DNA of 64,000 bases from positions 1 through 64,000 of the forward strand of contig CAKJVC010000152.1 in the NCBI GenBank assembly GCA_918026815.1, given 5' to 3'. A model generated the notes under the pieces. It did no database searches. It was not told where the DNA came from and was given only the letters and a program-made list of their open reading frames with translations. The stretch is from Chalara sp. BL73 (taxonomy: Eukaryota; Ascomycota; Leotiomycetes; Helotiales). Made by a program: the position numbers and the translations under genes. Below are positions 1-64,000 of this stretch, piece after piece; the stretch's first letter is position 1, and each line of letters opens with the position of its first letter.

Positions 1-303
1 CCTGCATTTGTTAAGACTTGAGGATCCAGAAAATCTGTCACAAACACGGTCCTATAAGCCTGAAAAGGCGGTTTGTGGAGTGCTTCAATAGGAAAATGCT
101 AAACTAAGGAGAAGAGGTGGGGCTCTGGGAAAGCTCTCGACTAAGTATGGCTCTCCGGACACATGCTACTAGTCCCAATTAGGAAACATACACGAACCAG
201 TTACATGCTAACCATGACAAGAATAGACAAGTAGGTTAACTATCAAATTCGGGACCTTGATTGTACTTTATATGCTATAGCTTTTGGTTCAGCATTCGTA
301 AGG
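1..303. other. No gene recognised
   Basis: No open frame with recognisable content, tRNA or repeat was seen here. It leads directly into the first LTR-like repeat copy. Confidence 0.5.
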
Positions 304-700
304 TGTAACAAACTGAGGGCAGCAGGAGGGATTGCAATATAACAGGTAGGGACACGTATGTTATAAGGGCAATGCAAAAGTAATAGTATTGTATTGATAT
401 GAAATGTAGGCCTTTGAATCTATGAAAAACTCAAGCTTGCCTTCCCTCAAGGAGTTCCAGCTTCTTTTTATATCCTGCGCCCCTCCACTGTGTTGTATTC
501 TTTTCCTAGAGTGTCGCCAAGCTTGTTACTTTAGTATCCCCGAAAGTGTTCTAACAGCTGAAGCCCACGACAGTCTAGGTCATACGTCCTTGTAGAATGG
601 CCGAAAGCCTATAGCTGCAAGCCTGTGGCTGGCTATGGGCTGTTTTCGCCGTCTGCAACCCTGAAGGTATTCTAGCAGCTGAAGCCTACGACAATCTACA
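304..700 (-). repeat. LTR-like dispersed repeat, copy A
   Basis: About 370 bp is clearly related to 7656-8030 in the same orientation. Shared blocks include ACAAAC-GAGGGCAGCAGGAGGG, TAGTATTGTATTGAT, the segment TAGGCCTTTGAATCTATGAA, and AACAGCTGAAGCCCACGACA. The left edge begins TGTAACA, which mirrors the TGTTACA right edge of copy B, as expected for LTR ends. Read on the minus strand, the terminus has the look of an LTR 3' end. The right edge is unclear: a block near AGCAGCTGAAGCCTACGACA (about 671-695) is duplicated, and the match then fades. It is probably a decayed solo LTR; no polymerase coding sequence adjoins it. Confidence 0.55.
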
Positions 701-1029
701 AGGCGGCATAGAAGAAGTATGAAGAAGTTACAGAGACTGCCAGGTTTACGTCTTCGGAAATACTTTCCTATATAATAAGTCTATGGTATTAAAATGCAAA
801 TTATATTGTTTATCATGAATAGAAGTATTATAAGGTGGGCTAAGTCCAACAAATTTACCATCCACAGTTGATATTCGTGCTCGAAGACGCGGGCCGACTC
901 ATTCCTTTCTGGCAGCTGTCCTGTCCAAAATATCGATATCCTCCACGGATACATCTTTCTCCGATCACAGCATTGATCCCCACCACCACTTCGGTGGAGG
1001 CAGACCTTGCAAGGAGACCTGGTGGTTGG

Positions 1030-1982
1030 TTACGTCCCATAGTCAACCTCGAGTGGTTCACGACGCCTGGAAGAGCTGGTTGAAGCTTGACATCCATCAT
1101 GAGTCGCTTCCAGACTAGTCAGGTTTGTCTCACTCTCCATCACAACTTTCGTGCTCTTGCAGCTCCTGGTAGGGTGGCCCATGCCCGCAGAGCTACTCCA
1201 TGGCTCATCGTGACCGCCTGGGAGAGACCCCAGTGTATGATTATTTTGTGGGTATTGCGAATACACCTTATTGCGTGTTGGCTGCTTGATGATGTCTACC
1301 AGCTTGTTGAGGATAATGAACTCTATCTTGAGTTTGATGCTGTACACAAGAGGTTGGTATGAAGTCTGGATATGGAGATGACCGGTATATTCGGTAATAA
1401 GAAGGCTGATGTCGAGGAGGATCACGAGGGTATTGATAATGGCGAGCTGCCGGACGACCTTCTGCGCCTTACCCCTTTGACGGTGATGACGGATTTCAGG
1501 CCGTGGTTTGCCTCCCATATGTAAAGGCCGGAAATGATAGATTCCTGGATGAAGAATACAGCCAGTTGCAGCCGTTCATAAACGTTGAACGCAAGGAGAA
1601 AATTATCGGGATCCAGGTTGCAGCCAATCCAGATGATTGTTAGGGGAATGTGCATAACGAAGAAGTTGGTGATAATCATGATGAGCACCCAGCGGGTTTT
1701 CCTTCTATTAGAAATCACGAGATGCAACCGCGAGTATAAGGCAACAGACTGGCCCGTAACCATTCCCCACCAGCTGATGGCCAAAAGGACGGCCATCGGG
1801 ACGTTAGGCGCGAGAGCAAAGAGTCGAAGCAGGTTAACGATTGCGTAGAAGACAGTGCCTAGAGTAGCGACGATCATGCTCCAGAAATATACGCCGGTAT
1901 AGCGCTTAAATGTATGAAAGACAAGGACAAGGATTTCTGCGCAATTGAGGCAAGCCATGGCAAATAAGCCTGCGATGGTCAT
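1030..1982 (-). pseudogene. DUF7703-like integral membrane protein, frameshifted
   Basis: The N-terminal frame (1982 down to about 1460) carries FKRYTGVYFWS and several hydrophobic segments. It ends at IWEANHGLKSVITVKG. The adjoining frame then continues with KAQKVVRQLAIINTLVILLD and a further membrane segment to the stop at 1030. This pattern resembles the fungal multi-pass DUF7703-type family (recognised from memory, family role unknown). The frame changes at a run of four G (about 1458-1465), and no splice-sized intron can bridge it without removing a conserved helix. A one-base deletion or a sequencing error is therefore the simplest explanation. The first Met (1982) may be internal: the same frame stays open upstream (GETGPISLPLSIS), so a small 5' exon is possible. 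Confidence 0.6.
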
Positions 1983-4900
1983 AGAGATGGATAAGGGAAG
2001 AGATATCGGTCCTGTTTCCCCGCCATACTGGCTTTTGGATATTGGCAGGCAGTTCGGCGTGCTGAAGATGACTGATAGCGGAGCTTATCGCACCTATAAA
2101 GAATGACACGGAAAGATGGATCTGGATGATACAGCTCTTAAATCAACGACTAAATGTCGAGAAAGAGGCACTTATGGCTATAACCACTAGGTGAGGGCAG
2201 AAAAGCTACGAAAAGGATAGAAGGAAAGGATGCGCGGATATGCAACTGTGTAAAAATAGTCACTACTTTTCGAGTGATCTTTCTCTATCACGGCACGGCA
2301 TATACCAATGCGCAGGTGAATGGAAGCATCCTTATTATCATCCAACGGAATATTTGCTTTATAGAGACGGACTTTCAGCCAACTCTTTGCATTGCATTTA
2401 AAGGTACGGCATTGTTTCCAAACCCATGCCACTGGGAAGCGGGGAAGGATTCCGGATGCTTGAATTCACAAAAATGACTAAAGAGGTCCGTGGAGAGCTC
2501 TCTGGGCATGGATGTTGAAAATCACTCTGACTCGGCTAATTAGGCTGTGAACAGATGCTTTGGTCAATATTGGTGGCAAAGCTCGCACCAGCTTATGGTC
2601 CGCCCTTTGCAGTACTGCTACAAAATCGAGACACTGCGACTTCGAGGATCGTCTGCGCCACCTCAGTCTCTATCATAATTACAAAAGAGGAACCAAGGCT
2701 TTAATATCTTGCCTTTATTCTGAGACGTTAGCCAGCATCCGCAACCGATCAATTGTTGAGGTGTTTTGACTCGTCCAACATTATTTTCTAACCTTAGAGA
2801 ACCCGGGCTACATTGAGCCTGCAGCTAAGAACCACAATCCTGCTAATTTATATACATAATAGCCCCATGGGATAGCACAACTCCCAGAGCACCCAGAGCA
2901 CCGAACAGTTAAAATCACGGTTAGAAGCCACAACTTGACTTCCGGCAGAAACTTGATAGGCGTTGGATGAATTTCGGATTTCTCCCCTCTACCCTGTCTT
3001 TAAATCTACGCCTCAAAAAAAAAGGGTTTCGGAAAATTCAGAGTAGCCGAGCACCGGGAATTAATTGATCAATCATCTGAATGACGAACCGCTAGAGTGG
3101 TGTTAACCAAGGACGGGGAATACCGCCAGGTGAGAGCGGGTAAGGCGCTTTTAGTATACAATAAGTAAGTAGTTTGCGGGGCGTGCCACATCTAAGCCAA
3201 GCCCTATCAGGCCCGGATCCTGGCGATGGCATCTCTCAATTTACATATTCTTGGATGTTCTCGAACCCGACCCTGATGCCGCCTCCCTTTCTGCGCTGCA
3301 GATCTGGTCGTTGCAGTGTGCGAGTTAGTATTATCGTGATATATCGACCCCTAAAAACCAATACTATATATATACCACGCAATATGAGATTTGGAATTTG
3401 TATACGTATTACAGCAAAACTTGCAATCTCATATTATATCACGCTATACCGCGATATACTACAACACTAACTCGTTCACTGAGTCGTTGGGGGCACGGAT
3501 CTGAATCTGGGAGACAGACTGGAGGGGTGGTCGGTTACTTGTCACAGGTAAGTCGCCTAGCCTATCATTATGGCCTGCTAATAAAGAGCAGCATCTGGGT
3601 ACTGATGATATCCGAGATGAGTTACGAAGTGTTGTACGAGACCATCTGACGGATAGATTGAGCTTCTTCGAACTTGATTATCAACCTTCGCAGAAACGAG
3701 GCAGATGGGTACTTGGATAGTATTTCTTGTAGAGCGTGGTTTGATCTTTTCCCCAATTCTCACACCTTTTGCGTTTAGATGAGTGAATATTCGGCCAAGA
3801 GTTCTGTGCCTGTTTAATGTGCAAATTTCATTGTTTCATGTATAGAATCTAGCAATTCTATCGATCGTTCCCGTTACTGCTGCAGAATTGCGAGAATTCA
3901 AATGTGAACCATTTGGCCAAGTACCTAGTATGCTTCCCGCCTCAAACAATTCCCTTGCAAGTGTCTTAAATAGAATTTGTTCGGAAGGTGGGGAAGTTCG
4001 GCTCGCTCCAAGTCCCGCATCGGCTGAGACACGGAAATCCCTATGCATGCAACTCAACCACACCTTCGGAATTGATGCGTACAGCGGCGGCCCAGAATTC
4101 TTACTCCATTCCAGGGGAACGGAAGCTTTAATGGACAATCAATGGACAACGTGAGCGGTGTTCTCCGTATCGCGACAACGGAAGCTAACCGCCATTCCAG
4201 TACTCGATCTCGGAAAGGGATCTCAGAGACCTGGGGTCCATGAAACAGACAACACCTTGCCGTACCTTACGCTACCGAATTTGGATGGGATTCGCTAGGA
4301 AAGTCAGCCCTCATCTATGGCCTTCTACTGGAAGGGCGGCAGCTTACAGGCGTCGGCAGAGTATGGCGGTGCCAAGATATTTCTCGGCCAGCCGAGCCGA
4401 CCCCGTGAGGTGGCAGCTGCAGGGGAGAGAAGACACAGTGGATCAACAAACAGGGTCTGTTAGAACATGGAATACGCAGTGATGATCAGAAGGTATTGGC
4501 GATGCAATTCAGGCACTCTATGACATGTGTGTTCAATCCAGATCTCTAGTCATTTGCATGAGAAAAGGTCTTCCGCGCTAGGGTCCTTTGCTTAGTTAGA
4601 GACATGTCAGCTACCTGGATCCTCAGATCCTAACAGGGTCGAAGTGGCTGAGTGAAACCTTGGGGAAGCAAGACTCTGCCCCGATCTACTGCTTGGCAAC
4701 CCGCTTCCAGCGACCCAGTGACCTGCCAAAACACCGCCGACCGAACCTCGGCAGATAGGTATTTGTATGGGCAGCAAGGAATGAAACTCAGGGTGCTGAT
4801 CGTGAAATCGTATTTGGAGAAGATAACATGGCAAGGGTCAACAGGCCTTTTCATCTGGTTTCCTATTGGCAACAGATACCCTGGCCTGAATTGTCCGCTT

Positions 4901-6105
4901 CAGGTTTTGATTGATGATCTGATTTTGGTGAACAATAATGGCTCACAGGGACTCAATGATCCATACACCAAAGTCCCTGCATGCCTAGACATGATTCAGA
5001 ACCCCTTTACAACACCGCCAGCAACATACCAAAAATGAACCACACTGACTCAGCATCCCGATGTATTATCAGCGGTACCACTTTATACTGACCAAATTAC
5101 CCCTAAAGCTTGAGAGCCTCATCGGAGAGTGAGCGCACCATTCGACAATGGCTCATTGTCCCGATACCCAGGTCTTCTTCGGCGGAGTCCTGATGAGCCT
5201 CTTCCATGAATTATAATCCCCTCTTGCAAATTGCTGCTCAGGCGTGTCTGCTAACCTTTCGCGGGTTGCTGTGAGGATCTGCGCTCATTCGAGATCGACA
5301 AATCGTGGGAGAAGGTGCATTCTGCACCACACCGACGGCTTCCTCGCTGGATGCTTCGACAAAGAGTGCCTCCTGTTGAAATAGAAGAAAAGAGTCACGA
5401 GGCCTTCAGAGAGAATGGGGACGAACCGGCGCTTCGTAGGAACTTCAAACCATGAACGGGAGAAAGCCTCAAAATTTGGCATTATCTGGTTCTCATGAGC
5501 AAAGGGATTGGAATCCAAGTTCGGAAAATTGGTGGCTTCACATTTATCACGAAAAATAGTCCTGAGATGTTTGGCATCGTCTATGGTAGGAGCCGCTCCT
5601 GGATTCCTGGGGGCAGTGAAGTACACCTGCCAATCTTTTCTTTACAACTGCTAAGCCCGAGGCTGAGCCCAGAAGACATCATCCTTCTTTTATACGAGAG
5701 GAAATATTGCCAAGCCAGATTGTTACTTGGCAACCCGGCTTAGCATTTTCCGTTCAAATGCCAAGACGCTAGAGACTACATAAGGCTCATAACAACCATG
5801 CAGCGTGCTCTATACGTAAGTACTTCGTGTAATTCCTAAATACCATAGGAGGGAGGGAAATGCGGGGAGCAGGATCTGTGGGATGAAATAAAGCTTAAGG
5901 CTATACCTTCCCTTCTACCAAAATAAACATACAGCAAGCTCCTCTAAGATGACCGACAGAGCAGTGAAATTGCATATAAACTTGATAGTCACTTGGACTT
6001 GGCTCTCTATCATCCACAGATCTTCCAGAATCAGCAAATTTTCCCAATCGAATTTTGCCCCAATTTAACCACATCACACATCAATATCCAGTCATTCTTA
6101 ATACA
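1983..6105. other. Gene-poor stretch, possible decayed coding
   Basis: No intact gene was recognised. Short open frames at 2187-2432 (minus), 3888-4154 (plus), 4652-5038 (plus) and 5285-5626 (minus) have no family I can name, and the frames around 3900-5040 drift as in old pseudogenes. A block of about 40 bp at 5381-5420 (GAAATAGAAGAAAAGAGTCA) recurs with changes at 6651-6690. Confidence 0.4.
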
Positions 6106-6513
6106 ATGCAGTTCACCAAAGTTTTCGTCATTTCCCTCCTAGGCTATCTTTCGGCCACTCCCGTCACCGCATATCCTGCCCGCGAATCCCAATCTCTCCA
6201 ATCCAGGGCTCCATCATGCAGCATTTCATCTGTCCTGGGAATAGTCCAGAAACTTGATAAAGCTCAGAAGAACCTTACAGAAATTCAGAAGAACATTCTA
6301 GAGGGCAAGAGGAAAGAAACCAAGAAATTTCTATCGACAGCATGCTCTGCCGTAGCAACAGGGAAGCCCGCGAAGCAGTGCCATTCAGGGAGCAATGTGG
6401 ATGTAGCTTCGGAATTGGTCCAGCTGATTTCAGCCCAGAGAGCGTATGAGGCGAGTCAGAAGTCGGTAGAAACCGCGTCCGCGGCTATGTGTAGCATTTT
6501 GAAGTTGGCGTAG
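6106..6513 (+). CDS. Small secreted four-cysteine protein
   Basis: The product is 135 residues from the ATG at 6106. That Met is preferred over the in-frame Met 51 bases upstream because it opens directly into a signal peptide (MQFTKVFVISLL, hydrophobic to about residue 22, cleavage near TPVTA). The mature part is rich in Lys, Gln and Ser, is mostly helical in character, and has four cysteines (38, 80, 92, 129), which could form two disulfides. A Lys/Glu-rich amphipathic stretch spans roughly residues 47-77. There is no intron. The general pattern resembles cell-wall galactomannoprotein or HsbA-type small secreted proteins, but I cannot assign a family. Size, secretion and accessory location make it a candidate effector, which is inference only. 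Confidence 0.65.
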   Translation: MQFTKVFVISLLGYLSATPVTAYPARESQSLQSRAPSCSISSVLGIVQKLDKAQKNLTEIQKNILEGKRKETKKFLSTACSAVATGKPAKQCHSGSNVDVASELVQLISAQRAYEASQKSVETASAAMCSILKLA

Positions 6514-7490
6514 GGTATTTGAGGCGTTTGTGGGCTAGTTCAAGTGTAGTTCAAGAATGGATCTCTGTTAAAAAGGTTACATAAACTGCGTTGATCAGTG
6601 AGGCTTGCGGCAAACCCTGGCAGCGGTGTATTTTTAAATGCATACTATGGAAATAGAAGAAGAAAGTCACGGAGCCTTCAGAAAGTATGGAGTAAACGAG
6701 CCAATTGCTGAAGGTTGTAAAACCTAAACTACAAGAGAGAACCTCTCTACTTATAGAGGTGTGATACTCACACGTGAGTATCACATACGACGTAGTGCAT
6801 ACGTAAGTAGATTCATCATCGAAGGCAAATGTATGTGTGCATCTTGCGCAAGCATACTTATAGCTTCCCCAATAGGCTAGGTATGATCCCTAGACCCAGC
6901 CTGTTTAACACATACTTACCCTTATGGCCCGTAGTGAGATTGCCAGGTCATCTAGGCGGTGCTTAGATAGAGGAGTCCCTCAATCTAGAGGTCCGATTTG
7001 GCTCCCTTATGCTATTCTAATTATAGGGACCGAACGGGGAGCTAAATTGAGACTTTTCTTATTTAATAATTTGGCTCCTCCCCTTTAAAGAAGAGGAAAG
7101 CGGCGATGGCGAGCTAAACTGGAAAGACGAGGAGAGAAGCAACATTTGCCTGCAGGCGTAATTTTGGGAACTATCGTATAGATAGGCTACTCGGTTGGAG
7201 GTATTGCGCGCAGGCCTATAGGTGGCGGAAGGCAAGTGGAGGGTGAACCGCTGGAAATGCTATGGTGAGCCTCAATGACAGAGTCTCCCCCTAGTGGCTG
7301 CACGACAAGTGCCCTAACCAAGGCCCTTTCGGCAGGAAAGCGGCTAGAGCTGGATCAGGCGCAGCACCTAGTTCTATATATGCAGACGCAACATGCAATT
7401 ACGAATAGGGCCAGCAATAATGCTCATCTTCGTGATCCAAAACTTACTAGGAATGCATGCTCCACTTTTCGCTGATGTTAGGTGGGTAAT
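6514..7490. other. Intergenic, no gene recognised
   Basis: This stretch holds a short imperfect repeat of 5381-5420 (at 6651-6690) and the palindrome described separately. Nothing else was recognised. Confidence 0.4.
6761..6784. repeat. Near-perfect palindrome, GTGATACTCAC arms
   Basis: Arms GTGATACTCAC and GTGAGTATCAC flank a 2-base spacer. The same core (GTATCAC facing GTGATAC) occurs at 7550-7567 and 9155-9173, so this is probably the end or junction of a small repeat family. Confidence 0.7.
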
Positions 7491-7573
7491 TGGTGTTACG
7501 TGCCCCGTGGGTAACCAACCTAGGCAATTGCAAAGTTATCAAAACCAAGAAGTATCACGAAAGTGATACTAAC
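7491..7573 (+). repeat. 80-bp dispersed repeat, copy 1
   Basis: It matches 9098-9180 over about 80 bp. Shared elements in order are GGTG-TACGTGCCC, GCAATTGCAA-GTTATCA and AAGAAGTATCAC, followed by GTGATAC. The second copy ends only a few bases before the start codon of the CorA-like gene. Confidence 0.6.
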
Positions 7574-7655
7574 AGCTTGTTTTTCTATTTAACGTCTAAC
7601 TAAAGGACCGTGTATAGCACGGGACCTTCTCCGAATTCGAAGATATGACGCTAGG

Positions 7656-8112
7656 CGTAACAAACAGAGGGCAGCAGGAGGGATTGTAATATAGCAGGTG
7701 AGCATACGGATAGTATGAGGGCACGTGACGAGCAATGCAAAAGCAATAGTATTGTATTGATGTGAAATGTAGGCCTTTGAATCTATGAAAGACTCAAGCT
7801 TGCCTTCCTCCGAGGAGTTATAGCTTCTTTTATGTCCTTCGCCCCTCGACTGTGCTGTATTCTTTCTCTACAGCCACCAAGCTTGTGATTTGCTTGTGGT
7901 TTGAATATCTCCGAATGTACTTTAACAGCTGAAGCCCACGACAGTGTAGGCCCTACGCCTTTGTAGTGGCTGCAAGCCTGTAGCTGGCCATGGGCGGTTA
8001 ACGCCGTTTGCAGCTCAGCTCGTTGTGTAGCTGACGACCGTAATTTCTCCCGTAAGGACTTTTATTCCATATCCGGGGTCTTGAACTGGTTTGACAGATC
8101 CTCGCTGTTACA
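7656..8112 (-). repeat. LTR-like dispersed repeat, copy B (probable solo LTR)
   Basis: The repeat runs from CGTAACAAAC to CTGTTACA, giving LTR-type inverted ends of about 7 bases. It is related to 304-700 in the same orientation. On the minus strand it starts TGTAACAGCGAGGATC and ends with a block around CAATACAATACTATTGC, the kind of terminus seen in fungal LTR retrotransposons (family comparison from memory). No internal retroelement domains flank it intact. Confidence 0.6.
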
Positions 8113-8580
8113 CCCAAATATCCCATATATAAGCTCCTAGAGGTTCGATGTGTACGTCGTCGATATAGGTACGTAAAGTTATTATAACGTTGAAAGGAAC
8201 GCGAGGAGCTACTTCTATAATTGAAAGTGTATTTGGAAGAGGCGCCGGAGAAGAAATATTAATAGGATCGTGAGCAAAAGGATCACTTCGAGGTGGTTCT
8301 TGATTCTGATCTACAAGCTCCTCTACAAGCTTGCTGACGTTCTCTGCCTTTTGCTCTACTCCTAGCTCTACCCTTGGCTCTACCCTTAACTCTACCTCTA
8401 GCACAACTTTCCCCGCAGGTAAAAAGCTATTTTGGCCTTTTTAGGTACTTTATTCGAAGCTTTCGTTACGCCAGCCGCGGCTTTTAATATCGAAGGAGAG
8501 GGGTTTTAGGGTTGTCTTTTAGCCTATTATCGACTCCTTTCGACTTTCTGGCCGACCTACGAGGTGGCATCTTATAATAG
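8108..8580 (-). pseudogene. Remnant of a basic-N-terminus ORF next to the LTR
   Basis: On the minus strand a frame opens at about 8572 with MPPRRSARKSKG, but it is interrupted by stops. A second open frame (8404-8108, 98 residues, acidic, with VELRVEPRVEL-type repeats) follows and ends at the LTR edge. The basic start is reminiscent of gag-like or other mobile-element proteins, but no diagnostic motif remains. Confidence 0.3.
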
Positions 8581-9097
8581 AGAACTAGTTGGTCAATTTA
8601 AACCACTATACAAACCATCACGAGGCATGGTTGCGATACAGTTGAGGATTAACCGACAGATTTACTGATTTACATTTTTTGGGGTGGCCGGCCAAGCAAA
8701 AAGCGGTGACCGCCTTAAAAATCAGGTTTTGGAATGCTATGATATCGTAACAAACACCACTCGCTTATTGAGTAAGGCAGGGCCGAACCGAGTAGTCAGC
8801 TCCACAGTCAAATTCAGCCTCTAGCTAATTCCTGTCTAAACCTCTCCAGAGCGTCCAACTCGACAAGACAAGCATTGACTGCAAATATATATCCATTAGT
8901 AATTCATCTCCAGTTATCTCCGTCTGTGCCATTTCCATTAAAGCAATTGTTGGTATGCACAAAGCAAGATCACGTGAATACCCCGCGACGCCCGGACCAC
9001 ATGAATGTATTATAAGTTTTGAATGTGGCAATAGCGAAGAACCAAGAACAAGCCAACCACCTACAACGAGCATACTGGCACTGCGCAAAGATCGCGG
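8581..9097. other. Intergenic, nothing recognised
   Basis: The open frames on both strands here (8825-9160) overlap the 80-bp repeat and show no family features. Confidence 0.4.
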
Positions 9098-9180
9098 TGC
9101 TACGTGCCCAGTAGGTACTGACTTGAGCAATTGCAAGTTATCAGAAACAAGAAGTATCACTTATAGAGTGATACAACAGC
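9098..9180 (+). repeat. 80-bp dispersed repeat, copy 2
   Basis: This is the counterpart of 7491-7573. It ends with GTATCAC-(TTATAGA)-GTGATAC and sits immediately upstream of the ATG at 9182, so the native promoter or leader of that gene may have been replaced. Confidence 0.6.
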
Positions 9181-9181
9181 A

Positions 9182-10713
9182 ATGCTTCATGCCGTCTTAG
9201 AGGGTGAGGCTGTTGAACTTGATGGCAAGAAGCGCCAGGCTAGCGATGGTTTCAGCGACCCCGACTTGGAAGAGATATGGAGAGAAATCTTGCGACCTCG
9301 CGCAGCAGAAGATGAGAGCTTTGTAGCCAAGTACTACCACTGGAATCGACCAGTATCTGTTCCAGGCTTGCTCTTTGGCAGACCTCGTATTTGGCTGTCC
9401 TGGGGATACAAAACAGCGTACCCAAAGCTCGCAAACTTCTTGGATAATACCTCCTTGGACAGCAAACTTCGATCACAGGTTATACTGGAAGAGATAGAAA
9501 CAAACAAAGGCCGATCTCAACGCCGGAAATTTCGATACAATGAAGCCCATGCCCCGATTGCTGTTATCTTCGATGCTCTGAAAGAATTTCCGACAGCGGT
9601 GGGAGATGTAGAGCATTTGGCGAAGAATGTCAAGAATACAGCGCTTACAAAGGGGTTGTGCGTATTCTTCATATCACTGACATATCGCCGTTAGTGCTGA
9701 GTTGCATTTTCGGAACAACTTCAAGGTTCGTTGCTACAGCCCAAGTTCCCACTATTCACGCTGATTTTCCTTCGCAATCCACAGCTTTGATATCAGCCAC
9801 ATTGCTGCTTTTGTTGAGAGACACTTAAACCGCTCAAATTGGGCAAAAGCGAACTTGCTGTCGATTAGACGTTTGGTGCGTATGAATCTTTTCAAGATCA
9901 CTTACATAGTGCCTGCAATCCTGACACTTCCAGGGCTGGTCCTCTTTTATCTATGAATATCACTTTTCTTTCTATTACGTGACTCTGGACTATTTTGAAA
10001 GCGATTTGATCAAGCCTGATCCCCGAAGGATCCGGAGGTCTTGCTCATTTGGAAAAGCAAAGAATTCAAAACACCGTTATATCCATGAAGAGACCATTTC
10101 ATTCCTGTTGTGTGGACACTTCGATAACGTATTCTGTTGCTATCAACTGGCCGATGCTTACTTCAAGCCGCGTTATGCAAAGGACACGGGGCCTCGAGTT
10201 TTTCGTTCTTATGATCCAAATCAATCTCCGGGTCAATTACTATTGTATTGGATTGCGGTGGCATTGTTTCACGCAAGATCGAGGTGGGAGAATGCCATTG
10301 AATGTCTAGACTCAGAAATCATATCTCCGGTATTTCCAACCTATCTCCTCTACCTGCATATTTTCTAAACTTGTGCTTATAGTCTGATGTCGTTTTCATG
10401 GAGGACAGGAATGGTTAGTAACTTCTGTTTGATCTGAGCGATATTTAGGAAGCTGACACTGGCAGATTTGATGGCGGATGATCCCCAGTTCTCTCTATCC
10501 AAAACCTATTTCTGGGCGCTTCAGACATATAAGCTATTCGAGGTACACATACAGCTTGTTCCTATGATTGTTTTACTAATAAAAATAAAAAAAAACTGAT
10601 AAAACTTTTAGCTAGGGTTAGAGCGAACCATTACTACATGGGAAAACTTTAAGAATCATTCAACGCCTAGAGGTAGCACAATACTACCTTATGCAAATAA
10701 AACTAAGCTATAG
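9182..10713 (+). CDS. CorA-like fungal protein, six exons, C-terminally truncated
   Basis: Exons inferred from splice sites and frame are 9182-9657, 9785-9875, 9934-10329, 10383-10413, 10466-10542 and 10612-10713. All joins keep one frame, giving about 390 residues. Recognisable stretches include YYHWNRPVSVPGLLFGRPRI, FVERHLNRSNWAKANLLSIR, GWSSFIYEYHFSFYYVTLD and QFSLSKTYFWALQTYKLFE. They match a family of uncharacterised fungal proteins that normally end in a CorA-type magnesium-transporter-like pair of membrane helices (recalled, not searched). Here the frame stops shortly after TTWENFKNHSTPR, before any such helices, and the following kilobase is AT-rich. The gene is probably truncated and may be non-functional. 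An 80-bp repeat abuts the start codon. Confidence 0.55.
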
Positions 10714-11797
10714 TAGATTACTCTACTCTGCGTGTGATGTTACTGAATTTAAGAATATTTAAAGCCAGCAGTAGTATATAAAAACCGAATCTGTAGTGTA
10801 ATATTATATAGATGGCTTAGCTAAGTCGAAACATAATAATTCTGTGTTGTGAAGACACTAAAAGACAAATAAGTTACGGATAACCCTAACTCTCATCCAA
10901 TAAAGTAGCTTTGTGACTTTTGCCATTGCTTTAGGTCTCCGCAGCCCTGTATATACCATAGTTTATAGCAAAGTGGAAGAAATAAGAGTAATACTATTAC
11001 TTTGTACGACCGTATGCTAATACTAGCGTAGCTGGCGGCGTTTAGAACTATACCTATTCTTCACCCGCATGAGAAAACATGAGAAAACAATGCTGAACTA
11101 CCCGCAATTGTTCGATATTGCAATCTAATTATATCGATGCCTACAAGCGAGATGAGCTTGGTATAGCACATGATGGTAGTAGATAGGACATGTCAGAGCT
11201 AACTTCTAGCCTATGAATAGATATAGGCGAACCTAAAGAATAAGAGTTAGAAACCCTGTGGCCAGCAGGTCTAGGATAGACAGCTTAATATAGTCATAGC
11301 ATCCTTAGCCGGCCGGTTGTAACAGGGTTGAAACATAGGTGCATCTTTATAGCTTCGGATTATTTTTCGTACGCGGCTATCCTGAGTAGCCTCGCTTCAA
11401 ATTGTACTGGGATTTCCATCTCAAATTAAATCCCTTTGTGCAAGCCACACCCCTTAGGAAGCTGTGGGGCGTTCGCTACAAAGCTCATCACTACTATGGA
11501 TAGTGTGTTAACTCCTGAGTTTGAGCTGTTGACAGTGGTATTATCTCCTCGCTCGCAGTCTCATGCATTTCCCGATAATCGTAGTCCGTTTTCCTGCCGC
11601 CTGGTTGAGTGAGGTACCCCGTGTTTATGACCGTCCACACTGAAAAGAAGCCAGGTCTGGGGCAGCCTCGAAGGCATAGAAGAATATCTCATTATGTGGT
11701 AATTTCTTATTGGCCTCAAAAACCTGGGAGAGCTCAATCATTCGATAACCTATCCTTAGGAAGAGAGCACCCAGACTAAAATATAGTGCGAACGATA
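10714..11797. other. AT-rich intergenic stretch
   Basis: No gene was seen. The sequence is AT-rich from about 10550 to 11000 and contains many stop codons in all frames. Any missing 3' part of the upstream CorA-like gene could not be traced here. Confidence 0.45.
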
Positions 11798-12549
11798 TTA
11801 CTTGCCACCGTGGCCATGCGTGGTTCTGCCGTTGTGTATTTTTGCCTTAGTCATAGTTAACCAGAACTTGATGACCAGTCCAAACAGGCAAAGCACGAGG
11901 GCTTCTTGAATTCCGATAGTTCCTATATAAGTTTTGATCCCTAGCCACTGAGTTTCAGGAGGATTTCCAGTCGCAATCATTGCGCAAGCAATTAGTTGCA
12001 CGATTGCGAGAAGCGGAATGCTTATCATAAAAGCCCGCAAAATGGCTAGGGAGGTGATATCCCTATATTTCTGTCATGCTTATAGAATTTCACCATGTTT
12101 ACGAACAGCAGGCAATCGAATGCAGTAACCACTACATGGCGATCAGTCCGAGGCCACCAGATCTACTGCGTGGGGTTTCCAAAAAAAAAAAAAAAAGGGG
12201 GGCTAACATATCGGGCCTACTAGCACCATTGTATCAGAGAACGCAGCGATCTGGATGTTCTGTTGGTGGCGAGTTCCGACAGTACGTGCAATATAACCTG
12301 CTAATATACAAGTCGACGCGAAGACAGCGAATTTCTGAAGACCACTTTTGGGATGACGAACAGCTTGCACGAGGTGGCCCAGTAGTATGGTAGCTGCAAG
12401 GGAAGAGAATATCGCTGCTGCAGTGAAGGAAGGATAGTACATTTTCCCATAGTAGCCGCAGGTCCCAGGCGGCACCCAACCGTTGCTGTCAGGTTTGATA
12501 GTACTTGTGCATTCAGGTATGCTGGAGACTGGCGTAGGGAGAGTCATGG
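11798..12549 (-). pseudogene. RTA1-like membrane protein, internally deleted
   Basis: The 5' part (from about 12549) reads VPPGTCGYYGKMYYPSFTAA, then a membrane helix, LGHLVQAV, and GYIARTV. This is the order of the first two helices in RTA1-family lipid-translocating exporters (seven-helix proteins linked to drug resistance and lipid transport). The 3' part (12040-11798) has the final-helix pattern, with MISIPLLAIVQLIACAMIAT and IQEALVLCLFGLVIKF. Only about 160 bases lie between them, including a 16-base T run on the minus strand, whereas the family needs three or four more helices there. No splice arrangement restores these. The most likely reading is a pseudogene with an internal deletion. 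Confidence 0.55.
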
Positions 12550-13374
12550 AAGCGACAATGGTTGTTTTCAAAATACGCTCTGCGCATCGATCAGTGAACC
12601 TGTGAAAATGCCTGTGTTACGGATTTGCGTCTTGGACATGGAAGTATTCTTACCTTGGCGGTGAATGGATGGGACGACCCGCTGCTAAAGCACCCCACCT
12701 ATCACGGTTTACAGTATGCAGAATAGCTTTATGCAAGCTACTCCATTCCCTACGTAGTAACGAGGATGGCAGTGGAAAGTGGAAATGTGTTTCGGTTTTG
12801 GTCTGAGGCGGGGCTGTGCCGTAAGAATCGAGAGAGTCTCACTAAGTAAGAATTCAGTGGAGAAATTATCGGATAATTCTGCCAAGGCTCGTAAATAGTA
12901 CCCATATTCTTCAGCTATGTCCTTTATTTTAGGCAGGTGATAAGGCCTGTGTCGGACAACAGGTCAGCTCAAAGAGCACATGGAGCAGAATAATATGACA
13001 CATACGCCACCTTGGTACATGGGCTATTTTCGCGTTATATCCTTGCTATCGTGTGGTAATACCGAATGGCTTATTGGGAACAAATTAAATTCGTGACATA
13101 GATAATTACACAGTTCAGGAATCGCAAGATTAGTTTTTGCACGAGAACTAGAAGTGGCACTTATAGATATTGATGTAGACGATCGAGGCATATGCCTTGC
13201 TCAAATTGTAGCTTAAAGCTGATTGCTAGGCAAAACCAAGAGGACTATTAGCCACATTGAACAGATCTAATGTTCTATAAATTAGGCCAACCGCCTAGAA
13301 AACTCCACGTACGAGTGCCACGTAAGTAAATCACAGCAAGCTTCGGGCTTGATATGTGGTCATATCTGAGTCGA
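12550..13374. other. Intergenic, nothing recognised
   Basis: No gene, repeat or RNA was recognised between the RTA1 relic and the precursor gene. UstYa-type HxxHC motifs were looked for by eye on both strands and not seen. Confidence 0.4.
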
Positions 13375-13810
13375 TTAAGCCCTGTCGATATATGTAATAT
13401 CTAGTAATCAGAGATAAGTATAAGTTGTTGTATTAACACCGAGATTTATTTTACCATATATCTGAGGTACGGCCTCAGCGTCTGCCTTAGCAGCTCTTTT
13501 ATCAATGTACGTAAGATCTAATAATAAAAGATTAGTATGCATCGCTGTTTTAATGTGAAGATCGACTTTACCAAAAGTCTGAGGTACGGCCTCAGCGTCT
13601 GCTTTAGCAGCTCTTTTATCAATATAAGTAAGATCTAATAATAAAAGATTAGTATGCATCGCTATTTTGATGAAAATCGACTTTACCAAAAGTCTGAGGT
13701 ACGGCCTCGGCGTCTGCCTTAGCAGCTCGTTTGTCAATATAGGTAAGATCTAATAATAAAAGATTAGTATACATCGCTATTTGGTGAAGATCGACTTTAC
13801 CAAAAGTCTG
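13375..13810 (-). repeat. Tandem exon-intron repeat array within the precursor
   Basis: About four units of 114-117 bp each contain one 63-nt exon and one 51-54-nt intron. Exons and introns are similarly conserved between units, which shows duplication at the DNA level with the splice sites inside the unit. The terminal unit (intron 13401-13454, exon 13375-13400) has diverged most. Confidence 0.85.
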
Positions 13811-13912
13811 AGGTTCACGGGCGGTCACCTCTCCTGCCTTAGGGCTCAAAGGTGCTGCAATGGCCAATCCAGCAGCAAGGCTGAGCATAGCGGCGATGCA
13901 ACGGAACTGCAT
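13375..13912 (-). CDS. Secreted Kex2-processed repeat-peptide precursor (dikaritin-like RiPP)
   Basis: Five exons are inferred: 13912-13801, 13749-13687, 13634-13572, 13517-13455 and 13400-13375. Each intron starts GTAAA, carries TACTAAT (introns 1-3) and ends TTATTAG or TTACTAG. Together they encode 108 residues. A signal peptide (about residues 1-20, MQFRCIAAMLSLAAGLAIAA) and a short pro-region come first. Three identical-length 21-residue units follow, each consisting of DLTYID, then KR, then AAKADAEAVPQTF (the last unit has PQIY). The protein closes with DITYID-RA. KR is a Kex2/KexB site, so processing would release several copies of a peptide ending (T/I)(F/Y)D(L/I)TYID. This is the architecture of ustiloxin, phomopsin and asperipin precursors, whose Tyr/Phe-containing cores are cyclised by UstY (DUF3328) oxidases. 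No such enzyme was recognised here. A pheromone-like precursor is the main alternative, but there is no CaaX end and the acidic aromatic core fits RiPPs better. Confidence 0.8.
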
Positions 13913-16104
13913 ATCGAAGTTGGAATAAATTACTGCGGAGGATTCGTAGTATTGATGGGTTACCTGAGCAGAGGATCAGTGCTCCGTACTAGATGCCAGT
14001 ACATATACTTGCAGAAAGCGATTAACTGGTATGCGTCACAGAAACATTGGTTGCGCCTCCTTCGTGCATAAGGTGGGATGCTTGTCAAACAGTATCATAC
14101 CGCCCTAAGCATGCAACAAAATCCTACTCTGACGGATGAGATAACGAGTCACTTACCAAGGCACTAAGGTTCCTATGACTTTCCTATTTAGTTGACCCCG
14201 CTCCAAACCAAGAAGTTGTTGTGGAGAGGTCTTGATCTGAGAGGACTTCTGTGTTGTTTACGTCACACGAAAACTCAAAAATGCAAAAATGCGGAATGGG
14301 AACAAATTTTGGAAACGACACCGAACAAGGATATGGTAATGTTTACATAAATCAGCATTATCTATATAGATGCTTGAGTTTTAACTCTAAACATGGACTC
14401 ACGGAAAGTCGCTTTCGGTTCTGTATCTTGCCTTGTATCGATGATAAGTATCCAGATCCTAAGGTGACGCAAAGCAGTGAATGGACAGGTGAAGTTCAAC
14501 GGCACTCAAGGGAAACTGATGGCAACTACGCTATCTCAATGTATTCAAGCTCTTTGACAATTGCACTCGCAAGCACAATAATATATAACCTGAACCAATA
14601 AATAAACAGAGGCTTTCAGCGGTATTGCACTCAAATATATATGCGAGGCGCTGCTGTGGTGCCCATTTTACAAGGCAATATATGGGATCTATGGAGAATG
14701 TTTCGTCCACGGTGGCATCGAACTGGCATGAATATTGGAATGTGCGTACTGTCGTAGCATCTCTCAGCTTTATTAATAGCGCCGACATCGGATCTGTGAA
14801 AGTAGAAGGCTCAAAACTTTTAGAATATAGGGTAAAACAATATGGATGTCGTCTGTAGATTCAATTCCAGTTATATGATTAGTAGTTGGTTATAATCATG
14901 TATTCCATTGTAACGGCCTCTCCTTCAAATAAACTTCCTCCTTCAGCCACAACATTTACTGCGCGATGCTCAGACAGCTGGAAACCGCCAATAGCCGCCA
15001 CGACAATCGTTCGAGTGGATCCAGCTCTATGCTTTATCGTGGTTCCTCACACATATCATTATAAGGACAGTTCAAGAGGTGACAAGGACCTTGAACATAA
15101 AATAGTTCGGAATTGTCACTTAAGATGTTAGTGAGTCAGACGAGAATATAAAACTAGCGATAATTTAGTGAATGCAACAGAGGCTCGGCTGCTAGCAATT
15201 AAGGCGTTGAGTGCATTAGGTCGTGGTTTAAAATTACCCAGCCTGAAAAAAAACTTAGTTCTAAATCTCGAAAGATATATGCATTAGATGTTTTAGAGAA
15301 ATGAACTGAAAGTTGAAAAGATAGCGGCTGGGTCCAAATGATATATACAGCACCCTTCTAAGGCAAACGGAACCCATGTGTCAACTCTATAACATCGCAA
15401 CTATAAACGCCATTCTATACTACGAGTAGCAAAGCAACAATAGTTACTCCACAAGGAGGAAAGGCGCCGAATTACTTCCCAGAAGATCAGATTTTTAATG
15501 CACAATGGCGAAGAGGCAAAAACAGAGGTGCTGAGAGTGTGCTGCTAAGGATTTCAGCCTTTAATAATGCTTTAATATAATGCATAGATATAAACTGAAA
15601 GATGATATTATACGGTTTCAGACAATTTCACAATATCAAGAGAAGATGTCATTGAATATACTCTCAACCAGCTTTAAGTCGACTAGTCGGTAATACACTT
15701 TTATTTGAACATCATAGAAGCCTAAAAGGTCACTTCGTTGGCATTCGCGTGCAAATACGGTGGAATAAGGTAACGGGTTGAAGTTTTGGTCACGTGAGAT
15801 TACCTTAAGCATACATGACTCATATAATTCAACCTCGATACAAAACCTAGAGAAAACCTCTTCCCAGTTATCCATGAGCAGAACCAACTGACTGCCTACT
15901 AATTAAGCCGAAAAGCCGGTGGCTTAGGGATTAAGTGTCACTTACAAAACGGATGTACAAAGCGGAGTTGCGGAGTGGAGTTGCGGAGTGGAGTTGCTGC
16001 CAAACACAAATTCCACTCTTGCTCCGCCTCTGCGCCGAAGACCGCAAAGTGCCTCCTCCCTAGACAGCAATAATATTTACTGAAAAGAGCTACCCGGTGC
16101 ATAA
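13913..16104. other. Intergenic between precursor and regulator
   Basis: No gene could be assigned. A minus-strand frame at about 15045-14886 reads STRTIVVAAIGGFQLSEHRA and continues smoothly for about 55 residues, so it may be an old exon of unknown family. Plus-strand frames at 14251-14601 and 14625-14858 and a minus-strand frame at 15636-15887 show no family features. A short GGAGTTGCGGAGT duplication lies at 15963-15994. Confidence 0.4.
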
Positions 16105-17543
16105 ATGGCGGAGGGACCAGTCCCTGAGTCTACCTCCGCCTCACGGCAAAAGAGTTGCAACACTTGTGTGAAAGCCAAACGAGGCTGCGACAAACGCCAT
16201 CCAGTTTGCTCAAGATGCGAGGAGAAAAGGATTTCATGTATCTATGCCAAGCGAACATACAACGAGGCTTTCCAAAGTGGTTTTGACTTGAATTCAATTG
16301 AGTCAGATCTGTACTGGGCGGAATCAACTGCTCCATCGTCATCGATCAATTTCGCTGACGAAATCCCATCTGGCTCCGCCACTTCGGCCAGACTGGATAC
16401 CACACACCTACCGACCCCCTATGCACCATTCATCAACCCCCTGTTCCTCACCTTCGCTGAGAACCGATTTACGTCAGCGGGCGACATGCAGCCCAGCAAC
16501 TCTGCCGGTGGGCAGCTCAGCCAACAACAGGAGAAAGAACAGGCACTCAGCACGTTTGACTATGCTCAAATGGCTGATCTATGTGTTTGTCACTACCTTG
16601 TGAAGTCGTAAAAAAGGTCACCGCTAATATTGAAAAAAGATACAATATGAGCCATGGCAGGTTTATGACCCCAACACCAAGGTGCATTTCATTGTACAAA
16701 CCCTGAAAGGTTATCCCTGCACCTTTGCCAAAGATAGCCACACGCCATGGATGCATAGATATTTGTATAAAGATCAAATGCCATCTTCAATAAGGTCCTG
16801 CTTCACTGTCAGTGCACTTTACACCAACATGACCAGCAGTAACAAAACTTCAGTATTTAGAGTTCTTTGCCAAAGTATGAACGAGCTGAAACGACAGCCG
16901 TTGTCCAACACTCCCCAAGAGAAGCTAGCTAGAGCTCAGGCACTATTCTTATATCAGGTGATTCGTTTGTTTGATGGAGATCCTACTCTAAGATCCAATG
17001 CCGATCGAGACATGCCCTTGTTGCAGGGTTGGCTAAATGAATTGTGTAAGATTAGAGAGAACCTTAAGCCGCCAGAGAGGTTGAATAGTGTTGACATGAG
17101 AGGGGATCCTAATCCTCCAAGATCGTGGGAGGTGAGTACTGTAGAAAAGATTTCCGACCCTTTCTCCCATTCCCCTTACTAAAGGCTGAAAGTGGTGGAT
17201 ATTTGCTGAGTCTGTCCGACGAACTATCGTCATCGCTTACGCATTTCTGGGGCTGTGGAGTATAATGTGTAAAGATCATGATGGTATGCTACTGTCTTTC
17301 GCATTCGTGGGCGATGCATTTACTAACATGCGTGGTAAAGCTACGTTTTTTGATGCCTGGAAATACCCTCACCGCTGGACCATTTCTCGTCCCCTATGGG
17401 AGGCCCCATCGTCCTTCGACTTCTTTCTGACCCGGAGAAACAAAGCTTATCATATTATTGAAAATTTTGATTTTGAGAGCTTCCTCAAAACTGGGATAGG
17501 CGACGATGTCGATGATTTCTCCAAAGTTCTTATGGTAACGTAG
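16105..17543 (+). CDS. Zn2Cys6 fungal transcription factor
   Basis: Exons are inferred as 16105-16584, 16640-17131 and 17193-17543, giving 440 residues with all joins in frame (introns of 55 and 61 bp, the second with TACTAAA). The N-terminus has a canonical binuclear cluster, C18-x2-C-x6-C-x6-C-x2-C-x6-C45, followed by a basic RTYNEAF linker. The rest (FDYAQMADLC-IQYEPWQVYD, then RAQALFLYQVIRLFDGD and WWIFAESVRRTIVIAY) matches the middle region of a large fungal regulator family that often sits in secondary-metabolite clusters. It lies 2.2 kb from the repeat-peptide precursor and could regulate it (inference). The C-terminus may be prematurely stopped: the frame-shadowed text PPAARVCLLTNLVTWAW just after the stop looks like family sequence. 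Confidence 0.75.
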
Positions 17544-19209
17544 GCAGTCCTATGCCTCCGGCGGCACGAGTTTGTTTGCTGACCAACCTAGTTACATGGG
17601 CTTGGATGAGACAAAGAAATGGTTAATTGACAAAGACGTAGTATTCTGAAGCTTTGGGTCTTATTTTTAACATAATGAAGTACTTGGAGCGCTATGGGTT
17701 AAGTTGAGGGTGCATTCAGAAGTGTCTATGTGAGCCAGGTTAACAGGACAGCGCGCAAGAAAGCCGAGGGACTATTATGAAACTTAGCTTATGGGAACGG
17801 TGACATATTTGCCAGATGTAAGTCGCATTTAGCCTTAGTTGTTTGTGAGTAATAGGAAAAAAGGAACACATTTGGTGGAATGTTTGTAGTTTTTCCTCTT
17901 CCGACCGTGGGAGCGCTAGCCCACTGGAACTGATTACGTACGGGGGAAGGTACGCATAGCATAACCCCAGGTACTATTATACAAACCTGACGAACTAATT
18001 GATGTTCAAGAGTCTATGCTAGGCGAAAAGAGAACAGTCATGATCCGCCCGGCTCTTAATCTTGCGTCCTGGCTAGAAGTCCTTAGATAGAGTCCGACAT
18101 GCCAAAACGCCAGAATGATCAAATTTTACACTTGGAGATCTCATGTCATATTCCCAAGGTCTCTTACCTTAAAAATTCTCCTTGCTTTCTACAAAATTTA
18201 ATAAGCGCCAATTAATAATTAATCCCGTATCAACACCTGCAAGCACAAGATGTCGAGACGGAGGATTGAAGGCAAGATGTAATGATCAAGCAGCCATAGC
18301 ATCGAATTTCTTCACGTCCTCGCCTTGGTAAATGCCGCTGAAGACTCTTAGTCTTTCAGTAGAACCTCTATGAGAGCAGGCTAGTCAACACGCAAGGTAA
18401 CAGCGAGGACTCGCAGTTTAGAGAGCCACGCCTGAAATGATGCGCTGCCATGCTATGGTGCAGCTCTTTGGCAAGTGCTATAATATCCTTAATATCACTG
18501 CTGTACCTTATCCTGATGCTTGGTTTGGTGTAAACTTGTGGTACGCATCGCTAGCATAATGTGATCCTAAACTCAAATGTTGTACGATTCCTTCAAGGTT
18601 CCACATGCCGGCCGTGTAGCGATCGAGCAGACGGCCTTGACGCCGAGTTGTTGTCTGATAGGGAGCTCACCCTAGTAAGTAGCTGATGTCGCTTTCTCAC
18701 TAGCAGAGCCGGCCTCTAGTTGACATCATTCCGATGTTCCAGCTGAAAATCCAAGATCGCTCATGGCTGTTGAAAAGTTGGAGAAATATCGGGCCTTGGG
18801 TCTCGAAACCCCGCTGACTTAGGAAAATGTAGCACAAGACAGTGTAAGGAACATTGATAGCTTCTCTTCATTGAGTTTCAATTTCAAATATCAGGATGCG
18901 AGCTCATTCATGCTTTGGTAGACCTCATAGTAAGCAAAATCAGCTCCAATGACAATTGAGCCGTTGTTAACAATACCATCTACAAGGCGAACTATGATGC
19001 CTGGACTCAGACTCATTCGGGTTAGTGTTAATGACTTTCTTGTTGCTAAGAATAAAGGCTTTGTTAGTATTGCCAAGGCTCTTGTAATTAGTATTTAGGA
19101 GATCGATTCTTTAAAACATAACTGAAGGCATACCGTGACTCGAAGTAATAAATTACCCTTAACAATACTAACTAATAGCCATGAATATCGAACAACTGGC
19201 TTTTTTTTC
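17544..19209. other. Intergenic, no gene recognised
   Basis: Apart from about 100 bases downstream of the regulator that may be its lost C-terminus, no coding, RNA or repeat signal was recognised. Confidence 0.4.
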
Positions 19210-19300
19210 ATGGCCCAAGGGGTAAGTGGTCTCAGCGGAGTTTTGTAAGCTGAGGTGGAGGCATCGGACTTCTAAGTCCAAGCGTCGTGCACATTATGAT
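19210..19300 (+). pseudogene. Degenerate tRNA-Arg(UCU)-like remnant
   Basis: The block CATGGCCCAAGGGGTAAG (D-arm-like) and the block GCATCGGACTTCTAAGTCC (anticodon stem-loop with TCT) resemble the 5' half of a fungal tRNA-Arg(UCU). They are separated by a 34-base insertion that can form a hairpin (CTCAGC 19231-19236 with GCTGAG 19249-19254). No convincing T-arm follows, so this is a relic at best. Confidence 0.35.
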
Positions 19301-19409
19301 AAATTCCCGACTACACGCCCAATCTCCAATATGATCGACTTCTTACTTTACTACCACTCACAAGAACAAGATTTCTTATTCAATCCCACGCTCACCACCA
19401 TTAAACAAC

Positions 19410-20181
19410 ATGAAAATTATCCTCTTAGGGAGCACCGGCTCCGTCGGCAAAGAAGTCCTCAACCAGTGTCTGAAAACCCCTGCTATAACCTCCATTATCG
19501 CGCTTTCGCGCCGCAATCTCCCTGAAGCAACCGCAAATTCGAAACTTACCGTAATAATCGTTGAGAATTTCAGATTTTATCCTGACGCTCTTTTAGAGCA
19601 AGTGAAAGGCGCGGATGCTTGTATATGGTACGTCTAAGTAATTGCGAGTTGATTTCATGATGCTGACCATGGAAGGTCGATTGGAACGTACAATTGGAAT
19701 CCCGAGGTGGAGTTAGAGTATCCAGAAGCTTTTCAGAACGCGTTGTTAAAAGTCTTGGATGTCAAGAAGACGTTCAGATACGTTTACCTTGGCGGCGCTT
19801 TCACGGAGCCGGACCAGGAAAAGTCTTTATGGCTCTATGCTAAAGGACGACATGTGCGAGTACGTCCTTCTTCATCCCCATACAATACCTTGCATTCTCC
19901 ATGGTTTTATACGCTGACTCTCCCAGGGGCTCGCTCAGACAAAGTTCCTGGAGTTTGGAAAGCAGAACCAGAATGTGGAGACGCATGTTGTGAAGCCAGC
20001 GGCATTTCTAGCGAAGAATGGAAATGGTCTCCTGGGATGTTTGTTATGGAAGTTTTGGTTGTGGACAGATGAGGTGGCAGCAGTGATGGTAGATCTGGCT
20101 GTGAATGGTGGGAATGAGCAGGTAATAGTGAATAAAGCCATCGTACAGAGAGGGAGGGAGCTGTTGTCGAAGCAGAAGTAG
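19410..20181 (+). CDS. NAD(P)-binding Rossmann-fold protein (atypical SDR, HTATIP2-like)
   Basis: Exons are inferred as 19410-19627, 19676-19859 and 19927-20181 (introns of 48 and 67 bp, phases agree), giving 218 residues. The N-terminal MKIILLGSTGSVGKEVLNQC has the GxxGxxG dinucleotide-binding loop. The middle has NWNPEVELEYPEAFQNALL and FRYVYLGGAFTEPDQEKSLW. The last exon gives ETHVVKPAAFLAK and ends RGRELLSKQK. This is a common fungal family of NAD(P)-dependent epimerase/dehydratase-like proteins with unknown substrate. The length suits the family and all exons look intact. It may be a tailoring reductase for the neighbouring peptide locus, but proximity is the only evidence. Open frames in the other two frames over exon 3 are shadows. 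Confidence 0.8.
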
Positions 20182-21026
20182 TAGGTGAATTAAAGGGAAA
20201 GTCTTGGCGCGTATGACTCTACGTCTATGAATCTTAGAGTTTAATTTGAAGGATCATGCGCTACGTTGTACTCAGAGCAGACTAAATAGCCAAACTTCAA
20301 AAGAGATATATAATAGGTAACAATGTGCCAACAATCGTGTATTGAAGTGAGAACGTTAATGGGCCTCATTCAAACAATAATGCGGTACTACTAAAGATTT
20401 TAAAAAGGATACTCTCTAAACAGTTATCATCCAATAAAGAAAACTCACAAACACATAGTTTAATTTAAATGCGCACCAAAGTACTATCAGGCTGTTAGTA
20501 TGTCTTGCGTTTAATAACCTGAAAGCCAGGAAGAAAGCGAATGCGGCTTTTTAAATGCGGTTAGCTATAAGGCTCCAGCGGATGTGAATATATGCTTTAA
20601 TTTAGAATAATTAAAGGCCCTAAGGCGAGCGAGCTTCTAGCTAGACGGGCAGTTCTTTGCTGCAATTGTGGCTGCTTCCCACAACCACTCCGCTGTCATC
20701 AATCTCGCCATGCTCTGAATTCTGGACTGAAATCGCAATTCGTGCCATCATTAGAATCGCTCCTAGATGGCACATTCCCTGTAAGGAACCAAGATCACGC
20801 AAGACGAGTGGTAGCCGCAAATAAAGTGAAATATAACCTTTGTAATATATTGATGTTCTATTGTCTAAGGAACGAGAAGGCTTGGAAAGCAACTGGCTAA
20901 GGTGTCTAAGATGTAACACTAATGACTATGACCAACATTTCCTATCCACACCCTCTCTTCCCACCTGGCGTTGGGGCTTTGGAACTACGCCCTGCTAGAC
21001 GATCTTGTAGTGTAAATCGAGGAAGG
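20182..21026. other. Intergenic, nothing recognised
   Basis: This is AT-rich sequence between two convergent genes (plus-strand reductase, minus-strand dynamin). A 92-residue minus frame at 20641-20919 has no family features. Confidence 0.45.
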
Positions 21027-23872
21027 CTATCCGAACAGCGATTTAGTTTGTGTTGCTGGTACAGGAGACGAAGAACTTGTAGTGGATGACGATGCACCAG
21101 ACGATGTGCTGGGAGATGTGCCGAAGACTGATGTTGATTTGGTCGATGAACCGAAGGGTGCACCGAAGGGTGCACCGAAGGGTGGTGCACCAGAGGTTGA
21201 TTTGGTCGATGAACCAAACAGTGATGTTCCGAATGGGCTGGATGGCGCAGCGAAGCCTGTGCTGGTTGATGTGCCAAAGGAGTTAGTTGATGCTTCAGAG
21301 GCTGAAGTGGTTAAAGTGCCAGGGGCTGGATTAACTGTAAATAACCCCCCTGTTGGAGTAAAGGCGGCTGTCTTGCTCGTGGAACTAGGCGTTTTGGACG
21401 TCTTTGTAGCTGCAGATGAATTTTTGTGCGAACTTAAATGCGACCGAGATGGCATCTCCGAGCTTAAAGAAGCTTGAGCCGTGGTTTCCTCCCTTACTCC
21501 TTTGCTCGACGTGGGCTCTTGCGATTGACGCTCCTGGACCGCCCCTGAGTGCAAATAATTGTCAGCCGGTTATTATAGAGCGGAAATCATGCATTTATGT
21601 TCAAGTCTTACCAGCTCTGAGGCATTCCCTCTGGGCATCTTGAAGAACCGCGACCTTTTGCTCCAGCTCGCGGCGCTCAACTTGGGCTAGTTCTGATTCT
21701 CCTCCCAAAGCACGAAGTTTCTCGTCATCCATCTTTATAACTGCTGTTGGGCTGAAAATATCTTCCAAGTCATCAATTAAACAGCCTTCAACTGCTAGAA
21801 CAGCTACATTATCAATGAATGTTCGTAATGCACCCTAGTGGAAAGGTTAGGGGGTCTTACTACGTCTATATGAGGGAAAAGAGGAAGACAGGGAGGGAGG
21901 TAGTAGTTAATGAAGTACATACCTCGTAGTAAGCCTGCGTGCTGTTAAGAATATCGGTGCAATCAATTTCATCAATATCTTTGAGGTCAAGCTTCAGTGC
22001 TCTGAGTACCTGGTCAACCTGTAAGCCAGGGAGTGGCTGTGGGCTTCCATCTTTAGTGTCGCTTTGTAAATTCGGCACATTCAGGCGTTGATACTTCGTC
22101 AGCCTCGCTGTTACATCGGCCTTATGTAAATTTCGAGACTTTGCAATATAGCACCGATCATAGGTAATAGGATGGCTCTTTTCATAAGGTTTTAGAAGCT
22201 CTTCCAGCTTCTCCATGACCAGCTTGTGACGGACATCCATTGCACCAAATATTATCTCTCGACGAATTGCCGCAGCACTTTCTTGTGAGGCAACATTGTC
22301 TGAAACCGTTGAGAGATGAGCGACAACAACTTGCCAGACGTCCTCTAGGTGCTCTATTGCAAGTCCTCTCCACGGACGGGATTGATCAATGAATAGATCG
22401 CGAACCAGGCCAAAATTAGGGGATCCAATAAGCTCCGTTCCCCTGTTTCTGCGCGAGAGGGACTTTATATGTTGAATATACTCGCTGTATTGAACCACTT
22501 CAGGTAATGGCGATGAAGTGTTAGATGATACGACTGGTGTCGAATTTGGCCAATAATCAATGGCGCCAATGACTTGCGCATTTACAATATGCTTTGCGTG
22601 GCCCCTCTCGTGCATTCGCTGTGCAAAGCTCTCGTTCAAATTCTGCAATGCAGCGCGAAGCTTTCGAGGATCAGATTCCGGAAGGCCCGGAAGAAAGAAT
22701 GAAGGATCGTCGTAGTGTCCATTTGTAGCTTGTCGCACAAGGCACTCAAATCGCTGGCTAATTGTGGTAAGATATACTTTTTGGTCGTGGCTGGTGGATC
22801 GAGGTAGCCCAAGCTTGGACAGCTCATCGCGCGACTCTTCCAATTTTTCTCTGATTTGCTTGAGAACTTTGGGCATCTCTGCACGCGTATGGTGCTCAAG
22901 CAAAGTGCTTAGACGAGCTCGGAGCTTGCTAATACCAAGTTGATCACGATGAAGGATCCCATTCCAAGAAGCAAGTGTAAAGAAATCCTTTTCGGCCTTG
23001 TCTCTATCGTCCAATGTAGGAGCTCGGGCATTGTGTCCGCCGTTCATCACAACATGCCAGCCTAACTCAAAATTATAGCCTGGTAACTTATTTTGAGCAT
23101 ATCGTACAAATTGTGGCAGCTCTTCAGGCCCGGGACACGCGTTATCAGGCTTGGTTACAACACAAATAGTGCGTTTGCCTGAAGGGTCGTATTTATTGAT
23201 CATGCTAAAGACCTTTTGTATCGGCAGCTCGTAGCTTGCGGAGATGACAGCAAGAATTATACTTTTCGGATTTCTCATGTATGAGGATACCAAATTGTTG
23301 ACTATAGTAACATCTTCCTGCTTCTGTTCGGGATTCGGGGCTGAGATCAGACCTGGCAGGTCAACGAGAGATAAGGGAGGCCAGTTAGGATCTGTGACCT
23401 CAATATGGAGCGTATCTTCAAAGAATGAGTCTGCTCCTCGATTAGTTCCTGCAGCTCTCTTTAGGTGAGTTTTTGCATCATTAACCAGTCGCTCAAAATC
23501 TTTGAGGTCACCAACAGGTGGCCGATAGCTCGCGAGCAAAACTCTTTCGGGTTCTGGGCGCGCAGTGGACGGCTTTAGCTGTACCTTAACCGTTCGATTA
23601 GAGCCCCGCCGAAGAGCAAGCTCTGTTGGGAATGTGGTGCAAATTCCCTCCCCCCGAGGGAAAGAGATGTGTGATATGGCCTCGAGGACAGAACTTTTGC
23701 CAGAAGACTGATCGCCGCACACAATAATCTGGGGCAATTGGATGTATTTGCTGACTCCATAGCTCCGCAGTCTATCAACAGTATTTAGAAGGATGCTTTG
23801 ATCTGCAGTGAGTAGGTTTTCCAAAGTAGGAGATTTCAAAGGACCCTCCACTTGCGCAGCTGCCAAAGCCAT
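21027..23872 (-). CDS. Dynamin-family GTPase with FG-repeat nucleoporin-like tail
   Basis: Exons are inferred as 23872-21923, 21834-21612 and 21544-21027 (introns of 88 and 67 bp, phases agree), giving 896 residues. The ATG at 23872 is used because the upstream in-frame codon is TTG. The GTPase domain has the P-loop GDQSSGKSS (53-61), switch-region ICTTFPTEL, DLPG (171-174) and TKPD (240-243), typical of Mx/dynamin-like proteins. A stalk follows, and exon 2 adds a GED-like end (YYE-GALRTFIDNVAVLAVEGCL) plus a short coiled segment. Exon 3 adds about 170 residues rich in Ser, Thr, Pro and Ala with eight FG dipeptides (SFGTS, PFGTSLFG, PPFGAPFG, VFGTS, final SLFG), like FG nucleoporins. The FG tail follows clean splice signals, so the fusion looks real rather than an assembly artefact. 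FG tails bind transport receptors and pores; a nuclear-pore or antiviral-type role here is inference. Confidence 0.85.
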
Positions 23873-24752
23873 CGACAATCCTCTGTACAGGTCTTAATAT
23901 GTATTACTGAAAAAGAAACAATCGAGATCTTGAGGTTATGCTAGGAATTTTTTCGGGTAGACCCAGAAAGCAGTGGATATTATTTTGCAGAAGTTCTAAA
24001 CACCAACTTCACCCCTGAACCGAGGACTCAGGGTCTTGAAGCGCAGTGAGCCTCGCAATAGCCGCCAGGTTTCTACGCGACCAGTAGGATGCTTCCGGAG
24101 ATGACTGGACAGGTCATAACCAACTGGTCGGGACGTTTTGAAACAGAACAAAATTTGGTGGTATGATAACCAGGTTACACCATCCAATGATATGACGATG
24201 GAATGTCAGAGCGTGCTAAGCTTGCATATAGGCGCCGCTGAGAATTTGTTGGGGGCTGTTCCTGAAAAGTATAGCGACTTTGCAACATCTTGCTGCAGAG
24301 CAAATTTCTGCCCAATAGCCCATTGTATGACTAATCGTATAACAGTCAAACGTAATACGATCCAAGTGACCGGCACTGCGTGTCTGGGATTTCTTGAGGT
24401 GCTATATTCTTCGCACTAGATGCAGGCCTAAGCACTGACGCCAAGTCCGACAAGATTCATAATCCCACACCAGTTGGAAATTGGACTAGCCTTTTCAGTC
24501 GTACCCAATATTTGGATACAAATTTCCCTCGTATTCGTAGAAATGAGAGAGACTAATCTTGTCAATCTCCTCGCAAGAGAAAAAAGTATTCAAGCTAAAA
24601 GAATCTAATCCTTTGCTATCAACACAGGAGTAATGCGCCTATAGAAGTCGAATTGAGCTTGTCATGTCAGTTTACTTCTTGAAAGATTCACAAAGATATA
24701 ACGGGGTTACAGTTGGGCCAGGCTAGAAAAATCTTGGCCCAGGATAGAACTC
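23873..24752. other. Intergenic, nothing recognised
   Basis: This is the promoter side of the dynamin gene. Frames at 23996-24187 and 24138-24419 show no family features. Confidence 0.4.
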
Positions 24753-25850
24753 TCATGACATCAAAATGTCCAGTTTTCGAAAGTGACCTAGTACAGCAGC
24801 CTCTCGCTTTGAGTTGTGAAAGTACCTCCGCCCCATCCTCTGAAAGTATGGCGTAAAGACATACTTGCTATTTAAAAATCCCGGATCAAAAGTGAACAAT
24901 CCTCCGTTGAGTTTGGTCGGAAATTCTCCATTTTCGTTACAGCCCACCATCTGGCCGAAGCTGATAGTTCTTGCCGACTTGAAACTCGGGTTCAGTTTCG
25001 CCAGATCCATTATTGATCTTAGCGGGAGACAGATCTCAGTAGTTGTTCTACCAAGTGATTGACTCTGTCTGGGAATTATTCGAGGCCGGCGAGAAAATGA
25101 AGTCCAGTATATTCTTCCACCCTTGTAGAGAAGAGGTCTGCTTCTGTGCTATGGTGATAAGGATATCATAACCCTTTAGGCTCGAAGAGACCAGATTACA
25201 GGATTCGAAGTAGGCATTAATATCCGCAGTAGTACTCCCAATATTCAAGTCTTGTGAAACGCATAAAATTGCGAAAGTGTTATGGAAGCTCAGCACGCCT
25301 CATCTGACAAATGAAGTATTGCCAGCCTTGGTAATTCCTACTGGTAACGGATACTTCGCGTCACTGCTTACTCCCACTCCCCATGAAGGTTGATCCTGTT
25401 CTCCCAAAGCTATCGGTTTATTGACAAAACCTCCAGTTTTCGAATGCTACTGTGATTGATATTTGACGCGCTCTGTATTTCAACGTGAATGACTGGATTG
25501 AACGTATCTACCCAAATCTTCACAATGTATCCTTAGTACCCGTAAGCCGAAAATAACAACCGCTGATGATCAGTCTTTGCTCGAAGGGCCACACGGTTGG
25601 TGCAAATGTTTGGACTCATGCCCTGTTGTACTCTCCCAAGCTTTAGCATGGAATTTTTCCCATCAAACATCCCACATCTTAGCAATGTAGGAGATAATTA
25701 TGCCTTACACATGACATGTCAGGGCAGGTTTGATACGTTTGTAGAGTTTATTTATTCGTTGACCATTTTAAAACCTAAACGTTCATCCCAATGTCCAGTC
25801 ACGGACAGGCATTGAACCTACCGAATTTTTACTCAGGGTCGACCAAACAG
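24753..25850 (-). pseudogene. DUF5703-type glycosidase, decayed
   Basis: Reading down the minus strand, fragments appear in family order but in different frames. They are YDAVWSTLSKNSVGSMPV (about 25850), LLKLGRVQQGMSPN-like text (about 25650), IWVDTFNPVIHVEIQSAS (about 25520), and FPTKLNGGLFTFDPGF (about 24900). Large secreted fungal glycosidases of the DUF5703/GH95-like type have VW..PS.NS.GSMP.GNG at the start and FNGGLFT.DP in the catalytic part (recalled). Stops and frame changes separate the pieces, and much of the middle is lost. It was originally a minus-strand gene, like the GH36 relic beside it. Confidence 0.6.
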
Positions 25851-26531
25851 CATCGTAAGGGGTTAGAAGCATAGCAGAGGAAATACTAATCAGGAGAGAA
25901 TCTTCCAGGCACACAACGCTCAGAAATCAAACCCGATGATCAAGTATGTTGTATCGGCTGGAAGGTAGGACTTCTCTAGTATGATGGAATAGTTGCCACC
26001 TATGCTGGGAGCGGAAGGCTTTGTCATATCCATTAGTACAACTGCTTATACTGTAGATTTCCTTCAAGACTGTTGTAATTTTACCACACATACGTACAAC
26101 TCGTCCGAAAATCTCCACGCCTATATTTGAACGGGCTGACTATTCGGCGCCATACTCTCCACTTCGAGAACCAACGGTCGGAAGATTTGGGAATTGAATA
26201 CAGCAATACATTGCAACTAAGTAACAATCCTTTGGTAATCATTCCGATCAATCTGCTCTATGACAACTTTCGGACGAGCCCGAAACGAAACGAAGTTCCT
26301 ATCTGGCTCAGTGTGCTTTTTAAAACCTTGATCACAATCGAAAGCCAGAAGATTTAGCTTAGTCATTCCTGGAGATAGGCTCGCAGGCTAGTTTGCTTAA
26401 CTCTAAACGGAATGGTGAGCCTAAATGGGTTATCAGTTTCGTTTCCACTTCTTCTAGTAATTTACACGCCGCTTTGAATTTAACTTCCTTGAAAAACAAT
26501 ATGTCCATTCTTTTAACCTTCCTTCCTGCTC
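25851..26531. other. Spacer between two glycosidase relics
   Basis: Frames at 25927-26118 (minus) and 26127-26357 (plus) show nothing recognisable. The far 5' end of the DUF5703 relic may extend into this stretch. Confidence 0.35.
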
Positions 26532-27605
26532 TTACTTATTCGCGCTGAAGCCATAAAAGTCGAGTAGAAGGCGTTGTAGGCAACTTAATGCCAAACAAAG
26601 ACTTCCCGTCGTCCCAATACGCTTCGGTGGCTGGCGGGGGGTAAAGTACCACAACTTCAGCGATCCCTCACTCCGAACTTTGAGCGGCAAGGTAATGCAC
26701 GGCTGCTTTCCATCTCTATGCCAAACTGATCTGTACATGAGTTCCTGGCTGCAGTTCAAACCAAAAGTCGTCCAATCGTCTTCCCATTTTAAGAAACGAA
26801 GTAACCAAAACGGAATTCCGCTCCGCAGGTCTTGAGGAGTACCTTTGTATACATGTGTGCCTTGCCCAATCAACCGGTATCGATCGTCATGGAACAGATT
26901 CATACAGCCGCTTAAGTGTACTCTACCCAAAAGGCTGTTGACATCGTGAAAGCGATCAGCTCACCGCTTCAGTCTGTCTGAGGATATGCTCAAATACTAA
27001 TTACTGCAGTCGCAGTGCTCGCTAATGCTACAGCGTAAGGAGATCCTGTTGATCTAGTTGATTTCCCAGGAAGGATCAAGAGACTTGCATAATCCATCCC
27101 CTGATCGTCGCGGCCATAGTTCCCAATAACAAGCCAGAGGTATCACCCGAGCAACCGACAGTCCCAGTGTTTGATCGTGGTCCAACCGACCGCGCCCAGG
27201 ACTCCTATTCCGTGCTCCCGTGCCGTAGGAAGGACTGATATTGTGGTCAAATTTGAAGCAGCTAATGCCAAAATCCTTAATAACCCCTCCCTAAATTTCT
27301 GTCATACGGGAAGCCACAGCTGGATGGCTGATAGCAAGCTGACACCGACCTTCTGAACCACTCTGTCTGTCTCGCTGGAAGAAAAATGCGTCGCCTGGGA
27401 GTGGCTGAGCAAGAATACGCTCAACGCCAATCACTTGCGGCTCAAGCCACAACCCTAAACTCATTGAACACGATCGGTAGGCTCTCGTGATCTGGATGTT
27501 GTCGTTTAAGCTTCCGTCTGTAGCTTGCCATCTGCTTAAAAGCAAATTCGAGACGTCCATCAGCAATAGTGAGGCATAGAGGGACGCTGGTAAAGGATTC
27601 TCCAT
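26532..27605 (-). pseudogene. GH36 alpha-galactosidase, catalytic and C-terminal parts
   Basis: Minus-strand fragments follow GH36 order. RKLKRQHPDHESLPIVFNEF corresponds to the LPVIFNDYMN region. LGLWLEPQVIG corresponds to the family's GLWFEPEMV, and LAISHPAVASRMTEI to the DLRHPAV region. FGISCFKFDHN carries the K-x-D nucleophile strand, GMDYASL follows, and finally VYKGTPQDLRSGIPFWLLRF corresponds to the C-terminal YKGIR-DL..VPFWPLG region. Several stops and frameshifts interrupt it. About 80 residues between the VFNEF and GLWLEP motifs are missing. The N-terminal domain is not upstream on this strand but on the plus strand at 28200-28850. Confidence 0.7.
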
Positions 27606-27776
27606 ACTGTAATTATATACTCTAGTGGTGGTCCTGGTCAGTTAGACCCACTGCGCACCAATATGTGTAGTCGCCATGTGTAACTCATTCCGAATACATT
27701 CCCGTATCATACACAATAACTGGGCAGCATTCTATTGCTCCTACCTGCCGACCATTCAGCTTTGATAAACAAATAA

Positions 27777-28107
27777 CAGTCAAACCTGTTTGTATCGGAA
27801 CTCCTTATATCGGAAACCTCATTATATCTGAAGTAAAGCCTGGAACGCTCGATTTTTGGCTGTGTATATCGGAATCCTTTAATGTCATGATCGGAATGGG
27901 TTTACTAAAACATTGGTAGGTTCCGATAGAAAAAGTGAAGGAAACTTGCTTAATAGTACAGATTTCGCACAAACACGAGATATATTTTGAGATTTTGTGT
28001 ATCTTTAATACGTTTATGCTTATTTATGCAACTCAAGATACCGGAGACCTCTATACATCGGAATGCAAGGGTGGAACCGATAATTCCGATATAAACGGGT
28101 TTGACTG
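27777..28107. mobile_element. MITE with pogo/Tc1-like terminal inverted repeats
   Basis: The left end CAGTCAAACCTGTTTGTATC and the right end, read inverted, CAGTCAAACCCGTTTATATC match at 18 of 20 positions and continue with GGAA. The element is about 331 bp, with several internal TATCGGAA motifs and no transposase frame. CAGTCAAA-type ends are familiar from fungal pogo/Fot1-like elements (recalled). Target-site duplication is unclear (TAA left, TAG right). Confidence 0.75.
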
Positions 28108-28199
28108 TAGAAACACTTTTACCCAACTTTGCCGGAACATGAAGAAATTGAGCCCTAATTTTTCTTTAGATGACGAACAGAACATCTTGAGGCTCTCAT

Positions 28200-28850
28200 A
28201 GAGATTGACAGCAGGGATATTGGCAAAAGGTATCTGAGTGTTGCTTGGATCCTATGGCCGGCTGCATTTGTTATCCATTATATGGCCTTCCCGGACGTCA
28301 CCGCTGTCCAGTCACGATTAGAGGTCAGCAATAGCTCCGATAAGCCTGTGATTCTACGGGCGGTTTCATCATTCGTGCTTGGCGGACCCGCACGCCAGAA
28401 TGGTGGGATCAGAGTTCCATATCCTGCGCCTGCTATTAAAGTGAAAAAGTGCTTGATTCCTCTTCCAATGAAACAAAACGAGTGATATATATATATACAT
28501 ATTGCAGGCTGAGACTAAACCTATTCTGTGCAGGGATCACATGAGAGTTCACGTGACACATATGGCCTTCAACACCTGCAATGCATTGTTTTGCGAAGTA
28601 CAGTGGGAGACATTTTCTCCTCCATCTCTTGGGCCGGACCGGTGTGTTCAAACTCGGTCACGAAGCTGCACAATCTTATTTCGCTCTCTCCAACTGGAAT
28701 ATTTTCAGTAGGAAGGAGCTTGACAATGGGTGCCTTATATTTCAATGATGACCCACGCTCTTGGCTGTGGTACCTGGATATGGGAAATCGGGGACTATGG
28801 GTGAAAGAAACAGCCTTCCGCACTGACGGGAGTTCGGTCGCACAATAGTC
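28200..28850 (+). pseudogene. GH36 alpha-galactosidase N-terminal domain fragment, inverted
   Basis: Plus-strand text FPDVTAVQSRLEVSNSSDKP, then VILRAVSSFVLGG and, further on, GALYFNDDPRSWLWYLDMGN with WEIGDY in a neighbouring frame, matches the beta-sandwich N-terminal domain of GH36 enzymes (F-x-VRSWVEV-N--P-VL--VSS, then GALF--D----W-W-IE----W-WEIGDY). It lies head to head with the catalytic part at 26532-27605, with a MITE between. An inversion of about 1.3 kb inside one ancestral gene explains the layout. No start codon or intact frame is left. Confidence 0.5.
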
Positions 28851-31107
28851 TTCACTACTGTCGACACAATTCCCGGGCCTCCTTTCCGTTGACCATTTTC
28901 AACGTTTTCAACACGGATCAGCAGATTCCTACCGCCGACCACCCACATATTTGCACTCGACATAAAAGCAGGTATTTGAAATTAACTTTGAGCGATTTGA
29001 TCTTTCCGGTGAAGAGAAGTTTTGCACCTCCCTATAAATACCTGTAGATCCTGAAATCTAAGCAATGGTAACTTGCTGGAGGGGATATCAGCGAAAATAT
29101 TTCAAAAGATATTTCTGACAATTTCTTACCAATGTTTCCTGACTTGAGAGGCCTGAAACTTCCTGGTCCTATTGTACGGCTTGGTATGCTTGGATGAGAT
29201 TTATGCCTTCGCTTTTGCACCACCTGGCATGGAACAGCCCTCCAACCGTACATGCAGTGAATAAATGCATGCTTGTGTAGAGAAGACGGGCATTGCTGGT
29301 GAGTAAGAAGTGAAATCTAAAAGAGAGTTTGAAGTGGATGTATCCCTGTTGTTGTGCCAGGTCGAAGCCCGACATTCACGAATCCGACGCTACTGTGACT
29401 AAGTTCCGTTCAAGTGAAGCGTCGCTACTTCAAGTCCAGGTATCTCACAACACTAATATTACTTATATCAGTTCCGCAGGCGGATCGTAGACATCTCACA
29501 GCACGAGATCTGCAGGCCAGATAAGCAGAGGACGCTAATTACGACAAGTTCTTGCTGGAATCCCGATTTACGGCACTCCGGGAGTGCCTAAGCTTCCAAT
29601 CCGTAGAGAACGAGAAACTCTACTGATTAGAGGACGTCTCCTAGTCTTCTGCCGGGCATTTGGCACATTTTAAGAAGCAAGCCAGCATTTCGTACTATAC
29701 ATACAATTTTTGGCGACACAATGCGTCATTGAGGATAGATCGGCTGTTCAGGTAAATCATTTACAGCTTGTAATAATCTTTTATTCATGCAAATGAATTG
29801 GTTCGCAGGAATGATTTGAGGAGCAGGCGAGGTGGACAAGCCAGCTTCTCAACTATTGCACACCAGTCCAGTTACTTGCAGTACATAACCCTAGTATCGT
29901 GCTATAATACAGGGGGTTGAGAGGTGGTGCGAAATTAAAAAAAGTTGGAAGAGAAAGCACAGAAGCCTGGTAGCAACTAACTAAATAGCAAGAGGGTCGA
30001 GCAGCCACTAGCTCCCAATGCCAGTTCCCATGTGGATGATCTGATCACAACGTTCAACCGCTTTCATGCTTGAAGATCCTGCGTAAAGAACTAGAATAGT
30101 GGTTGCTGCCCAAGGCCTGACGTGCTTAGTCCCTGATTGTATCGCCGCTCATATAAGCTATAAATCGTTAAAGGTCATAACTTATTTCAGAAGAAGTCAT
30201 GATAGCTTCAATCTTGCGATTCTGATTGTTCTAGGTCATTGAGCCCCGTGCCCTATATACCTCAGCTGGCGAGCCGCAATGGATGTATGACTATTGAAAG
30301 CTTACGAACTTAGCAGGCTTCCTCATTGAAAGCGAAATAGTGAGCAGGCAACTCTCAAGTTCATCAATATGGTTTTCATACCTGATTCCAACAATGGAAG
30401 AATATGACCTTATCAGAGGAAGATCTTTTTATTTGCTTCTTTGATGTTTTTAGCCCCCACCGGATTGTCGCAATTCATGACGAAATCCGAAACGCTAGGC
30501 GGTAGTGAGGTGCCCCATTCTTTCCAGATACATTAAGTTACAAAGTCATCCGATGGTGGCCACTTTCCATAGATATAAGCAGGCGAGATAATCTGCATAG
30601 AAGTCCTTACCACTATGCACTCCTAGCCACATTGATGCCATAAGTATTGAACTTGGGAAATAGAAACAATGACGAGTGTTCGCAAGCCGTAAGGAAAATA
30701 ATTGAAACAGTAGATTAATGAGAGGGTGAAGAGCGAATTCTAAAGATACCGGAAAAAAGGAGCCAATCGCCTAAGACCAATATATATTACTTACATGACA
30801 AAAAATTTCCTATCTAGATATTGTAAAAGGTATCTACATAACCCAAGCCATTCCAAAGAAAAATAGCATCAGTAGAAACGGTGATAAAGGTCGTTCGCTC
30901 GCTACCAAGTCTTGTAGAGACAGGCAAGGAGAGTGCTAGGTGTGTAAAAATGGAAGGGGACGAGGAAGAAAAGCCCCATCAAAGAGATATATATTATTGA
31001 TTATTGCCTCGCCCCCAATCCCACTAACCGAACCGCTCCTTGTTTTGTATCTCTCTCCAAGTTTCTAACTAAATGCCAATGATATAGTTTTATGTGCCCC
31101 AACCTCC
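28851..31107. other. Long gene-poor stretch
   Basis: Minus frames at 29032-29253 and 29169-29375 are unrecognised. From about 29400 to 31100 no frame longer than about 60 codons, no tRNA and no clear repeat was noticed. Confidence 0.45.
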
Positions 31108-31752
31108 TCAGACGGGCTGGACAGCATTCGGCCCGACGTCAGGATAGGTGACAACTGGCAAGCCAACGTTTGGGTGAGAATAACCGAAGAAGGCCTCCGT
31201 CTGGTTCGGCTTGTAGACTGTCGTCAAAACTGTGAAGTCGCCAGCGTAGTCCCAACCCCAGGACAGCTCCCAGTCTAGCGTCTATTATGTTTGCCAGCCC
31301 GTGTTCTAAGCCCTCCATGTAGCGTGAGCCAACGGAGGATCAAGGGAGATGAATCGGTGGTTGGACGAGGGGAGAATACAGCCTTTGCAAGGCGGCAATG
31401 AGGAAAGGAGAAGACACACCTCGGCACATGTCTTCCCATACCATGCATGCGTGGTAGCCGGGGTTGCCGTATCCGTGATGGTGCACTGGACAAGTGCTCC
31501 GGACCCGGTATCAATGCCCAAAGAATTTGTACAGATGTTTGGGTCAGTGCAGTCTGGGTTCGCAGTCAGATAGTATCCCAAAAAAAAACGAGCATTGCGG
31601 AAGAGGGCCGGCAGACTTCTCTGGAAGTTCCTAACTGTCCACCCAGTAGCCCGCTTGCTCAAGCTCAAGGCCGTTATTGAGGATAAGCTAGACACAGGTG
31701 CCGCAATGGAGCACGCGAACAAGGCTGCAAAGGAGAGGAGCTTGAGCTGCAT
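31108..31752 (-). CDS. Secreted elicitor-like protein with Kex2 site
   Basis: Two exons (31752-31420 and 31281-31108, intron of 138 bp, phase 0) encode 168 residues. The start at 31752 opens into a signal peptide (MQLKLLSFAALFACSIAA). A pro-region ends in KR (33-34). The mature part has cysteines at 68, 74, 90 and 109, and ends WGWDYAGDFTVLTTVYKPNQ followed by YPDVGPNAVQPV. The spacing NF-R----C---C--SLGIDTGSG---QCTITD resembles the fungal hypersensitive-response-inducing/elicitor family (compact beta proteins), recalled rather than searched. The second exon has no long open frame of its own and is supported by the acceptor AATAG and frame agreement. It is probably secreted during interaction with a host or substrate (inference). 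Confidence 0.65.
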
Positions 31753-33016
31753 GATTTTTTTGAGGCTGGAACTGAGCGAATGTGATACTGTTATTCTCAA
31801 CAGATGTTTGATGAAACGAGGGAGAGTTGCTATATGATCGAAAGACATGAGGCCTCAGGAAGCACTAGATACTTATACGCCTACCCTATCCACAAATATT
31901 ATGACAGTCGGATCCTGGTCAGTCGTCTTGGGGGGCAGGATTGAGTCAAGGAAAGCCGACTTATGCTGGATACGAGGATCAAAACAAGAAAATACAACAG
32001 CACAAGGATGTACAACAGTGGGTTCAACGTCATCATCATGAGCAGTTTTACAGCGGTGAGCAATGGGAGTTGGATGTAGGTAGGCAACTGACATATGCTG
32101 GAGCCCTACAAGGTCTTAAATGCCTGGTAGCCTGCCAGTCAGAAATAAGTGCATGTCGAGATAAATGCCGTGTCTGTGGATCCCTCCGGGTCATGCGGGG
32201 CCGCACTGTTCCTTACTATGGTATGCGATCGACAAAAGGCTCGTGTTTATATATAGACAATAACCATCGATGGATGCCTCCTGTGCTTAGAGCATGCGAC
32301 GTAGCGTTGACATTTATACATAATACGATGTGGCTAGGGAGGGTTTTGCGGGGAACCTTGTCAGGAACACAACGTAATCCTACTTACCATTGCGGCTGTG
32401 GCGCATCGATTTTGCAAAGCGCATAAAACTAAATGGACTTTACCTCCACTGGGGCGTATCTCTGGTCAGTCTCGGACGCATGATCCTGTCTAAGTAAGCG
32501 CCGGTAGTGGACACGGACCGGTAGGCAGATAGAACCCAGTTCCTTTGGTACCACAAAACCTGTACACAATGGAAGTCGCCCGTCACATATAGATCTGTCG
32601 GTCATTGTTAACCTCAAAACTCTTAGACGATACCTGAATCTTAGTGGCAAGCCGAGATCCTGTGAGTTTGTTCTGTGGCTATTAATCATGCATAAAATCA
32701 TTGGGATAACACCGAAATTCAACCCGGGAAAAAAGGGATCAAAGAATTATAGTACATTTCATTATATAACCTCAAGTGCTTCATCATAACACCCCGGACA
32801 AAGGTAGTGCAATGGCTATGCTTGTAATCCAGCGTACTCCCTTCCGAGCCCATAACAGCTCGCGACCAGCCCACGAGGGTATCTAGTTCCCTATCACATC
32901 CCCCCAAACGCCATTACCGGTTTCAAAACGCCACCTGGACGGTACCGTGGGTATCTGTCTCCGTTTTTGTCCATGAAAATGCAATAGTTGATTTCTGCTT
33001 GAGGTATCCCTGATCA
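31753..33016. other. Intergenic, nothing recognised
   Basis: Overlapping frames occur on both strands at 31847-32426 and 32429-32907. None shows family features or convincing splice structure. Confidence 0.4.
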
Positions 33017-36000
33017 TCAAGCTTTCTTCGCAAAAGTAGACCTTTTGCGCCTGGTAGATGTCATTCCAACAAAGAAGGTGTCATCAATGGTGCTGTCCGA
33101 GCTGTCAAATCGCTCATTCCCAACAGTAATTATTTTGATAACATTTCCTAGGCCAACCCCTAGGCTTCGCTTGCCCACAGTTATGAAGGGACCCAGATCA
33201 TCGGTCAGGAGATGATCCTGCCCGCCGAATTTGGGATTTAGTGGCACACTTGACTGCTCACCGTGCATGGAGAGCGACCAGACTTCCCACAGATCCTCGG
33301 CTTCTTGTTTGGCGGCACTGGACGTTCTACCTAACCTGCCTCTTCGACTAAGTCCGGCAGGGGATTGAGGCACCTTATTTATAGGTGCAGGGCATTTCCG
33401 GATGCCGACAATATACGGAATTTGGAGTGCCTCCCACCTTCCAGGGTTCTCAACCTCATACGTATGCTCTACGGTCTCTTGCCATAAGCAGCAGGTCTTA
33501 CTACCTGGGGTCCAAGGGTCTCGAAAACAGATTGTGTCACCCTCGCGCTCGGGAAGGTACATCTGAAGAACGCATGCTCTATTCTTGGCAGCTGTGTAAG
33601 CCAGGGCGAGATATGCGAGCCCCACCGAGCCGCATTGTGGTCGCCGACGTGTAGAGTGAAAGCAGCGCAAGGAGTCTGGGGCCATTTGCTTGGTATGAAA
33701 GGTGTGGGTTACCCGGTGTGTGAAGATATCAATCAGTTCGATGGAACGATCACGAACTGCGAGGAACGATGACAACGCTGGCAGTGGCAGGATGGAAATG
33801 ACATCCTCGTCCCCCCCTTCTAAAGCGCAGGGAACTTCTTCGGATATCCATCCAGTTTTAAATTTGGACGCGACATGTACGCATCCGCGTTTTGATGCCG
33901 TGATGATCCGCAGTGGCGGCGGATGGACGTTTGGAGTTAATGCCTTCTCAGCATGTGGTCCGACACATACTAGAGGCGTTTTGCAGATTTGGAGTTCATC
34001 GGTCATTTGGTTTTCCATACGTAATTCAGTCATTAATCCATTATGACGGACAACAATGATAGGATTAATAAGATCAATGGGTGAGTACCCAAAGAAAAAG
34101 GCAGCAGGAGTGCGACCCTTCACGTCAACCGACATAGTTGGGCCCCATCTTCGTTCGGGTATGTTCCAGAGTAAGACTTGGTCCCTGGAGAGAATAGCAA
34201 GCCAATTGGAGTCTGCATCTAATGCCATCGCTAGGACTGGGAACGGATCAATTGGAGATTCGGGATCATGAATAACATAGCTTATGCCGCCCTTACGAAC
34301 ATCCCATAGGCGGATACGCCTATCAAGGCCGACTGATGCAACCACCCCATCATTTGACGCCTTTAATAGAACGACGTCCAAAGCGTGGCCTCCAACAAGG
34401 CTCTTCACAACGAGAAGCGGTTCGTCTTCTGGCCGATCTCCCCCACTGGCATCTGGGCTTTCATCCCAAAGGAGATAATTTAGCAGTAGTGAAACAGCGG
34501 CGAGAACAAGGACAATAACAACTACAAACGGTGTTGATTGGTGTCTCGCAAAATCATAGACGGCAGGTAGAAATGGACGGACGCCAAACTTGGTAGGGGT
34601 ACGGTCGGAGCCGTCAAGAACAAAGACAAGAGGATCATAAACGCGAGCGATATAACTGTGGGCATTCGGCTTGACAATCTTGATGACCTCGCGGGCAGTT
34701 TCATGATCTTGCATCCGCAGCCATGCGGTGGGTGTTCGTGCCTGATGGATATCGACCGAGAGTAAGGCCGCGGTGCTATGTCTTGGTGGTTGTGGTTGAG
34801 ATCTGAGCAAGTGCATAAATCTTGATGCTGTACGGGGAACACTCTCATTGTCGAAGAAATGCCATTGTGCTGCGAGGATGAAGGAAATCATCACAACGGT
34901 GCCAGCTATGCGTGTTGAAACGGGGGAGTCTCCATTGAGTAGAGCCTCTGTCCATGATATTCTTGATTGATGATTTGGTACATATCGATGAGTGCGAAGA
35001 GATACCCGAGTCAAAGAATCGCTAAGCTCTAGCCTGCGGACATCGATGCTAAGTACGGCAACGAAGAAGGTCAATAAGTAGAATAAGTCAAAGGTCAAGG
35101 CGATGGCGGCAAATGTGCAAAAAGATGCAACCCCTGGCGAGACGACCTTGGATAGCACCCACAGAATTACCAGATTCTGAGCGGCACCAGCAAGAGCTAT
35201 GTGTCCAGTTTGTCCCAAAGCCTCGGTCATCCGTGCAGCGGTAGGTGTTTGCGGCGGGGTCGTGATGACTGCGTTGATAAATCTAAAGATGTTTTCAAGA
35301 CCAACGGTAAGAATGACCAGAGGGTAGGCTTCGCGAGGTATCTTTGAAACATCAATTTTGAACACGGCGCAGACTGTAAAGCTAGACATAATGGAAACTG
35401 CAATCTGCGCAAAGACGGCTGATAAGAGACCAAATCTTGACTTCAGCGCCCGAAGCCGAGTCAAGCTCGTCATGAAATAAATCGTAGTCAGGGTATATGC
35501 GAGGCCCAACAAAAGGTCGTCTTGTATGGAGAGTGGCTGAAATCGAAATTCATATAACGTGCTGGTCAAGGAACGACCGTCCGATGGATATACGCGCCAT
35601 CTTTTGGAGTTCCGCATCGCCAGCTCTTCGGCATGGCGCTCCCACTGTCGGCCCACGGGGGAATCGCGCATATGGACCAATGTAATGACTAGGGTATCTG
35701 CTGCAACCAGCCGATGATCCTCAAAGCGTTTGCCGGCGAAAACAATGGAATGGCGTAGGGTTACATTCACGGAGGTTGATCGATGAGAGTTCGCATTCAC
35801 CGTTCTGATGATATCCTTATCATCCTCAATGTTCTTCTTCGAACATGACCAGTATTGTAACGGAGAGTGGAAGAACCATGATGAATTGCTAAGACCATTT
35901 ATGGCATGGAACTGGTCTCGCATCCCTGGCGTAAGAGAAGTTATACTCGAGATATCATGGCTCGACTGTGCGGTGGACTGTCGAGGATTGAAGTTGATGG

Positions 36001-36487
36001 TCTCTCCTAGTAGGTGGTCCTGTAGCTCGAGGGCAGTTAGGAGGACATGAGGCTCCAGCGCTTTCATGTAACTTCCTATTCTCGAATTAGTTAAATGCGG
36101 CGGACTTGAGCGTGATATGTACCATGCACCCATATCGACCTCATCACAACGTCAGGAGAAGTCGTCCGGTCGCCATCAAACGGTTGTGCCGAAGTCCATA
36201 CATGGTGTGGCAAATTCGACGCGCCGTTGGTGAAATTATTTGTATAGAGGAAAGGGAAAGGGTATATCAGGATAGTGGCAACGACCACCGAGATGAGGAG
36301 GGTGATGACCGGGTGCCGAGATGCTTGATTACCGTATCTTGTAAAGAAGGCTCGCAGTGGATGCTTCGGGTCGAGGATGGGCGGCTCTGTGGTTCTGTGG
36401 TAGGGTCAGTAAGCTGGGATGTTGAAGAGGAGGGCATAATGGAAGCTCAACATACCCACGAAACGGATAGAGCAGATACCAGATCAT
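33017..36487 (-). CDS. SREBP cleavage-activating protein (SCAP), sterol sensor
   Basis: Exons are inferred as 36487-36456, 36394-36123 and 36075-33017 (introns of 61 and 47 bp, phases agree), giving 1120 residues. The N-terminus MIWYLLYPFRGTTEPPILDP is typical of fungal SCAP and precedes the first membrane helix and an ER-luminal domain. A multi-helix sterol-sensing domain spans roughly 283-470 (YTLTTIYFMTSLTRLRALKS, then several helices). After a further helix near 620, the C-terminal half is WD40-like (DRRIRLWDV and later blades) and binds SREBP. SCAP escorts SREBP from ER to Golgi when sterol (and, in fungi, oxygen) is low, controlling ergosterol synthesis and hypoxic growth. The gene appears intact. 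The short first exon gives the start; a frame open upstream of it has no Met. Confidence 0.9.
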
Positions 36488-37247
36488 TGACGCTGCAGGA
36501 ATTGCGACCTTGCCCAGAGAGACAAGGAACGCAATTGCAATGACAAAAGACCGTGGTGGTAGTGGAGGAGGATCTGTGAGGCTCTGCTCTGGTTGTCCCT
36601 CCTCCTACCCGCCCTCCGTATCAATCGCTCGAGATAAGTGGGTAGGGACCAGCGTCGTGTTCCAAATGCTGAGATAGCTTGGCAGCCCAGGAAAGCGTTA
36701 TACCCACGAGTAGGAGGATAATGGATGTGCAAAGTTACGCATTGTTGACTCGAACGATAAGTGGGTTGTTGTATGCGATAACCACCAAGAAGAGGAAGGA
36801 TATGTTCAATTCTGCTTCAATCGTCGCATGGCTTGCAGGGAACAGGTCGTGGAGCTAGCTATTTGCGGGCAGCGATGGGATTTCGACAGCTCTGACGCAA
36901 AGAGAGAGGGAGAGAGAGAGGACAGTCAAGCCGTAGTGGCGGGGCCTATGTCTCGTAAGTGTGTAGTTGCCGTTGTACGGTGATGAGGTTCGTGCAAGGA
37001 GAGGTTGTGCGGATTGATGCTGTCGCTGCTATTTCGCTGTTTTGGTATTGATAGCGGTGGTGGTTAGCAGGATTTGTGGTGGTTTGAAGTGAGCCGTAGA
37101 AAGGTGGTCTAGGGTTAAAGGAAGATGAACGAATAATCAGCTTTGGAATTGGCGGAATTGTTAGCGGGAGGTTCAGGCCGCCTTGCTCAGGGTTTAAGGG
37201 CTTGGGAGGGGTGGTGGATTGGGGGGGGGATGTGGCCCTGCAGAGAA

Positions 37248-37337
37248 CTGTACAGTACTGTAAGTACTTGCTTACTGTACAGTATGGCAGGCCGGAGTAG
37301 AGTAGGGTAGGGTACGGTACAAGACAGCACTGTACAG
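37248..37337. promoter_or_regulatory. Cluster of three CTGTACAG palindromes
   Basis: Exact CTGTACAG occurs at 37248-37255, 37275-37282 and 37330-37337, about 0.8 kb upstream of the SCAP start. It could be a binding site for a dimeric regulator. No factor is known to me for this motif here. Confidence 0.3.
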
Positions 37338-38451
37338 ATACTGTCCCGGATCCTTTGTAGGCTCTGTTGACCCTGTGCTCTCAGAGGCCTTGTAGGGACC
37401 GTGAAGTGGGAAACAGCCTACGCGCCCCCTGTAAGCTTGGCCTTTTGGTGCAGTTCAGATGGAGCTTGGCGGACGAAATGTGGGCCAAAATGAAGAATCT
37501 GAACCGGACACGAAACCCATTGGATCCCCTGAACCCCGATCACACAATCGATGCCATACCAGAACTGGCTCCCCAATCCCCCCCCAACCTCCCCAATCCG
37601 CGTAGGTACAGATACTGTGTGTATCCAGTATTTCATCAAGGTACGGTACTTTGGACTGCTTGTATCACATCCTGCCGTAGATCCGAGCGTTGGTGAATTC
37701 GATACAATCCAAGTCTTTCCTGGTTTTCCTTCTTTCTTTTTTTTTTTTTCTCGCGGAGGCTTGCCCGACGATCTGAAATAGAGCCTATCAGATCCCCATT
37801 CCCAGCGGTGAAAGAAAAAAAAAACAAAGACAAAAACAAAATAAACCTTCGAGTAGCGGTACTGACGACGCTGGCTTGTTTGCAGCATCTCGAAGCGATC
37901 AGAAAAGCAAACGCAAAAGCAATGCAAATAGATTGCGCTGTGTGTGTGCACTTACTGTACCAATGATTAACTCATCCATATATGATCTGCTCCCGTGCTC
38001 ATTCGTTCAACAATCGCTTAACATCCACTGCAAATGCACCCAACTGACTCTGACCGAGGCGAGAGCATATTTCGCTGCTGTTGCTGCACACAGGACAGTA
38101 TCATTCAGCACAGGATGGAACATTATTCAGCATATGGCAAATCATGTCATTGCTGCTGCCAGCTGTAATATGCGAAGTAATAAGACCGCATCTTGATTTT
38201 GTTTCACGAAAGGATGGTCGCAAAATGACTGAAAACGAGTGTGTCAACCTTTCCCGTCATCAAAAATGGTGGAGGAGTCGAGTCAATTAAGGACTTTGAT
38301 AGCGGCATTCCATCAACACTGACTCTTAATGTCAGTTGGAAGGGGGGTTCTTGGTCCATCTTATATCCCAACTGCATACCTCTCCTTTTTTTCCGTTTTA
38401 TTGATGCGTTCATCTGAAGTCATGCGTTTCTGACCTGAGACTGACGCGATC

Positions 38452-38461
38452 ATCACCCCAT
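38452..38461 (+). promoter_or_regulatory. SRE-1-like sequence
   Basis: ATCACCCCAT differs by one base from the classical sterol regulatory element ATCACCCCAC bound by SREBP. It lies 2 kb upstream of SCAP and 1.1 kb upstream of the homeobox gene. A single 10-base match could be chance. Confidence 0.2.
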
Positions 38462-39382
38462 TTCCTGCGGCGGCGGCGGCGGAACGTCTTTGAGCTCATC
38501 AGCACGCCTACGGTAGGCTGAGATTCCAACCATAAATGGTTCCGGTGGCGTCTGGCCACCTGGTGTTTAACCAACCAAGTAAAAATGCAAAACACGGGAC
38601 TGGGGTAAAAATAAGGGGAAGAAGGGAAACCAAACAATGGGCTGCCAGCGAATACGATTATCCTGACATGCTTATACCGAGGACGACCGACTTCCCAGAA
38701 GCAAGATGTATATCTTGAAAGCATTTAGTGTTTTAACCTGAATGAATGAACAATTATGAGTGAAGGTTGCAAAGACCTGACCGCATCGAAGATCAGGCTT
38801 GAAACTCAAGTGAGATGGAGTATTTATTTTCGGATCTGCATAGATGATCTCCGAATCTCACACAAAGACTAGGAGGTTGTATTCTTTCCAAGAGATATAT
38901 GGATCGTCTAGGGACAGGGTTTAATTGGGATGGGATGGGATGGTTACAATCCTGGCTTGATACTCAGCCCTGTTACAATGGTTATCACAGACAAACACTG
39001 TTATTGAGTACAATTAATGACTATGTTTTCTGCTGTAAGAGTAAGACAGGGATGCTGGCTGCACTTTGGACCTACGGCTTTACTTTGCCATAGAAACAGG
39101 CCAACTCAGATAGGTCTTTCCCTACATATAGTACTTACTAGTAGGTTTTACATACAGTACAGGACCCAACACTTGCTTGTAGACCCTGTGGTGCTTACAG
39201 GAGGCGTGCTTTACTCCCACCACATATTTACGGCGCTGGCATGACAAGCTTCCCCAGATTCTGCTACAACTGAATGACTGGCAAAAGGCCAATCACATTC
39301 AATGCTTACGTGGGATAAGAGCCGCGCCAAGTCCCTTTTCCCTTTCAGGACAGGGCGTGCGATGTCAAAACAATATATAGAT

Positions 39383-39388
39383 CACGTG
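39383..39388. promoter_or_regulatory. E-box CACGTG upstream of homeobox gene
   Basis: CACGTG lies 156 bases before the ATG at 39544. A pyrimidine-rich tract (39480-39506), common just upstream of fungal starts, follows. bHLH factors bind this hexamer; function here is inference. Confidence 0.35.
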
Positions 39389-39543
39389 ACTTGACTCACA
39401 CCGACGACAAACTCCTCAGCTCTAGAATAGATGGACCACGTCAACCTAGTGCCATCCCTCATCCATCTTTGATCTTAGTTCTTCCTTCTTCTTCTTCTCT
39501 CTGTCGATATGTATTGTTCTAGTCCCCCACAGAACTGGAGTCA

Positions 39544-41501
39544 ATGGCAACACATCATGAACGTCCAATGTCACTCCCGCCTGAGCATCCAGCCCAGGAC
39601 TTCGTTGAGCTGCACTCATTTACATCCTACATAGGCGTCGCGCCGGAGGTTCGAGACCAGGACCTGACGGACATGAATGATTTCTCTCATGATATCTCAG
39701 ATGTTGATATGGAGTTGTACCATAGCCACCTTGCAGCCTTAACAGATGGTAACCCTTCCTCGCCTGATTGGATGCAGGACTGGGGATACTTGGACAGCAC
39801 CACCTCCGTGTGGAGCACCAGTATCGCTTCCAACTCGGCTCCATCCATTGCCGACTCGAGAGTATCGAGTGACAACGTCTCTCGGAAGGCTCGAAAGCCG
39901 AACCCGCGCCTTCCCGGCTCCTCAATCCGCGTGTTGGAGACCTGGCTAACTAAGCATGCCAACTCCCCATACCCGACCGAGGAGCAGAAGGCTCGGCTTC
40001 AGAAAGCTACCTGTCTCAGTCGAGGTCAGGTATCAAATTGGTTCTCGAACGCAAGGAGGCGGGGAAAGGTCAAGGTCTTGACTCCGGATCCCACCTTAGG
40101 CACGAGTTATCATCCTTACACGGAGCTGGAATTCCCGGATTTGCAAGAATTACACCCATTCTTCAGATGGTTAAGACTGGGGCCAGAACACGAAGCCGCA
40201 TCACTAGAGCATATCTTAGAAGCCGTAAAACCATTGACCAAGTTAGAGCCTCTATATCGCCTTCCTAATGTGAGAAGCAGATGCAGAAATAAAGACTGGA
40301 AGTTCTCTCATAAACACGGCTCCTCAGTATCGAGTCTCGAAATCCGCTCATATGGGTCATTGATTTCCTCGGCATGCGATGAGCCATTAACCATTGCCCA
40401 TGGCTCTACACAATACAACCGCCACCGATACCGCTTGGACGAGAGCACGCGTGAACAATCCAGGAAGTTTCATTGTACATTCTGCCCAAAGAAGTTCCGG
40501 ACAAAACATGATTGGCAACGCCACGAAAAGTCCCAGCACCTTGCTTTGGAGAAATGGATTTGCGCACCAAACGGAAGCATTAATGTTCACCCTCAAACGA
40601 ACCAGATTACGTGCATTTTCTGCAACGCGATTGATCCATCACCGGAGCATATCCAAGGGCATAGCTACACTGCATGTGCCACGAGGCCATTGTCCGAGCG
40701 CATCTTTCTCCGGAAAGATCACCTATGCCAACACTTGCGGCTCACGCATGGGATCCCCACATTCCGAGACTCGATGCGGAGCTGGAAAGTTGTAATCAAT
40801 GAGATTAAGTCAAGGTGTGGATTTTGTGATAGAGAGATGGGAACCTGGTCGGAACGTGTTGAGCATTTGGCAAAGCATTTTACTGAAGGGGTATCAATTG
40901 CAGAATGGACGGGAGATTGGGGATTTGATGCAAATACTCTTAGCATGCTGGACAATGCTTCCCTCCCAGGATTATATAACAACCAGGAAGCCTCATCAGT
41001 TGTATCAGGTGTGGCGTCAACTGTGGAGACAGAGTGGAGAGACGAACGATCAAGGTTGGTCTCAAACTCAAAGCCATGATAGTGAAATGATGATTGACTA
41101 GCTCCAGTACCAGTTCATATTCAAACTTCTGCTTAACTACTGCATCCACTTGGTTGTCTAGCAAATCGTCTCCAGGCCCTGGCGAGTTCATGCCACCTCT
41201 CGATCTCGAGGAATATCCTGAAGGCGGCTATAATTTCATGCTCCCACCAAGTAACTTTCTAGGTAACCTCGGTTTGGATATTCACCCCACGATCACAGAA
41301 AGAGACTTTTTGATTGGCCCAACTACCCATAGTACAGGAAGCGAATATGCTGGCAACGACTTGCACGAATTTGACAGTAACGAAATGATCCGTTGGGACA
41401 TTCCTGGACAAGAGACTATAGCTAAATCGCAGAATTCAACATCAGACCAGACCTTGCTGGCTCTTTATCGAGAATTCTGCCATGCGGAACCTGAACAATA
41501 G
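39544..41501 (+). CDS. Homeobox plus C2H2 zinc-finger transcription factor
   Basis: Two exons (39544-41054 and 41102-41501, intron of 47 bp, phase 2) give 636 residues. A TALE-type (KN) homeodomain spans about 115-174: PNPRLPGSSIRVLETWLTKH, the loop SPYPTEEQKARL, and recognition helix VSNWFSNARRR. A C2H2 finger (FHCTFCPKKFRTKHDWQRHE, about 309-332) follows, with more Cys/His pairs (ICAPNG..ITCIFCNA, FLRKDHLCQHLRLTH, RCGFCDREMGTWSERVEHLA). This homeobox plus C2H2 arrangement is known in fungal developmental regulators. The C-terminal exon is acidic and Ser-rich, a possible activation region. The gene looks intact; the exon 2 join is supported by phase and a GATTGACTAG branch/acceptor region. 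Confidence 0.88.
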
Positions 41502-41862
41502 TAACTAGGAAAAGACAGTCCAAAGTTATGGGCACAAAAGGTAACAACGCGTAAATTAGACTACGAAGAGAGGCATGTTTTACGCCAAAATTACAAGGCA
41601 CGGAACGGTCCGCTCAACTAAGGTGAATCCCAAGCACTTCTTTGTGTGTCGGTCTGCCGTAGTTCACATTTCTATTTGGCCCACCAGCAAGCTAATAAAT
41701 TTCAACGCATTCACTCATCGCCGCACTTCACCATGCAAGCGAAATCGAACAATAAATTCCACGACCACAATTCAACTCTGCACCAGTCACTTCACACAAG
41801 GCCCAAACAGAGGTCATTACAAAAGATTTCACCACCAACAACCGAGTGCTATAGGTATCGCA

Positions 41863-42444
41863 ATGGCGTTGTATGACCAAATATCCACTACTCAAACTAC
41901 CACGTTCCTTTCATCTTCATCTATCATGCGCCAAACTCAGCGCCCAAAACAATCTCGCTTTTACGAAGACGCAGACGACCTTCATTCCCCACATCCACCA
42001 CGTCGACTCAGCGTCTCCCCAAACGGCACACCGAGACCGATCGATGATAACAAGCCAAAGAGGACCAATAGCTATTCCAAGCTGGTTGGGAAGATCAAGA
42101 GAAACCTGAGCTCTAGGGAGACGGATAATGCTATGCGCATGCGCTTCCAGAAGGAGAGTGGGGATGGCGTAGAGGTGAAGGAGAAGGCTAGGAATGCACT
42201 CGTGAAGGAAAAGAAACCCCCTAAGGTGAAGCGCATCTTGAAGAAGGTCAAAGCCTTGAGGAAGCAAGCATCTACAACACTGGAGGAGATGTCGCGGTCT
42301 TCATCGAGTACTACTTTTGTGGGCTGTTCAGGGTTTGGAAGGCAAGATTGGAGTGGATATCTAGACATTGCTGATGATGAGGTGGTTGAGAAGGAAGCGA
42401 TGTTTGGAGAAGAAGAGGGGTATCAAGCAGATGTTGATGAGTAG
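41863..42444 (+). CDS. Uncharacterised basic protein
   Basis: The product is 193 residues if started at 41863 (MALYDQISTTQ). The frame is open back to 41575, but the upstream part reads like non-coding sequence, and a third choice is the Met at 41926. The central part is strongly basic (KPKRTNSYSKLVGKIKRNLS and KEKKPPKVKRILKKVKALRK) and the end is acidic (DIADDEVVEKEAMFGEEEGY). No named domain is recognised. The PPRRLSVSPNGTPRP segment looks like a phosphorylated linker, and nuclear location is plausible. It is in the same direction as, and close behind, the homeobox gene. Confidence 0.55.
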   Translation: MALYDQISTTQTTTFLSSSSIMRQTQRPKQSRFYEDADDLHSPHPPRRLSVSPNGTPRPIDDNKPKRTNSYSKLVGKIKRNLSSRETDNAMRMRFQKESGDGVEVKEKARNALVKEKKPPKVKRILKKVKALRKQASTTLEEMSRSSSSTTFVGCSGFGRQDWSGYLDIADDEVVEKEAMFGEEEGYQADVDE

Positions 42445-43331
42445 AGGAAGCTATCATGGGCTATAATGTATTCTATGGGTGTGTAGAGTACATATGGATG
42501 TGATTCTTCTGAACATTCCGGTTGCAAGTTTGTCAAGTGTTTTAGATTATTTCCTGCTGCTGTTTCGTCGCATGAACCTACGTTTGCAGCACTCTTACAT
42601 GTAGGAAATATTCAGCGGAGATGCACAAGGGCTGGGCTACGTCTTGAACAGAGCCTGATCTTGCTGCGTATTTGTATGTATCACATTGTCTTAAACATTT
42701 ACTAAAAACTTGACCAAGCCGTTCCGTTCCAGGGCTACTTGAGTACGACCCTGTGTTCATAATTTATCCTATTGTGCTCAATAGAACTATTTCTAAGTTC
42801 TCGGCCAGACGGAATTCGTAACATGGAACTCCCCACCTAAGAGTTAAAGCACAACTAGCTTTGAAGTTCAGTATGACCGGACGTGTGTGAGAGAGCAGTA
42901 TAGTCTGGTCGATTTCCAATGTAGGTGAATATGGCAAACATGGTACCACGTGTTTTTGGGGCGTTGCCGTGACTACGTCGTAGAAGTTCTGAGTTGTTCT
43001 ATCTGCGCGGGTTTTGGCACCCACACAAGTTAGCGAGTCCAAGTCGATGAGATGGCAATCCGCATCTATAGGTGGTGTAAAGGTGTTTGATGTGCGTAAA
43101 CAACACGAGCTCGTGTTGTTTCTGTTGAGCTGAGGCGCAAGGTTTTGGCCATCCAAGGGTTCAAACGCCATTCTGGAGTGATCTTGTTTTGAATCAATTT
43201 CGGCAGCTTCAACACTCCGCTCCTAGATATTGGCTGCACATAGCTGCATGTGAAGCATGACATGAACTTCAGTGCCAGATTCTGATCAAGTTGCTCCAAT
43301 AATGACCTTCGACAGCTAGCCTTCATGGCCC
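42445..43331. other. Intergenic, possible unrecognised minus-strand ORF
   Basis: A minus-strand frame of 135 residues (43171-42764, MAFEPLDGQNLAPQLNRN) and an overlapping one at 43326-43066 carry no family features and have no clear splice link. They are not called as genes. Confidence 0.35.
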
Positions 43332-44033
43332 TCAGACACTCTTCTCCTCATCACCAGCCAGTGCTTTTTGTACCAGCCTCTTGCATTCATCGCCCATATC
43401 AATCTTCAACGCCAGCTCTTGTCCTCTTTTTCCCATTTTCGCCCACGTCTTCTGTAGAATGCCAACCATCTTCTCCTCCTCCACTTCACCTACACTCCCG
43501 CCGTCCTTCGCAAACCCCTCGAATTGATCATCCAAAAAGACCAGGCACGCCACATCCTCCAAAATCTGCACTTCATCTAACCCTTCCTCTCTTCGGGTAT
43601 CTGAGTTCGGTGCGCCAGTGCTGAGACCGCTCTTCGATTTTCCGAGTCCCTCTTTCCGCATCAACCTTGCAACGCTCTCTGCCTCTTCCTCTTTGTAGCC
43701 AACCCCGAGGCATATTTGCTTAACCTGTTCTGCCTGCCTCTTTTTGAGGAATGTCCTCCAGTTTAAATACCCAGCTTTCCCCATAGGGTATGAGGAGCGG
43801 GGTACTTCCCATCTGCGAAAATGCTGTGCTCGACATGCAATACGGAGGAAAGGAGAAGGGATTGCGTCAATGGAATCCGAAGGAGCTGCGATATGTAAAT
43901 TGAGATAATTGGTCATCTGCTGGGCGTAGTGTAATTCGTAAGGGAGGTTTGTGGGAGCGTGGATATTGGGGTCGAGTCGATGGGCTTGATCTATTATGGT
44001 GAGGGCTTGGGAGAGAAGCGTCGCCAGAGACAT
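43332..44033 (-). CDS. DUF4202 domain protein
   Basis: A single exon encodes 233 residues from the ATG at 44033 (MSLATLLSQALTIIDQAHRL). An earlier in-frame Met exists, but the family starts at this point. Features are DPNIHAPTNLPYELHYAQQM, ACRAQHFRRWEVPRSSYPMG, KAGYLNWRTFLKKRQAEQ and LEDVACLVFLDDQFEGFAKD. This is the full pattern of DUF4202 (RAQHIRRW..PR..YPMGRAGYLRWR), including His residues in a possible metal-binding helical core. Function is unknown; it is widely conserved in fungi and bacteria. The gene looks intact. Confidence 0.85.
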   Translation of the reverse strand: MSLATLLSQALTIIDQAHRLDPNIHAPTNLPYELHYAQQMTNYLNLHIAAPSDSIDAIPSPFLRIACRAQHFRRWEVPRSSYPMGKAGYLNWRTFLKKRQAEQVKQICLGVGYKEEEAESVARLMRKEGLGKSKSGLSTGAPNSDTRREEGLDEVQILEDVACLVFLDDQFEGFAKDGGSVGEVEEEKMVGILQKTWAKMGKRGQELALKIDMGDECKRLVQKALAGDEEKSV

Positions 44034-44483
44034 GATTATAGCTTTGTAGACAAAAAGAAAATTCAAAGAGGCAGGACAATCAAGAAGCAAACAGCAAAAA
44101 TTGTAGATGACTATAAGTGAAAGATCGGGCGTTGGACATCTTTGGGTGAAAGGTTAGTCACGTAGAGATACACAGTTGGACTGGCGATAATATGTGGGGA
44201 ATGATAAATCTGATAAGGCTTGGCATCGTTCAGCAAGATATGTGTCAATTGTACTCGCCTTCCATCGCAAAACCTATGGGATTGGGGGTCTTTTGTACAT
44301 ACCACTCATTCTAGAAAATTGTCGAGTAATTTGCTCACGGACAGTTGCTCTATGTTAGGATGGGTATTGCTTGAGTCTAACACAAGAAGTGATATGACAA
44401 GCACAAGAAACCAGGTTGGTTTCTGAGCACAGGTGAAAATGGATTGCATCGAATAGTCACAAATTACTTAAATATAAACTTAT
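44034..44483. other. Short intergenic spacer
   Basis: This lies between the DUF4202 start and the HET gene stop (both minus strand). Nothing was recognised. Confidence 0.5.
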
Positions 44484-46613
44484 CTATATTATTTTAGAAA
44501 GTGACATGTTGCTTTCCTCCTTCATACTGTCCAATGATTCGACGAAATCATTACCCTGCAGACAGATAACTCCAAGTCTTCGGAAACACGGTGGTTGTTT
44601 TTGACTATCTTCCCCGATGGATGGTTGACAATGCTGTACGATCAAGGCTACAGCATATTTTCTTTCCTCGATTTCAACGATGTCAAGGACGTTATTTGGA
44701 CTACCGAAATGGTTTATTGTCGTGCAGCCCCAAGCTATAGGCATAGCTACCAGATTCATGTCGTCGACCTTATCCGGATCGATCTCATCCATAACATCGA
44801 ACACGGGGTCCGGGTTGAGAGTATTTATACGTGTAGATGAAGCTTCCTGCGTATAGTGGTCATATTTTTTATTATTATTCGCGTGGTCCCTCTCTCGTTG
44901 TTCTCTTGAAGGCAAGGGTACCAGAAGACTCCGCATTAATAGATGTCCACCGTTGACTTCGCCTAGAGGGTCTTCTCCCGATGTAGACACATGCACCTCT
45001 TCAATTTTTGCAAGCTTGTTGAAATTTTCCAAAGATTGGATTTGCATGGCTCCGTCCAGCGCTACCCACGACCAAGATGGAGCTCTATATGCAGGCGGAC
45101 GCACTCCTTTTCTCTTTTTAGGAAACCAGTAGAGGTAGTCGATCAGATTCCGGCGCCATAGACCAGCAACATAGTCATCAGCGGCAATACTAGAGCTTTC
45201 CATGCTCTTATGGAAACTGCTGGCAAGTCCTGAAAGTGCAGGAAGCTTATCGGAAGGTCGAGTCAAACTCCTTTTTGAATATCTCTCAACAATCAACGCC
45301 CATGAACTTAAAATGTCGGGAGATAAACTGGAATTCAATGTGAAGATATGTCCTGTTTCAGAGTATCCATCCTCGGTTTGAAATCCGCTATTGCATTCGA
45401 ATGCTAATTGTGAAGATGTGAAATGTATAGTCCGCATCGCCAGATACCTTTCTTGAAGTGACCATGCTCGCTTGCTGAGAGGTTCATGACTCATTTTACG
45501 GATTCGCCATCCAACTGCGGCATTCGCATTTGGGATGACAAAGGCCAATACTGTACTTGGAGTTTCATTCACAAGCATTTGAAGCGGAACGTACTCACGA
45601 GGTGGTCGTGGCGCAAGGAATCCGTCAATGTCGCTTGCGCTACGTGCTGCTGCAATTGATAGGTAAGAGTTTGCATATATGTCTGCCATTTTTGAGGACT
45701 CGCGCTGCCACTCTTCAGCATCATCTTGGCAGATGCAAAGACTGTCAACCCATAAGTATCGTATGCCAACCTCACGAGTTATGGCCACAGCATCCTGAAA
45801 AGTCTGCGGCAATTGGGTGATAGAGATACCGCGAAACCGATCTATCATTGTTGCTTTAGTGGTAGTAAATTGCTGAGATGTCCCCCAGCAGTGACTAAGG
45901 GTGGTGTAATCCCCTTTTGTACCTTGGGAATCCAAGAGCCTTATTTGTCCATTGCTCGTTTCTATATCTCCAATGTCTAGAACTCTTGTAGGGAGATTTG
46001 TCTGCAGAGGTCTACCATGTACCTCGTTGTAGTGCTGCAGACGGGCGTGTAGCCAACCTAGAGCCTGGGGCGATGTAGGGTCAGGATATACGACCCGCCC
46101 GGAGATTGTGTCGGCTAGCTTGCTGTCTCGGAGAGAGTCAGTTTGTTTGCTGGCTATATATCTCATACGTATCATCTTACCATATTCTACACAAAACCCG
46201 ATGGCACATACCAGGAACACTTCGTCATTTTTCTGTGAAGGGCTGAGGACAAGAAAGCCGTCACCGTCCCTTCTCTTAGAAATAAATAATTCCATAGTCG
46301 GCATATTGTCACCAGGCACATCAATAGGAGATTCTATCTTTCCAGTCTCGAGCAAATCAAACATGCTGCAAGCACTGAAATTGATGAGCCTGCATAGGTC
46401 ACAGTGCTTTGCCGCTAATTCCAGGGCCATTCGGGATTTGTGGTGCGCATAACCAACCTGATTCCTGTCTGTCATCCATCCCATGAGCCAGATTGGCATA
46501 TATGAGAGCAGGTTTTTATCCTTTATTGGGTCATGCTTAGCAATAATCTTTTCATCGAAAAAATCTGGTAAATCATGAAACGGTGTGGTGCTGCACAAGT
46601 CACACAGCGTCAT
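44484..46613 (-). CDS. HET-domain (heterokaryon incompatibility) protein
   Basis: A single exon encodes 709 residues from the ATG at 46613; the preceding in-frame codons are ATC and TTG. The HET domain starts at about residue 234 with GDYTTLSHCWGTSQQFTTTK, continues with LPQTFQDAVAITREVGIRYL and LWVDSLCICQDDAEEW, and then MADIYANSYLSIAAARSASD. SKRAWSLQERYLAMRTIHF closes the conserved part (about 385). These are the family hallmarks. HET proteins trigger programmed cell death after fusion of unlike hyphae; partner and allele specificity cannot be read from sequence. Two CxxC pairs near the N-terminus (CDLCSTTP, CDLCRLI) suggest a small metal site. The gene is intact. Confidence 0.9.
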   Translation of the reverse strand: MTLCDLCSTTPFHDLPDFFDEKIIAKHDPIKDKNLLSYMPIWLMGWMTDRNQVGYAHHKSRMALELAAKHCDLCRLINFSACSMFDLLETGKIESPIDVPGDNMPTMELFISKRRDGDGFLVLSPSQKNDEVFLVCAIGFCVEYGKMIRMRYIASKQTDSLRDSKLADTISGRVVYPDPTSPQALGWLHARLQHYNEVHGRPLQTNLPTRVLDIGDIETSNGQIRLLDSQGTKGDYTTLSHCWGTSQQFTTTKATMIDRFRGISITQLPQTFQDAVAITREVGIRYLWVDSLCICQDDAEEWQRESSKMADIYANSYLSIAAARSASDIDGFLAPRPPREYVPLQMLVNETPSTVLAFVIPNANAAVGWRIRKMSHEPLSKRAWSLQERYLAMRTIHFTSSQLAFECNSGFQTEDGYSETGHIFTLNSSLSPDILSSWALIVERYSKRSLTRPSDKLPALSGLASSFHKSMESSSIAADDYVAGLWRRNLIDYLYWFPKKRKGVRPPAYRAPSWSWVALDGAMQIQSLENFNKLAKIEEVHVSTSGEDPLGEVNGGHLLMRSLLVPLPSREQRERDHANNNKKYDHYTQEASSTRINTLNPDPVFDVMDEIDPDKVDDMNLVAMPIAWGCTTINHFGSPNNVLDIVEIEERKYAVALIVQHCQPSIGEDSQKQPPCFRRLGVICLQGNDFVESLDSMKEESNMSLSKII

Positions 46614-47072
46614 GATCAATCAATATGAAAGAACGAACGAATGATTTCAAAAATTATCAGAATTTTGTCGGCTCTTTGGACGCAATCTCAGGTGTATGCT
46701 AACACATAGGGCCGTATTCTAGTGTCAACAAACATACTCCGGAGAATAATAAGTGAAAATGTTTTCATGGCCAGAATTCAAGGAAATTCCAACAAAATTT
46801 CCAACACAATTTCCAACACGAATTCCAACAGAAAGTACGGTTTGATAGGGTTTGCAGGGGAAGCGAGTCTTGGCAATGACTATGTGATGCAACTGGTTTG
46901 TCTGTGTAAGTTGAAGTTTACACTATTGGACATGTCTGTGGAGGCCATAGAATTCATTGAATTATGACAAAAATATTCCGAAGAGCGGAAGATTGTCAGG
47001 AATCTCTATGATCTCCGGGGTTCCACCGATGGCGACTTTTTTTCTGACCCGTACTCATTTACTCAGAACTCA
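46614..47072. other. HET promoter side with short tandem repeat
   Basis: No gene was seen. The stretch contains the 13-mer repeat described separately. Confidence 0.5.
46784..46830. repeat. Four-copy short tandem repeat (AATTTCCAACA type)
   Basis: Four slightly varying copies of a 10-13 base unit (AATTCCAACA, AATTTCCAACAC) sit about 200 bases upstream of the HET start. Confidence 0.75.
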
Positions 47073-47588
47073 TCACAATCTTTTTGAAAGAAATTTCGTG
47101 GCTTCTATCGGCGTATTGTAGTACTTCCGGGTTTCTACGAAGCCCAGTCCCTTGTATAATCTTATAGCACTCTCCATAGACGGCTGGGTATCAAGTCGCA
47201 TCTCTTCGTATCCCAGCCTCTCCGCTTCCCGGACCACCTCCACAACCAACGATTTGCCAAGTCCCATCCCTCGTGACTCGGGGACGCAATACAGCCTCTT
47301 TACCTCACAGTATTTCTTCCCTGGTGCTTCTCCCTCGAGGTACTCAGCAGAGATGGTAAGTGGACGCATTGCCACACAACCAATGGCCTCGCCAGTCCGC
47401 AACCGTGCCAAATACAGGCATCCAGTAGGCGCGGCATACTTTCCTGGCAAAGAAGACAGTTCTTGACTAAAGCTTTGGAAGGCCAGGTCGACTGGCAGAG
47501 ACCTTGCATAGGCTATAAATAGGGCTCGTAGGGCTGAAAGATCGTCGGGTGACTCAGCTTTTTCGATTGAGAATGTGGGGTCAATCAT
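47073..47588 (-). CDS. GNAT-family N-acetyltransferase
   Basis: A single exon encodes 171 residues from the ATG at 47588 (MIDPTFSIEKAESPDDLSAL). The GNAT fold is clear. Motif A is CEVKRLYCVPESRGMGLGKS with the R-GMGLGK acetyl-CoA loop, followed by LVVEVVREAERLGYEEMRLD, and motif B is AIRLYKGLGFVETRKYY. The pattern is that of small-molecule or amino-acid acetyltransferases (PhnO/YhdJ-like); the substrate is unknown. The gene appears intact. Confidence 0.88.
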   Translation of the reverse strand: MIDPTFSIEKAESPDDLSALRALFIAYARSLPVDLAFQSFSQELSSLPGKYAAPTGCLYLARLRTGEAIGCVAMRPLTISAEYLEGEAPGKKYCEVKRLYCVPESRGMGLGKSLVVEVVREAERLGYEEMRLDTQPSMESAIRLYKGLGFVETRKYYNTPIEATKFLSKRL

Positions 47589-48149
47589 TATTTTCAATTC
47601 TGGCGGGCTCTGCTATCCATCAACATTATTTCTAAGACTTGAGAGTTGTCAGCATCTGATTGAGAGAATTTGAGTAAGTAGTCTTGACAAAGGCGTCTGT
47701 AAAGCTTCATGGCCCCTTAGGTAAAGAGGATATTACCCGACTCAAAAGCCGACCATACCCGATTTGTGCCATGATTCACCATCCGCACTGCGCCAGAAAT
47801 CCTCATAGATACCGTTCTCCTCACAAGCTGATGTTCCAACGATTAAGTTTTCAATTAGATTACGTCAAAAAGGATTTATACAATACTATGAACCCTGCAT
47901 TTTCTGGCAATCTCACCAATGCATAGAAATATTCACATATGCGTTGTATTGGTGATAAAACCAGCTGCTTTTATATATAAATTTTCCTTTTTCTCTAAAT
48001 CTCCAAGATTCCAATGCATTTTAAACAGAGAGAAAAATGGTACAATTGCTAGATCCAGTATCTTCCAGCAAAATGGCATCCCTTGATATAATCCCTTCTT
48101 GTCGAAAGTCCGAGCCGCATCGTTGGCCTTTTTGTTCAGTCGGCGTAGC
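47589..48149. other. Intergenic, nothing recognised
   Basis: A plus frame at 47684-47926 has no family features. Confidence 0.4.
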
Positions 48150-49336
48150 AGACCCTCACCCTAGAATGCATATGCCAAAGTACGCCTCTGCGGCTCATAG
48201 AATGGTTGATTAGAGGCTGCCAAGAACGAGATGTAGTGAACCACCTGTGTTGCATTAGGCAATAATTACATAAGGTAACTGGGAACCGACGCAAACAGTC
48301 CACCTAGGTCGAAAGGAAGTATGGCTTCTAAACCAACTGGATCTCCACCATTAAAAGCGCGGTGAGCAACACCGTTAAGGAATGTGAAGTGGCTTAAAAC
48401 CTCAACGAGAGTCTTCTTAGTACAAGGCTTATCTTTCGAGTCACATTGTGGGATCAATAACTTTTTCTTCTTTGTTAGCCTCGACGAACCAAATTCTGAA
48501 GTTCGAAATCTCTAGCTATATCGCTATCCTTCGCATAGTAGGGATCGACGAATGGCATGAAGAATGTATCGGATCGTTTGCTGATTGTTCGAGTATCGCA
48601 CAAGAAAGGAAGAGACTCGAACTCTAATTCATCTTCGCCACCAATGGGGCCTCAGTAATTAGGTTTGCCTCCAAATATCCCTTCTGAATAGCGCCTGTTG
48701 TAGGATAAAGCTCCTTTACATTTGTCAGGCGCTTTTGAGCCCAGTTTGTTAATATGGAGAGAAGTACATGTAAAATGACACTTAACCGACACAACGAATT
48801 CTCATCTCAGTAGCCTCCAAGGTTGAGACACAATTGCTCACTAATTCTGCCCATGTCAGGTGCTGCAAACTTTTGGGGCAAAAAAAGGTCTCTTATGGGC
48901 GTGCAGAGTATGCTTGACGAATAGGACGCTCAAGGGTAATCATGACTATGTAACTATCGTTCATTGTGCATCGGGTAGCTTGATGGACTGCTTCTCCGAC
49001 ATTGTGTATTATAATCAGATGGAACATCTGAGCATCGAACATACAGTTAATATTAAACATCATCTTAGCAAGCAGCTTGTCGTTAAGCCTCTCCTGTAGA
49101 GTCCAAATGAGACCTTTTCCGGTATTAGTTTCAGTGCGGAAACCGTCATACTTCTTAAGTTGAGTAGTCTTGTCATATTTCTCTTGATATTTATCCGGAA
49201 AATGGCGAGTTACGTGGTATGGGTTTTGGCTTAACCTTTCCGTGCTGAAGAGAAGATCATTTGTGTAGTTGGTTAGGATGCTACTTGCTGGATGCGCTAT
49301 GGTGTTTTTCCTAGTAAAGGATCCTGGAATTGTCAC
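48150..49336 (-). pseudogene. Fungal lipoxygenase, decayed
   Basis: The minus-strand frame 49336-48893 gives PGSFTRKNTIAHPASSILTN, YTNDLLFSTERLSQNPYHVT, LLAKMMFNINCMFDAQMFHL and NVGEAVHQATRCTMND. This is the catalytic-core order of fungal Mn/Fe-lipoxygenases (family: WLLAK-MFN-ND-FH-QM-HL). A separate frame at 48457-48266 gives FTFLNGVAHRAFNGGDPVGL and LPFDLGGLFASVP, the C-terminal part. The region between has stops, and the N-terminus is missing. The family's first metal-binding His (FH-QM) is Asp here (FDAQM). The gene is therefore broken and its core is probably inactive. Confidence 0.7.
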
Positions 49337-49948
49337 CCAAGCTTTTCAAACCACTGTTCTGCAACGACTTGAATCAGTTTGAAGCTTTTATGAACAGAAA
49401 ACTTGAGTCAATGCTGCAATAGCGGAGGTTACAGCTCCGACATCCAGCCTCATCTCGGCTTTGATCACTTTCCTACCAAGATCCCATAGAGCCAGATCCT
49501 GCACTTCACTTAAATACATATAAACTTGATTTGAATAATTTAACAATTTAATGAATAGTTATTGGATTTATTTCTTATTTTTAATATATATTTGTTTTTT
49601 TTTTGGTTATTTTTTGGGTAAATTTCTTTATTTACTTGATTTAAAAAGTACTTATAATATCCTGTTAGGCAATGAAGAAGCGCACAATTACCCTAAATTA
49701 TATACTGAAATTATTTTTTGTTTAATCAGTATAGTTAAGATTAATCTTACGGATTTTTTTATGTTAAAAATATTTCTATGGAATTGTCAGTTCAAGATTT
49801 TAGCATCTTGCTTATACTAGGGGCCCCCGAGCATAATAAGCCGATCAATGACATCTTCCTATTTAATCTTGAACCAGTCATCATCTTTTGCAAGAGCACT
49901 TTCGCTCTGCAACATCTGAACACGCATATTGATTCAATCTTGTAGGCC
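49337..49948. other. Intergenic with very AT-rich island (about 49500-49820)
   Basis: About 300 bases are close to 80 percent AT with one open frame of 89 residues that is almost entirely hydrophobic. No protein family was recognised; an organellar insertion or RIP-affected repeat is possible. Confidence 0.45.
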
Positions 49949-50291
49949 ATGTCAGGTCAAGTTGAAGATAAGAAGGGCAACCTTATCCAAGAGGGGGATA
50001 CTGTCTACACTAAATTTCGAGGTGGGAAACGAGAGGGGGAGGTATATCCAAGCTCTGTCAACTATTTCATAAAAAGTGTGTGTTGACCAGGCCTAGGTTG
50101 ATGAAATAATTATGACACAAGACGGGGCTAGGGAAAAAGACGTGAAAAACCCTCCGAAAGGTAAGTCTGGAAGTTTAACATTGAAAACTGTCCTGACCTC
50201 TATCCCTCTACCAGTCTTGTTTAAAGATCAGCATGGTCACGATGTCGCCCATAACCCAAAGACTCTCGAAAATTTAGATGCAAGCAAATAA
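49949..50291 (+). CDS. Small DUF2945/HVA1 Tudor-like protein
   Basis: Three tiny exons are inferred: 49949-50041, 50097-50160 and 50215-50291 (introns of 55 and 54 bp, phases agree), giving 77 residues. Exon 1 has DKKGNLIQEGDTVYTKFRGG, exon 2 VDEIIMTQDGAREKDVKNPP, and exon 3 VLFKDQHGHDVAHNPKTLEN. Together they match the small DUF2945 proteins (hypervirulence-associated protein TUDOR type: D--G--I-EGDTVYT--RGG..EG-V and KV-F-DQHGH-VAHNP-TL). The function is poorly known; a small beta-barrel is expected. No exon is long enough to stand out alone, so the gene is easily missed. It appears intact. Confidence 0.8.
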
Positions 50292-51030
50292 GATATACTT
50301 CGCAGGCGGCGTCTAGACATATGAAGCACCGAGGCAAAGGTAAGGCGGACACGCGCAACCAATTCAATCGTTGACTGCGAACTTCCTGGAAATCGCATTC
50401 TCAACACCCTCTATCGAACTTTTATTTGAATTACCGGCATCGATAAGGACTGATTATTTATGCTTGTGCTTGGCTCTGCTGTGGCACCATGACCAGGCAA
50501 TATCAATTTACATCTCACTACAGGTCTCCTTATTTGAATAAACCCCATGACCTCACTATCTTTACTCATACCAACAGTATTTCGTCCTAATGTGACTTTG
50601 GAAAGCGGGGCGATTTCTCTCCTACTTTCTCGGAGTGGTGGTCAACTAATAGTGACTGTCCCAAAGAATCCCCGGATGAAAATGACGTCAGCCTATCCTT
50701 TTATGGAGCTTCTATTAGACTCATGTGAGGAATCATATATAGTTATCAGCCAGAGTTTGCGGTTCATTGACACCACATCCGAAGACATGGAGAGCAAAAT
50801 GAACGTTAGGGGAGAGCGAGCAGAATATAATATGCTCCCCAAATTTCTTTCTAATATCGGCTTTCTCTTCCATCAACCATTGTATAAACATCAATCAGTT
50901 TGATATAGCAACAGACTGTTTCTCTTTGTTGATTTTGGTATGCTCGCTCGTTTGATTCTCGAAACCATCGCTCAAGACCTGCAATCTCTATTTCCTTCCT
51001 TGAGAGTCTTCTGGAAGATTAGGGTCGAGC
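50292..51030. other. Intergenic, unassigned plus-strand frame
   Basis: A 118-residue frame at 50547-50903 (MTSLSLLIPTVFRPNVTLES) has no recognised family and no codon or splice support. Confidence 0.35.
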
Positions 51031-51396
51031 TTAAATGCAATGCAATATCTGGGATGCGAATAAATTGAAATGGTGTAGCCTTCCTCGGTTTAGGTACAAA
51101 TTGGCAAGATCTAAGATTGTATTTGTGAGAGGGAAGGGGAGAGGTTAGTGGACAAGTCGATGATCAAAAATTTCCTCATACCTTACCTTGTTTGAGCCGC
51201 TGCGACGCGCCAAATTCAGCCCCCAAGCCTATGGCTTCCACACTCCCATTACCAGCGGAGAGCTTCCATTTCAGAAATGGCCCTACAGGAGGCGGCGCCT
51301 GCGCCGTCCATATGGCTAGAGCTGTTACAATGGCTCGCTCGTTTAGCGTAAAAGAGAGCCATAGGGGTAGTTGGAACCCGATGTCGAAGTTGGGAA
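51031..51396 (-). pseudogene. 5'-truncated gene fragment of unknown family
   Basis: Two exon-like pieces (51396-51187 and 51110-51031) join in frame across a GTAAGG..CTTAG intron of 76 bp and end at TAA. They encode DIGFQLPLWLSFTLNERAIV, TALAIWTAQAPPPVGPFLKW, AEFGASQRLKQ, then DLANLYLNRGRLHHFN. The text looks like real protein, but I cannot name the family. The 5' side (51397-51640) is AT-rich with stops, so the start is lost or unseen. Confidence 0.4.
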
Positions 51397-51642
51397 CTTA
51401 TTAATATCGACAAAGAATTATCTAATCATAGTATAGCTTATACTAGCTTGAAGCTTCATAATAAGATTTAAAACAAAAATAGTAGTAGTCAGGTCATTCG
51501 CCGTTTCAACAACTTCATTTTTTTCTAATACAATAGCAGCAGAGATTGCTTTCAGGTTTTCGGTAACATAGAACACTTAGCAGAGGGAGACGCTTATTCA
51601 AACATCCAAATTCTATAACCCCCTCTTCTAGCTCCTTTTAGT

Positions 51643-52495
51643 TTAACACGATATAAAGTTATTCCGGCCTGCTGCCCCTTGGTGTGTGATAAGCCCACAG
51701 TACTGGATTTGGCGCTTGTTGAGATTCTTTTTGTTCACTGGATCTCCAACGACAACGAGGATTCGATCGGTGTCGGGTGCTTGGGGGTTGTTGTAGGCTC
51801 CGCCGTGAAAGATGGTGTTTGGAAAGATTGGGTATTCGAGCCTGGGTAGACTATAAGTTAGCAAGAGAAGCTAGGGACGGAATCTTTCTCCTGGGAGAGG
51901 TCGAGTTAACTTACATGTTTCCAGTTGCGCCGTTAGTACAGCCATTAGGGACGTTAAGTACTGGTCCCCGATTCTGGAACGTGTGCGGGTAGTTCTGAGC
52001 TCCGACCTGTTTTCCGGATTTGACAAACAAACGACCGACGCTCTCCACAGTGTCTTTCATGTGTTGGCCTGTGAAGGCTCTGCCGGCGCAATTCCCATTT
52101 GCTGGGAATCTATGCTACTTGGTAAGTAGCTTTTAAGGAGAAATGTATTTTTTTGCAAAGTATATGGAACAGTGGAGTTCTTGGCCGCCATATCTGCTTC
52201 CAGGAGCTCTCTTGACTTGAGTATTCACTTGCCGAAGAATGCGATTGTAAGAGCTTAGTGCCTCACGTTTTGTGGTACACTAACTGAATACAATCCATTT
52301 CTTCTCGGAATTTCATAACCTCAAGTCCCAAAGTCTTGCGGTGACCATAAACCAAACGAATAGTATAGAGAACACATACCCTTTGTACATAAATTGAGGT
52401 GTTTTCTTTCCTCTCTTGCTCAAACCTTCCTCAAACGGAGTAGCTACCGCCAACCCTGCTGCAAGGAAAACATGCAATAACATTGTAGACTTCAT
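51643..52495 (-). CDS. Secreted guanyl-specific ribonuclease (N1/T1 family)
   Basis: Exons are inferred as 52495-52380, 52109-51915 and 51841-51643 (phases agree), giving about 169 residues. The start at 52495 opens into a signal peptide (MKSTMLLHVFLAAGLAVATP), followed by a KR pair (SKRGKK), a likely Kex2 site. The catalytic set of RNase T1 is present: NYPH (Tyr/His), EYPI (Glu), TDR (Arg) and ITHQGAAG (His). Cysteines are few but placed for one or two disulfides. The enzyme would cleave single-stranded RNA after G outside the cell. Related proteins include digestive RNases, ribotoxin-like proteins and RNase-like effectors; an active enzyme is predicted because the catalytic residues are kept. 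The first intron (270 bp) is long for this window, so a small extra exon could be hidden in it. Confidence 0.8.
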
Positions 52496-53576
52496 TTTAG
52501 AGGATAGGAGACTGGCGGGAGATGAGACAACTAGAATATTGCATGAAAATGATGAATACAGAGGCGTGAGCACATGCCCAGATAGCTGATGCTATTATAT
52601 GAGCTTTATTATGATCTGAGAGATCCCTCAGAATATTCTTAGCCTTCACAGCAAGATGGCTTGGACGGATTCCGCGTGATACAGGCAGGAGAGAGGATTT
52701 CTGCACAAGTTTGTTGACAAGGCTCAAATGTTAGAGTCATAATACTAGGGCTCTTTGAAGGATTGCAGTTGCATGCTGGTTGCCTTTTTTGGTTCCTTGC
52801 CTGTGATTTAGGAAAGTGGTACAAAATGTTGGTATCTTAATATAAGTAGGTTTTAAGTACAGTATACTAACTTTATTAAAAACCATAAGAGAATTTATTT
52901 ATAATATTGCTTATTAAAAAGTAAATCGCTAAAAATACAGTAGTTTAACATCAATAATTAATTAATACCACGTATGTGCCATAGTCGCCTAGTCACCTGA
53001 TGTATTGACATGTACAAATACCTAAAACTTGTACAGATAAATTGCTTTATTTTTTGTTGGACCCCCTAGTTAATAGAATACTGTCTTGTATTGGCTTTCG
53101 GATAGTAGTATATTTAATCGACAATAGGTCAGGCTCTGGCCTTGATAGAGTAGCCAGGGGTGCTATATTTAATAGGACATTGCAAGGAGCCGCGTAAACT
53201 GGAAAGAGCCTTTGTATAACTCTTCCAACCTCTTCAGGAATACAGAAAACTTCGCTAAGGCCAAATGAGCCACGTCATTTGATGCACAGCCTTACATGAA
53301 CGTACAAGCCTCACGTCCTAACATCCTTCTGATAGTAACACCGAGACCGGTTAAAAAGGGATAAATATTCACGTAGTGGGGGCGTAGGTAGTGTTACCTG
53401 CACCAGAACTTTTCCAAGCTTGAGCCTTCCCCCTCAAACTTGCGTCAATTTATTTCCTGCTCTCTTTATTTCCCGGAAGTTGCCATCCTTAAGCAACAGC
53501 TTCAGTAGGACTTGACTTAGACACTTGATTTTTAAACTACTACAGGAATAAAATTATCCTCACTGCTTATATAAAC
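52496..53576. other. Intergenic, AT-rich part at 52850-53060
   Basis: Nothing was recognised. Frames near 52497-52824 overlap the RNase promoter. Confidence 0.45.
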
Positions 53577-54477
53577 ATGGCGACATCCTCCTACGAAGCG
53601 TTTATGAGCAAGAAACTGGCTGATAAATTTCCACCAATGAAGAATGAGTAGGATAGATCATTCCATTGCTTTCATTTTAGTTAAATCTGATATGAATCAG
53701 AACCGACGCACTCCTCGCACTCTTTGGTGGAAGCATAAATGCCGCAGCGGCAGCAACACAATACACAAGTGATATCAATTCCACACAGAAGGAGAAGGAC
53801 ATTCAAGCCAAGCTATGGCGTATCTGGATCCTGCTTCAGAATACTGCAGCCCAATTCCCAGAGCAACACGAAAAGGTAGACATTCTCTCCAACTTCAGCC
53901 GGGTAACTACTAATTGAAGCAGCTTGTAGATATGGTTGCAGCTATTAGTTCCCTCCCCGATCATATAGTCAACGGCAAAGTTCTGGTGAAGTGGTCTGAC
54001 CTACCAGTATTCTCCTCACAATGGCGAGAAGGTCTCTTTAACTGGGACGAAAGCCACAAGCTCACTCATCGTATTAACCTCACCGCGTTCACGGCCAAAC
54101 TCTCTACCCGCTCTCTTGATGGGGCGCCTTCATTTACCGCTTCCGAGACCGATTTTTGGATTGCTTTTGAACAAACAACTAATGACACAAACAAGTTAGA
54201 TAAAGCAGCTATCCAACAACTCGAGGCCAATGTGCCGGTTGCTGCTCAGTGGATCTTGTTTGCGGGAATTGAGATTTATAACTGTGAGGAGGTGACCCAG
54301 GGGCGGAGCGGGGGTCTGTGGAAAGGGGCACCAGGGTTTAGCAAAACGAGATGGGATTTTTGGAAGGAGAGAGCGCGGTGGGTTAGTGAGCAGCAAAAGT
54401 TAAGTAAGGCGACCAGGGAGGTTGCAGAGAAGTTACTGGAGAAAACGGATGAGGTTGAGATGGCTGCTTATAGTTGA
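53577..54477 (+). CDS. DUF3632 family protein
   Basis: Exons are inferred as 53577-53647, 53701-53875 and 53920-54477 (introns of 53 and 44 bp, phases agree), giving 267 residues. The N-terminal part (ALLALFGGSINAAAAATQYT, KDIQAKLWRIWILLQNTAAQ) leads into VDMVAAISSLPDHIVNGKVL, VKWSDLPVFSSQWREGLFNW, LTAFTAKLSTRSL and VPVAAQWILFAGIEIYNCEE. This is the order of the fungal DUF3632 family (L--DLP-L------EAW, LNAF-ARL, VPAAA-WI-YAG--LY). These helical proteins have no known function and expand in pathogens and saprotrophs. The gene looks intact. Confidence 0.82.
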
Positions 54478-55445
54478 GAACTTGAAGGAATGGTCAAAGC
54501 GAGTGGCTCGTATAGTCGTTGAACTTAAATAACCAGTACTAGCTGGAGCAAACAAATGACCCTTTGGCGCGCTTTTGTGCACTATCTCTTTGCGTGTATT
54601 TGCATTATCTCTTTGCGTGTATTTGTACTCCATTGTCAGACAATGATAGACAATGATTCCAGCCCTAGACTTGATTTTTAGAGATGAGGAATGGACCAAA
54701 GTGATCTTTGGTCATAACTTCACTTACCCTAACCCTAATCCACAATTATCTTCCTTAAAGCCTTCTCGTAGCCATCGTACTTGATTTTTTTATCGGTAGC
54801 GGTTGTCAGAGCCCAGACAGGCACTTCCAAACTTATCACTCTTCGGGCAAGAGAATTGACATGCAAGAAATTGCATTTATTCTTCTCCTTTGTCTTTGCG
54901 AAGCTTGATAATTTTATAAATTCAATTGGTTGTTGTGGCAGTATTTTTGCTATGATATATAACGACGTCAGAATGAGCACCCCTGCGCCACAGCATTGCT
55001 TTGGTATAGTTGAGAAGTCATGGGACATTAAGGAAATCACGCAAAAGATATAAAAAAGTTCTTTTCTCATGAATGTGCTGAAATACCTCCCGTATCGGAC
55101 TAAATAACAAAATGCAGATATCATAAAATAGCTTATCGATAATAAAATCAGGTAACTATATATATATATATATCTATGTAACAATGTTTGAAACTAACAT
55201 ATATATTGTTGCTCAACTATTTCCAACCTTCCAATGAAGATATATGCCGCCAACAATATCGAGACTTGTAGATCTGTATTGTTTAATCAACAAGCACATC
55301 CCTTGTAGAAGAATCCAGTAAAGTCACTCTACAAAGTCTCGTTTTATAAGCTAACCGACTAGTATATTGGATAAGCTCGTGGGTAACGGACCGGCTTATT
55401 CCACAGTCTGCAAACTAGGGAAAGTTTCAAAACCAATAAATTAGG
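54478..55445. other. Intergenic with minor repeats and an unassigned minus frame
   Basis: A 21-bp direct repeat lies at 54581-54624 (ATCTCTTTGCGTGTATTTG twice), with ACCCTAACCCTAAT at 54727-54740 and a (TA)n run at 55158-55173. A minus frame 55184-54735 ends in a plausible ARRVISLEVPVWALTTATDK segment but is not recognised. Confidence 0.4.
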
Positions 55446-56290
55446 CTATGAACGGGACCTTCTTGCTGGACCACCTGCACCGGCTGTTGTATCACAATAC
55501 TTTCATTCCAAGACTGCTTTGGCAATGGAGGCCTCACCTGCTGGTAGCGCTCTTGGTATGTGACTTAGATCCCAATTTGGTCAGCGAAAGCTGAAAATAA
55601 CTTCAGGCGGCGTCATCTATCCCATTATGTTTAATAAACTTCTACCTCAATTAGGTTTCGGCTGGGCGACTCGAGTTCTGGAATTCACGATTCTAGGAAC
55701 TTCAATACTGCCATTAGCTCTGATGAAGCGCCGCACAGCAGCAACAACAACCTATCAACTCTTTGATAAAACAGCCCTTAAGAACCGGCCGTATCTTGTG
55801 CTTAACACTAGCCTGGTCTTTGGCTTCATGGGCTTGTACATTATTCTGTACTACATTAAGCTTTACGCGCTTGAGAAAAGTAGTGTATCGGCGCCTCTTG
55901 TAGAGTGCCTCGTTGTTATTATCAATAAAAGTTCATTAGCAAGTCGTTTAATTCTTGGATATTATGCGAACAAACTGGGCTCAATTAGCGTGCAGAGGGC
56001 CGTGGCCATTATCAGCGTCATATTGGCCTTTTGTTTGGTAGCAATCAAGAACACACCTAAACTAGTAACTTAGAGCGTATTATATAAGTTTTCGGCAGGC
56101 GCTTTTATGACGTTGCCTGCTGCAGGAGTAGTGAGTCTCTCGTCCGACAAAAGCAAGATCGGGGCTCGACTTGGCATGACTCTCGGATCGGTTGGGTTTG
56201 GTGTTCTTGTCAGTAATCCTATTGCAGGCGTAATATTGAATGGTAAAGGAGGCTGGAATGTGCGGTGTACTGCTCTTTGTTTCTAGTGTT
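55446..56290 (+). pseudogene. MFS (monocarboxylate-type) transporter fragment
   Basis: The first piece (55446-55555) reads VVSQYFHSKTALAMEASPAG. It joins through a 51-bp intron (55556-55606) to GGVIYPIMFNKLLPQLGFGW, ATRVLEFTILGT and later helices. After a stop at 56071 family sequence continues: AGAFMTLPAAGVVSLSSDKS, IGARLGMTLGSVGFGVL and NPIAGVILNGKGGW, then more stops. The order matches fungal MCT-like transporters (QYF-KKRALA-GI--AGSS-GG--YPIM, later GARMGM and NPIAGAIL). The first four or five helices are absent, so this is a truncated, decayed copy. Confidence 0.7.
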
Positions 56291-56598
56291 AGCATGGCAA
56301 TGAGTAGGATTGCAGAAGTCGGTTTCGGGCTGGCTAAGACAATATGAGGTCTTGTGTGCAAGAACAAGATAGGAACGATGGTCATATCGGACTAAGGTTT
56401 ATATCAGTAGCCTTGTTTGTAAGGTGATCAAAGTGCTCTGGAGGCTTAATATAACCACGCCAAGTATTATATCATCCAAGGGCGGGGTGGTTTTGTAATA
56501 TCGGTCCCCTCTTTGTAAATCTACATACTACCGCTCCAGCATATCTCTAATTCTGCTGGTCCAGGAACACGTCATAAACGGAGCCTTACTTAGGTCAC
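56291..56598. other. Short intergenic spacer
   Basis: Nothing was recognised; it probably holds the promoter of the ankyrin gene. Confidence 0.45.
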
Positions 56599-58596
56599 AT
56601 GATCCAAATCACTCTCTGGAATGGGAAATGCTTGGCATCAGGCAACTTCACCAATCATGCCAAACTTGATGGCGCCTTTAACTTCTTTTCCCTTTCAAAC
56701 TCTTTCATGTATGTAGCAATGGCTACTCCTGCATCTCCAGTCTCGTCGACAACTCTATCAATTCATTCCAGCCAAAACAGTGAGTCCGGGGACGATTCAC
56801 TTTCTGAGTTCGGTAGCATTTTCATGTGTATTTCAGAGGAGGAATATACTGACCATGAACGTATACTCGGACCCGATTCGCGGCCCCACGAGCCATTGGA
56901 AACAGAAATATGCACATTGAGATCGGAGGACAAATTCGGCGTGTATATCTTGCCCGAAAGATACACTCGACTCGCAAATGCGCGGTCTCTATCTGCGCCA
57001 ATGCTTGCTGCAACAGAATCAGACCCTCGAATACTCAAAACTGTACTTTCACAGGCTCTTTACCTATACAAATTACGGACAGAAGGCCAAAACCTCAGCT
57101 TTTCTGGACGCCTTACCTCTTTCTGGCCGTTCAAGCCGCCAATTCCGGAAGCATTCGACCATTTTGGACCTAACAGTATTCGCGTCGTGGGTGGCACGAC
57201 ATGCATGCCACTAATCGCAGCCGAGCCCTGGCAGACAACACCCTACCCAGAGTTAATTGGTATCGTTACGCCCCTCCTGAGAGCCATCAGGTCCCGGCTT
57301 CCCAAGAATGTACAGACTCTTCTTTCTAGCGGCGCAAATCCGAACGGTGTACCGCTGGATGTATTCTCCGATTACGCTGCTTTCTTCCTACGATTCCGCC
57401 CCAGTATACCTCCCAACACTGATACAAAAGGTGATGTTGCTTCGTTACATACTTTCCTTTATGAGATGGATCTCGCACAACTATCGCCTATCACGATGGA
57501 AGAAATAGAGGATAGGTTGGTGGATGGCATGGCACCATTCTGGTGCGAAGAAGGGTTTACGCCGTCAAATATCTACCCAAATGGCTCCGAAATACACTCT
57601 CTCGTCGCGGCTGCACACTCGGGTTCTGTGGAGATATTCGATATGCTTTTGAAGGCTGGTGCTGATTGCAGCGCATGGACGTTGTTTGCTCCTTCAAGGC
57701 TATTCCGAGAAAGCCGTCTTTCAATATCCACCCCCCTTCACGCTGCCATTGCCCGACAGGATGAAAAGATGGTGCGGCATCTCTTCCAGTTAGGATTCGA
57801 CCCGAACGCGATGGCATATTCTAACCCGACCCGCTGCCACACACCTCTCATGGCCACCATCTTGACCGAACACCAGGTTAACAAGAAAATTTTCGACTTC
57901 CTTATGTCCCATCGTCTAATCATTCCAGATCTTCGCACGCCTATTTATAAAGTGCATCTGCTTCATTTTGCAGTTGCACGCTTAGACCTCGCAATAATCA
58001 AGCACATCGCTGCTGACGTACCTCTGTGCAATGCTGGTGTTACAGCTCTAGGGCATAACCTGCTGCATATCGCATGCTTGCCCAAGTCATCCAAACACGT
58101 CCAGCGCAATTCAGAACTTATATATCGCAGCATTCATGAGACCCGTAATCTCCTCCCCACACCAGACTTATACGCAGAATGGCCCCGTGCCACTGTCGCA
58201 GATGAATTTTTCTATACTGCCGACTTCACCGCTCAGGACTCCGTTGTAGAGTACCTTCTACTACAGCATCTAGCCTGCTGTTTCTTTGCCAAGGACATAC
58301 ACGGTAACACGCCGTTACACTATCTTGCCGGTTACATAATCATTAATGCAAAGCTGGTGAGCTGGCTAAGGAGCTTACCGGGGGTCGAGGAGATCTGGAC
58401 TGGCAGCAGGAATTTGGTAGGCGCCACGCCTGCCGAGTTAATGACTGCGGGCGACGCAGTTAAAAGATCCATGTCCCCAGCGGAGGAAGAGAAGCCTCAG
58501 AGCTGGTTGGCTAGGGAACGAAGGTATGCGCGCATGAATCGGAAACAGCAGATCTGGAAGGATATCCTTGGTGACCGTGCGAGGAGGGAGCTTTGA
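56599..58596 (+). CDS. Ankyrin-repeat protein
   Basis: The frame encodes 665 residues from 56599, or 625 from the Met at 56719 (MATPASPVSSTTLSIHS). The later start is more likely, because the first 40 residues look like untranslated sequence. An acidic Ser-rich N-terminus is followed by weak helical repeats: LPKNVQTLLSSGANPN, then SLVAAAHSGSVEIFDMLLKA with GADCSAW, STPLHAAIARQDEKMVRHLF with QLGFDPN, LLHFAVARLDLAIIKHIA and GNTPLHYLAGYI. These are ankyrin signatures. The C-terminus (ERRYARMNRKQQIWKDILGD) is basic. No effector domain such as HET or NACHT is seen, so a scaffold role is likely but unspecific. There is no intron and the gene is intact. Confidence 0.85.
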   Translation: MIQITLWNGKCLASGNFTNHAKLDGAFNFFSLSNSFMYVAMATPASPVSSTTLSIHSSQNSESGDDSLSEFGSIFMCISEEEYTDHERILGPDSRPHEPLETEICTLRSEDKFGVYILPERYTRLANARSLSAPMLAATESDPRILKTVLSQALYLYKLRTEGQNLSFSGRLTSFWPFKPPIPEAFDHFGPNSIRVVGGTTCMPLIAAEPWQTTPYPELIGIVTPLLRAIRSRLPKNVQTLLSSGANPNGVPLDVFSDYAAFFLRFRPSIPPNTDTKGDVASLHTFLYEMDLAQLSPITMEEIEDRLVDGMAPFWCEEGFTPSNIYPNGSEIHSLVAAAHSGSVEIFDMLLKAGADCSAWTLFAPSRLFRESRLSISTPLHAAIARQDEKMVRHLFQLGFDPNAMAYSNPTRCHTPLMATILTEHQVNKKIFDFLMSHRLIIPDLRTPIYKVHLLHFAVARLDLAIIKHIAADVPLCNAGVTALGHNLLHIACLPKSSKHVQRNSELIYRSIHETRNLLPTPDLYAEWPRATVADEFFYTADFTAQDSVVEYLLLQHLACCFFAKDIHGNTPLHYLAGYIIINAKLVSWLRSLPGVEEIWTGSRNLVGATPAELMTAGDAVKRSMSPAEEEKPQSWLARERRYARMNRKQQIWKDILGDRARREL

Positions 58597-58989
58597 GTAT
58601 GCCATCACGGTGAGTTTTGAGTTGGATTCTCATGAACGGTAGGTCTGACGGAGGTGGTGTTTGAGGTCATCCTTTATAAGACGCTTTCCACGTAAGTCTT
58701 GAAAAGGTACTTTGAGTTTGTCGTCCTATCGATCAAGTATCTACTCTACAGATCCTACATAACGCGCATTTCCACCGATAATGCCTATGTCTGGCTTTTC
58801 TTATAGGACAATTGAAGTTGCACTGCCTGCCAAGTTGACTGATGCTCCACCCATGGCTCCGCTAAAATGCTTCCGCGATTTGCATAAAGAATTTATATAT
58901 GCCCTCTAATGCAGCTGCACGTAGTACAGTGCTCCAAGGAAGGAATCGCCGCGAGTACGTGAAGGAGTCCCGAGGTGGCCCGCTAAGCA

Positions 58990-59640
58990 CTCTTGCAGTG
59001 ATCTATCTCCCCTTCCAAGTCATCATTATATCATCCCTGCTGTTCAATATCTCATCGAGGAGCTGGTCGAAGGACGCCTCCCCTTCAAATGCTCTATGCA
59101 AAGCACTTTCTACGCTGGTGTACATCGACTCTAGTCCCATGTAGAGCTCACCGGAAGCCTTATTCAAGTGTGAAATTGGTGTTGAAGACTTCTATACAGA
59201 TTGGCTTCTCGAAATATGCGGAGAGACATGCTGAAATGACCAGCCTACTACGAACCGATGTCTGAGAATGAGGATCTAAAGGAGATCCTAATCATGATAG
59301 AATCTGTATCGTCCACTCAATTGTAAGCTTCGTACAAAAGTCGAGGATTTTCACTTATATGCGTAACTATCCATCATGCATACATTACCCCTCATCGTAT
59401 AAAGCATCGACTCTATGAGGTTTACCTGCGGCAGCAAATAATGATCCACCAATTGCTCCTGGAGAACATCGTGTGTAGATTCAAGCTGCTCTAGTGCCTG
59501 TACCAGATGATAATGTGCAAATATTTCCAGATCTAATTTACGTGAAAGGGATTTTGCTATCCAAGACTCCTGCTCCAAAGCCAATATCGCCTGCAGAATA
59601 TCCCGTACTCCGCCATGAGGGACAATATCCAATGCCTACT
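58990..59640 (-). pseudogene. Unidentified decayed minus-strand gene
   Basis: A good acceptor (TACTAATTATGAGTAG, about 59640) precedes ALDIVPHGGVRDILQAILAL, then HYHLVQALEQLESTHDVLQE to a stop at 59351. Further down, RLVISACLSAYFEKPICIEV and, in another frame, GELYMGLESMYTSVESALHR with FEGEASFDQLLDEILNSRDD follow. The pieces look protein-like but sit in different frames. No donor or first exon fits upstream, where Med5 ends at 59673. The family is not recognised. Confidence 0.4.
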
Positions 59641-59672
59641 CATAATTAGTATCTAAATTCCTTTAGGATCGC

Positions 59673-62600
59673 TTAGGAGAAGTCCATCGCATCTCCAAAC
59701 AAATCACTCGCATCCATGTCCCCGACCATCCCATCACCAAGATCGCCGCCCATGCCATCGGCTCCTCCAACATTTCCGAGTAGCCCACTCATTAAGTCGT
59801 TCTCCGCATCCAAGACATTTCCCATTCCCGCATCACCACCGCCAAGATCTCCACCGACTGCTCCTATCGTTCCCAGATCGCCCATGCCAGGCAGTACATC
59901 AAGCACTGGAAGTCCATCGTGCCCTATAATTCCCGCTTGACTGACTAATTGTGCCTCAACGCTGCGATACAGCCTAACCACGTGTTCAGCATGAGCTGGA
60001 TCCTCTTTTGCGGCTTTAGCAGCCTGCTCAGTTGCGGTCTTTAGCGCTTCTCGAAGGGTCATGCGGCGTTGTAGAGGGAGCGGAAGAGGATTCATGCCCA
60101 TTGCCGTGTTTAGGTTGGGCTATTTAGAATCGCTGATTAGCATCAATTCCCAAAATTTGTGGAGTGAAAACTTGATTTTGGCAGCTTACACCTTGCTCCC
60201 ACGATGCGGTATCCGGAGCACAAATAAGAGCCGTTGCAACATCAATTATTGCTCCACCGTTCCCTAAATCCGTCTGTCCTTTCACCTCATCGATGATGAC
60301 AGATAGAACCTTTTTTGCGGTCAAAATACGATTGCCCACTAGAATCTGACGATGTGTGTAGGCCGTGGGGTTGACATTCACGGCTGCCTATGGACAAGTA
60401 AAATGTTAAAATTGTTCTATATATGTGGACGAAAATCAAAATACATCATGTTTGGAGGGAAATTCCCTAACGTATCTACAAATTTTAACATCATCGTAGC
60501 TTGGAATTGAAGAAGCAAACGACTTGCTATAATGGTTATAGAGACATTCTTAGTCAAAGAGTTAACTTACAGGATTAAGGGCCCATTGCACTAGACCAAG
60601 AATAGTCGTTCGTAGAATGGCTGTCATACCAACGTGGTTATTATCTGCCTTAGTCCATGACTCGAGTTCGATATGATCACTTGCGCCGCGCCGTTCCCAG
60701 CCCATATTTGGTCGTATTGTTTTCAAAAGAGGCTCGATGTCTTGTCGAGTAGGTTCGCCGCGTTGAAGCCACCGAAGGGAGTGCTCAAGGCTTTTCGCGA
60801 TAATGTTTAGAACAGAATTGAGTAAATGAGATGCTTCGCTTGTGCCTGAACTAGTATTTGGGTTATTGACTAACGTGCCCAGTATTTGGAGCACGGCATT
60901 GGCATCTCCACGAGACTCCCAGAGGTGTGAGCTCAACCAGTTGATCCCCGGAATAAGTGCAGGGAGTAAGAACGGCTCCGCGAGATACTCTAAGCCACCT
61001 TTGAGGCTTTCTTCTGACAGATAGCCATTTGAAAATGCGAGAATAATCTCTTGGAAGAGATTGGGCACTAGAAGATAGAAATCTCGTGGTGGACAGGTCG
61101 ACATGAGTTCATCACCAAGTCCACTACTCTCGTTATCAAACAATCCGATAATCCATCCATGCAGCTGATTTTTTTCGGTTTGTGAGAGAGAATCTGATAG
61201 CCTAGACAAACCGCCTTGTTTCAGGAGTTTGGAGACAAAAGATGAAGGAGAATTGATTCCAATATCGGTGATGGATAAATCATAGCGGTATACAAACGCC
61301 AGAACAAGGAGGAGTATTGAACCGAATTCTTCATACACTGGCTGATACTCACCCTGATCTTCCTCATAGCTCCAAGAATCCAACAGTTCGCACAGTGGTT
61401 GTAGGATAGTTTGGGGTTTATCGAAGAGAAGCATCACATCCAGGTAGGCTCCTTTCCGAGCAAGCTTTGCGCAGAGAGACTTGAGAGACATCGTGTCCTT
61501 GTTACGGCATAATTGTCTTATGAACTGTTTACATTAGCAGGAATGACTGACTACTGGACGAGGTGGCTCGCCACATACCATGGTGATTGCCTGACTGACA
61601 GCTCCAACATTCCCATCCATGTTTTCTAACTCTTCAATCAAAGCATCTGACTTCTCTGGATCTGACAAACACTGCTGGAATAGACTATCTTTGTTGTGTT
61701 TGCCAGCAGCCGGAAGACTCGACATTGGCACATCGCCAAGCAGGGTCTCGATACTCGGCTCCTCTAATAATCCATGCAGACAACATGCAAAGCAAAAGTC
61801 TTGCCGCACTGAGCCCGAAAACATGTTATCATAGCTGGAGTCGGCACCTAGTGAGAAGAAGGTAGGGAACAAATTCGTGGACACTTGAGCAAGGGCATTT
61901 CCAATACAAACCTCAGATGTGACTGGAGGAAAGTAGGTTTCATATAATTGAGCAATTATGAGAGGTACTTTGTTCATGAGGAATGACTGGAAAACAAATT
62001 TGCTTTGCTCTTTGTCATTGTTGTCTTTGCGCCAAGTAACATTAGCCAGTACATCAAATGCGGCTATGATCAGAGCTTCGGCCATATATTGCGCATCTCC
62101 CTAGCATGTTTAGCATAGTTCAATCAAGATCAAGGCACAACCCACAGCATATCGGGTTTGGAGATAATTTATGATTTGGCTATCATCCATCAAAGGTCTT
62201 CCAACAAGCTATTAAATAATTAGCATGGACGAAACCCCACTTGCATGAACTTACCAAGGCATTAAAGTATATATACAACCCTGCCCTAGATTGTACAATG
62301 GGTATATCAGATACAGTCACGTCATCAGGAACCAATTCAATTCCTTGACCAAGCATCTCGTCAATCTCCTTACTAGCCGTCATCTCTTTTTTATCAACAG
62401 GTTGAATGGTAACAAGAGTTTGGGTGTGGAACACTTGCAAGCGCTCTACAATAGCAGGGGCATGCTGAAGCAGAGAAATAAAATTGGCCAGAGCCCTTGA
62501 AAGACGATTCCCTGTTCCTTTCGGGGTATTTCCTTTCATAATTGCTTGTTGCACGGTAGCATTGTCAATCACTGCGACCATTAGAGTGGCTAGCGCAGTG

Positions 62601-63139
62601 GTCGCATCTCGTATCTCTGTCTGTATTGAGGTAGGCATCAGCATATCATTGACATTCTGGCCCGAATGAGCAACTAGCTCTATCCACTGTATAGAAACCA
62701 GCAACAGCTCAACTGCTTGCTGTGTGCTTTCGGGTGTTCCTCCGCTTGTGATAATCCTCGCCATCTTATATATAATCATCTCATCGGAGTAATAAGAGCT
62801 CTTCCACCTCTTTGTCACAAGGTTCTTGTTCTCAATCGCGTCTGCGCCTTGCAAGGCATTTGCATGGCCGCCGAATGTCGAGTACCTCAACAAAATCTTG
62901 AGAACAGCAGGTACATGAATCAGCCCAAGCTTCTGCATTATGGGCAGACACTCCCGAATCTGGACATCCAGCGAATATGCATTGTGTTCCGTGGGGCGCA
63001 GGAATAGATCGCAGAGCTGTAGTGGGGAGATTGGATGTGCATTATGCTGCAGCTGGAGGTAGTTGGCGAATTCCTCTTCGTCGGGACGTTTCAGTAGACA
63101 CAGCGAGAGAAACTGCGTCCACGATTTCGCAGCAGACAT
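59673..63139 (-). CDS. nut1: Mediator complex subunit 5 (Med5/Nut1)
   Basis: Six exons are inferred, all phases agreeing: 63139-62255, 62208-62146, 62100-61579, 61524-60571, 60387-60190 and 60119-59673. They give 1022 residues. The start MSAAKSWTQFLSLCLLKRPD, the internal GRPLMDDSQIINYLQTRYA and GDAQYMAEALIIAAFDVLAN, and NPTAYTHRQILVGNRILTAK match fungal Med5 (Nut1) of about this length. The C-terminus is Gly/Met/Asp-rich (GMGGDLGDGMVGDMDASDLF) and ends GDAMDFS. Med5 is a helical tail-module subunit linking activators to RNA polymerase II. Intron 4 (183 bp) is longer than the others (45-70 bp). The gene is intact and the whole length is accounted for. Confidence 0.88.
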
Positions 63140-63761
63140 TGTTATAGAACATTCAATCTATCATCGAAAGCGAAGGTTTCGAGTTTGGCGCATGGTGGCT
63201 CGGTTGTAGAGGAAGCTTGGGAAGCTTTTTGGCAGCTCACGCTTGAATGACGTCCCGAGGCTGCCAAGCCAAGGCGGCGAAGCCAAGACTGCAACATATG
63301 AGGCAAAGAATTTACAGCTGGGAGGAAATGTTGAACCCTGATTGATTACAATTTGACTAAGGCTTTTTACAATGAACAGACTTGAACAGATTTATGCAGA
63401 CTTGTAAAAGACCAATGGATTCCCATATTCGGGATGTAGCTCGGGCAGAGAATGCCGTTTATCCTGGGCATTTGGGAGTTGACCTTGGTTCTTCAGCCTT
63501 GCAGCATAGCACTGGTGTTCCAATAAAATTGGAAGTTGAGGTGGATGATGGAGTAGAAATGGCACAATGAAGACGCTGTATATATTAGACTAAGGCTAGC
63601 AAACTTTTTGGGGTTATGTAAAGTGGTGCTGTGGTCCCGGTTTTACACAACTCTAGGAATTTCTCATTTGTCATGCTAGCAAAATCCAACCACAAGCACA
63701 ACCATGGTAGCATTCGTAGACTTTCTTTCATGGCTCGCCATATCGTATTACCCATTATATC
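63140..63761. other. Intergenic, nothing recognised
   Basis: This is the promoter side of Med5; a plus frame at 63382-63570 has no family features. Confidence 0.45.
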
Positions 63762-64000
63762 CTAATCGTGCGGTTCCCGCTTCACGTGAGGTGAGCTTAC
63801 ACCTCTCGTGAGGGTCTCCGGCGCCCTAGGTCCCAACATCCAGTCTTCCATTGCTAGCCAGTCGCTCCACGCCGATTCTGCAGCCTGTATCTCCGCATCC
63901 GAAGCATCGCTGAGTGGCTTTAGAAAAGGACAGGTTTCATCCAGCGACATGTCGTAGTGTTGTTTGACCTTCAACCAAGCCTGGCTCTTGGCTGCGAACA
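63762..64000 (-). CDS. 3' end of an unidentified gene running off the window
   Basis: The minus-strand frame is open to the window edge and ends at 63762. It encodes about 79 residues including SQAWLKVKQHYDMSLDETCP, then a highly acidic and Trp-rich piece (AAESAWSDWLAMEDWMLGPR) and a short basic tail VKREPHD. The end resembles C-termini of nuclear proteins, but no family is named. The 5' part lies outside. Confidence 0.55.
   Translation of the reverse strand, partial: FAAKSQAWLKVKQHYDMSLDETCPFLKPLSDASDAEIQAAESAWSDWLAMEDWMLGPRAPETLTRGVSSPHVKREPHD

Follow-up and report, generated by a model that had tools for sequence, protein, structure and literature searches.

The window, i.e., the whole stretch of 64,000 nucleotides of Chalara sp. 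BL73 DNA analysed here, consists of the first 64,000 bases of a contig of 70,525 bases, referred to as C131. On its minus strand, at 13375-13912, a gene of five exons and four introns can be modelled (Table 1), the exons of which join to 327 nt, that is, to 108 amino acids plus a stop. Tandem Repeats Finder describes 13450-13814 as a tandem repeat with a period of 115 and 3.2 copies (92% matches, score 600). The product starts with a hydrophobic N-terminal secretion signal, as judged by eye, followed by a short pro-region and then by four ‘cores’, the first three being identical, QTFDLTYID, and the last being QIYDITYID. An earlier, sequence-only reading of this DNA had anticipated such a spliced, five-exon product with signal peptide and repeats, and its count of four DL/ITYID cores holds as well. 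The Y/I variant, which that reading had placed in the last copies, is found instead in the last core only. Its assignment of a KR site to each unit likewise stands in part: KR follows cores 1 to 3, but core 4 ends as ID-R-A-stop, and what precedes core 1 is a single R (AR-EP) rather than KR. Cys was sought in the cores and is present in none of them.

Table 1. Features of the precursor gene, its neighbours and the matching contigs (positions are those of the window unless a contig is named)
Feature	Position	Strand	Basis or remark
Stretch equal to C129:165009-175680	1..10662	.	99.75%, 18 gap openings
Stretch common to window and C172	10658..19339 = C172 8698-1	.	99.6%, 4 mismatches, 14 gap openings
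RTA1-like gene (membrane protein), in pieces	11497..12616	-	C172 copy of second part PF04479, 8.3e-15
Precursor exon 5: core 4 end, R-A, stop	13375..13400	-	gene model
Intron 4, 54 nt, divergent from the other three	13401..13454	-	gene model
Precursor exon 4, 63 nt: core 3 end, KR, spacer, core 4 (variant) start	13455..13517	-	
Intron 3, 54 nt	13518..13571	-	gene model
Precursor exon 3, 63 nt: core 2 end, KR, spacer, core 3 start	13572..13634	-	
Intron 2, 52 nt	13635..13686	-	gene model
Precursor exon 2, 63 nt: core 1 end, KR, XA/XP spacer, core 2 start	13687..13749	-	
Intron 1, 51 nt, inside first Asp codon of core 1	13750..13800	-	gene model
Precursor exon 1: signal peptide, pro-region, core 1 first half	13801..13912	-	gene model
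Zn2Cys6 regulator gene, at least first parts	16105..17182	+	PF00172, 5.5e-06, in 16105-16611
UstYa gene, 310 residues	C172 10104-9099	-	PF11807 8e-56; outside window
UstYa gene, 252 residues	C172 10698-11666	+	PF11807 6.6e-34; outside window

Each of the four cores is built from two exons, the introns being inserted, in all four cores, after base 1 of the first core Asp codon. All of these introns begin with GTAAA and end with TAG. Introns 1 to 3 contain TACTAAT, its last base 13 nt short of the end of the intron, a motif which is absent from intron 4. Between any two of introns 1 to 3 there are 3 differing positions and 1-3 gap columns, and intron 4 differs from them in 17-19 of 54 columns. 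While introns 1 to 3 thereby vary in length through indels (51/52/54 nt), exons 2 to 4 are constant at exactly 63 nt (63/63/63), each running from phase 1 to phase 1, so that the skipping of one exon would keep the frame. Eight codons vary among exons 2 to 4, six synonymously and two non-synonymously (binomial P = 0.004 for two or fewer non-synonymous codons of eight, with the non-synonymous proportion assumed to be 0.75). The numbers are small, but the pattern of exon and intron variation is what would be expected from selection on the spliced peptide.

A search with the spliced precursor protein found three relatives. The best of these (P0001), from Bisporella sp. PMI_857 (Helotiales), is 88% identical over the whole length and is annotated as spliced, with four cores kept, all of them continuous in the annotation. 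A profile search, which scored the 8000 candidates with the most words in common, brought this to 17 relatives in all (E up to 1), two of which are weak (E of 0.12 and 0.82). Periconia macrospinosa, of the Pleosporales, is among these, and 15 others (P0003 and P0060-P0073; sources ena, jgi and lgn) are presumably environmental. The core common to the relatives, [FY]-D-[ILV]-[ST]-Y-[IV]-D, is conserved into Pleosporales, with T/S-Y-I/V-D seen in every core compared (one reads Y-M). The conservation of Tyr and of basic sites on which the earlier reading depended is found, that is, relatives keep the core Tyr and most keep a basic site as well. Within the Chalara genome itself a paralogue search with P0002 as query returned no match, an empty answer which, from such a search, carries no weight.

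Traces of the intron position may be recognized among these relatives. The protein predictions P0003 and P0060-P0073 are, 15 of 15, truncated at or reading through the first core Asp codon. Either the frame ends or departs there as ..[WFY]YG or SFG, at the expected start of a GT donor, or instead the core Asp is preceded by unrelated residues, and some of the 15 proteins show both marks. Where both marks surround one core (P0003, P0060-P0062, P0067, P0071), the read-through is of 16 or 18 residues, which would imply intron lengths of 51 or 57 nt, similar to those of the present gene (51-54 nt). The mark is found in one of five cores in P0060 and P0061 and in one of four in P0062; here it is four of four. 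Because all 15 predictions are affected at this same codon, the intron appears to be conserved and old. A second intron site, at the last Asp codon of the core, is hinted at by P0067, P0069 and P0072, and possibly by P0073, in each of which the last core leaves the consensus at the closing Asp (..TYIG.. or ..TYMY..). With a spliced homologue annotated in Bisporella, and with the intron position shared, the predicted splicing of the four core-splitting introns is supported.

Translation of the introns throughout is ruled out, as retention of intron 2 shifts the frame and retention of intron 4 brings in a stop. Neither intron 1 nor intron 3 contains a stop or shifts the frame, and a product retaining one or the other alone may for that reason be possible. 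From a different perspective, such retention might be by design, i.e., this could be a working dikaritin-like precursor in which introns 1 and 3 add segments and splicing sets the mixture of peptides, as the symmetry of exons 2 to 4 would also allow. Such design nevertheless is quite improbable, given the frameshift and stop just described, the differing of intron lengths among copies, and the continuity of all Bisporella cores.

Turning to the ends of the peptide, the residues between KR and Gln can be read as dipeptides, in register from the Kex2 cut, and 31 of 31 such dipeptides in the present and Bisporella precursors are XA or XP, though 15 of the 31 belong to three identical spacers of the present gene and hence are not independent. 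Bisporella spacer substitutions fall at X alone, and its sole insertion is one whole dipeptide. In a census of 46 cores or core halves from 18 proteins, from which cores lacking a predicted first half were skipped, Gln occupies the predicted start in 43. It is immediately preceded by R-(XA/XP)n in 30 of the 46, and it directly follows Arg, with no spacer, in three (P0070 twice, P0071). The 13 cores outside of both patterns include all three of Periconia, which have no Gln, as well as eight K-S-D-P, one R-EAA-Q (P0067) and one R-EADS-Q (P0068). Given spacer register and census, the mature peptide is probably a nonapeptide which starts with Gln and ends with Asp, and the suggestion by the sequence-only reading of a start at F/Y is replaced by this one. 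Calculated linear [M+H]+ values are 1115.526 for QTFDLTYID and 1143.557 for QIYDITYID, with cross-links lowering these by 2.016 or 4.031 and pyroglutamate by 17.027. The genome has one match to Kex2-type genes and five to DPPIV-type genes, the latter on three contigs.

A profile search of the genome contigs for UstYa (PF11807, i.e., DUF3328) gave 89 exon-level matches, so that DUF3328 genes, which the earlier reading had said should exist somewhere in this genome, are indeed there. These matches are spread over more than 30 contigs, forming a large family, and given their number there may be many other peptide clusters in the genome. None of the 89 is on C131, the window's own contig. The repeat unit of the precursor is found on C172 as well as on C131, and nowhere else in the genome, with the 538-base precursor stretch identical on the two (C172 5423-5960). 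Less than 5 kb past the stop of that C172 copy are two UstYa genes, both intact, i.e., open after splicing. Each encodes two HxxHC motifs, as do 52 of 56 UstYa homologues, the other four having one; PDB sequences, searched with one UstYa homologue as query, gave no matches. The precursor stop is 3.1 kb from the stop of the first UstYa gene and 4.7 kb from the start of the second. The RTA1-like gene, the first part of which matched no family, lies between the precursor and the UstYa genes, and the Zn2Cys6 regulator is found to the other side of the precursor. Of 39 genome matches to tyrosinase (PF00264), none is on C131 or C172.

The two contig matches of the window (Table 1) overlap by five bases, 10658-10662, and differences between the window and either C129 or C172 are mostly single-base indels. 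Past C172 8698 the sequences of C131 and C172 diverge. Most simply, C131 is probably an assembly chimera joined at 10658-10662, with the true neighbours of the precursor being those of C172, and it would be for this reason that the UstYa neighbours are hidden in the window. A real rearrangement, e.g., between nuclei, may instead be responsible. The flank at 19340-20340 has no near-identical copy elsewhere in the genome, its one other match being 243 bases at 72%. A DNA search with the first 10,660 window bases was uninformative, as its 40 matches all were to dispersed repeats (identity 72-91%) and the C129 copy was not among them. Contigs C62/C181 and C41/C107 carry paired UstYa matches of equal scores and lengths, in each case on a large versus a small contig, which suggests further redundancy in the assembly. 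Also seen on C172, some 30 kb beyond the cluster, is a block of 14% G+C (about 40,000-45,000), and G+C is low again at 50-55 kb (24%) and at 65-70 kb (28%). Elsewhere in the window are a HET-domain protein (44484-46619; 1.1e-31), a KN-homeobox protein (39523-41079; 1.6e-16) and, at 5989-6513, an open frame of 174 residues with a secretion-signal-like stretch; that frame matches Pfam Flg_bbr_C at 2.6e-12 over 32 residues only, a family name that is unexpected in a fungus.

Small indels separate C131 and C172 in the genes neighbouring the precursor, and a decaying or silent gene, within an unstable contig end, might be suspected. This is very improbable, however, as the precursor stretch itself is identical on both contigs, the differences among its repeats are biased towards synonymous ones, four cores are kept in Bisporella, and both UstYa genes are open. 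As to whether precursor and UstYa genes go together in other fungi, the Bisporella precursor (88%) and a Bisporella UstYa protein (93%) have longest contigs of identical size, 821,261, and for two more relatives the longest-contig sizes, 77,022 and 6,602, recur as well among the 56 UstYa homologues. Such identity can be read, indirectly, as linkage in 3 of 17 precursor relatives; none was seen for the remaining 14.

The precursor resembles those of the dikaritins (ustiloxin, phomopsin, asperipin-2a; also victorin) in being secreted and multicore, with Kex2 sites and a Tyr per core, and in having UstYa/DUF3328 genes beside it, on C172 though not on C131. It is unlike them in that its conserved Tyr is third from the core C-terminus rather than N-terminal, and in that its cores are split by introns; no intron within a core of this kind of precursor was mentioned in the literature titles or abstracts searched. 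Its spacers are Ste13-type, unlike those of ustiloxin and phomopsin, the precursors of which, in the portion of PMC6339444 drawn on here, are not predicted to be processed by Ste13. Ustiloxin and phomopsin are described as needing tyrosinase, unlike the present case with none on C131 or C172, and for asperipin-2a one DUF3328 gene is described. The epichloecyclins (gigA, Epichloe), compared by description only, are cyclic nonapeptides from imperfect repeats with isoleucine before tyrosine, as in the Ile/Leu-x-Tyr link proposed below (PMC9233826, in part). The definition of a KEP applies as well, i.e., a signal peptide, by eye, and repeats flanked by KR, RR or KK. The DUF3328-linked KEP type which lists Periconia, G-8, is ruled out, being a di-histidine type according to the portion of PMC7329392 cited. 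A full-text literature search with the core strings found only papers with titles on unrelated subjects, the supplementary KEP tables, where the Periconia member may be listed, lying outside its coverage.

Alpha-pheromone precursors of ascomycetes also have a signal peptide and Kex2 sites followed by XA/XP dipeptides. By anatomy the present precursor could be described as that of a dikaritin released in the manner of alpha pheromones. A mating-pheromone gene as such is rejected, as unlike in those precursors the core is without Cys and UstYa genes adjoin, but it is kept as a model of processing. There might be, alternatively, a linear pheromone-like KEP, with Kex2, Kex1 and Ste13 releasing linear nonapeptides and with the UstYa neighbours acting on something else. 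All 31 of the spacer dipeptides are compatible with this, and in Ascomycota the Ste13 signature is said, in PMC6339444 as excerpted, to be reserved in general for alpha pheromones. The same excerpts describe Leotiomycete pheromones as having two conserved Cys, however, which the present cores lack, and according to the parts of PMC7329392 cited DUF3328 genes almost never are found near pheromone genes, yet two adjoin here. A linear KEP is viewed as unlikely. DUF3328 genes are near 1758 of 7878 KEP genes. From those same parts of PMC7329392, they are near 3 of 216 putative fungal pheromones (one being from Rutstroemia sp., with the DUF3328 gene two genes away), near 0 of 227 yeast-type pheromones, and near 17 of 76 KEPs that are homologues of Ste13-type proteins from Basidiomycota. 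Given the 3 of 216 and the 17 of 76, the combination of Ste13-type spacer and DUF3328 neighbour is rare, yet with precedents.

The dikaritin-like precursor proposed by the sequence-only reading is largely supported, by the adjoining UstYa genes on C172 and by homologues keeping the core Tyr, and the gene likely is the precursor gene for a RiPP cluster of dikaritin-like type. This explanation is based on a gene model under apparent selection, two intact adjoining UstYa genes on C172, a core conserved into Pleosporales, the register of the spacers, the Gln starts of the census, Kex2- and DPPIV-type genes in the genome, and the sharing by 3 of 17 relatives of longest-contig size with UstYa homologues. 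Against it are the lack of UstYa genes on C131 and of tyrosinase on C131 and C172, a core 1 with no preceding dibasic site and a core 4 with no following one, the 13 of 46 cores which are off-pattern, and the 14 of 17 relatives with no UstYa linkage seen.

Production of the dikaritin-like peptide would begin with splicing out of the four core-splitting introns, a predicted step which comparison with relatives supports. The signal peptide would then direct the product into the secretory pathway, with Kex2 and Kex1 predicted to cleave at basic sites. A Ste13-like dipeptidyl aminopeptidase could next trim the dipeptides AA-KA-DA-EA-VP (EP for core 1), which would leave nonapeptides with Gln first, QTFDLTYID three times and QIYDITYID once. 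Gln might, speculatively, become pyroglutamate. The two neighbouring UstYa-type oxidases would cross-link the peptide, most plausibly by joining the invariant Tyr of T-Y-I-D to a nearby aliphatic residue, e.g., the Leu or Ile two positions before. The presumptive product is a secreted and probably cyclic peptide.

More tentatively, and with rather less than even confidence, this may be an undescribed peptide family of Helotiales and Pleosporales that combines Kex2/Ste13 release of Gln-initiated nonapeptides with UstYa cyclisation, i.e., a living pheromone-to-dikaritin intermediate, with cores cut by an old intron and with every repeat here a symmetric 63-nt exon, such that splicing could tune both the number and the kind of peptides. 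If true, then the family joins two systems that have been held separate, pheromone-style release by Kex2 and Ste13 and cyclisation of the UstYa type. A 2022 review asks, in the portion cited (PMC9233826), whether duplicated mating-pheromone genes gave rise to the dikaritins, and such an origin becomes testable with a precursor that has UstYa neighbours and a spacer of the pheromone type. With its ends and masses predicted, the product is directly searchable. The intron inside of the core, with all 15 of the predictions noted above truncated at or reading through it, suggests as well a reason for which searches based on repeats might overlook genes of this kind.
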